A stretch of 30,758 nt of DNA from a virus, in IMG/VR virus record IMGVR_UViG_3300005935_007929, positions 1 through 30,758 of that record. One strand, 5' to 3'. Positions 1 through 30,758 of this stretch are shown here, piece after piece. The notes under the pieces were generated by a model. That model worked only from the letters and a program-made list of their open reading frames with translations. It searched no databases and was not told the origin of the DNA. How positions within the stretch are numbered: position 1 is the stretch's first letter; the number at the start of each line of letters is the position of its first letter. The position numbers were made by a program, and so were the translations under genes.

Positions 1-65
1 ATTGCCTTTTTTGTTTCAACTCTTTTTGTTTTGTTGTTAGCACCAATAAACATTTTATAAAGCAT
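1..65 (-). CDS. Partial minus-strand gene, N-terminus only
   Basis: An open frame starts with ATG at 65 (minus strand) and leaves the window after 21 codons; it begins MLYKMFIGANNK. A second ATG lies four codons in. It sits downstream of a strong minus-strand promoter at 113-140, which is the main reason to believe it. Too little is visible to assign a family. It is the only gene on this strand that I accept, so the region to its right is a divergent intergenic region. Confidence 0.45.
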   Translation of the reverse strand, partial: MLYKMFIGANNKTKRVETKKA

Positions 66-112
66 ATTTTTTTGTTATTTTATTTTTAACTTCTCAACCT
101 TTTCTGTCTTCT

Positions 113-140
113 ATTATAGCAAATTGACAACCCTAGTCAA
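113..140 (-). promoter_or_regulatory. Minus-strand sigma70-like promoter
   Basis: Read on the minus strand, TTGACT (140-135) is followed after 16 nt by a perfect TATAAT (118-113). It points at the partial gene starting at 65. The -35 is embedded in a small inverted repeat, TTGAC/GTCAA (124-128 and 136-140), which could be an operator. Confidence 0.6.
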
Positions 141-214
141 GAAAAAGTTATCCCCAGTTTGACAAGTTCTTTTTTCAATGTCATAATAATATCATTTCAA
201 TTCTAGAAAAGAAT

Positions 215-412
215 AGAGAACAGCAAGAGAACAAAAACAAAAGAGCAAAAGCAAGAGCAAAAGAAAACAAAAGAGCAAGAGCAAAAGAAAACAGAACAGA
301 AAAGAAAAGAACAACCGAGCCGAGCCACCGAGCCGAGCCGAGAACAAACAAGAGCAAGAGCAAGAGCAGAACAAAAAAACAGAACAAGAGCAAGAGCAAC
401 CAAGCAAAGCCA
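215..412 (+). repeat. T-free, GAGCAA-rich low-complexity tract
   Basis: 198 consecutive bases on the + strand contain no T. The tract is built from loose repeats of GAGCAA, AAAAGAAAACA and, in the middle, CCGAGCC. The minus-strand open frames across it encode only Leu/Phe/Cys/Ser low complexity and are not credible proteins. A transcript of the + strand would be rich in A and G and nearly unable to fold. Possible roles are an origin, a packaging site, an R-loop-forming region or an unstructured RNA; none is shown. Confidence 0.7.
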
Positions 413-537
413 TAAAAAAAAAGAGAGCAAACCTAGATATCACTCTTCGCATTCTCTCGCCTACAACTAAAAATCCCAAACTCGCTTCTATTATAATAAA
501 TTAATTTTTAATATAATAAATTGCCCCCCATATAGTC

Positions 538-565
538 TTGACTTCTTTCTATATTATACTATAAT
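538..565 (+). promoter_or_regulatory. Promoter for HNH/tRNA region
   Basis: TTGACT at 538-543, a 16-nt spacer and a perfect TATAAT at 560-565. Transcription should start near 572 and enter the leader, the HNH gene and the tRNA array, none of which has another obvious promoter. Confidence 0.6.
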
Positions 566-571
566 AGACTA

Positions 572-752
572 TAAGGATTGTATTAAATATTTTTTAATAA
601 TAGTATCTATCCTTGGGTAGGGACATAATATCGGCTAGTTCAATTTTATAAGGATGAATTTATCATCTTCTAAAGCAGAGACAGAACTAGAGTATATTAT
701 CCATCCTCCGTAAAATCGGAAATAATTATGTCTCTGCTTAAGAATAGATTAA
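572..752 (+). other. Structured leader upstream of the HNH gene, function unknown
   Basis: No gene is seen here. The region holds several hairpins: AAGGAT (574-579 area) can pair with ATCCTT near 610; GATGA/TCATC forms a short hairpin near 654-668; an 11-bp perfect stem pairs 673-683 with 729-739; and GCTTAA/TTAAGC (736-741 and 749-754) forms a 6-bp, 7-nt-loop hairpin sharing bases with the 11-bp stem, so the two are mutually exclusive. I recognise no known RNA family, and it is not a tRNA, since no T-arm is present. Confidence 0.35.
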
Positions 753-784
753 GCAGGAATAGTTTAGTGGCAAAATAATTCTCT
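753..784 (+). pseudogene. 5' half of a split tRNA
   Basis: Acceptor strand GCAGGAA (753-759), TA, D-arm GTTT-AGTGGCA-AAAT (762-776), then anticodon-stem strand ATTCT (778-782) and loop bases CT. The same D-arm pattern occurs in the intact tRNAs downstream. The acceptor strand pairs over 7 positions (one G-U) with TTCCTGT at 1250-1256, beyond the HNH gene. The anticodon cannot be read because the break lies in the anticodon loop. Confidence 0.6.
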
Positions 785-791
785 AAATAAT

Positions 792-1235
792 ATGAAAAAA
801 TATTGTTTAAATTGTAAAAAAGAATTTATCCCCACAAGTAGTAACCAAAGATATTGTTCTAAAAAGTGTAGAGATGAGATACTCCATTATAGAAATAGAA
901 AGTATTCTAAAAAATATCGTGAAGAACATACAGAAGAAACAAAAAGATATCGCCAAACTCTTGTAGGTAAGTATTATATAAATAGAGCACTTGCTAAAAT
1001 AAAGAATCATAAATGGGATTTAACACTTAAAGATTTTGAAACCTTTTGGCAAAAACCTTGTAGTTATTGTGGAGGTAAAATTAAAACTATTGGACTTGAT
1101 AGAATTGATAGTACTAAAGGATATACAATAGATAATGTGGTCTCCTGTTGTATTATTTGTAATCGTGCCAAAAGCAATTTAAGCCAGAAAGATTTTGTGG
1201 CTTACCTTAAAAGAGTAGTAGAATTTAATAAATAG
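792..1235 (+). CDS. HNH endonuclease inside a tRNA gene
   Basis: A 147-aa protein with an N-terminal four-cysteine zinc site (C5, C8, C22, C26), a basic linker, and a C-terminal HNH nuclease fold: C90-x2-C93, the GLDRID segment (101-106, where many HNH proteins have a His or Asp pair), N115 and the C120-x2-C123-N124 finger. Such proteins nick or cut DNA and often act as homing endonucleases in phages. The gene starts a few bases after the 5' half of a tRNA and its stop lies within the T-arm of the 3' half, so it fills the whole interruption. There is no room outside the reading frame for a group I intron core. The start has no Shine-Dalgarno sequence. Confidence 0.85.
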   Translation: MKKYCLNCKKEFIPTSSNQRYCSKKCRDEILHYRNRKYSKKYREEHTEETKRYRQTLVGKYYINRALAKIKNHKWDLTLKDFETFWQKPCSYCGGKIKTIGLDRIDSTKGYTIDNVVSCCIICNRAKSNLSQKDFVAYLKRVVEFNK

Positions 1236-1257
1236 AGTTCGAGTCTCTCTTCCTGTA
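1220..1257 (+). pseudogene. 3' half of a split tRNA
   Basis: AGAAT (1220-1224) is complementary to the ATTCT anticodon-stem strand at 778-782. A T-arm follows, with loop TTCGAGT (1238-1244) and a 4-bp stem plus one mismatch, then acceptor strand TTCCTGT (1250-1256) and discriminator A1257. The variable region would be 8 nt, longer than usual, and it overlaps the end of the HNH gene. It may be a relic or a spliced or interrupted gene; see findings. Confidence 0.55.
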
Positions 1258-1264
1258 CTTTCAT

Positions 1265-1337
1265 GGGCTGGAATGTTCCAAGGCTGGCGAAGGATACTTG
1301 CAATATCCTTGGGCGAGTTCGATTCTCGCTCGGTCCA
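1265..1337 (+). tRNA. tRNA-Ala (TGC)
   Basis: Acceptor GGGCTGG/TCGGTCC has the G3-U70 pair diagnostic for alanine. Anticodon arm GGATA-CTTGCAA-TATCC carries TGC; T-arm GCGAG-TTCGATT-CTCGC; A73. The D-stem is short (TTC/GAA). No encoded CCA. Confidence 0.85.
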
Positions 1338-1356
1338 CAACTCTGCCTCTATAATT

Positions 1357-1440
1357 ACTGGGATGGTGAAATTGGTAGCCACGTAAGTTTTAGAAACTTA
1401 TGCCTTCATTGGCTTGTGGGTTCGACTCCCACTCCCAGTA
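1357..1440 (+). tRNA. tRNA-Leu (TAG)
   Basis: Perfect 7-bp acceptor ACTGGGA/TCCCAGT, anticodon arm TAAGT-TTTAGAA-ACTTA, long class II variable arm and T-arm GTGGG/CCCAC. The bases after A73 are CCA (1441-1443), which could be an encoded tail, although most neighbours lack one. Confidence 0.88.
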
Positions 1441-1487
1441 CCAAAGATATAAAAAAATTATAGAATTAAAAATTTTTATTGCTTAGT

Positions 1488-1559
1488 GCCCAAGTAGCCA
1501 AGTAGTAAAGGCGACAGCTTGCAACACTGTTAACATAGGTGCGAATCCTATCTTGGGCT
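1488..1559 (+). tRNA. tRNA-Cys (GCA)
   Basis: Acceptor GCCCAAG/CTTGGGC, anticodon loop TTGCAAC with GCA, and discriminator T73, as expected for cysteine. The last anticodon-stem pair (C31-A39) is mismatched. Confidence 0.85.
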
Positions 1560-1565
1560 CATCAT

Positions 1566-1638
1566 CAGGGAATGATGTCAATGGTTAACATCCTAGTTTT
1601 GGATACTAGGTATTCAGGTTCGAATCCTGATTCCCTGA
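1566..1638 (+). tRNA. tRNA-Pro (TGG)
   Basis: Acceptor CAGGGAA/TTCCCTG begins with C1-G72, typical of proline. Anticodon arm CTAGT-TTTGGAT-ACTAG; T-arm TCAGG-TTCGAAT-CCTGA; A73. Confidence 0.88.
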
Positions 1639-1643
1639 CTTGA

Positions 1644-1714
1644 GGGGTGATAGTGAAGCAGTATCACGCTGGTCTCATAAGCCAGAGACGTCTGTGCAAT
1701 TCGGACTCACCCTA
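1644..1714 (+). tRNA. tRNA-Met or Ile2 (CAT)
   Basis: Acceptor GGGGTGA/TCACCCT (G1-U72), anticodon arm CTGGT-CTCATAA-GCCAG, T-stem GTCTG/CGGAC with loop TGCAATT. The D-loop AGCAGTA lacks the usual GG, so the tertiary core is unusual. CAT could mean elongator Met or lysidine-modified Ile2; sequence alone does not decide. Confidence 0.75.
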
Positions 1715-1721
1715 CTAGTTT

Positions 1722-1792
1722 GGGGCAGTAGTGTAGAAGTAGCACTAGATCTTGTGACGGTCTCAGCCAAGGTGCAAATCCTTGATGTCCCT
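1722..1792 (+). tRNA. tRNA-His (GTG)
   Basis: Anticodon arm AGATC-TTGTGAC-GGTCT gives GTG; D-arm GTGT/GCAC; T-arm CAAGG-TGCAAAT-CCTTG. Acceptor GGGGCAG/ATGTCCC has one mismatch at 7-66, and T at position 73 instead of the C usual for histidine. Confidence 0.75.
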
Positions 1793-1797
1793 AAGGA

Positions 1798-1869
1798 TGC
1801 GAGGTAGTCTAATTGGTAAGACTTCAAGCTCTGAACTTGACAATTGAGGTTCGAATCCTTGCCTCGCAA
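1798..1869 (+). tRNA. tRNA-Gln (CTG)
   Basis: Acceptor TGCGAGG/CCTCGCA starts with T1-A72, as in bacterial glutamine tRNAs. D-arm GTCT/AGAC, anticodon arm TCAAG-CTCTGAA-CTTGA, T-loop TTCGAAT, A73. Confidence 0.85.
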
Positions 1870-1872
1870 TAT

Positions 1873-1943
1873 GCCTTTTTAGTTTAATGGTAAAACAGTA
1901 GTCTCTTAAACTATCAATATTGGTTCGATTCCAATAAGAGGCA
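1873..1943 (+). tRNA. tRNA-Lys (CTT)
   Basis: Acceptor GCCTTTT/AAGAGGC, D-arm GTTT/AAAC, anticodon arm GTAGT-CTCTTAA-ACTAT with CTT, T-arm ATTGG-TTCGATT-CCAAT, A73. Confidence 0.82.
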
Positions 1944-1959
1944 AATTCTTAATTATAGA

Positions 1960-2030
1960 TGCAGGATCGTTTAATGGTAAAACGATGGATTGTTAATCCA
2001 TTAATCTAGGTTCGAATCCTAGTCCTGCAG
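1960..2030 (+). tRNA. tRNA-Asn (GTT)
   Basis: Acceptor TGCAGGA/TCCTGCA, D-arm GTTT/AAAC, anticodon arm ATGGA-TTGTTAA-TCCAT, T-arm CTAGG-TTCGAAT-CCTAG, and G73 as expected for asparagine. Confidence 0.9.
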
Positions 2031-2044
2031 CTAGTTTCAATTTT

Positions 2045-2117
2045 GGACAATTAGCTCAATTGGTAGAGTATCTGTGTTACATGCAGAATGTTGTAGGTTC
2101 GAGTCCTACATTGTCCA
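2045..2117 (+). tRNA. tRNA-Val (TAC)
   Basis: Acceptor GGACAAT/ATTGTCC, anticodon arm TCTGT-GTTACAT-GCAGA with TAC, T-arm GTAGG-TTCGAGT-CCTAC, A73. Confidence 0.88.
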
Positions 2118-2119
2118 CT

Positions 2120-2191
2120 GGGGTAGTAGCTCAACGGTAGAGCACTCGTTTGTCAGGCGAAAGGTTGTGAGTTCAAATCTCATCTGCCCCG
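2120..2191 (+). tRNA. tRNA-Asp (GTC)
   Basis: Acceptor GGGGTAG/CTGCCCC, D-arm GCTC/GAGC, anticodon loop TTGTCAG, T-arm GTGAG-TTCAAAT-CTCAT, and G73 typical of aspartate. Position 27-43 is mismatched. Confidence 0.85.
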
Positions 2192-2194
2192 CAT

Positions 2195-2265
2195 GCCTCT
2201 TTAGCTCAATGGTAGAGCCGTTGTTTTGTAAACATCAGATATTAGTTCGATTCTAATATGAGGCT
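2195..2265 (+). tRNA. tRNA-Thr (TGT)
   Basis: D-arm GCTC/GAGC, anticodon loop TTTGTAA with TGT, T-arm ATTAG-TTCGATT-CTAAT. Acceptor GCCTCTT/ATGAGGC has one T-T mismatch and the anticodon stem has another (28-42). Last tRNA of the array. Confidence 0.82.
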
Positions 2266-2278
2266 TATAAAAAAAGAC

Positions 2279-2307
2279 TTGACCTATAATAGATAATACA
2301 TTATAGT
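2279..2307 (+). promoter_or_regulatory. Promoter for head genes
   Basis: TTGACC (2279-2284), 17-nt spacer, TATAGT (2302-2307). The predicted start near 2314 gives a leader of about 25 nt before the GTG start of the portal gene. Confidence 0.6.
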
Positions 2308-2338
2308 TAATACCGAACCTGGGTGCAACCTAATAATT

Positions 2339-3790
2339 GTGTCTATTTTTGATTTTATAAAAAAACAAAAGATTGTAAAAACGAAACCAAGTAAAAAGAT
2401 TTTGGGTATTGGAGATCTTATTAAGGAACTTGGTATTGCTCGTGAGGGAGTAATAACATCATATGATACTGAAGAAAATCCTGATGATCTAGGTCCTGAA
2501 ACTTATATAGAAATGCAGGGGAATGACGGAGAGGTTCAAGCCATTGTTAGGCTTCTTTCTCTTCCTGTCAAAGCTACCCCATTTCATATTGTTCCTGCCG
2601 AAAATGATCATGGCGAAAGAGATTTTATAAATAATGTTTTTACTGCTCCTTATAGCTTAGGTGGTATGACAACACCACTTCCTTTTATTATTGCCGATAT
2701 GACTAGGGCTGTTTTTGAGGGTTTCCGTCTGTACGAAAAAGTGGCTAGAATTATTCCTGATGGTATATATAAGGGAAAAATTGGTTGGAAAAAATTAGCA
2801 CCTAGAGATGCTCAAACTATTGCTTTAAAAACAGATGAGCATGGAGGATTTAATGGAGCCACACAAAATGCAACCTTTGGTGGGGAATTAGTAAATGTTG
2901 ATATCCCTCCTGAAAAATGTATACTCTTTACTTTTCAGAAAGAGAAACATTGGTTGTATGGTGAGTCTATACTTAAGGCTGCTTATTATCATTATGATAA
3001 AAAGCATAAACTTTATTATATCGCCCACAAAAAAGCAGAGATTGAATCAACTGGTTTAAAAATTTTAAAAATTGGTCAAACTCTTACTTCTGCTGAAAGA
3101 GAGGCGGCGGAAACAACAATTGATACTATTGGAATAAATTCTAGGGTAACACTTCCTCCTGGGGTTGAATTAGAAATAGAAAGAGGAGGTGGAAATTATG
3201 ATCCATTACCCCTTATTCAACATCACAATTTGATGATGGCTCGTTCAGCATTGATTCAAGCAGTAGATCAAGTAAAATATGCTTACCCTTATGGTAAGGG
3301 AACTACTTCTTCTCAATTCTTAGTTTTATCCTTGGAATCAATTATGGCTGAAATGGAAGCTACATTAAATACATATGCCATTGCTCCTCTTATAGATTTG
3401 AATTTTAACTCACAGTCTTATCCTCAAATAAAATTCGAAAAAATTTCTGATGCATCTCGACAATTCTTAATGGATGTTTTTAGGATGATTATGAAACAAA
3501 AAGATGGGCTTCCAGAAGACTTTGTTGAAGAAGTAATTTATGAAACTGCGAAACAATTAAATTTGAATTGGGCTCTTAAAAAAGAAAAACCAAAGAAAGC
3601 AAAGAATGAAAAAGCTCTTATAGCTTTTGAAAAAGGGAAAGTAAAAATGGCAGACAAATTACATATTGATGCTCCTCCAACTCCTAAAAAACTTAAAGAA
3701 AAATTATTAAAGGTCGGACCCCAAGAAGAATTAGAAAATAAATGTTTTAAATTGGGTGAAGAATTTGCTTATGTCGGAAAAAAGAAGTAA
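2339..3790 (+). CDS. Phage portal protein (DUF935/Mu gp29-like)
   Basis: A 483-aa protein that I take as the portal, the dodecameric ring at the capsid vertex through which DNA is packaged. Evidence is its position immediately before capsid proteases, decoration protein and major capsid protein, and a middle region resembling the DUF935/Mu gp29 type: the FTFQKEKHWLYGESILKAAY segment (about residues 196-216), followed by a helical stem-like part and the conserved-looking YPYGKGTTSSQ segment near 318. The C-terminus (about 420-483) is Lys/Glu-rich. The start must be GTG at 2339, because the next in-frame ATG lies deep inside the fold; there is no clear ribosome site. The last 20 nt overlap the zinc-ribbon gene at 3771. 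The exact family is inferred from pattern, not searched. Confidence 0.75.
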   Translation: MSIFDFIKKQKIVKTKPSKKILGIGDLIKELGIAREGVITSYDTEENPDDLGPETYIEMQGNDGEVQAIVRLLSLPVKATPFHIVPAENDHGERDFINNVFTAPYSLGGMTTPLPFIIADMTRAVFEGFRLYEKVARIIPDGIYKGKIGWKKLAPRDAQTIALKTDEHGGFNGATQNATFGGELVNVDIPPEKCILFTFQKEKHWLYGESILKAAYYHYDKKHKLYYIAHKKAEIESTGLKILKIGQTLTSAEREAAETTIDTIGINSRVTLPPGVELEIERGGGNYDPLPLIQHHNLMMARSALIQAVDQVKYAYPYGKGTTSSQFLVLSLESIMAEMEATLNTYAIAPLIDLNFNSQSYPQIKFEKISDASRQFLMDVFRMIMKQKDGLPEDFVEEVIYETAKQLNLNWALKKEKPKKAKNEKALIAFEKGKVKMADKLHIDAPPTPKKLKEKLLKVGPQEELENKCFKLGEEFAYVGKKK

Positions 3791-3890
3791 AAAAGTATGT
3801 CCAAAATGTGGGCATAAAAATAAAGCAGAAAATTCACATTGTGAAAAATGTGGATGGCCACTCAATTTTAAAATTCGCAAAGATGACTAA
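3771..3890 (+). CDS. 39-aa zinc-ribbon mini-protein
   Basis: A 39-codon frame (ATG 3771, TAA 3888-3890) overlaps the portal end by 20 nt and the protease start by 8 nt. It encodes a basic N-terminus followed by C10-x2-C13 and C24-x2-C27 in a CPKCG...CEKCGWP pattern, a classic zinc ribbon resembling the zinc-ribbon domains of many small prokaryotic proteins. The tight overlaps with both neighbours argue that it is translated as part of the head operon. Its role is unknown; it could bind a structural partner or nucleic acid. The downstream protease ends with a similar ribbon. Confidence 0.7.
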   Translation: MSEKRSKKVCPKCGHKNKAENSHCEKCGWPLNFKIRKDD

Positions 3891-5172
3891 AAAATATTTA
3901 GATTCAACAGATATTCCAAGTTTACTTAAATCAGGAAAAACTATTTTGATACCTGGTAGAGTTTTAAACTTGAAAAATGAAATTGTTTTAGGTAAGAGAG
4001 CAATTTTAAGTTCAATACTGACAGAAAAGTATTTAGATAGCCCAGTATATCTTATCAAAAAAGGCAAAGCAATTGGGATTGTAATAATTGAACAACCAAA
4101 GAAAATATTGGAACAAGAAACGAAAGATTTATGTAAAAAATACAAATTCGATTTATTACCAGAATGGAAAAGTAATTCTTTATATTTATATCCTATAGAA
4201 GTTGTATCAAAGTTCTATCCACCTAAATTGATCGAAAAAACAGAGAAAACATGGGTAGATATGGTTACTTTTAAGAATGTAGATTTGAAAAATCCTAAAA
4301 ACTTAGATAATACAGAATTGTTAGATACCCACGAAAAGTTACATAAAATGTTTCAGACATTCTCTGACCCTACTGGAGGTATATTGGATTATCATATTTC
4401 GGTTGCAGATGAGTTAGGAAAGAGAGAAATAGATTTTAGAGAATATGATGATGACTTGGACAAAAAATCAGAAAATATTTCTAAAAATTTTGGTAGAGAT
4501 TTAGCAAATATAGAGAATACAAAAATGTCGGTTAGGGCTTTTACAAAAAAGGTTGACGATAAGTTAATTGCTGTTGCCTCGACAGAGGAAAAAGATAGAG
4601 TAGGTACCATTATTAGGGCAAGCGGATGGCAATTAAAAAATTTCAAGAAAAATCCAGTTTTACCATTTGCTCATAACTACCATGAATTACCTGTTGGTAT
4701 TATTAAGAATATTAGAGTTGAAAATAAAGAACTTATTTTTGAACCTGTGTTTCATGAAATTACTCAATTATCTAGAGAGGTAAAGCAAATGTATGAAGCT
4801 AGTCCCGCAATAATGCGAGCATTCTCAGTTGGATTCATATTATTGAAATTAGATAAGGAAGATCCAAGTATTATTGTTAAACAAGAGTTATTAGAAATTT
4901 CAGCAGTTCCTGTTCCAGCTAATGCAAGTGCTTTGTCTAAAATATCAAAATCACTTGACAAAAATAAAGAAAATGAAGTGAATGAATGGATTAAGAAAAA
5001 TATGGTAAGTGAAAAAAGGGAAACTTATACTTGTGAATGTCTAGATTGTGGCAAAACTGTAAAAAGTGATAAACATTGTAAGGATATTAAATGTCCTAAA
5101 TGTGGAGGAGAAATGAGAAGAAAAGAGAGACCAGGACCAGGGAGAGAATATAAAAATTCTGGTAAAAAATAA
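3883..5172 (+). CDS. HK97-type prohead protease with extra domains
   Basis: A 429-aa protein. I place the start at ATG 3883, which overlaps the zinc-ribbon stop, rather than at an upstream GTG (3808) that would lie inside that gene. The central-to-C-terminal part (about residues 218-350) matches the HK97 prohead protease (S78) pattern: AHNYHELPVG with candidate catalytic His264/His267, AFSVGF with Ser315, and the terminal LEISAVPVPANASA motif. These enzymes cleave scaffold and capsid subunits during head maturation. The first ~200 residues are an additional domain I do not recognise. The C-terminus carries a four-cysteine zinc ribbon (about 380-410). The length is about twice that of a minimal family member. 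Confidence 0.8.
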   Translation: MTKKYLDSTDIPSLLKSGKTILIPGRVLNLKNEIVLGKRAILSSILTEKYLDSPVYLIKKGKAIGIVIIEQPKKILEQETKDLCKKYKFDLLPEWKSNSLYLYPIEVVSKFYPPKLIEKTEKTWVDMVTFKNVDLKNPKNLDNTELLDTHEKLHKMFQTFSDPTGGILDYHISVADELGKREIDFREYDDDLDKKSENISKNFGRDLANIENTKMSVRAFTKKVDDKLIAVASTEEKDRVGTIIRASGWQLKNFKKNPVLPFAHNYHELPVGIIKNIRVENKELIFEPVFHEITQLSREVKQMYEASPAIMRAFSVGFILLKLDKEDPSIIVKQELLEISAVPVPANASALSKISKSLDKNKENEVNEWIKKNMVSEKRETYTCECLDCGKTVKSDKHCKDIKCPKCGGEMRRKERPGPGREYKNSGKK

Positions 5173-5175
5173 TAC

Positions 5176-5205
5176 TTGACCCAATTTTACATTATATGTT
5201 AGAAT
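5176..5205 (+). promoter_or_regulatory. TTGACCCAA promoter overlapping a gene start
   Basis: TTGACC (5176-5181) with TAGAAT at 5200-5205, spacer 18 nt. TTGACCCAA is identical to the -35 regions at 14994 and 21382. The -10 lies over codons 2-4 of the following gene, so this promoter could not supply its first codon; it may serve an internal start or the downstream capsid genes. Confidence 0.45.
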
Positions 5206-7190
5206 ATACTTTAATAGAGTTTAGTTTTCCATTATCTTTAAGTGAGAAGGAAAAAGAAGGAGACCATTTCATATTAGAAGGTTTTGCTGCTGCAAATGAT
5301 TTTGATTTTCAGAATGACATAATTTCTGATTCTGCTCTACGAAGAGCAGTTAAGAATTTTATTGAGAAAGGTAAAGTTTGCTTGAATCATACTAAAGATG
5401 AAATTGGTAAATTACTTGATTGTCACTTTAAGGAAGGGAAAATATGGGTTAAGTTAGAAATAACGGAATCCGAAGTTATAAAAAAAATTAAGTCAGGAGA
5501 ACTCGATTGCCTTTCGATAAAAGGAAGGGTACACTATAGAACATTCGAACGAGATTTTTTTCCTGAGTCTAGTTTTATTTCAAAGGTCGTTGATGATTTG
5601 GATCTTGAAGAAGTATCTTTAGTTCCTCAAGGTGCAAATCCCGAAGCTAAAACAATTCGATGGTATATTAAAAAAGCTGTCGAATTAGCAGAAAAAAATA
5701 TGTCAAAAAAAATAAAAAAAGAAAAAGTTGAGTTAGAAGAGAAAGAAGAGGAAAAAGTTGAGGAAAAAGAAGAGGAAACTACCGAAGAAAAGGTAGAAGA
5801 AAAACCAGAGGAAAAGGTAGAAGAAAAACCTGAAGAAAAGGAGGAAGAAAAGAAAGAAGAACTTTCTGAAGAAGATGAAAAGGAAGAGACAGAAGAGAAA
5901 GAAGAAGAGAAAGAAGAGAAAGAAGAGACAGAAGAGAAAGAAGAAGAAGAAGAGAAAGAAGAAACAGAATTATCAGAAGACAAAAAACAATTGGATAAAA
6001 AAATTGTTTATCAAGTTATGAACTCTGGTGATGTTAAGATGGAAGAGAAAAAAGACTTATCAGAATTTAAAAAAGAGTTATTGAGAACTGGTAGTTGGAA
6101 ACATAATGCTAGTAAAGATGGTATGTTGAACGTTACAAAGGATATGTTAAAGACTATTGTAAAAAACTTCAAAGATAAAGTTCTTGATAATGTTTTTGTT
6201 CCTTTAGGACATCCTACTAATGATGACCCCTCAAATAATGTTGGCGAAGTTGTTGGTTTAGATATTGAAGATGAAAAATTAATGGCTACAATTGATGTAA
6301 AAGATAAATCAATTATTGGTAAGATTAAGAAAGGACTCATTAAAGGAATTTCAGCTAGTCTTGCAGAAAATTATATGAAGAAAGATACAGAAGAGAAAGT
6401 TGGACCAACCCTATTTCATGCCGCTCTTGTTAGTGAGCCGTATATTAAGGGGATGGGTTCATTTGCCACAATTCCGTTATCAGAGGAATGGAAAGATAGT
6501 GAAGTGATTCAGATAATTAATGTAGAAGAAGTTTTAACATTAGGTGAAATGAGTAAAAGACTCGAAAAAATAGAAAAGAAGTTAGAGTTAAGTGAAGATG
6601 AAACTTCTGAAGAGGAAACTAAGAAGGAAACTTCCGAAGAAACCTCAGAGGAAGATGAATCGAAAATCAAAGAGGAGGAAACTCCAGCAGAGGAATCCAA
6701 AGAAGAGGAGACTGAGTCTTCCAAAGGTGGCGAAGAAGCCAAAGAGGAAGAGAAGGAAACCGAAACAGAGGAAACCGAAACTGAAGAAACTGAATCCGAG
6801 ACGGAAGAAGCCAAGGAGGGAGTTGAATTGGCTGAATCCGAAAAAAGGTACGAGGAACTTTTAGGCAAGGGTTTAGTAACTCCTGCTGAAAAAGCACTTC
6901 TTATACCGCTGCTCGCTTCAAATACGGAAATTGAGCTATCAGAAGGAAAAAAGGTCGCTTCTGGCAAAGCTCTTTATGAGTATTTGAAGAAACAGTCTCC
7001 TAAATTTTCTTTAAGTGAAAATGGAACATCTGAAGAACCTAGTAAAAAGGAGAAAGAAAAAGATGAAATTCCTGAAGAAATAGATAAGCAACTTAAGAAA
7101 ATGAATTTCAGTGAAAAAGATGATAGAAAAGAAATTTACAAGAATTTCAAAGAGGAAAAAGAAGGAGAAAGAGAATCAACTCCGTTTTAA
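5196..7190 (+). CDS. Double protease-like and scaffold protein (XkdF-like + Mu gpI-like)
   Basis: A 664-aa protein in five parts. Residues 23-155 resemble the XkdF/S78_2 protease-like domain: LEGFAAANDFDFQNDII, LNHTKDE with His65, SGELDCLSIKG with Ser107, and the closing EVSLVPQGANPEA. Residues ~170-265 are almost pure Glu/Lys. Residues 282-440 resemble Mu gene I protease: DGMLNVTKDML, VPLGHPTNDDP with His339, NNVGEVVGL, and GISASL with Ser386/388. A second Glu-rich stretch (~465-540) follows, then a helical C-terminus with LVTPAEKALL, as in Mu gpI relatives. The acidic, helical parts suit an assembly scaffold that is degraded on maturation. Internal in-frame ATGs (M169, M282) could yield scaffold-only products, as Mu gene Z does from gene I. 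No other in-frame start lies near ATG 5196. Confidence 0.75.
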   Translation: MLEYTLIEFSFPLSLSEKEKEGDHFILEGFAAANDFDFQNDIISDSALRRAVKNFIEKGKVCLNHTKDEIGKLLDCHFKEGKIWVKLEITESEVIKKIKSGELDCLSIKGRVHYRTFERDFFPESSFISKVVDDLDLEEVSLVPQGANPEAKTIRWYIKKAVELAEKNMSKKIKKEKVELEEKEEEKVEEKEEETTEEKVEEKPEEKVEEKPEEKEEEKKEELSEEDEKEETEEKEEEKEEKEETEEKEEEEEKEETELSEDKKQLDKKIVYQVMNSGDVKMEEKKDLSEFKKELLRTGSWKHNASKDGMLNVTKDMLKTIVKNFKDKVLDNVFVPLGHPTNDDPSNNVGEVVGLDIEDEKLMATIDVKDKSIIGKIKKGLIKGISASLAENYMKKDTEEKVGPTLFHAALVSEPYIKGMGSFATIPLSEEWKDSEVIQIINVEEVLTLGEMSKRLEKIEKKLELSEDETSEEETKKETSEETSEEDESKIKEEETPAEESKEEETESSKGGEEAKEEEKETETEETETEETESETEEAKEGVELAESEKRYEELLGKGLVTPAEKALLIPLLASNTEIELSEGKKVASGKALYEYLKKQSPKFSLSENGTSEEPSKKEKEKDEIPEEIDKQLKKMNFSEKDDRKEIYKNFKEEKEGERESTPF

Positions 7191-7208
7191 ATTCATTAAA
7201 ATAAAAAA

Positions 7209-7661
7209 ATGACAGCATTAACAGATACTTTTGAAGCAAAAAGACAAGATGGTCATCTTATCGACTACGAGGTAAAGGCCGCTCAGAACATTTACAAGGG
7301 AGCTATTGTTTGTGTCAAACACACAACAGATGGTTATTTATATGCCGCATTAAGTACACAGGCTTCTGATTACCTTTTCGCAGGAATAGCTGCTGAAAAT
7401 TCTCTTGTAGCTAGTGTAACCACAGACACTCAAGGTCTTAGACGAGCAAGAGTTTTCAGAAATGGTGTTTTTGAGTTAGTTACTTCAGGTGATCTCACAC
7501 AGGCCGTAGTTGGAGAAAAAGTTTATGCAGAAGATGATAATACAGTAGGAACGACTACTACCCATGCATTGTATGTTGGAATAGTAGTTGAGTATGTAAG
7601 TAGTACGAGAGTAAAGGTTGATATTGGCCCAGGAGTTAATGAATACACTTTAACAGCATAA
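7209..7661 (+). CDS. Head decoration / capsid cement protein (DUF2190-like)
   Basis: A 150-aa protein, small and beta-rich, opening with an ETFEAKRQDG-like segment (DTFEAKRQDGHLIDYE) and containing alternating Gly/Ala/Val patches such as NIYKGAIVCV, LFAGIAAENS and VVGEKVYAEDDNTV. This layout matches DUF2190-type capsid stabilising proteins that trimerise on the outside of phage heads, and the gene sits directly before the major capsid gene, as usual for them. The leader is A-rich without a Shine-Dalgarno. It is a plausible acceptor for surface glycans made by the downstream island, but that is inference. Confidence 0.75.
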   Translation: MTALTDTFEAKRQDGHLIDYEVKAAQNIYKGAIVCVKHTTDGYLYAALSTQASDYLFAGIAAENSLVASVTTDTQGLRRARVFRNGVFELVTSGDLTQAVVGEKVYAEDDNTVGTTTTHALYVGIVVEYVSSTRVKVDIGPGVNEYTLTA

Positions 7662-7665
7662 AAAT

Positions 7666-8604
7666 ATGTTAGTAAAAACAGACATACCAAAACTTTTAAC
7701 GGCGGGAATGAGAAAGGAGTTTATGAAAGAGTTCGAAAAAGCTCCAGCAGAATGGGAAAAAATTGCTATCAAAATCAAATCGACAAAATCAGAAGAAGAT
7801 TATGCTTGGATTGGAGGTGTCCCAGGTTTACACGAATGGAGAGATGAAAGAATTCCAGAGGCATTACTCGAACACAACTATGCCATTAAAAATCTAGATT
7901 GGGAAGGTTCAATTGCAGTTAGCAAAAACGCAATTGATGATGAACAGTATAACCAGATTAACTTAAAGGTTAAACAGTTAGCCAATAGAGCAAAGAGATT
8001 TTGGGGAAAGATGGTCTTTAGACTTCTCTCCCAAGGAAATCTCTCTACTGGTACTGCAACAGTATTCAATGGAAAGAACATCACCTGTTATGACGGAAAT
8101 CCATTTTTCTATGGATCACATGAAGAGGGAGAATCTGGTAGTCAGAGTAATAAGGGAACAGTTGCTTTCAGTTTAGATGCTATGCAGACTGCTATGGAGG
8201 CAATGATGGCTCTTAAGGACGACAAAGGTGAGGAATTAGAGGTTAGACCTAATTTATTGGTTGTTAACCCAAAGAATATGTTCCTTGCTAGAGAAATCCT
8301 AAATAGTACCTATTTTCCTACTCAAACCGCAACGACTACTTTCAAATTAGCAAGCAACGTGATGAAAGGAATTGTTGATTTGTATGTTTCTCCTTTTGTA
8401 GATGCCGATGATTGGTTTTTGTTCGATACTACTGGAATCATAAAACCTGTTATCTTACAGGTAAGAAAGGATATTGATTTCCAGAGTTTATTAACTGGTC
8501 CAGAAGCATTTATGAGAAAGAAACTCTACTTCGGTGTTGATTGGAGAGGAATGGTTGGATGGGGTCTTTGGCAGTATGCCTATGGCTCAAGTAGTACTTG
8601 GTAG
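7666..8604 (+). CDS. Major capsid protein, Mu gpT-like
   Basis: A 312-aa protein with the features of the Mu-like major head subunit gpT: an N-terminal region LLTAGMRKEFMKEFEKAPAE, SEEDYAWIGGVPGLHEWRDER (near 45-65), NYAIKNLDWEGSIAVSKNAI, the VNPKNMFLAREIL strand (about 201-213), and a C-terminal FGVDWRGMVGWGLWQYAYGS. It forms the icosahedral shell and would be the final target of the upstream proteases. Translation starts 5 nt after the decoration protein stop, so the two are co-transcribed. It is the last recognisable head gene; no connector or tail-tube genes follow. Confidence 0.85.
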   Translation: MLVKTDIPKLLTAGMRKEFMKEFEKAPAEWEKIAIKIKSTKSEEDYAWIGGVPGLHEWRDERIPEALLEHNYAIKNLDWEGSIAVSKNAIDDEQYNQINLKVKQLANRAKRFWGKMVFRLLSQGNLSTGTATVFNGKNITCYDGNPFFYGSHEEGESGSQSNKGTVAFSLDAMQTAMEAMMALKDDKGEELEVRPNLLVVNPKNMFLAREILNSTYFPTQTATTTFKLASNVMKGIVDLYVSPFVDADDWFLFDTTGIIKPVILQVRKDIDFQSLLTGPEAFMRKKLYFGVDWRGMVGWGLWQYAYGSSSTW

Positions 8605-8667
8605 TAAATAGTTTCAATAGTTTATAGTTAACAATCCTTAAGTTTTCTACCATAGTCAGAATTAACC

Positions 8668-8696
8668 TTGCAATATTCGTTGATCTATGGTAGAAT
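8668..8696 (+). promoter_or_regulatory. Promoter of the glycan island, with inverted repeat
   Basis: TTGCAA (8668-8673), 17-nt spacer, TAGAAT (8691-8696). A perfect 9-bp inverted repeat, CTACCATAG (8647-8655) and CTATGGTAG (8685-8693), flanks the -35 and covers the first half of the -10, a possible operator. The open frame's first ATG (8687) lies within the promoter, which favours ATG 8768 as the true start. Confidence 0.5.
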
Positions 8697-8718
8697 GGAG
8701 AAGCAAGGATAAAAAAAG

Positions 8719-8751
8719 ATTGGAAGACTTGGCTTCTCCAGGTCTTCTAAT
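8719..8751 (+). other. Leader hairpin, 14-bp stem
   Basis: 8719-8732 pairs with 8738-8751 around the loop CTTCT: 14 consecutive pairs including two G-U. It has no U-tract, so it is not an intrinsic terminator. It lies in the predicted 5' UTR, ending 17 nt before ATG 8768, and may stabilise the mRNA or control translation. Confidence 0.5.
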
Positions 8752-8767
8752 CAAAAGAGAGATTCCT

Positions 8768-9706
8768 ATGAAAAAAGAGATTTTATTTCAATACAATAAG
8801 GAATACTTTAAAACAATTTCAGATGTTTACGAAAAAACAGCGAAAAAAATGAATAAAGTTCGTTGGGATTTCGTTAAAGAAACAAAACCTAAAATTGTTT
8901 TGGACTATGGGGCAGGAGCTAATTTTTTAACCAAATTTGCTCCCAAGGGAATTAAAGTTGATTCTTTTGATATTGGTAATTTTTCAGTAAAATATACTGG
9001 GATCAGGCATAAAAAATATGACCTGGTTTTTTTATCTGATGTTTTGGAACATATTCCTGATTTTAGTATTTTAGATGATATATTCAAAATGACTGATTAT
9101 TTTTATATTTCAACTCCTGTCTTACCTGAAAGTAAAAAACTAAGAGGATGGAAACATTTTAAATTTGAAACAAAGGAGCATTTACATTATTTTACCAAAA
9201 GGAGTTTAGATTTATTTTTTGAAGCAAGAGGTTTTAAAAATATAAAATCTGGATATCCCGAAGTAGAATGTGGATTAAGAAAAGATATTTATAGTGCTGT
9301 TTATAAAAAAGAAGTAGTTGTTTTTACTAATGGGGTATACGATATTTTACATTCGGGGCATATTCATTCATTAAAGGAAGCAAAAAAATTAGGAGATATT
9401 TTAATAGTTGGACTTAATTCTGATAAATCATCAACAAAAATAAAGCGAAAACCAATCAAAGACGAAAAAGAAAGAAAAGAAATATTAGAATCCATCAAAT
9501 ATGTTGATAAGGTTGAAATTTTTGATGAATTAAATCCACTCTTATTAATAAAGAAGATAAGACCAAATATTTTAGTAAAGGGTGGTGATTATAAAAAAGA
9601 GGATATTGTCGGATATAAATTTTTGAAAAGTTATGGTGGTCAAACTAAAACAGTTTCATACTTAAAAGGTCATTCAACAACTAATTTAATAAATAAAATA
9701 AAATGA
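8768..9706 (+). CDS. Methyltransferase fused to HldE-C-type nucleotidyltransferase
   Basis: A 312-aa fusion (start ATG 8768; an in-frame ATG at 8687 lies inside the promoter). Residues 1-175 are a class I SAM methyltransferase: motif I VLDYGAG (44-50), then VFLSDVLEHI and the late LHYFTKRSLDLFFEARGF typical of Methyltransf_11/23 members. Residues 183-312 are a cytidylyltransferase-like domain of the RfaE2/HldE C-terminal type: TNGVYDILHSGH with the HxGH nucleotide-binding motif (195-198), VGLNSDKS, LVKGGDY and the terminal HSTTNLI, close to the family's STTxII signature. HldE-C adenylylates heptose 1-phosphate to ADP-heptose. The kinase half of HldE is the next gene, overlapping by 4 nt (ATGA), so the bifunctional enzyme is split and its order reversed. 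Confidence 0.8.
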   Translation: MKKEILFQYNKEYFKTISDVYEKTAKKMNKVRWDFVKETKPKIVLDYGAGANFLTKFAPKGIKVDSFDIGNFSVKYTGIRHKKYDLVFLSDVLEHIPDFSILDDIFKMTDYFYISTPVLPESKKLRGWKHFKFETKEHLHYFTKRSLDLFFEARGFKNIKSGYPEVECGLRKDIYSAVYKKEVVVFTNGVYDILHSGHIHSLKEAKKLGDILIVGLNSDKSSTKIKRKPIKDEKERKEILESIKYVDKVEIFDELNPLLLIKKIRPNILVKGGDYKKEDIVGYKFLKSYGGQTKTVSYLKGHSTTNLINKIK

Positions 9707-10473
9707 AAGTTGCAATTCTTGGAGATAGTTTTGTAGATGAGTATCTATTTGGAGATGTAAATAGAATTTCTCCAGAAGCACCAGTTCCTATTTTAGATGT
9801 TAGAAAAAGGGAGCAAAGAGGAGGAGGTGCTATTAATGTTGCTAATAATTTGTATGGCTTGGGAATCGATTTAACACTTTTTACAATTACTAGCATGAAA
9901 TTGCCTTATAAGGTTATAAGTCCTCAAGGCTGTTCAATTCTAAAAAAAACTAGATATATTGGTAATGGCTCTCAACTTTTAAGGGTTGATGAACCACCTC
10001 ATTATTTAAAACAAGATTTGAAAAAGATGATTTACCCAAATCCAGATGATTTTGATTTAATTGCTTTTGTTGATTATGATAAGGGAATTGTTACTGGTGG
10101 AGAAGGAACAATTGTAGATTCAAAAAAGAAAGACTTATCAGTTTTTAAGGGTACAGAATATTTAAAAATAAATAATAAGGAGTATGCTGAAGCTGAAAAT
10201 AAAGGTTTTTTTCGAAAGGCTTTTATTACAAAAAATGCAAAGGGAATTGATTATTATGAATATGGAGAGTATAAATTTAATGAGCCAATACAAGCAAAAG
10301 AGGTTATAGATATAACTGGTGCTGGAGATACTGTAACAGCAACCTTAATCTTTTGCATAGCTAGAGGAATAACAGAACCAAAAGAAATGATGCGACTTGC
10401 TAATAAAGCTGCTGGAATTGTTGTTGGTAAATTAGGTACTTCAATTATAACTTTAAAAGAATTAAATGGATAA
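9703..10473 (+). CDS. hldE1-like: PfkB-family heptose-7-phosphate kinase (HldE N-terminal type)
   Basis: A 256-aa sugar kinase. The ISPEAPVPI motif (residues 22-30), the RGGGAINVANNLYGLG segment, VDYDKG, the ITGAGDT anion hole/catalytic Asp motif, and the ending NKAAGIVVGKLGTS are all characteristic of RfaE1/HldE-N, which phosphorylates D-glycero-D-manno-heptose 7-phosphate at C1. The protein is about 60 residues shorter than E. coli HldE-N, mainly in the lid and middle region, but the nucleotide and catalytic motifs are intact. It overlaps both neighbours (ATGA upstream, 8 nt downstream), indicating an operon with the nucleotidyltransferase and cupin. No GmhA or GmhB is seen in the window; the host or another part of the genome would have to supply them. 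Confidence 0.82.
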   Translation: MKVAILGDSFVDEYLFGDVNRISPEAPVPILDVRKREQRGGGAINVANNLYGLGIDLTLFTITSMKLPYKVISPQGCSILKKTRYIGNGSQLLRVDEPPHYLKQDLKKMIYPNPDDFDLIAFVDYDKGIVTGGEGTIVDSKKKDLSVFKGTEYLKINNKEYAEAENKGFFRKAFITKNAKGIDYYEYGEYKFNEPIQAKEVIDITGAGDTVTATLIFCIARGITEPKEMMRLANKAAGIVVGKLGTSIITLKELNG

Positions 10474-11095
10474 AATAAAATTAGTTAAAAAGGCATGGGG
10501 CGAGGAACATTGGATAGCAAACCAAGATTATTGTGGCAAACTTTTAATACTTAAGAGGGGTCTTCGTTGTTCTCTCCACTTACACAAAAAAAAAGATGAA
10601 GTATTTTATATTTATCGGGGTAAAGTCTTAATGGAAGCTGGAAATAAAAAATGGATAATGAAACAAGGAGATAAACAACATATATTACCAAATACTTTAC
10701 ATAGATTTACTGGTTTGACTGATGCCGAAATTATAGAATTTTCTTCTCATCATGAAGATTCTGATTCTTATAGAAAAGAACCATCAGGGAAAGCCTCTTT
10801 AAGAAAAGCTTATGATTATGATGGAGTAGTTAGTAAAAAGATTATACCAGAAGAAGGATCTCCAATAATTACTGGAAGAAGTTGGGAAGAAATTAATGCA
10901 ATTGATTTCAAGCGTATGAAGAAAAATCCAATTTACTTTAATCCAAAAACACGGTTAGAAAAAGAAAAATTTGCGAAAGAGTGGAAAGTAGAAATGATTA
11001 AAAAATTAGAGATAGAAGAATTTTATGAAGACGAACCAGAAATAGTAGTTTATCTTGAAAAAAAATGTCCGAATTGTCATATAATAAAAGTTTAA
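10466..11095 (+). CDS. Cupin sugar-isomerase-like protein with CxxC tail
   Basis: A 209-aa protein. Residues 1-125 are a cupin: the opening KKAWGEEHWIANQDYCGK, metal-ligand pattern SLHLHKKKDEVFYI (His38, His40, Glu45), ILPNTLHRF (second His) and IEFSSHHEDSDSYR. This resembles cupins found in heptose/capsule clusters and type II mannose-6-phosphate isomerases. Its exact reaction is not determinable; a role in the isomerisation or epimerisation of a phosphosugar fits the context. The C-terminal ~80 residues are a separate charged region ending in CPNCHIIKV, a possible redox or metal CxxC. It is tightly packed between the kinase and a SWIM mini-protein. Confidence 0.65.
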   Translation: MDKIKLVKKAWGEEHWIANQDYCGKLLILKRGLRCSLHLHKKKDEVFYIYRGKVLMEAGNKKWIMKQGDKQHILPNTLHRFTGLTDAEIIEFSSHHEDSDSYRKEPSGKASLRKAYDYDGVVSKKIIPEEGSPIITGRSWEEINAIDFKRMKKNPIYFNPKTRLEKEKFAKEWKVEMIKKLEIEEFYEDEPEIVVYLEKKCPNCHIIKV

Positions 11096-11096
11096 T

Positions 11097-11291
11097 ATGA
11101 GAAAATTCAAAGTTAGTTCTAAAACTAAAAAAGGAGTTTTTTATATAGTAGAGGCAAACGAGAATGAAATCGAGTGCAATTGTCCTGCTGGGGAAAGAGG
11201 TTTCGAGTGTAATCATAAAAAATTGATTAAAGATTTTATAGATCGTAAATTAATATCTTCAGAACAACTTTTGAGGATTAAGGAAATATGA
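11097..11291 (+). CDS. 64-aa SWIM-type zinc finger protein
   Basis: A 64-residue protein consisting almost solely of a SWIM finger: C27-x-C29-x8-C38-x-H40 within IECNCPAGERGFECNHKK, preceded by a beta segment (FKVSSKTKKGVFYIVEA) and followed by a helix. SWIM domains bind DNA or protein and are normally part of larger proteins (for example MuDR transposases or SWI2/SNF2 ATPases), so a stand-alone version is unusual. It overlaps the epimerase gene by 4 nt and has a weak AGGA-like sequence. Its role inside a sugar operon is unknown. Confidence 0.7.
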   Translation: MRKFKVSSKTKKGVFYIVEANENEIECNCPAGERGFECNHKKLIKDFIDRKLISSEQLLRIKEI

Positions 11292-12079
11292 AAAAAATAA
11301 TTCTATTTGGTGGTCATGGCTTTATTGGTTCAAATCTAACTAGGGCTCTTCAAAATAAATACAAATTAACCTTATGGGACAAAGATATTTGTAAAGGCAT
11401 AAATATTAAAAATGATTTTGACTATATTTATCACTTAGCCGCTAATACTGATGCTAGATTTCCTGATGATGTAGAAATGTATAGAAATAATATTTTGAGT
11501 TTTTTGGAAGTTCTTAAGTTTGCTCTCAAGGGAAAAGGTAAGTTGATATATACTTCATCTGCTTCGGTTTATGGTTGTAAAAATAATAATATAATAAATG
11601 CTTATGCTCATTCTAAGAGATTAGTAGATGAAATTGCTGAAAGATTTTCTAGCAGATTAAAAATAGTTGGCTTGAGACCATTCAATGTTTATGGAGAAGG
11701 TGAATTGGGGAAAGGGAAAAATGCTAGTGTAATCACTCAATGGCGAGAACAGATATTAAAAGGAGAAAGACCTACCATTTTTTCAGGTGATTATAAACGA
11801 GATTTTATTTATGTAAAAGATGTAGTTAAAGGACTTAAGAAGGCAATGAAGCTAAAAAATGGAATTTATGATTTAGGAACAGGAATAGCAACTGATTTCT
11901 TTGATGTTTTTAAAATTGTTACGAAGGTCATGGATGTTTATATTGAACCAAGTGTCATTAAAAATCCTTACATAGGAACTTATCAAGAATATACTAAAGC
12001 AAATATCAAGTGGGGTTTTAAACCAGATTATACCGTCGAATCTGGAATCAAAGATTACTTTAAAGATGAAAGAAAATAA
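11288..12079 (+). CDS. hldD-like: ADP-heptose 6-epimerase-like SDR (HldD-like)
   Basis: A 263-aa extended short-chain dehydrogenase. It has the NAD(P)-binding GGHGFIGSN (8-16), HLAANTD, the TSSASVYG segment, and the catalytic Tyr106-x3-Lys110. Several later motifs follow HldD rather than generic epimerases: RPFNVYGEGELGKGKNAS (130-147), KRDFIYVKDV (170-179), YDLGTG and a late GTYQEYTKAN. HldD interconverts ADP-D-glycero- and ADP-L-glycero-D-manno-heptose, so it completes the pathway suggested by the neighbouring kinase and nucleotidyltransferase. It is about 45 residues shorter than E. coli HldD, mainly in the N-terminal half. Overlaps with both neighbours indicate one operon. Confidence 0.72.
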   Translation: MKKIILFGGHGFIGSNLTRALQNKYKLTLWDKDICKGINIKNDFDYIYHLAANTDARFPDDVEMYRNNILSFLEVLKFALKGKGKLIYTSSASVYGCKNNNIINAYAHSKRLVDEIAERFSSRLKIVGLRPFNVYGEGELGKGKNASVITQWREQILKGERPTIFSGDYKRDFIYVKDVVKGLKKAMKLKNGIYDLGTGIATDFFDVFKIVTKVMDVYIEPSVIKNPYIGTYQEYTKANIKWGFKPDYTVESGIKDYFKDERK

Positions 12080-12863
12080 AAGAAAAATAGGGATTATCGG
12101 TTCTGAAGGTTGTGTTGGTAAACCTCAAGTTTCTTTTTGGAGTTATGGTGAAATTTATTCAGTCTTTCGGTTTGATATTTCTCTAGTTCTAAATTCAAAG
12201 GAAGCAATTAATTCTTGTGATCTTGCAGTAATTTGTGTACCTACCCCTGAGAGAGAAGATGGATCTTGTGACACTTCAATTGTTGAAGAGTCAGTTAAAT
12301 GGATAGAAGCTCCCGTTATTCTCATTAAATCGACAATTCCACCAGGAACTATTGATTTTTTGAGAAAAAAATATCGTAAAAGAATAGTTCATAGTCCAGC
12401 ATTTCTTCTTGAAACCAAATATGGCAATCCTAATAAATTTTGGAAAGATCCTTTGGCGATTCCATTTGTAATTTTAGGAGGTTATCCTAAGGATAGAAAT
12501 TATGTTTATAATCTTCTTCTGCCCATTACTGGATCTAAAACTTTTAAATTTATGAGTGCCAAAGATAGTGAGATGGTAAAATATATGAGTAATTCTTTTG
12601 GGGCATTGAAAGTTACTTGGGCTACTGAGATAAAAAGAGTTTGTGATGCTTCGGGAGTTAACTTTGGAGAAGTAAGGGAAGCTTGGTCTTTAGATCCTAG
12701 TGTAACAAAATCTCATACTCTTGTTTTTCAAGATAAACCTGGTTTTAGCGGAGCTTGCCTTCCAAAAGATAGTAGAGCCTTAGTTCAGTTTGCAGAGAAG
12801 GCTGGTTATGCCGCGGAATTAATTAAAGAAGTGTTAAGATTAAATGAAAAATTTAAATCCTAA
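12066..12863 (+). CDS. Short UDP-sugar 6-dehydrogenase (Ugd/WecC family)
   Basis: A 265-aa protein of the UDP-glucose/GDP-mannose dehydrogenase family. It has a divergent Rossmann start (IGIIGSEGCVGKP), VICVPTPE (55-62), IKSTIPPGT (87-95), the SPAFLLE equivalent of PEFLxE, KYMSNSFGALKVTWATE, and GFSGACLPKD with the catalytic Cys231. It oxidises a nucleotide sugar to a uronic acid; beside WecB the substrate may be UDP-ManNAc. The usual third domain, which binds the UDP part (~150 residues), is absent: the gene ends soon after the central helix, and the next gene starts inside it (20-nt overlap). It may act on a different substrate or in a minimal form. Confidence 0.75.
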   Translation: MKENKRKIGIIGSEGCVGKPQVSFWSYGEIYSVFRFDISLVLNSKEAINSCDLAVICVPTPEREDGSCDTSIVEESVKWIEAPVILIKSTIPPGTIDFLRKKYRKRIVHSPAFLLETKYGNPNKFWKDPLAIPFVILGGYPKDRNYVYNLLLPITGSKTFKFMSAKDSEMVKYMSNSFGALKVTWATEIKRVCDASGVNFGEVREAWSLDPSVTKSHTLVFQDKPGFSGACLPKDSRALVQFAEKAGYAAELIKEVLRLNEKFKS

Positions 12864-13947
12864 AATTCTTTGTGTAGTTGGAACTAGATCCGATCTTATA
12901 AAGATTGCTTCTTTTTTAAGAGAATTGAAGAAAGATAAGTGGGCAGAAACGATTTTAGTTTTTACTGGTCAACATTATGACTATGAAATGTCTCAGATAT
13001 TTTTTCAGAATTTGGATATTTCAAAACCCAAATACAATCTTAAAGTAGGATCTGGTTCACATGCTTTTCAAACAGGCAAAATAATTGAAAGGTTAGAACC
13101 TATTCTTATAAAAGAAAAACCGAATTTAGTGATTGTAGTCGGTGATGTAAATTCAACTTTAGCTGGAGCTTTAACAGCAACAAAATTACATATTCCAATT
13201 GTTCACATTGAGTCGGGATTGAGAAGTTTTGATATGTTAATGCCCGAAGAAATTAATAGGAAACTTACTGATCATATATCTAATTTCCTATTTGCTACAG
13301 AACCAAGTGGAGTAAAGAACCTTTTAAGAGAAGGAATTTCAAAAAACAAAATCTTTTTAGTAGGAAATACAGCGATTGATATTTTAAAGGACTTACTACC
13401 TAAAATTCGGAAATCTAAAATATTAAAAGAATTGAAACTTAAGGATAAGGATTATGGAGTTTTAACCTTACATCGTCCTGAGAATGTTGATAATCCCGAA
13501 TTGTTCAAGCAACTTCTAGATATATTAACTAATGTTCAAGAGAAGATAAAAATAATTTTTCCAATTCATCCTAGAACTAAAAAGATACTTGAAAAATTAG
13601 AAGGATATAACCTTAGTAATGTGGAAATTATTAAACCTTTAGGGTATCTCGATTTTTTAGCCCTAGTTCTTCATTCCAAATTTGTCTTGACAGACAGTGG
13701 TGGCATTCAGGAAGAAACAACATTTTTGAAGATTCCTTGTTTAACTTTACGAAAGAATACTGAACGACCAATTACTATTACCCTAGGATCAAATATTCTT
13801 TGTGATAGTAATAAGAAGAAAATATTAAATGAGGTAGATAAGATTTTAAAAGGAAAATATAAAAAATCTAAGATTCCCAAATTTTGGGATGGTAAAACTA
13901 CTGAAAGAATTATTAAAATTTTAAAGAAATATGTTAAACATAATTGA
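12844..13947 (+). CDS. wecB: UDP-N-acetylglucosamine 2-epimerase (non-hydrolysing)
   Basis: A 367-aa protein of normal family length. It carries VVGTRSDLIK (11-20), TGQHYDYEM, VVGDVNST, the HIESGLRS motif (121-128) followed by MPEEINRKLTDHIS, LTLHRPENVDN and TDSGGIQEE, which together are diagnostic. It converts UDP-GlcNAc to UDP-ManNAc. The upstream dehydrogenase could then make UDP-ManNAcA, a common surface polysaccharide building block. The family's VVGTRPE is here VVGTRSD, a small deviation near the active site. Confidence 0.92.
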   Translation: MKNLNPKILCVVGTRSDLIKIASFLRELKKDKWAETILVFTGQHYDYEMSQIFFQNLDISKPKYNLKVGSGSHAFQTGKIIERLEPILIKEKPNLVIVVGDVNSTLAGALTATKLHIPIVHIESGLRSFDMLMPEEINRKLTDHISNFLFATEPSGVKNLLREGISKNKIFLVGNTAIDILKDLLPKIRKSKILKELKLKDKDYGVLTLHRPENVDNPELFKQLLDILTNVQEKIKIIFPIHPRTKKILEKLEGYNLSNVEIIKPLGYLDFLALVLHSKFVLTDSGGIQEETTFLKIPCLTLRKNTERPITITLGSNILCDSNKKKILNEVDKILKGKYKKSKIPKFWDGKTTERIIKILKKYVKHN

Positions 13948-13953
13948 ACTATT

Positions 13954-14982
13954 ATGTATCCTATAAATTATATAGATTGCAAAACTACTTGGGATGAATG
14001 GGCAAAAAAACATCCTGAAATAGTAAATAGAAAAAGAAAAGTGGTACTTCGCCAAGGTCAATCTCCTGGTGATGTCTTAACTTTTACGAGAGCAGTAGGA
14101 GATTTAAAGGAAAGTTATCCAAATTATGATATAGATGTTAGAAGTCCATGCCCAGAAATTTGGGAGAATAATCCTAACATTACATCCTTAAAAGAAAATG
14201 ATACTGATGTTGAAGTTTTTAGTATTACTTATGATGAGATAAACCAGAGTGGATGGAATGGATTACATTTTAGCGATGCTTTCCGACATGATTTGGAAAA
14301 ACAATTAGGTGTTCCAATAAAAAAAACAGGAATAAGACCAGAATTATGGATTTCAGATGAAGAGAAATCTTGGTATGGAAAGCCACATTGTGAATTTGGT
14401 TGGGATGGACCTTATTGGGTTTTGAATGCAGGAGCAAAGCCAGACAATGAATTAAAGCAATATCATAGATATCAAGAATTTGTAGATTTATTTAATAAAA
14501 AATTTAAAGGAGTAGTAAGACTGATTCAAGTAGGTCATCAAGATCATATTCATCCGAAATTAAATGGTGTACTTAATTTAATAGGTAAAACTAATTTGAG
14601 AGAAATGATTCGTTTGATTTATTGGTCTGAGGGAACTATTGGACCATTATCTTTGCAATTTGTAATAAGTGCAGCCTTTGAACAATCAGCAGTTTGTTTA
14701 GCAGCAGGAAAAGAAGGAGTAAGATGGCATCTCTATCCTCAAATGCGTTATATTCACACGAATGGTGCATTAGAATGTTGCCCATGGGATGGATGTTGGT
14801 TGGGAGGAGAAAAAGGAAGTTGTAAAGACTTAGTTGATGGAGTTCCAAAATGTTTTCGTTTAATTAAGCCTTATATGATAAGTGATGCTGTCGAAATGTA
14901 TTATGAAGGTGGAAAACTTAAATTACCAACCGAAGAAGAGAATAATAAATTTCAAGAAGATTTCAAAAAATTTAAAAAATAA
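13954..14982 (+). CDS. GT9-type heptosyltransferase-like enzyme with cysteine finger
   Basis: A 342-aa GT-B glycosyltransferase. The N-terminal domain has VLRQGQSPGDVLTFTRAVGDL (31-51), the GT9 opening motif where GDVL follows a flexible loop; the C-terminal domain has VLNAGAKPD (156-164) and a donor-site region YWSEGTIGPLSLQFVISAA (223-241). Near the end is a cysteine cluster, Cys275/276, 281, 290 and 300, ending in KCFRLIKPYMI. Cysteine fingers of this kind occur in some GT9 enzymes and, coordinating iron, in the autotransporter heptosyltransferases (TibC/Aah) that attach heptose to serine. With the ADP-heptose genes next door, a heptosyltransferase is the likeliest assignment; the acceptor is unknown. 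It closes the first operon; a new promoter follows. Confidence 0.72.
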   Translation: MYPINYIDCKTTWDEWAKKHPEIVNRKRKVVLRQGQSPGDVLTFTRAVGDLKESYPNYDIDVRSPCPEIWENNPNITSLKENDTDVEVFSITYDEINQSGWNGLHFSDAFRHDLEKQLGVPIKKTGIRPELWISDEEKSWYGKPHCEFGWDGPYWVLNAGAKPDNELKQYHRYQEFVDLFNKKFKGVVRLIQVGHQDHIHPKLNGVLNLIGKTNLREMIRLIYWSEGTIGPLSLQFVISAAFEQSAVCLAAGKEGVRWHLYPQMRYIHTNGALECCPWDGCWLGGEKGSCKDLVDGVPKCFRLIKPYMISDAVEMYYEGGKLKLPTEEENNKFQEDFKKFKK

Positions 14983-14993
14983 GATACCAAACA

Positions 14994-15022
14994 TTGACCC
15001 AAACAACTTTTTCTATTAAAAT
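14994..15022 (+). promoter_or_regulatory. TTGACCCAA promoter
   Basis: TTGACC (14994-14999, within TTGACCCAA), 17-nt spacer, TAAAAT (15017-15022). The expected start near 15029 leaves only about 5 nt before ATG 15034, an almost leaderless mRNA. Confidence 0.6.
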
Positions 15023-15033
15023 AAATTAAATAC

Positions 15034-15450
15034 ATGTCTAAGAATAAAATAATAGTATATGCTTATGTAGTTGGAGATATTTTTCACATAGGACATTTAA
15101 AAGCAATAAAAAATGCGAAAAAACAGGGAGATTATCTAATAGTTGGAGTCCTAACCGACAAAGCCACTATGGAGAAAAAGCCAAAACCCATAATCTCATT
15201 TAGACAGAGATTAAAAACGGTTGAGGCAATAAGATATGTTGATAATGTAGTTCCACAATATACATATTCCCCTCTACCAAATGTTAAAAAAATTAGACCC
15301 AATGTTTTGATGGAGAGTGATAGCCATAAAAAACAGCCTGCTAATAAATTTGTTGAATCCTATGGAGGTAAAGTAGTTGTTACTCCATATTATAAACCTC
15401 AAAGTTCAACTAAAATAAAAAATAAAGTGAAAGAAAATTGGAAAAAATAA
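15034..15450 (+). CDS. Cytidylyltransferase-like nucleotidyltransferase (TagD/RfaE2 fold)
   Basis: A 138-aa single-domain enzyme. GDIFHIGHLKAI holds the HxGH motif (His18-His21), followed by GDYLIVGVLTDKA, KPIISFRQRLKTVEAIRYVD, and a terminal SSTKIKNK similar to the STTxI motif of the superfamily. Members couple CTP or ATP to a small phosphorylated alcohol or sugar (glycerol phosphate, phosphoethanolamine, phosphocholine or heptose phosphate). The IRYVDNVVPQ...PN segment leans towards the glycerol/ethanolamine-phosphate type. Because a LicD-family transferase follows two genes later, a CDP-activated phospho-alcohol is a reasonable guess; the substrate cannot be fixed. Confidence 0.75.
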   Translation: MSKNKIIVYAYVVGDIFHIGHLKAIKNAKKQGDYLIVGVLTDKATMEKKPKPIISFRQRLKTVEAIRYVDNVVPQYTYSPLPNVKKIRPNVLMESDSHKKQPANKFVESYGGKVVVTPYYKPQSSTKIKNKVKENWKK

Positions 15451-15452
15451 TT

Positions 15453-15833
15453 ATGACAAAAGATTCACATAAAAAATCAATTTTAAAATCTATTATATGG
15501 AGAATTCTAGGAGTAATAGTATTAGCAACAGTAGTTTATCTTTATACAAGACAATGGATAACCACTGGATTAATTACAGTTATTCATCACGCTACATTTT
15601 TGTTAGTGTTTTATTTGCACGAGAGATTATGGTTTAAAATAAAAAAGTTTTCAGGGGCACTAAGGCGTATTATAAAAGCATTTACCTATGAAATAATATT
15701 AGGAATGGGACTTGGTGGATTAATTGTCTTATTAGTTACAGGACAATGGTCAAGAGTAACACAAATTACAATTACTTATACAGCAATAAAATTGATAATG
15801 TATTATTTTTACGAGAAAATTTGGACAAAATAA
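15453..15833 (+). CDS. Membrane protein with tandem DUF2061-like units
   Basis: A 126-aa protein; ATG 15453 is preferred over ATG 15438 because the latter lies inside the previous gene. Four hydrophobic segments are arranged as two similar halves: residues ~8-55 (SIIWRILGVIVLATVVYLYT ... HERLW) and ~70-126 (KAFTYEIILGMGLGGLIVLL ... YEKIW). Each half ends in an E+(L/I)W motif, as in DUF2061. The family's function is unknown; relatives are often found near sugar or sulfate activation genes. It should sit in the host inner membrane. Confidence 0.7.
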   Translation: MTKDSHKKSILKSIIWRILGVIVLATVVYLYTRQWITTGLITVIHHATFLLVFYLHERLWFKIKKFSGALRRIIKAFTYEIILGMGLGGLIVLLVTGQWSRVTQITITYTAIKLIMYYFYEKIWTK

Positions 15834-15847
15834 ATTAATAAATATTT

Positions 15848-16462
15848 ATGGGACAAGATGATAAAACAAGTTTTAGAGAAAAAGCGACTCAAGACCTAAA
15901 TGAGATAAAAGAGGTTTACGATAAATTAGGGATTAAGTTCTTTTTAGTATATGGTACATTATTGGGTGCTGTCAGAGAAAAAAATGTCATCGTAACAGAC
16001 CATGATAATGATATCGGATTATTTGGAGAAGATATTTATAGGGGTGAAGAAATATACTTTGCTCTTAAAGAGGCTGGTTTTTTAGTTGGTACTTATGTAA
16101 GTTTGCAAGACCCTAATGGAAATGTAAAAAGACCAGTTATGTTTTTAACAAACAAAAGGGTAAAAACTGAACATATTTTTCTTTTTAAAGTAGGGGATAA
16201 GAGAGTTACTTGGTATTCCACAAGAAAAAATGAAAAAACTGGAGTAACAGAGTCTCTTGTCTGGGAAAATGATGCAAAACATTTTGAATATTTGGAAGAA
16301 ACTCCGTTTTTAAATAAAAAATACCTAGTTCCTAACCATCCCAAAGAATTATTAGATTTATGGTATAAAAATTGGGGAGTTCCATCAGGTGCTCAAGTTT
16401 GGGGTTATAAATGTCCTAGATTTTGGAAAGCATTTGATCCAGTTAAAGAAGTTTTTAAATAA
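15848..16462 (+). CDS. LicD-family phosphotransferase
   Basis: A 204-aa protein with the nucleotidyltransferase-fold signature of LicD/fukutin-like enzymes: YGTLLGAVRE (35-44) and TDHDNDIGLFGED (50-62), whose acidic residues bind metal, and a C-terminal tail NHPKELLDLWYKNWGVP. Family members transfer phosphocholine or other phospho-alcohols from a CDP-linked donor to glycans. The HxGH nucleotidyltransferase two genes upstream could make such a donor. It reads as part of the operon starting at 15029. Confidence 0.82.
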   Translation: MGQDDKTSFREKATQDLNEIKEVYDKLGIKFFLVYGTLLGAVREKNVIVTDHDNDIGLFGEDIYRGEEIYFALKEAGFLVGTYVSLQDPNGNVKRPVMFLTNKRVKTEHIFLFKVGDKRVTWYSTRKNEKTGVTESLVWENDAKHFEYLEETPFLNKKYLVPNHPKELLDLWYKNWGVPSGAQVWGYKCPRFWKAFDPVKEVFK

Positions 16463-16471
16463 TATAATATT

Positions 16472-17095
16472 ATGATTGAAAGTTGGAAAGAAGACAAATT
16501 ATTATCGGGTTTTAGCAATCACTTTTTGAGTGAACCCAATGCCACTTTGCCATATTATGCTCCTTTGATGTATATTTGGATAATGGCTCATAAGCATAAA
16601 AAGATATTGGAGGTTGGTGTAGCTGAAGGCTATTCTTCTTACTACTTTGCTTATGCAGCAAAGAAAAATGAGGGAATGTACTATGGTATTGATATTCTTC
16701 CAGATCGTTGTGAGAAAGTAGATAAAGCTTTAACCGAAGCAGATTTCCCCCACAAAATTATCTGTGCTGATACTAGAAAAATGGAAAAGATTGATTTTAC
16801 AGATAGAATTGATTTAGCATTTTTAGATGGAGAACATTCAACTGAAACAGTCAGTCGTGAAATTGAAATGATTTATCCTTTATTGGATGTTCAGGGCAGA
16901 GGGTATATATTTATTCACGATATTGTAGATATGGGAAATGCTGGAATTTGGTTGAAGTTAAAAAACGATAAAAGATTTGAAACATTGGGGATGGAGCCAA
17001 ATTATGGATTAGGAATTGCCAGAAAAATGGAGGGTCTTGATTATGAAGAAAATGCTAGAAAATTTGAAACCAAAGAGTCGGAAGATCAATTTTAA
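16472..17095 (+). CDS. Class I SAM methyltransferase (Methyltransf_24-like)
   Basis: A 207-aa protein. Motif I is KILEVGVAEGYSS (44-56), followed by YGIDI, ICADTRKM, and AFLDGEHSTETVSREIEMIYPLL, the acidic block seen in Methyltransf_24/CmcI-like sugar methyltransferases, and FIHDIVD. It probably O-methylates a sugar of the glycan built by this island. No Shine-Dalgarno; short 9-nt gap after licD-like gene. A second member of the same family is encoded at 18963. Confidence 0.78.
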   Translation: MIESWKEDKLLSGFSNHFLSEPNATLPYYAPLMYIWIMAHKHKKILEVGVAEGYSSYYFAYAAKKNEGMYYGIDILPDRCEKVDKALTEADFPHKIICADTRKMEKIDFTDRIDLAFLDGEHSTETVSREIEMIYPLLDVQGRGYIFIHDIVDMGNAGIWLKLKNDKRFETLGMEPNYGLGIARKMEGLDYEENARKFETKESEDQF

Positions 17096-17113
17096 TTAAT
17101 TAAAATAAAGACA

Positions 17114-18055
17114 ATGAAATATGCTTACATAGCAACAGTCAATCCTGGATATATGTTTTCGATGAATGCTACTATAAATGCGAACAAATATTATGGCACT
17201 AATGCTGATGTCCATCTTCTTTATTTTGGTAATTTTAAAGAAGAATATATGAAAAGATGTGAAACTGCTTTTCCTTTTGAAGTGAGATGGGTTAAAATGA
17301 CTGAAGGAAATTATTTTGATGCAAAATATCGGTATGCTGCTACTTTGAAAGATAAATATGATGCAATATCTATTATTGATGCAGACTTATTTATATGTTC
17401 TGATACCAAGGAATATTTTGAAAAAGCCGCAAATGAAAATATATTAATTACTGGAACCCGAGTTCGTTCAGGGATGAAGAATAAGACAGACATGGCATGG
17501 AATAATCCTGAAGAGGTAAATGACAGATCAAGAAGTTATTTTGCAGATTTTCCAACATTTATCAATCCTAAATCTGGACAAAAATTACTTGATTGTTGGT
17601 TTAAAAATACTAACAAGGCTTATATTCCTTCTGGGTCTTTTGGAGATAGATATCATCCTTTAATAGCCCTTAACAGATGTATTTGTGAGCTTTTATCACC
17701 TGAGCAAACATTGGCTCTAGATGGAAATTTTTGGAATGCCGATTTTAAAATAAGTTTAACTGACTTTATTAGAAAGGACGATATTATGATAAATGAAAAA
17801 GGAGAAAGATTTTATGCCATTCATAATAAATGGTGGAAATCTGGAATGGCTCAACATGAGCTCAGAATTGCTCCTCATCTTAAAAATGATGTAGAAGTAA
17901 ATAAAAGGTTAGATAGACTTGAAAAAAATATGAATGAGATTAGGAATTTTATGATTTGGTTTAATGAGATGACACCATCTACTAGAAGGGATGATTATTA
18001 TAAAGAAAAGATAGATAGAATGGAATATTTGAGACGTGAAGAAAAATTATTATGA
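17114..18055 (+). CDS. GT-A-type glycosyltransferase with coiled-coil tail
   Basis: A 313-aa protein starting YAYIATVNPGY, with a DVHLLYFG strand and IIDADLF, which contains the DxD metal/nucleotide-sugar motif (89-91). A late IHNKWWKSG segment resembles the terminal His-rich part of GT8-like enzymes. The C-terminal ~50 residues (about 257-313) are charged and helical, likely a coiled coil. It is distantly similar in layout to the protein at 20449 (both start with an AYI strand and have DAD near residue 90-100), suggesting related enzymes with different substrates. Confidence 0.7.
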   Translation: MKYAYIATVNPGYMFSMNATINANKYYGTNADVHLLYFGNFKEEYMKRCETAFPFEVRWVKMTEGNYFDAKYRYAATLKDKYDAISIIDADLFICSDTKEYFEKAANENILITGTRVRSGMKNKTDMAWNNPEEVNDRSRSYFADFPTFINPKSGQKLLDCWFKNTNKAYIPSGSFGDRYHPLIALNRCICELLSPEQTLALDGNFWNADFKISLTDFIRKDDIMINEKGERFYAIHNKWWKSGMAQHELRIAPHLKNDVEVNKRLDRLEKNMNEIRNFMIWFNEMTPSTRRDDYYKEKIDRMEYLRREEKLL

Positions 18056-18062
18056 AGAAATT

Positions 18063-18962
18063 ATGAAAATATTAATAACAGGTTCACAAGGAACATTAGG
18101 TCAGCCCTTGATGAAAGAATTAAGAAAACGAGGACACGAAGTTTGGGGTTGTGATATATCTCATCAGAAAGATGAGAAATATATTAGGTGTGATATTTCT
18201 GAATTTAGACAAATAGAAAAAGTTTTATCCAAGAAGTTTGATTTTGTTTATAATCTTGCTGCTGAATTTGGCAGAATTAATGGAGAAGAATATTATGAAA
18301 AAGTTTGGAAAACTAATGTAATTGGTTTAAGAAATATCCTTGAACTTCAAAAGAAATTTGGTTTTAAATTAATTCATACTTCTTCTTCAGAGATTTATGG
18401 AGATATTAAAGTTGATTATTTAAAAGAAGATATAATTCCGTCATATCAAGAAAACGATTATGCAATTTCTAAATGGGTGAATGAAATGCAATGTAAGAAT
18501 TTTACTAAAAGATATGGAAATGAGATAATGACGATTAGATTATTTAATGCTTATGGACCTGGAGAATTTTATACTCCTTATCGTTCAGTAGTATGTTTAT
18601 TTTGTTATCGAGCACTATTGGATTTACCTTATACTGTATTTAAAGATTATCATAGGGTTTTTATGTATATTGATGATTTAATTCCTACCTTTGCTAATGC
18701 CTGTGAGAAATTTGTTTCAGGTGAAATTATTAATATCGGTGGTGAAGAATATCGTTCTGTCGAAGAATTAAATAATATAATTCTAAAACAACTTGGCAAA
18801 ACAGATAAATTTGTAACTTACTTGCCACAGGATAAACATAATATCACAAATAAAAGACCAGATATTACAAAGGCTAAAAAATTATTAAATCATAATCCTT
18901 CTATTCCATTGGAAGTTGGTGTTGAAAGAACTTTGGAATGGATGAAACAGGTTTATAAATAA
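18063..18962 (+). CDS. NAD-dependent sugar epimerase/dehydratase
   Basis: A 299-aa extended SDR; ATG 18063 is chosen because the fold begins directly with MKILITGSQGTLG, whereas the upstream GTG (18036) adds nine residues inside the previous gene. It has the NAD-binding GxxGxxG, NLAAEFG, HTSSSEIYGD, catalytic YAISK, RLFNAYGPGE, and MYIDDL near the substrate site. These features fit nucleotide-sugar 4-epimerases or 4,6-dehydratases; the exact product is unknown. It ends one base before the next gene start. Confidence 0.85.
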   Translation: MKILITGSQGTLGQPLMKELRKRGHEVWGCDISHQKDEKYIRCDISEFRQIEKVLSKKFDFVYNLAAEFGRINGEEYYEKVWKTNVIGLRNILELQKKFGFKLIHTSSSEIYGDIKVDYLKEDIIPSYQENDYAISKWVNEMQCKNFTKRYGNEIMTIRLFNAYGPGEFYTPYRSVVCLFCYRALLDLPYTVFKDYHRVFMYIDDLIPTFANACEKFVSGEIINIGGEEYRSVEELNNIILKQLGKTDKFVTYLPQDKHNITNKRPDITKAKKLLNHNPSIPLEVGVERTLEWMKQVYK

Positions 18963-19634
18963 ATGGATAAAAAAATTAAAAAGATATTAACCAGCATTAT
19001 ATTTCACAATTTAAGAATTTTAAATAAAGTTACACCTAGAGATACTTATATTGAAAATTATAAATGGCATTGGAATAAAAATAAAGATGAATTTTTTGAC
19101 TTATATCATCTTGCTTTTTATTGGGGAATGACTCGTCATCCTAAAAAGATAATTGAGATAGGAACTAGAACGGGGCTATCTTTATGTCAATTACTTTCTC
19201 CTTATTTAGATTTTGATGGAATGAAAGTCGTAATTTTTGATAGATTTGATGATGGTCTCACTAGTCCAGAATTGGTAAAAAAGCATTTAGAACATTTGGC
19301 AATTCCTACTGATTTTATTGAATTTCATGTTGGAGATTCTGGTAAAACTGTTCCTGAATTTAAAAAAACTAATAAAGACAAATTTGATTATGTCTTAGTT
19401 GATGGGGCACACATAGAAAAATATGTTACCATAGATTTAGAAAATGTAGTTGATCTGATTGCCGAGAATGGAATAATAGTTGTTGATGACATTGCTTCTC
19501 TTCCAGAAGATAATATTTCTGTTAAAATTGCTTGGGAAAAATTTAAAATTAAATATGCCCAACAGTTTACTTTTCAAGAGGATAAAGCAGGGAAAGGAAC
19601 TGGTTGGGGAATTCGTAACAGTAAAAAATTATGA
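18963..19634 (+). CDS. Class I SAM methyltransferase (Methyltransf_24-like)
   Basis: A 223-aa protein with motif I KIIEIGTRTGLS (62-73), a VVIFDRFDDG acidic loop, YVLVDGAHIEKYVTIDLENVVDLI and IIVVDDI, the pattern of Methyltransf_24/CmcI enzymes acting on sugars and antibiotics. The N-terminal ~50 residues are an additional helical part. The start follows the previous stop directly (TAAATG), and the end overlaps the next gene by 4 nt. Confidence 0.78.
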   Translation: MDKKIKKILTSIIFHNLRILNKVTPRDTYIENYKWHWNKNKDEFFDLYHLAFYWGMTRHPKKIIEIGTRTGLSLCQLLSPYLDFDGMKVVIFDRFDDGLTSPELVKKHLEHLAIPTDFIEFHVGDSGKTVPEFKKTNKDKFDYVLVDGAHIEKYVTIDLENVVDLIAENGIIVVDDIASLPEDNISVKIAWEKFKIKYAQQFTFQEDKAGKGTGWGIRNSKKL

Positions 19635-20452
19635 AATTTATAGAACCCTCAAAAGAAAAAGAGAAATTAAAGTTTCATTTAGATTCTGGCGAATATCATA
19701 AAGTCGGAATATTTTGGGGTCATGGTATAGGAGATACTTTGATGTTCCAAGTGATATTAAAAAAACTCAAAGAAATGTATCCTGATATTGAGTTTAAAAT
19801 GATTTTGATAAATGGATTACAGGAAGAGGTTATCTATCCTGATGCTGTTTTAGTTAATAGTAGAGAAGAAGCTCAAAAACTTCAAAATTTTGATTTGATT
19901 TGTCAAACTAATTTTCCGTTAGAAACAGATCCAAATTTAACTAAGCCAGAATTATGTTGTAAACAGGAGATGGGAATAGAACCTGTAGATGGACATCAAG
20001 AACTACCAAAATTTTCTAGTCCTTTAGTTGCAGTTCATTTTTGTTTAACATCATTACCCGATCTTGCAAATCCAACAGAAGAAGTGGCTCATAAAATATG
20101 GGATGAGATTCATGAAGTAGGATTAGTTCCAATTGAAGTTCATTACCACCATGTATTTGACAATCCTGTTAATAAGGTATTTCCATTTATTGATTGCACT
20201 GTTCGTGGTTGTCAGGCAAAGCTTCCTTCTTTGTTCGGACTTTTGGAAGTTTCAAGATTTTTCATAGGAGTTGTGAGTGGTCCTTTTCATTCAGCAATGA
20301 GCATTCTTCCACACGATAGAATTTGTTATTTGGAAAAAGATATCCCAGTTGCTCGCTTTACTCACAAAGACATAAAGTCGATTAATATAAAAAATTATAA
20401 AGATGGTTCTATAAAGCAATGGCTTGAGGAACAAATCAAAAAAGATTTATGA
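19631..20452 (+). CDS. Second GT9-like glycosyltransferase
   Basis: A 273-aa protein with the GT9 opening GHGIGDTLMFQVILKKLKEMYP (30-51) and a late FIGVVSGPFHSAMSI, corresponding to the donor-site motif of heptosyltransferases. It is shorter than the enzyme at 13954 and lacks the C-terminal cysteine cluster, though it has a CTVRGCQAKLP stretch. It likely transfers a heptose or similar sugar onto the growing glycan. Overlaps its neighbours by 4 nt on each side. Confidence 0.68.
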   Translation: MKFIEPSKEKEKLKFHLDSGEYHKVGIFWGHGIGDTLMFQVILKKLKEMYPDIEFKMILINGLQEEVIYPDAVLVNSREEAQKLQNFDLICQTNFPLETDPNLTKPELCCKQEMGIEPVDGHQELPKFSSPLVAVHFCLTSLPDLANPTEEVAHKIWDEIHEVGLVPIEVHYHHVFDNPVNKVFPFIDCTVRGCQAKLPSLFGLLEVSRFFIGVVSGPFHSAMSILPHDRICYLEKDIPVARFTHKDIKSINIKNYKDGSIKQWLEEQIKKDL

Positions 20453-21375
20453 CAAAATATGCTTATATAGTTGCGGCAGATTGTAAATATTTGCCAGAGT
20501 TAACAGCTTTACTTAATAGTTTTGATTACATTAAAAATAAATTTGATGTTCATTTAGTTGGTATTCATTTACCAAAAGAATTTTCAGAACAATTTGATAA
20601 ATTAAATTATAATGTTATTTATCATGATATAGACGAAAAAGAAGTTGAAGAAAGTCGTGGCATAAGTGAAGTTACTTGTAGGAAGCGTTATTATTATGCT
20701 TCAAAGTTTGGACAAGATTATGATGCAATTTGTGTATTGGATGCTGATATGATTTTTACTAGAGACCCTTGGCAGTATTTTGAAATTGCAGCAAAGACTG
20801 GTTTTGTTGTAGGAGTTAGTAAGGAACAAAATAAAGTTTATGATGATGAACATCATAAAGCAGATGGTGAATGGATTATTCCAAAAGGATATTATAATAG
20901 GGTTGATATTTGTAATTGTCCGTTATTCATTGATGTAAAAATATGGGGAAAAGCCTTTGAAAGAAGTTGGGATATATTTCTCAACCATGGGTTCAAAGCA
21001 CCAGATATGGATGCTTTAGCAATTTGTTTAATTGAAGCAGGATCGGAAGACAAAACTATTTTATTGCCAAACGTTTGTTGGTTAGGCACAAATGAAAAAT
21101 TACTGAAACCATATATACGAGCCACTAATGATAGAGGATTGATAAAATCGGAATTTGGTGAACCTGTATTTTCTTATCATGGTCATTATTACCATAAAAT
21201 TTGGAGAGAAACTCAATTAGCCAATCGTCATAAGTGTGCAGAAGGATATTTAGGTTGTTCGTTTAATACTGATAATATGGCTAAAGGTGCAATGGAATTA
21301 TTGTATTCTCATTTTAAAAAAATGTTGGATTACAAAATCAAGATTGAACATAAAGATTGGAGACATACTAGTTAA
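20449..21375 (+). CDS. GT-A-type glycosyltransferase
   Basis: A 308-aa protein: AYIVAADCKYLPEL at the start, FDVHLVGIH strand, a CRKRYYYASKFGQDYD segment, VLDADMIF with the DxD motif (98-100), and a late SYHGHYYHKIWRETQL His-rich part that could coordinate metal, as in GT8-like enzymes. It ends the glycan island; a new promoter follows 7 nt after its stop. Confidence 0.7.
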   Translation: MTKYAYIVAADCKYLPELTALLNSFDYIKNKFDVHLVGIHLPKEFSEQFDKLNYNVIYHDIDEKEVEESRGISEVTCRKRYYYASKFGQDYDAICVLDADMIFTRDPWQYFEIAAKTGFVVGVSKEQNKVYDDEHHKADGEWIIPKGYYNRVDICNCPLFIDVKIWGKAFERSWDIFLNHGFKAPDMDALAICLIEAGSEDKTILLPNVCWLGTNEKLLKPYIRATNDRGLIKSEFGEPVFSYHGHYYHKIWRETQLANRHKCAEGYLGCSFNTDNMAKGAMELLYSHFKKMLDYKIKIEHKDWRHTS

Positions 21376-21381
21376 TTATAA

Positions 21382-21410
21382 TTGACCCAAGATAAAAATT
21401 ATAATAGAAT
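21382..21410 (+). promoter_or_regulatory. TTGACCCAA promoter of the transporter unit
   Basis: TTGACC (21382-21387, within TTGACCCAA), 17-nt spacer, TAGAAT (21405-21410). The predicted start near 21417 lies just 5' of the structured leader. Confidence 0.65.
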
Positions 21411-21416
21411 AAAAAT

Positions 21417-21538
21417 AAAGAAAAGAGATTTCATCTCAGAGTCTATCTGGGGTGAGGAAACTTACTCCGTTGGGGGGTGGGGTTCTTGGAATCTCTTATC
21501 CTCTCCCCTGATGGACTCTGAAAATGAGTCCATTTTTT
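21417..21538 (+). promoter_or_regulatory. Riboswitch-like attenuator leader
   Basis: Four pairings are visible. A: AAGAGATTTC (21423-21432) with GGAATCTCTT (21488-21497), 10 bp with one G-U. B: 21437-21452 with 21505-21520, 16 positions with one G-U and one mismatch. C: GGGGTGAG-GAAA-CTTACTCC (21449-21468), 8 bp with a GNRA loop. D: the terminator (21511-21533). B shares its 3' strand with D and its 5' end with C, so B is an antiterminator and C or D its competitor; A crosses B, so they form a pseudoknot or alternatives. This is the layout of a transcription-attenuating riboswitch. I recognise no known aptamer. Confidence 0.65.
21511..21538 (+). terminator. Intrinsic terminator inside the leader
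   Basis: ATGGACTC (21511-21518), loop TGAAAAT, GAGTCCAT (21526-21533): 8 perfect pairs followed by a run of six T (21533-21538). It lies upstream of the transporter start, so reading past it is required for expression. Confidence 0.8.
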
Positions 21539-21604
21539 GTTTATGAACCTTGGTTCAATGTTAAATTAAAAACTTATCGTAAAAATAAAAATAACAAATA
21601 AAAT

Positions 21605-22489
21605 ATGTCAAATTTTACAAAGGGATTCTTAGCGGTATCGGCCTCATTTTTAGCTGTGTCTATTATAGAAGTAGCAGGTACTATGGTATTTAGACAAGGA
21701 GTAGGACCGATAACTATGCTTGGACTTAGGTCAATAATTGCTTCAATTTTATTCTTTTTAACCATAATGGTTTCTAAAGGAATTTCTTTTAGAATAAAAA
21801 AAGAAGATATTTTTCGTTTATTATTACATAGTGGGATTATAGTAGTTCACTTACTACTCTTTTGGTATGGATTAGTGGCAACAGCACATGTTCCAACCGT
21901 ACTTGCATTATGTATAACGTTTCCATTTTGGGCCATGATAATCTCAGTTATATTTTTAAAAGAAAAATTTGGGAGAACTAGATTATTTAGTTTTTTATTA
22001 GGAGGAATTGGGACATTATTTGCAGTCAATTTTTTACCAGCACTTTCGATGGCTCATGTAAATATTAAAGGGGTTGCATTAATATCTGTATCTGCAATAG
22101 CTTGGGCAGCTTTTTGGATAATAGGAAAGGAATTATTAAAAAAATATAATTTATTTACTATTTTGTTTTATAATTTCTTATTTTCTGCAATAGTATTTAC
22201 TATTTTAGCAGGTCCATCAGCCATGATAAATCAAGTTTCTCTAAAAGCATGGTTGTATATACTTCTTGTTTCAGTTGTATCTACTTATATTAATTACTCG
22301 TTGTATTATCACGGATTGAAATTTATTAGAGTATCCACAGCAACACTTATATCTTTAGCAAGACCAATAATATCTTTAACTTTAGCATTTTTTGTTCTTT
22401 CTCAAATGTTAACTATTTGGCAAGCATTTGGAGCGGTTATAATAACTGGGGGAACATACTTGTTATACAAAGAAAATAAAGACAAATGA
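21605..22489 (+). CDS. EamA/DMT-family transporter
   Basis: A 294-aa protein with about ten hydrophobic segments in two related halves (roughly 8-135 and 150-288), the drug/metabolite transporter architecture. The GPITMLGLRSIIAS and VSTATLISLARPIISLTLAFFVL segments match the family's repeat-end motifs, and the C-terminus IITGGTYLLYKENK is typical. Such proteins move small metabolites across the inner membrane; the substrate is unknown. A phage-encoded EamA carrier is uncommon. Expression should be controlled by the attenuator immediately upstream, whose ligand may be the transported compound. It overlaps the next gene by 4 nt (ATGA). Confidence 0.85.
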   Translation: MSNFTKGFLAVSASFLAVSIIEVAGTMVFRQGVGPITMLGLRSIIASILFFLTIMVSKGISFRIKKEDIFRLLLHSGIIVVHLLLFWYGLVATAHVPTVLALCITFPFWAMIISVIFLKEKFGRTRLFSFLLGGIGTLFAVNFLPALSMAHVNIKGVALISVSAIAWAAFWIIGKELLKKYNLFTILFYNFLFSAIVFTILAGPSAMINQVSLKAWLYILLVSVVSTYINYSLYYHGLKFIRVSTATLISLARPIISLTLAFFVLSQMLTIWQAFGAVIITGGTYLLYKENKDK

Positions 22490-23310
22490 ACAAATTAACA
22501 CTTATAAAAAAACCGACGGATGATTCCTTGATCCAAGCAACCTTTTGTTATATTCCTATATTGCCTTCGTTTACAATGTTTGTTGCCATGTATAAAGAAG
22601 ACTCAATTACGATTGGCAAAGATTTAGATTGGGAAGATATGGAAAAGCAAATTAACATTTCAGAAGTTCCAGAGGGTCTGTTGTTTGAAAGAATGACCTT
22701 TAGCTATAAGTCGGCTGGGAGCGTTCTCAAGGAACCCAATATGCTTAATATAGGAATAACTATTCCTATATTACTGAAAACTGAAATAAAAGATGCTCTG
22801 ACAGCTTGTATTAGAAAAGCGATTAAAAAGCAGGGAGTTGATGTAGAGTTAAGTAAACACAGAGAAGATTCTAATGATTATGTTGTTTTAGCTGATGGAA
22901 AGAAAAAGAAGTTTTCAGGAATAGCAAAGGAGATAGTTCAAGATGGAGAAGCGTTATATATTTGTACTTCTCCTATATTTGGATTTAAAGAAGAAGAAAA
23001 AGAATTATGGAGAAAATTATACAAATTAGATTCTGCAAAAGTGCAGTTAAAAGGAGATATTAAAGATTTATTTGATATTGTAGGAGGGTTAAGAGAAGCC
23101 AATCCTAATATTGATCCAGAACAATTAAAAGAAGATTTTATTCAATTATTTACCGAAAGGTTTGATTTAGTGGTTGAAGAAAGAGAACTTACTGAAGATG
23201 AATTATTAGACATTAAAGAGTTAAAAGAGGCGATGATAAATGCTGATTGGGTAAGATATAAAAAAATTCCACTAGGACTAAGACCAAAAGTTCAAAAGTT
23301 ATTAGAATAA
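22486..23310 (+). CDS. Lipoate-protein ligase-like protein (divergent)
   Basis: A 274-aa protein whose order of motifs follows the LplA/BPL fold: a strand ITIGKDLDW (41-49), then ERMTFSYKSAGSVLKEPNMLNIGI (68-91) at the place of RR-SGGGxVxHD-GNLN, SNDYVVLADGKKKKFSGIAKEI (129-150) equivalent to NDI-DGKKISGSA with candidate catalytic Lys142, a GEALYICTSPIFG strand, and a C-terminal REANPNIDPEQLKEDFIQLF helix. The Gly-rich ligand loop is degenerate (SAG in place of SGGG), so the activity may differ. LplA-type enzymes attach lipoate, octanoate or biotin to a lysine of a carrier. It is translationally coupled to the transporter, so the substrate could be what that carrier imports. Similarity is judged by eye. 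Confidence 0.5.
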   Translation: MNKLTLIKKPTDDSLIQATFCYIPILPSFTMFVAMYKEDSITIGKDLDWEDMEKQINISEVPEGLLFERMTFSYKSAGSVLKEPNMLNIGITIPILLKTEIKDALTACIRKAIKKQGVDVELSKHREDSNDYVVLADGKKKKFSGIAKEIVQDGEALYICTSPIFGFKEEEKELWRKLYKLDSAKVQLKGDIKDLFDIVGGLREANPNIDPEQLKEDFIQLFTERFDLVVEERELTEDELLDIKELKEAMINADWVRYKKIPLGLRPKVQKLLE

Positions 23311-23334
23311 ATTTACTAATATGTTACTGTCGTT

Positions 23335-26300
23335 ATGGAAGAAATAATAACAAAAAGAACAGAAAGAAGTAAAACATACGAATTAGAATATGGGGTTCGT
23401 AGGTTAATTTGTTATGGAAACCCAATTCATTATCAACCAAAAGGAAAAATTAATTGGGAAGATATAGATTTAGATTTTCAAGACGATGGACAAGGGAATT
23501 GGATAGCAGACAAAAATAAGGTTAGTACTGGTCTTAGACAAGATTTAAAATTAGAAAAGTATTTTGGAATAAGATATGATTATGAGCATCAATTTGAAGG
23601 AACAATCAAAGAGATAAAATTAGATGGAATAGAAAAAATTGATAGTGATAAGGCTAGTTCTTTACAAAAAATATCAAATGCAGAAATAAAACATCAGTTA
23701 AATTCTGATATTGAGATTATTAATAAACTTGATAGAGTCAGTTTAAAAAACTTTGTTAAAGTTAATAATCTAATTAAAAATTTTAAGATAGTTGAGGAAT
23801 TGCACTTGAAAGGATTAACTTGTTCTAATAAGAAAGATGGAGATAGTTATATTCCAGATGAGTATAATAGATTTAACTTTATAGATGAAAAGAAGGAATT
23901 AAAGTTTTGGATTAATCAACCATTTTTTACAGATAATGAAAACGAAAGTTATCAAAGTTTAATTCACACATTACAAGATATTGATGGACATTTAATTTAT
24001 ACAAAAATTCCGACAAAAGAAGGACAAGATGATTTAGTTTTAGCTCAATATCCAATTCTGATTGATACAAATACTTATTATAGTTCGTCGGAAGATGGAA
24101 GAATAACAAGTGCTAGTGGTGCTTGGGACACTGTTCATGATGCTACAACGGGTTCATCAATAAATAAGACTAGTGATACTTATGAGGCGATTGGTTCACT
24201 CTCTAATGATGGGAAAGACCCAAATATTGCTCGTAGTTTTTTTTATTTTGATACTTCTGATTTGCCAGATGCTGCGACAATTACAACGGCTACATTAAAA
24301 ATTTATGGCTATGCTGATGCAGCTTCTAATATATCTGCACAAGAAGGAACTCAAGCTGATACTTTGACAACAGCTGATTATGATGCTGCTAGTCCCACTC
24401 CAGCTACTGGTGGAGGAGAATATGGACATGTTACATGGGAGGAAGACGAATGGAACTCTATCACTTTTAATACTCTTGGAAAAGGGAAAATAAGTAAAAC
24501 TGGAACAACAAAAATATGTTGTAGGGAATATACTCAAGATTATTTAGATGCTGACCCAGGATTACCAAGTATTCGAAACCAAGGTCGTTTTTCTGAATAT
24601 GGCAAAGGTGCGTGGAATATTGGTTATGGACTTTATGAGCAAGTTAAAATTGTTCCTACTGAAAATGCGCCTCAGTCTATTTATTTTAAACCAGATGGAT
24701 TAAAAGCATATATTACTGGGGAGGGCGTGGTTAATGAATATTCATTATCAACAGCTTGGGATATTTCAACTCTTACTTGGGTTCGAAACCTTGATATTTC
24801 TACCAAAGTAAGCTCTTCTCTCAGCGTAGTATTTAATTCAGATGGAGATAAAATGTACTTTACGGGGGATGATGATTCAGATGTTCCTTCAGTTTTCGAA
24901 TATGACTTGGATACTGCTTGGAATATTTCTACAGCAGAGTGGCTTCAAACAAAAGATGTTTCAGCAAGAGATACTTATATAAACTCAATACGTTTTAATT
25001 CAGATGGAACGAAAATGTATTTAGGGGGGTCAGGGAATGACAGGGTTTATCAACATACTTTATCAACTGGTTGGGATATTTCTACTCTTAGTTTTATCCA
25101 ATACGAAGATTTTGATGAGGTAACTGATGTATTTTTTAGTGCAGATGGAACTAAAATATATATAGCAGAACATACTAACGATTTAATTGATGGGTATAAT
25201 TTATCAACAGCTTGGGATATTTCTACAATTTCAAGTTATGTGGGAGCTTTAAGTAATGGATTTCATGATTGGGAATGGGAACTTGGAGGAATGTTTATTA
25301 AACCAGATGGACTTAATCTTTATATTATAGGAACGCAGGCTGATGAAATCAATGAATTTATTATTCCTGCAGTAACATATTTCGACCCAACACTTGAAAT
25401 AGATTATACAGAGGGAGGAAGTTCTTCAAGTTCTTCAAGTTCTTTAAGTTCAAGTGCAGTAAGTTCTTCTTCTAGTTCCTCTAGTTCGTTTTCAAGTAGT
25501 TCTTCCTCATCATTATCTTCGAGTAGTTTCTCAAGTAGTTCTTCATTTTCATCTAGCTCATCTAGTAGTTTCTCAAGCAGTTCTTCTTCAAGTTCAAGTA
25601 GTTCAAGTTCAAGTTCATTTTCTAGTTCTTCCAGTAGTTCTAGTAGCTCTTTCTCTTCCAGTTCCTCCTTAAGCTCTAGTTCCTTTAGTTCAAGTAGTTC
25701 AAGTTCATCATTTAGCTCTTCCTCAAGTTCAAGTTCTTTTAGTTTTTCTTCTTCTAGTAGTTCCTTTTCCAGTTCGAGTAGTAGTAGTTCTTCTAGCAGT
25801 TCTAGTAGTTCTTTCTCTTCCAGTTCATCAAGTTTTTCATCTTCTAGTAGTTCCAGTAGTTTTAGTTCATCTAGTTCCAGTTCTTATTCAGGCAGTTTTA
25901 GTAGTAGTTCATCTAGCAGTTCTTTAAGCTCGTCTTCTTCAAGTAGTTCTAGTTCATCCTTTTCAAGTTCGAGTTCAAGTTCTAGCTCTTCTTTTAGCAG
26001 TAGTTCTTCTTCATCTTTTAGCTCTAGTTCAAGTAGTTCTAGTAGTAGTTTTTCTAGTTCGTCTTCAAGTAGCAGTTTCAGTTCCTCTAGTAGTTCTTCT
26101 TCTCTTTCATCCAGTTCAAGCAGTTCTAGTTCATTTTCTAGTAGTTCATCTAGCAGTTCTTTCTCCTCATCTAGTTCATCAAGTTCGTTTTCTCCAAGCA
26201 GTAGTAGCTCGTCCTTTTCTAGTTCTTCGTCTTCGTTTAGTTCATCTAGCTCTAGTTCATCTTTTAGCAGTTCTTCTAGTAGCTCTAGTTTTTCTAGTAG

Positions 26301-26922
26301 TTCAAGCTCCTCTTCATTCTCTAGTAGCTCATCAAGCTCAAGTTTCTCTTCGAGTAGTAGTAGCAGTTCATCTAGTTCCTCTAGTTTTAGTTCGAGTTCT
26401 TCGTCAAGTTTTAGTTCAAGTAGTTCTTCTTCGTCAAGTTTTAGTTCAAGTAGTTCTTCATTCTCTAGTAGTTCTTCAAGTTCTTGTTCTTTAGATTCGA
26501 CCAAATCTTATTCAAGAGGAAAATATTTAAACTTACTTACAGACGATAGTGAACTAGAAACATCTTTTTCCTGCACTGAATATCTTGATGTGGCAACTGA
26601 TAATGATATTTATGTTCAACAATGTGCTAGAGATACTTTAGATCCTTATGGAATATTCTTATGGAAAAAGAAACATACCAACAATGTAGATATAATTACC
26701 TCTACTTGTATATTAAAAACTAGTATAGCACCAAGTACTTCAGAAGTATTCCTTCAAATTTATAATCGTAATTCAGGTAATTGGGAAACTTTAGATTCTG
26801 ACAATGTAACTGCTGCTGATACTGAATTTACTTTAAATGGTGTCCAATCTTCCAATTTAAGTTATTATTATGATGGCTCATTTTGGGTTTGTCGTCGTAT
26901 TTATCAAAAGGCTCAAACTTAA
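23335..26922 (+). CDS. Serine-rich fibre-like protein with beta-propeller
   Basis: A 1195-aa protein, probably a tail fibre or surface adhesin. Residues 1-245 are a beta-rich N-terminal region ending in LAQYPILIDTNTYY, as in many surface proteins whose N-domain closes with YP-x-ID. Residues ~250-400 look like a jelly-roll/DNRLRE-type module (ARSFFYFDTSDLPDAATITTA). Residues ~445-680 contain five PDG/SDGxKxYxxG repeats alternating with four LSTAWDIST-like repeats, a beta-propeller of the lactonase/YVTN kind. Residues 696-1050 are almost pure serine with Phe every 7-12 positions. A C-terminal domain (1051-1195) with several cysteines follows. No signal peptide. It overlaps the next gene at a single base (TAATG). 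Confidence 0.75.
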   Translation: MEEIITKRTERSKTYELEYGVRRLICYGNPIHYQPKGKINWEDIDLDFQDDGQGNWIADKNKVSTGLRQDLKLEKYFGIRYDYEHQFEGTIKEIKLDGIEKIDSDKASSLQKISNAEIKHQLNSDIEIINKLDRVSLKNFVKVNNLIKNFKIVEELHLKGLTCSNKKDGDSYIPDEYNRFNFIDEKKELKFWINQPFFTDNENESYQSLIHTLQDIDGHLIYTKIPTKEGQDDLVLAQYPILIDTNTYYSSSEDGRITSASGAWDTVHDATTGSSINKTSDTYEAIGSLSNDGKDPNIARSFFYFDTSDLPDAATITTATLKIYGYADAASNISAQEGTQADTLTTADYDAASPTPATGGGEYGHVTWEEDEWNSITFNTLGKGKISKTGTTKICCREYTQDYLDADPGLPSIRNQGRFSEYGKGAWNIGYGLYEQVKIVPTENAPQSIYFKPDGLKAYITGEGVVNEYSLSTAWDISTLTWVRNLDISTKVSSSLSVVFNSDGDKMYFTGDDDSDVPSVFEYDLDTAWNISTAEWLQTKDVSARDTYINSIRFNSDGTKMYLGGSGNDRVYQHTLSTGWDISTLSFIQYEDFDEVTDVFFSADGTKIYIAEHTNDLIDGYNLSTAWDISTISSYVGALSNGFHDWEWELGGMFIKPDGLNLYIIGTQADEINEFIIPAVTYFDPTLEIDYTEGGSSSSSSSSLSSSAVSSSSSSSSSFSSSSSSSLSSSSFSSSSSFSSSSSSSFSSSSSSSSSSSSSSSFSSSSSSSSSSFSSSSSLSSSSFSSSSSSSSFSSSSSSSSFSFSSSSSSFSSSSSSSSSSSSSSSFSSSSSSFSSSSSSSSFSSSSSSSYSGSFSSSSSSSSLSSSSSSSSSSSFSSSSSSSSSSFSSSSSSSFSSSSSSSSSSFSSSSSSSSFSSSSSSSSLSSSSSSSSSFSSSSSSSSFSSSSSSSSFSPSSSSSSFSSSSSSFSSSSSSSSFSSSSSSSSFSSSSSSSSFSSSSSSSSFSSSSSSSSSSSSSFSSSSSSSFSSSSSSSSSFSSSSSSFSSSSSSSCSLDSTKSYSRGKYLNLLTDDSELETSFSCTEYLDVATDNDIYVQQCARDTLDPYGIFLWKKKHTNNVDIITSTCILKTSIAPSTSEVFLQIYNRNSGNWETLDSDNVTAADTEFTLNGVQSSNLSYYYDGSFWVCRRIYQKAQT
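25420..26484 (+). repeat. Serine tract 1 (355 codons)
   Basis: Residues 696-1050 of the first fibre protein. The code uses all six serine codons (AGT, TCT and TCA most, also AGC, TCC, TCG) in irregular order, with TTT/TTC Phe and occasional Leu breaking the run. Mixed use of AGY and TCN codons shows it is not simple slippage of one triplet. Confidence 0.9.
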
Positions 26923-29900
26923 TGATTAAAAAGATAGAACAACTTAATAATACTACCTATAAGGTAACTCCTAAAGATAACCCTAAAGATAGGATTGAAG
27001 TTGAAATTGGAGATTTAAAACAAGAAGATTTTTACCCACAGGTTAAGTTAAAAAGGTGGGATAATGAAACAAATTTTAGTGTTCGGTTAATTGATAATGA
27101 AAAAGGAATTCCACGAGTAAGCACTTTAACAGATAAAATTACTTGGAGTAAGGGAAATATAGATATTGAATATTACGATAGTGATAATGGATTTAAAATG
27201 GTTTGGTTTTTAAAAGAAAAGCCAGCAGATACAAAGAATTTTAAAGTAGAGTTTACTATACAAAGTAAGGGTTTAGATTTTTGTTATCAACCACCATTAA
27301 CCGAAGAATTTCAAAATGGTTATTCAGAAGAATTTAAAAAAGAGATAATAGTTACTGAAACCCAAGTCAAAGATTTAGACAGAAATGTTTTAATAAATAG
27401 ACCTGAAAATATAGTTGGTTCTTATGTTTGGTATCATTCAACAAAAGGTGGAATGAATGATATTTATGGCAAGGATTATGGAACAGGGCAAGGCGGAATT
27501 ATTTACAGACCACACCTATATGATGCCGAAGGAAAAGAAGATTGGGGAATATTACACATAGAAAATGGTATTTATTCAGTAAAACCTTCGCAAGAATTTT
27601 TAGACAATGCAGTTTATCCTATTAAGAGTAATGATGAGTTTGGATATCATACAATAGGGGGAACTTCTGAATATACAAATAATGATTGTGCTTACTTTTA
27701 TAAAGCTCAACCAACTTATAGTGGAAGTGTAACTGGTATAAGTTTTTACGATAACGAAAGCGATGGAACATATTTTAAGGGGGTAATTTGGGATAATTCT
27801 ACTGACAATATTATAACAAGTGGAGTTGGAAATATAATCTTGGTAAATTATGATGATCCTACTGATTGGTATGAGTCAACATTTTCTACTCAACCAAATA
27901 TTAGTTCATCAAATTATTATAAAGTTGGATTTATTCCGAGTTATAGTGCTACTGCTCATGTTTACTATAACACAGAAGGAAGCGCCGATGATGGATATGA
28001 TTTTAGTAATAGTTATAGTTCACCTACAAGTTTAACAACTCCATATACTCAAACTGGTAGAAGGTATTCAGTTTATTGTACTTACACAGCTACATCTAGT
28101 TCCTCATCTTTTAGTAGTTCTTCAAGTTCATTTTCTAGTAGTTCTAGTTCTTCGTCAAGTTCCTCACTTTCTAGCAGTTCAAGCAGTTCTTCAAGTCTTT
28201 CTTCTAGTAGTTCTTCTTCATCTTTAGAAAGTCATACTAAATATTCATATTGTGCGAATTTTCCTAGAGCGGAAGAGGAAGTGGAAAAAGATGAAAAAAG
28301 TTCGAAATTTATTGGTTCTAGAGGAGACATTTATAGTAGTATTGAATCATTTGATGCAAATGAATTACCTTATGAAACAATTATGGGTAAGCTTGGTGTG
28401 ATAAGTGCTAGTGCTGGAACTAAAAAAGAGAATGGAGAAGAAACCAATAAACCCTGTATTGTTGTTGGGGTTAAAAAAAAGATAAAAAAAGAAAAATTAA
28501 AGAAAGAAGATTTAATTCCCACAATTTTACCAGATGGTGTGATAACAGATGTAATAGAGGTTCCGATAATAAAAAGTGCTAGTGTATCAATTTTTCCTTA
28601 TGGAGAAAAATATAGACCTATCAAAGGAGGAGTATCTTGTGGTTCTTATTGGGATAGTACTGGTACTGGAGGTAGTGTTGGTTTAGTAGTAAAAGATTCT
28701 ACAGACAATAAAATAGTAATTTTGACTTGCAATCATATTTGTGGTCTTAAATATGATTCTGATTATGGTACTCCTAATGATGGTCACCTTAATCCCGAAG
28801 GAACTGATTTTTATCAACCTGGTCCTCAAGATGTAGCAGGAAGTTCTTCAGAAGATATATGTGGTACTATAAAAAGGTCTTTTCCAATTAAATTTGGGTC
28901 AGGTACCAACTATATAGATGCTGCTATTTGTTCAATTGATTCTCCTAATGAGGGACATACTGCAATTTTAAATCTTGATTTAGGTCCATTTACTTTTGGT
29001 TCAAAATCTGATTATGCTCCAGATACCTTAATTTCGAAAGTGGGAGCAGCAACTGGAAAAATAGTTTCATCTAAAATTAAGGTAATTGATGAGAATGCAA
29101 ATATTAATATTGATTATGGAGGAGGAGGTGATGATACTGCAAGTTTTTCAAATCAGGTTAAATTTGGGCCAACAGACGGAGATACCATTGTTCAACATGG
29201 GGATTCTGGCTCTGTATTTGTAATACAAGGTACCAATAAGGTTATTGCCCTATGCTATGGAATGGATAATGATGATTTTGCTTATGGTTGTCCAATAGAA
29301 AATATTGAATCAGATTTAGATGTTGAAGCATGGAACGGAGATGTAGTAGTTGATCTTAATGCCTCTGATGTGATAGCGATTAATGGTCAATGTTATACAA
29401 AGGTAGAAGATACATTTGATCCTATAACTCATATAGTTGATAGTACTTATAATACTTGTGATGCCTGTTGGGAAGATGTTAGTAGTTCTAGTTCAAGTAG
29501 TTTAAGTAGTTCAAGTAGTTCTAGTTCTCATTCGGGATATTCTACTTGTATAAATATAGATTCATTGGAAACTAACTTCTCTTTTTCTAGTTCTTCTTCT
29601 TCCTCAAGTTCCCTTTCCTCCTCAAGTTCATCTTCGAGTAGTTTTAGCTCATCTTCTTCAAGCAGTTCGTCATTTAGTTCTTCATCTAGTAGTTCTAGTA
29701 GTTTTTCATCTTCTTCATCATCTTCATCATTCTCCTCAAGCTCGAGCAGTAGTTCATTTTCCTCTTCAAGTTCCTCAAGCTCATTCTCTTCGAGTAGCTC
29801 GAGTTCTTTCAGTTCCTCTAGTAGTAGTAGTTCATTTTCATCGAGTAGTTCTTCTAGTAGTTTTAGCTCATCGTCTAGCTCCAGTAGTTTTTCTTCTTCA

Positions 29901-30758
29901 TCTTCTTCATCATCATCATTTAGCAGTTCTTCCTCTTCGAGTAGTTTTAGCTCTTCCAGTTCAAGTAGTTCTTTTAGTTCTAGTTCCTCATCTAGCTCAT
30001 TCTCCTCAAGTAGTTCCTCTTCTTCTTTTAGTTCAAGCTCAAGCTCAAGCTCGAGTAGCTTTTCAAGTAGTTCAAGCTCTTCTAGTTTTAGTTCGAGTTC
30101 TTCATCTAGTAGTTCCAGTTCCTCTTTTTCTTCATCATCTTCATCTTCCAGTTTTTCTTCAAGCTCATCAAGTAGTCTTTCTAGTAGTTCATCCTCTTCA
30201 CTAAGTTCGAGCTCTTCCAGTTCTAGTTCTTTTTCTAGTTCTTCTAGTTCGTCCTCATTTAGTAGTTCGTCATCTAGTAGCAGTTTTTCTAGTAGTTCTT
30301 CATCATCTTCTTTTAGCAGTAGTTCCTCGAGTTCAAGTTTTTCTTCTAGTAGTAGCAGTTCTAGTAGTTCATTAAGTTCTTCTTCTAGCTCTTCATTTTC
30401 GTTTTCTAGTAGTTCTTCGTCTTCTAGTCTTTCCTCTAGTTCATCAAGTTCTTCGCATAGTAGTAGTTCTTCAAGCAGTTCGTTTAGTAGTTCTTCGTCC
30501 TCTTCAAGTTCATTTAGTAGTAGTTCAAGTTCAAGTAGTTCTAGTTTTAGTAGTTCTTCCTCTTCTTCTTTCAGTAGTAGTTCTTCAAGCAGCAGTAGTT
30601 TTAGTAGTTCATCATCATCTAGTTCGTCTTCAAGCTCATTCTCAAGTTCATCTAGTTCGTCTAGTTTTAGTTCATCTAGTAGTTCATCGAGTTTTTCAAG
30701 TTCTAGTAGCTCTAGTAGTTCTAGTAGCTTTTCTTCTAGTAGTTCAAGTTCATTCAGC
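26922..30758 (+). CDS. Serine-rich fibre-like protein with trypsin-like protease domain (partial)
   Basis: An open frame from ATG 26922 to the window end (1279 codons, no stop), so the protein is longer. Residues 1-235 are a beta-rich N-domain ending DNAVYPIKS, similar in layout to that of the previous protein. Residues ~240-390 are a second beta domain. A short Ser tract (392-434) leads to a linker and then a trypsin-fold protease (about 565-815): LTCNHICG with His605, NYIDAAICSID with Asp666, and HGDSGSVF with Ser762, the complete triad in the correct order. A Cys-containing segment, another short Ser run (854-869) and a long Ser/Phe tract (886 to the end) follow. The protease may process the fibre itself or host surface proteins. 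The start overlaps the previous stop by one base, so both are co-translated. Confidence 0.8.
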   Translation, partial: MIKKIEQLNNTTYKVTPKDNPKDRIEVEIGDLKQEDFYPQVKLKRWDNETNFSVRLIDNEKGIPRVSTLTDKITWSKGNIDIEYYDSDNGFKMVWFLKEKPADTKNFKVEFTIQSKGLDFCYQPPLTEEFQNGYSEEFKKEIIVTETQVKDLDRNVLINRPENIVGSYVWYHSTKGGMNDIYGKDYGTGQGGIIYRPHLYDAEGKEDWGILHIENGIYSVKPSQEFLDNAVYPIKSNDEFGYHTIGGTSEYTNNDCAYFYKAQPTYSGSVTGISFYDNESDGTYFKGVIWDNSTDNIITSGVGNIILVNYDDPTDWYESTFSTQPNISSSNYYKVGFIPSYSATAHVYYNTEGSADDGYDFSNSYSSPTSLTTPYTQTGRRYSVYCTYTATSSSSSFSSSSSSFSSSSSSSSSSSLSSSSSSSSSLSSSSSSSSLESHTKYSYCANFPRAEEEVEKDEKSSKFIGSRGDIYSSIESFDANELPYETIMGKLGVISASAGTKKENGEETNKPCIVVGVKKKIKKEKLKKEDLIPTILPDGVITDVIEVPIIKSASVSIFPYGEKYRPIKGGVSCGSYWDSTGTGGSVGLVVKDSTDNKIVILTCNHICGLKYDSDYGTPNDGHLNPEGTDFYQPGPQDVAGSSSEDICGTIKRSFPIKFGSGTNYIDAAICSIDSPNEGHTAILNLDLGPFTFGSKSDYAPDTLISKVGAATGKIVSSKIKVIDENANINIDYGGGGDDTASFSNQVKFGPTDGDTIVQHGDSGSVFVIQGTNKVIALCYGMDNDDFAYGCPIENIESDLDVEAWNGDVVVDLNASDVIAINGQCYTKVEDTFDPITHIVDSTYNTCDACWEDVSSSSSSSLSSSSSSSSHSGYSTCINIDSLETNFSFSSSSSSSSSLSSSSSSSSSFSSSSSSSSSFSSSSSSSSSFSSSSSSSSFSSSSSSSSFSSSSSSSSFSSSSSSSFSSSSSSSSFSSSSSSSSFSSSSSSSSFSSSSSSSSSFSSSSSSSSFSSSSSSSSFSSSSSSSSFSSSSSSSSFSSSSSSSSSSFSSSSSSSSFSSSSSSSSSSSSFSSSSSSSSFSSSSSSSLSSSSSSSLSSSSSSSSSFSSSSSSSSFSSSSSSSSFSSSSSSSSFSSSSSSSSFSSSSSSSSSSLSSSSSSSFSFSSSSSSSSLSSSSSSSSHSSSSSSSSFSSSSSSSSSFSSSSSSSSSSFSSSSSSSFSSSSSSSSSFSSSSSSSSSSSSFSSSSSSSSFSSSSSSSSFSSSSSSSSSSSFSSSSSSSFS
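28095..28223 (+). repeat. Serine tract 2 (43 codons)
   Basis: Residues 392-434 of the second fibre protein: serine broken by Phe or Leu, a short linker between the beta domain and the protease half. Confidence 0.85.
29481..29528 (+). repeat. Serine tract 3 (16 codons)
   Basis: Residues 854-869, directly after the CDACWED segment that follows the protease domain; one Leu, otherwise serine. Separated from the next tract by a 16-residue spacer containing one Cys. Confidence 0.8.
29577..30758 (+). repeat. Serine tract 4, runs off the window (at least 394 codons)
   Basis: Residues 886-1279 of the second fibre protein. Same composition as tract 1: serine with single Phe, rarely Leu or His, mostly every 7-11 residues, mixed AGY and TCN codons. 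Its end is not in the window. Confidence 0.9.

Follow-up and report, generated by a model that had tools for sequence, protein, structure and literature searches.

The window analysed here is a virus record of 30,758 bases from a tailed phage, with a portal gene at 2339-3790, whose distant relatives occur in phages of Gordonia, Arthrobacter and Bacillus, and a gene for the major capsid protein at 7666-8604. Behind the capsid gene, positions 8687-21375 hold a block of nucleotide-sugar, glycosyltransferase-like and methyltransferase-like genes, as judged only from reading their translations, and the frame at 23335-26922 encodes a protein of 1195 aa with a very long serine/phenylalanine repeat. 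Searches of bacterial and archaeal genomes with the portal protein and with a portal alignment for a host-revealing prophage found no relative. Upstream of the portal gene lies an array of tRNA genes, which is headed by a tRNA gene on the array's strand that is split in the anticodon loop and holds a gene for an HNH endonuclease (Table 1).

Table 1. Coordinates of the split tRNA gene, its insert and the adjoining array in the window.
Feature	Position	Strand	Basis
tRNA 5' half: acceptor, D-arm, 5' strand of the anticodon stem, C32-U33	753-784	+	sequence, ARAGORN
Anticodon-loop insert, either end uncertain by a few nt	785-1219	+	sequence; ARAGORN intron call, 430 nt
HNH (PacI-like) endonuclease gene, 147 aa	792-1235	+	reading frame; PHROG, profile and fold matches
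tRNA 3' half: AGAAT strand, variable loop, T-arm, acceptor, A73	1220-1257	+	sequence, ARAGORN
Twelve uninterrupted tRNA genes in an array that directly follows the split tRNA	1265-2265	+	

The split tRNA gene and its array

The 5' half comprises the acceptor strand GCAGGAA (753-759), a D-arm with GG (762-776) and the anticodon-stem strand ATTCT (778-782), followed by CT at positions 32 and 33 (783-784). The 3' half opens with AGAAT (1220-1224), fully complementary to ATTCT, and continues with an unusual variable region of 8 nt (TTAATAAA, 1225-1232), the T-arm TAGAG-TTCGAGT-CTCTC (1233-1249; one of its five stem pairs is a T.C mismatch) and the acceptor strand TTCCTGT (1250-1256), which forms seven pairs with 753-759, one of them G.U, ahead of A73. 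The first-pass annotation had placed both halves and their complementary stems here, and this is borne out both by the letters and by ARAGORN, which with introns allowed reports a tRNA spanning 753-1258 and interrupted in its anticodon loop. ARAGORN's label for it, Tyr(ata), is not believed because it depends on where the program cuts the insert. Isotype signals are mixed: the D-arm resembles those of Gly, Asn, Lys and Arg tRNAs, and the acceptor and T-arm resemble those of a phage Leu tRNA, with 24 nt of T-arm and acceptor identical to the tRNA-Leu of Vibrio phage VspSw_1.

Neither 2000 shuffled versions of the region nor 1.8 Mb of Markov sequence yielded a split-tRNA call from ARAGORN in intron mode. 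The program's calls on real DNA are not error-free, since 602 kb of other phage DNA gave one independent false split call outside tRNA arrays and two cross-pairings within real tRNA arrays. The false call, a split Leu tRNA of the same sequence in two contigs (L009 and L014), was rejected as a second case of an HNH gene in a tRNA, as it extends over ordinary genes and matches no intron. Taken by itself, the 5-bp match of the anticodon stem (ATTCT/AGAAT) would be weak evidence, and the case for a split tRNA rests on the acceptor, the T-arm, the D-arm and the position in the array. A chance origin is not expected for a gene at the head of the array, on the same strand, a few nucleotides before the next tRNA (Ala) and with an HNH frame between its halves.

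It is unlikely that the halves are unrelated 5' and 3' tRNA remnants that came to lie on either side of a free-standing HNH gene when the array was shuffled. Phage tRNA acceptors are alike, the 5' half will also pair with the 3' half of the Asn tRNA, and a short stem match in AT-rich DNA beside an abnormal variable loop would suit such an origin, but the 7-bp acceptor match, the correct order and strand of the halves, the exact fit of the HNH frame between them and the lack of chance calls in random DNA all speak against it.

The same arrangement is present in a second contig (L018) with 100% identity over 8604 nt, which makes a one-off misassembly unlikely. This contig adds no independent lineage, and the finding is that of one population of one phage.

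Further features of the array were observed in a sister contig (L019), whose portal is 82% identical. The T-loop UGCRA, with G replacing the usual U55, occurs in the window tRNAs at 1488-1560, 1644-1715 and 1722-1792 and in the Met, His and Asp tRNAs of the sister phage. Just upstream of both arrays (615-745 in the window, 4715-4870 in L019) lies an RNA-like element, conserved in a comparison of two sequences only, with a long closing helix, a hairpin maintained through compensatory changes and, as a strand that recurs, AAGCAGRGAYA, possibly capable of alternative pairing with TGTCTCTGCTT; Rfam gave no match. An unrelated phage contig of 113 kb (L065) carries at 1-400 the array Arg(ACG)-Arg(TCT)-Gly(TCC) and, behind it, a tRNA-Ala-like sequence that shares its anticodon arm with the tRNA-Ala of the window.

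The HNH endonuclease gene

The encoded protein consists of an N-terminal zinc-finger-like segment and an HNH domain. It is related to a large number of phage HNH endonucleases. PHROG matches were to endonuclease VII and HNH families, and the Pfam HNH match of the single protein remained below the cut-off. A profile comparison matched it to PacI with an E-value of 1.6e-9, and the core with its DRxD..GY..N..CN..K motif is kept, which places the protein among the PacI-like HNH proteins. PacI was also the top Foldseek match of the predicted fold (E 9.8e-5; mean pLDDT 78.6, low over the first 40 residues). Among HNH relatives with a solved structure, R.PacI (PDB 3LDY) is thus the nearest in both sequence and fold; unlike the window protein, with its own N-terminal segment, it is a restriction enzyme.

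Of about 435 nt of insert, 428 are coding. The gene then runs on into the tRNA: the first 16 nt of the 3' half, AGAATTTAATAAATAG (1220-1235), double as the codons of the protein's tail, EFNK, and the stop codon TAG (1233-1235), which falls in the T-stem, so that the frame and the stop within the T-arm reported by the first-pass annotation are upheld. Relatives of the protein in viral contigs show 29-43% identity within the alignment, and most of them can be aligned as far as KR(I/V) or the equivalent residues, ending 6-11 residues later in dissimilar tails. Because these tails diverge, EFNK lies in the variable part of the protein; all codons except the last few are those of a conserved-type protein. 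The start context (TAAATAATATG) is AT-rich and without a Shine-Dalgarno sequence, like that of most other genes of the phage. The sampled relatives are free-standing genes outside tRNAs, nearly all at loci without any tRNA, and Rfam detected no introns at these loci. A scan with the HNH alignment for further HNH genes in tRNAs returned the same 16 loci, among which that of the window was the sole one inside a split tRNA.

Splicing and the fate of the tRNA

A permissive Rfam search of 600-1400 yielded no group I or group II intron even at an E-value of 10. The conserved catalytic core of a group I intron was not found; together with the conserved-type codons, this sustains the earlier view of a frame that takes up the insert and has no space beside it for an intron core. 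With no Rfam intron and an insert that is almost entirely coding, the gene lies outside any self-splicing intron or intein, as is characteristic of a free-standing homing endonuclease. The yardstick applied previously, that HNH genes in tRNAs normally travel inside group I introns, was too narrow because free-standing homing endonucleases need no introns.

Loops of 7 nt formed from the flanking bases carry only the anticodons GUA (with G37-U38), AUA or AAA, and none of the junctions tried for such a loop restores a typical anticodon arm, bases 37-38 being atypical. A functional class I tRNA, with a 7-nt loop, a usable anticodon and a variable loop of 4-5 nt, would not be expected from joining the halves. 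The best predicted fold of the joined halves is not a cloverleaf, a minor point because single-sequence folds often miss cloverleafs. A bulge-helix-bulge, the archaeal splice motif, was sought at the junctions and not found, which sets the insert apart from archaeal tRNA introns; the sole candidate (773/1226) has an outer and a central helix, has no inner helix and lies off the anticodon stem. The results on intron search, splice motif, loop and variable loop favour a dead tRNA but fall short of proof. The intact pairing of the anticodon stem is what selection for a spliced tRNA would predict, and a recent insertion could explain it too.

The first-pass annotation had left three options: a destroyed tRNA, a catalytic RNA overlapping the coding sequence and removal of the insert in a new way. 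The first is the best supported, and positive evidence was found for neither of the others. We consider it improbable that an insert without an intron core is still removed from the tRNA precursor, or that the acceptor and T-arm across the insert form an RNase P / RNase Z unit releasing the endonuclease mRNA; a new route of removal has against it the missing bulge-helix-bulge, the failure to restore a typical anticodon arm and the 8-nt variable loop. Also improbable is a self-splicing intron, cryptic or strongly reduced, that has a core overlapping the HNH coding sequence and restores the tRNA on splicing. Group I introns of bacterial tRNAs usually sit in the anticodon loop, U33 precedes the insert and both stems are still complementary, but such an intron has no match in the Rfam search, would have to reside in an insert that is nearly all coding and whose product aligns with HNH proteins outside tRNAs, and would leave the deficient loops described above. 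Protein-dependent removal or joint use of the halves (archaeal-type splicing, a tRNA in pieces) is improbable too. The halves are intact, ordered and on one strand, and mobE in nrdA and mobA in gene 60 are examples of insertions that split protein genes (PMC2988022), but the junctions have no bulge-helix-bulge, no archaeal splicing endonuclease is expected because capsid and portal are of the bacterial tailed-phage type, and the unjoined halves would have no intact anticodon.

Probable insertion of an intronless cassette

The locus thus combines a split tRNA with an intact HNH frame that runs into the tRNA, and no intron is recognisable. The best explanation, to which we assign a probability of about 0.74, is that an intronless HNH homing-endonuclease cassette was inserted in a dispensable phage tRNA and inactivated it. 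A free-standing HNH gene would have entered the anticodon loop of the array's first tRNA gene as a cassette reaching from approximately 7 nt before the start codon to near the last conserved codons, and the landing site would contribute the final four codons together with the stop. The interrupted tRNA would be a pseudogene from which no working tRNA is made, a loss that the phage could bear, since most phage tRNAs are dispensable. The enzyme would be active, cut tRNA genes and home. The site of insertion probably coincides with the enzyme's own cleavage site or lies close to it, so the carrier would be protected from cleavage, and insert-free tRNA arrays would be open to cutting and conversion.

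Besides the intact pairing of the anticodon stem, two further results count against the insertion of such a cassette. In the sister contig L019 the start of the array differs, and the segment split tRNA-Ala-Leu-Cys is absent. The empty site was sought in viral contigs with five sequence patterns, one of them carrying an extra base, and neither an uninterrupted tRNA nor a diverged copy was found; the matches were to the identical contig, to L019, to sequences fitting by chance (L064, L066, L067) and to other tRNAs (a tRNA-Gly in L062 and the array of L065). The joined halves matched phage records only at the 3' end of the Vibrio phage tRNA-Leu. The comparison with uninterrupted relatives that had been proposed earlier was thus carried out on viral contigs and phage records and produced none, which makes the empty site, its role as target and the direction of the change putative.

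Among known systems, tRNA group I introns also place an endonuclease gene in the anticodon region; Bonocora and Shub reportedly described in 2001 such introns in tRNA-fMet, together with endonucleases that have a specificity for the anticodon region. They differ from the window insert, in which no intron core was detected. Free-standing homing endonucleases can split genes and occur in tRNA arrays (PMC2988022). Like the window gene, the free-standing HNH endonuclease genes mobE in Aeh1 nrdA and mobA in T4 gene 60 divide a host gene (PMC2988022), but there protein genes are divided into separate coding regions, for which the split tRNA has no shown equivalent. SegB, whose gene is a free-standing homing endonuclease gene located in the T4 tRNA array (PMC2988022) and which cleaves within tRNA genes (PMC13096335), belongs to the GIY-YIG family and is encoded between two tRNA genes, whereas the HNH gene lies within one. 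The ShiLan HNH insertion in actinophage DNA methylase genes, which has likewise been compared with PacI, fills its site without intron or intein (PMC11855218). It shares with the window a cassette that extends almost from end to end, with the start near the 5' edge and the stop at the 3' edge, but its host is a protein gene whose open frame is kept through the insertion, whereas a tRNA is beyond rescue by a read-through frame. Intronless endonuclease insertion is therefore already known from these examples (mobE in nrdA, the ShiLan insertion and SegB in its array); a literature search of partial coverage found no description of a bare HNH gene placed in the anticodon loop of a tRNA.

If the insertion of a bare cassette is correct, tRNA genes, at their anticodon loop, would join the hosts entered by homing-endonuclease cassettes without an intron. 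This is consistent with the idea that homing-endonuclease genes occupy conserved sites first and may gain introns later, and it would help to account for turnover and pseudogenes in phage tRNA arrays.

Follow-up and report, generated by a model that had tools for sequence, protein, structure and literature searches.

An RNA element at positions 21417-21604 of an uncultivated phage genome fragment is read, with moderate confidence, as a putative transcription attenuator that belongs to a small clade of uncultivated phages and sits between a sugar-modification cassette and the next genes, which are mostly tail or adhesin genes. Related phages carry the same RNA in the equivalent position, and for this reason it is probably a genuine switch. 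The window, meaning the whole 30,758-nucleotide stretch of DNA that was analyzed, is a 30.8-kb fragment with a G+C content of ~31% and 12 tRNA genes. Its gene order runs from portal and head genes through the sugar cassette to the element, which is followed by an EamA-family transporter gene (21605-22489, + strand), a gene for a 274-aa protein and large tail/adhesin-like ORFs. The sugar cassette (8768-21375, ~8.8-21.4 kb) comprises ~14 genes that include nucleotide-sugar enzymes, a heptose-type adenylyltransferase and glycosyltransferase-like genes in an order similar to that of the relatives, and it may serve to modify the virion or the host surface. Its first gene (8768-9706, + strand), which encodes a methyltransferase fused to a cytidylyltransferase/rfaE-II-like domain, is a candidate RNA-pairing partner of the element.

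All of the parts that an earlier note had named in this region are present on the + strand: a promoter-like sequence, a long-range helix, a GAAA-capped hairpin, an antiterminator and a perfect intrinsic terminator. The promoter-like sequence, TTGACC-N17-TAGAAT (21382-21410), agrees with the consensus at 10 of 12 positions and would place the RNA start near 21417. The window is AT-rich and contains 84 such matches where chance predicts 81, so that the only argument for this one is its repetition in the homologues: TTGACC lies 5' of all six elements, with -10 hexamers that vary. Strand A (AAGAGATTTC, 21423-21432) is followed by P1a (21437-21447), P2a (GGGGTGAGGA, 21449-21458) and P2b (CTTACTCC, 21461-21468), the last two being the arms of the GAAA-capped 8-bp hairpin (21449-21468). 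Next come P3a (GGGGTGGG, 21474-21481), strand A' (GGAATCTCTT, 21488-21497), P3b (TCCTCTCCCC, 21499-21508) and P1b (21510-21520). The intrinsic terminator (21511-21538) has the form ATGGACTC-N7-GAGTCCAT with a T-run and a perfect 8-bp stem, and its 5' arm is overlapped by P1b. The MFE of 21417-21604 has a z-score of -4.9 and that of the 123-nt core (about 21417-21538) a z-score of -5.2, and in neither case was any of 200 shuffles as good; the homologues reach -5.7 to -7.0. The element is also the most stable + strand 110-nt stretch of the window (-50.2 vs -36.4 for the next) and the most stable 110-nt stretch in every fetched relative region that carries it.

The four similar or complementary segments P2a, P2b, P3a and P3b, together with P1a, P1b, A and A', permit two exclusive folds in each of the five clear elements. 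The ON fold consists of P1, an antiterminator of 11 continuous pairs between P1a and P1b, which is extended by the rod (P2a with P3b) and accompanied by the H2 core (P2b with P3a). In the OFF fold, the helix A:A' closes a junction that holds H1, formed by the 5' part of P1a with P2a, and H2, and the terminator is formed; H1 is weak in G011. P2a thereby has three possible partners (P3b, P1a or P2b), and P3a may also serve as the 5' strand of an alternative helix P3. The best energies with P1 formed and with the terminator formed are -57.3 and -48.7 kcal/mol in the window, -61.0 and -63.6 in G003, -70.2 and -71.3 in G002, -55.6 and -53.9 in G011, and -50.0 and -42.4 in G005, a gap of 1-9 kcal/mol across the copies. 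Among nested folds, the predicted equilibrium winner is ON in the window, G005 and G011, OFF in G003 (terminator 0.98) and mixed in G002; in G003, the MFE structure is the OFF fold itself. In three of the five copies (window, G003 and G002), RNA truncated just after A' adopts the A:A'/H1/H2 junction. The long-range helix had been described as crossing. The strands AAGAGATTTC and GGAATCTCTT are able to pair, but this pairing is crossing only if it coexists with P1; when the OFF fold forms, A:A' simply closes the junction in the usual nested manner. The alternative-fold reading is preferred to a permanent A:A' pseudoknot because G003 and the truncated RNAs fold into a nested junction. Nearly all bases of the OFF fold are paired, including most of the conserved ones, so that few remain free to form an aptamer core.

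A portal-protein search returned 24 related contigs, from which the downstream regions were fetched. Several of these relatives share the order of head genes, sugar cassette and a GT8-like gene in the last position, and the element lies directly 3' of this last gene in G003 (L042), G002 (L041), G011 (L047) and G005/G006 (L044/L045). Besides the window copy there are thus four clear copies and one near-duplicate record, together with one rearranged, divergent copy in G004 (L043); similarity at the DNA level also speaks for conservation of the clear copies. A covariance model of the five clear sequences, a custom model of the kind the earlier note had called for, recovers the clear copies at E = 1e-24 to 1e-19, these being the same sequences on which it was trained, and gives no more than a weak, partial match to G004. 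The reverse complement of L043 at 16800-16995 is a rearranged relative of the element; its strands are rearranged, and the overlap of P1 with the last terminator has been lost. In order, this copy contains a long hairpin with A' in the loop region, an A-like hairpin and a terminator.

Because MAFFT alone misaligns the repeated P2a/P3a segments, the helix strands of the five clear sequences, all from a single clade, were aligned by hand and eye, with inserted pairs and one bulge removed. In this alignment, 97.0% of the cells of the ON helices are paired, compared with 38-50% when the strands are slid. Compensatory changes on both sides are found in 14 of the 27 pairs, a count that none of 500 shuffles equaled; as the five sequences are related and all belong to one clade, these changes represent few events. 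They are distributed over P1 (4 of 11 pairs), the rod (6 of 10 pairs, 98% paired) and the H2 core (4 of 6 pairs, 100% paired). The covariation that the earlier note had looked to is observed in the hand alignment. The OFF helices are 95-100% paired in the copies in which they are set, and A:A' is paired in 49 of 50 cells of the five homologues and has no compensatory change. The intrinsic terminator, stem and U-run, is present in the window and in the four clear homologues, where the stems have changed and yet remain paired. The sharing of a strand between terminator and antiterminator (P1b and the terminator 5' arm) is likewise kept in the five copies, although not in G004. At one column of G005, linked substitutions are seen in P1a (U to C), the P1b/terminator 5' arm (A to G) and the terminator 3' arm (U to C), so that both exclusive helices are kept. 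The earlier claim that these parts share strands is in this way borne out by mutually exclusive helices that are conserved with compensatory changes in related phages.

The element has no counterpart in Rfam 15 at the loci searched and would work like known attenuators. In agreement with the earlier statement that no known aptamer class fits, no Rfam 15 family, riboswitch classes and T-box included, matches the window element or the homologous loci; at a permissive threshold, only unrelated families appear, the best of which is a microRNA model far below the cut-off. A narrow literature search did not find the element, and when phage records were searched with it by BLAST, matches were weak or absent. 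Pattern scans of IMG/VR for A followed by A' revealed no further element, the extra matches being in or near coding sequence or without the rest of the element and judged by eye to be chance. In distant phages with the same glycosyltransferases (L075-L090), no obvious comparable element follows the last glycosyltransferase. By the patterns and the model used, the element is thus seen only in this phage clade within IMG/VR. A genome scan returned one related phage-like contig, L130 (JAGMCN010000046.1), in a MAG labelled candidate division WOR-3, a placement that may point to the host or reflect a binning error; this contig carries neither the element nor an A site.

Strand A' (GGAAUCUCUU) is identical in all six phages and is the most conserved strand of the element. 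Its complement, AAGAGATTCC, is found where the first sugar-cassette gene starts in G002, G003, G004, G005, G011, L015 and L016-L018, and a site with one change from it is present at this gene start in L103 and in the window (GAGAGATTCC, 8757-8766). The match between A' and the gene start is accordingly 10/10 in G002, G003, G004, G005 and G011 and 9/10 in the window, where the site adjoins the start codon at 8768, ~12.7 kb upstream of the element. In some phages the start codon precedes the site and in others it follows, and the frame differs (MKKEIP, MSKRDS or untranslated); because of this variation, nucleotides rather than protein seem to be conserved there. Of the 186 gene starts scanned, some of them counted twice from overlapping loci, only those of this gene carry the exact 10-mer, with ~5e-5 expected per start. 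The cis partner, strand A, is less constant: one pair is a G-U in the window and in G005, G011 has a mismatch, and G004 lacks an upstream copy. All of these cases share ancestry, and the presence or absence of the site is confounded by kinship. Since a ranking of targets by duplex energy does not place the sugar gene first in every phage, the trans target is a suggestion only. A prediction follows from L103, which carries AAGAGAATCC at the target site and whose contig ends before the element: if the pairing is selected, its element should carry GGATTCTCTT.

In the attenuator model, the conserved position, the exclusive helix sets, the terminator and the compensatory changes come from the sequence, and from these we infer the order of folding and that regulation occurs. 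RNA that starts near 21417, or that arrives from upstream, would first fold into the junction closed by A:A' with H1 and H2. As P3b and P1b emerge, the RNA could rearrange to P1 and the rod, the terminator 5' arm would be taken, and polymerase would read on (ON). Alternatively, the junction would persist, the terminator would form, and an RNA of ~120 nt would be released (OFF). The complementarity of A' suggests that this strand may act as input or output by pairing with an A-type RNA, for instance at the start of the first gene of the sugar cassette, in which case read-through into the tail genes and translation of the sugar gene could be coupled. In a more novel version, which we regard as unlikely, the trigger would be another phage mRNA: pairing of A' with the sugar-gene start would break A:A' and free P1a for read-through to the tail genes, the terminated RNA could in turn silence the sugar gene, and the two modules would be coupled by RNA alone. 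Should A' truly pair with an mRNA start ~12.7 kb away, the result would be an RNA-only link between two phage gene modules, and the two complementary 10-nt strands make this pairing directly testable by mutation and compensation. The element represents an RNA family of uncultivated phages with a bistable fold backed by compensatory changes.

The genes 3' of the element differ among its carriers. Where the window has the EamA gene, G002 and G004 have a gene for a lectin-domain protein, G011 one for a tail-fibre-like protein, G005 one for a YadA-head-like protein, and G003 a poly-serine ORF. Poly-serine repeats are also seen in the window, in a large ORF (26922-30758) that has a protease-family match (phrog_20754) and runs off the window end. 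A search for relatives of the 274-aa protein downstream of the element returned none. The EamA protein has no match in 50,697 phage records, no relative was found for it in IMG/VR, and it is absent from the 21 related phage records, though six of these carry the element or its divergent form. An association with a synthesis or transport gene of one compound was thus looked for and not found, given that the next genes differ and relatives lack EamA. For the same reasons, the element is assigned to the border between the sugar cassette and the tail genes, and the EamA gene looks like a local addition. The link to EamA that the earlier note had proposed is not supported.

This result bears directly on the proposal of a new class of metabolite riboswitch, perhaps for a sugar or nucleotide-sugar that the cassette enzymes produce, or for the compound carried by EamA. 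Such a proposal would account for the junction with its terminator/antiterminator platform, the lack of a match to any known class and the position next to sugar genes. It is nevertheless quite unlikely: relatives keep the element without EamA, the downstream genes are unrelated and not metabolic, and no conserved unpaired binding core is visible in the OFF fold. A metabolite-sensing aptamer, which the earlier note had proposed for the transported compound, is hypothetical, since the conserved bases are mostly paired in the OFF fold and the most conserved strand also matches a distant mRNA start. That match is central to an explanation we consider doubtful, in which the element is a discrete trans-acting phage sRNA with its own promoter and terminator, whose seed A' blocks translation of the first sugar gene and whose alternative folds set seed exposure. 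The promoter-like TTGACC, an A' strand that is invariant against its target while the cis partner varies, a target site found both in coding sequence, in more than one frame, and in untranslated sequence, and the joint lack of element and site in L130 are all consistent with an sRNA. However, this explanation does not account for the P1b/terminator-arm overlap in the five clear copies or for the extensive second fold, the seed would be hidden by cis pairing with A, a better duplex than the one with the sugar gene is predicted in G002, G003 and G005, and the pattern of presence and absence is the one confounded by kinship.

Reading of A or A' by a phage or host factor, as in a protein-responsive antiterminator or a processive (put-like) element, is very unlikely. 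It would agree with the sequence constraint on A and A' without compensatory change, with the A-type sites both at the element and at the start of the sugar cassette, and with the long late operon that may follow, but the reader protein is purely hypothetical, and RNA-RNA pairing is the simpler explanation of why A' is complementary to both A sites. Finally, the perfect intrinsic terminator lies 136-163 nt past the stop codon of the last glycosyltransferase-like gene, as would be expected if it were an ordinary terminator of the upstream sugar operon and the remainder were incidental structure. In five phages, conservation, strong structure and covariation extend over the ~90 nt before the terminator as well, so the element is more than such a terminator, and this explanation is highly improbable.

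The attenuator reading places the element near several known systems. With transcription-attenuating riboswitches, it has in common a junction that may fold first, strands common to an antiterminator and an intrinsic terminator, and a promoter-like sequence just 5'; it differs in that the downstream genes do not share a function, the OFF fold lacks a conserved unpaired core, and no Rfam class matches. In T-box and leader-peptide attenuators, as is proposed here, alternative hairpins decide termination. Unlike these, the element has no T-box match in Rfam, and no leader peptide was noticed in it in an unsystematic look. The sar RNA of phage P22 is a phage small RNA that binds the ant mRNA by base pairing and hinders the initiation of its translation (PMC12197685). 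The element resembles sar-type phage small RNAs in being a short RNA with a promoter-like sequence, a terminator and a strand complementary to a phage mRNA start. In contrast to sar, an antisense RNA of a tested system, its target would lie ~12.7 kb away through a pairing predicted from sequence, and it also has the terminator/antiterminator overlap. The put RNA of phage HK022 acts on polymerase and suppresses pausing and termination (PMC9378689). Like put, the element is a structured phage RNA that could influence termination; it differs in that its overlap with one terminator would suffice for control, the comparison with the put sequence being by Rfam scan alone.

Two further features of these phages were observed. 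Across the window and related phages, only 15 of 186 gene starts have a Shine-Dalgarno-like motif, a scarcity that suggests that the host makes little use of Shine-Dalgarno sequences. In addition, a second conserved, structured leader (8605-8767, + strand) lies between the major capsid gene and the first gene of the sugar cassette and ends in the A-like site GAGAGATTCC. In the window and in L109, L110, L111 and L114, this leader contains a hairpin and an apparent H-type pseudoknot whose strands change together, and similar outer strands with the crossing pairing are seen in more distant phages that have a different next gene.
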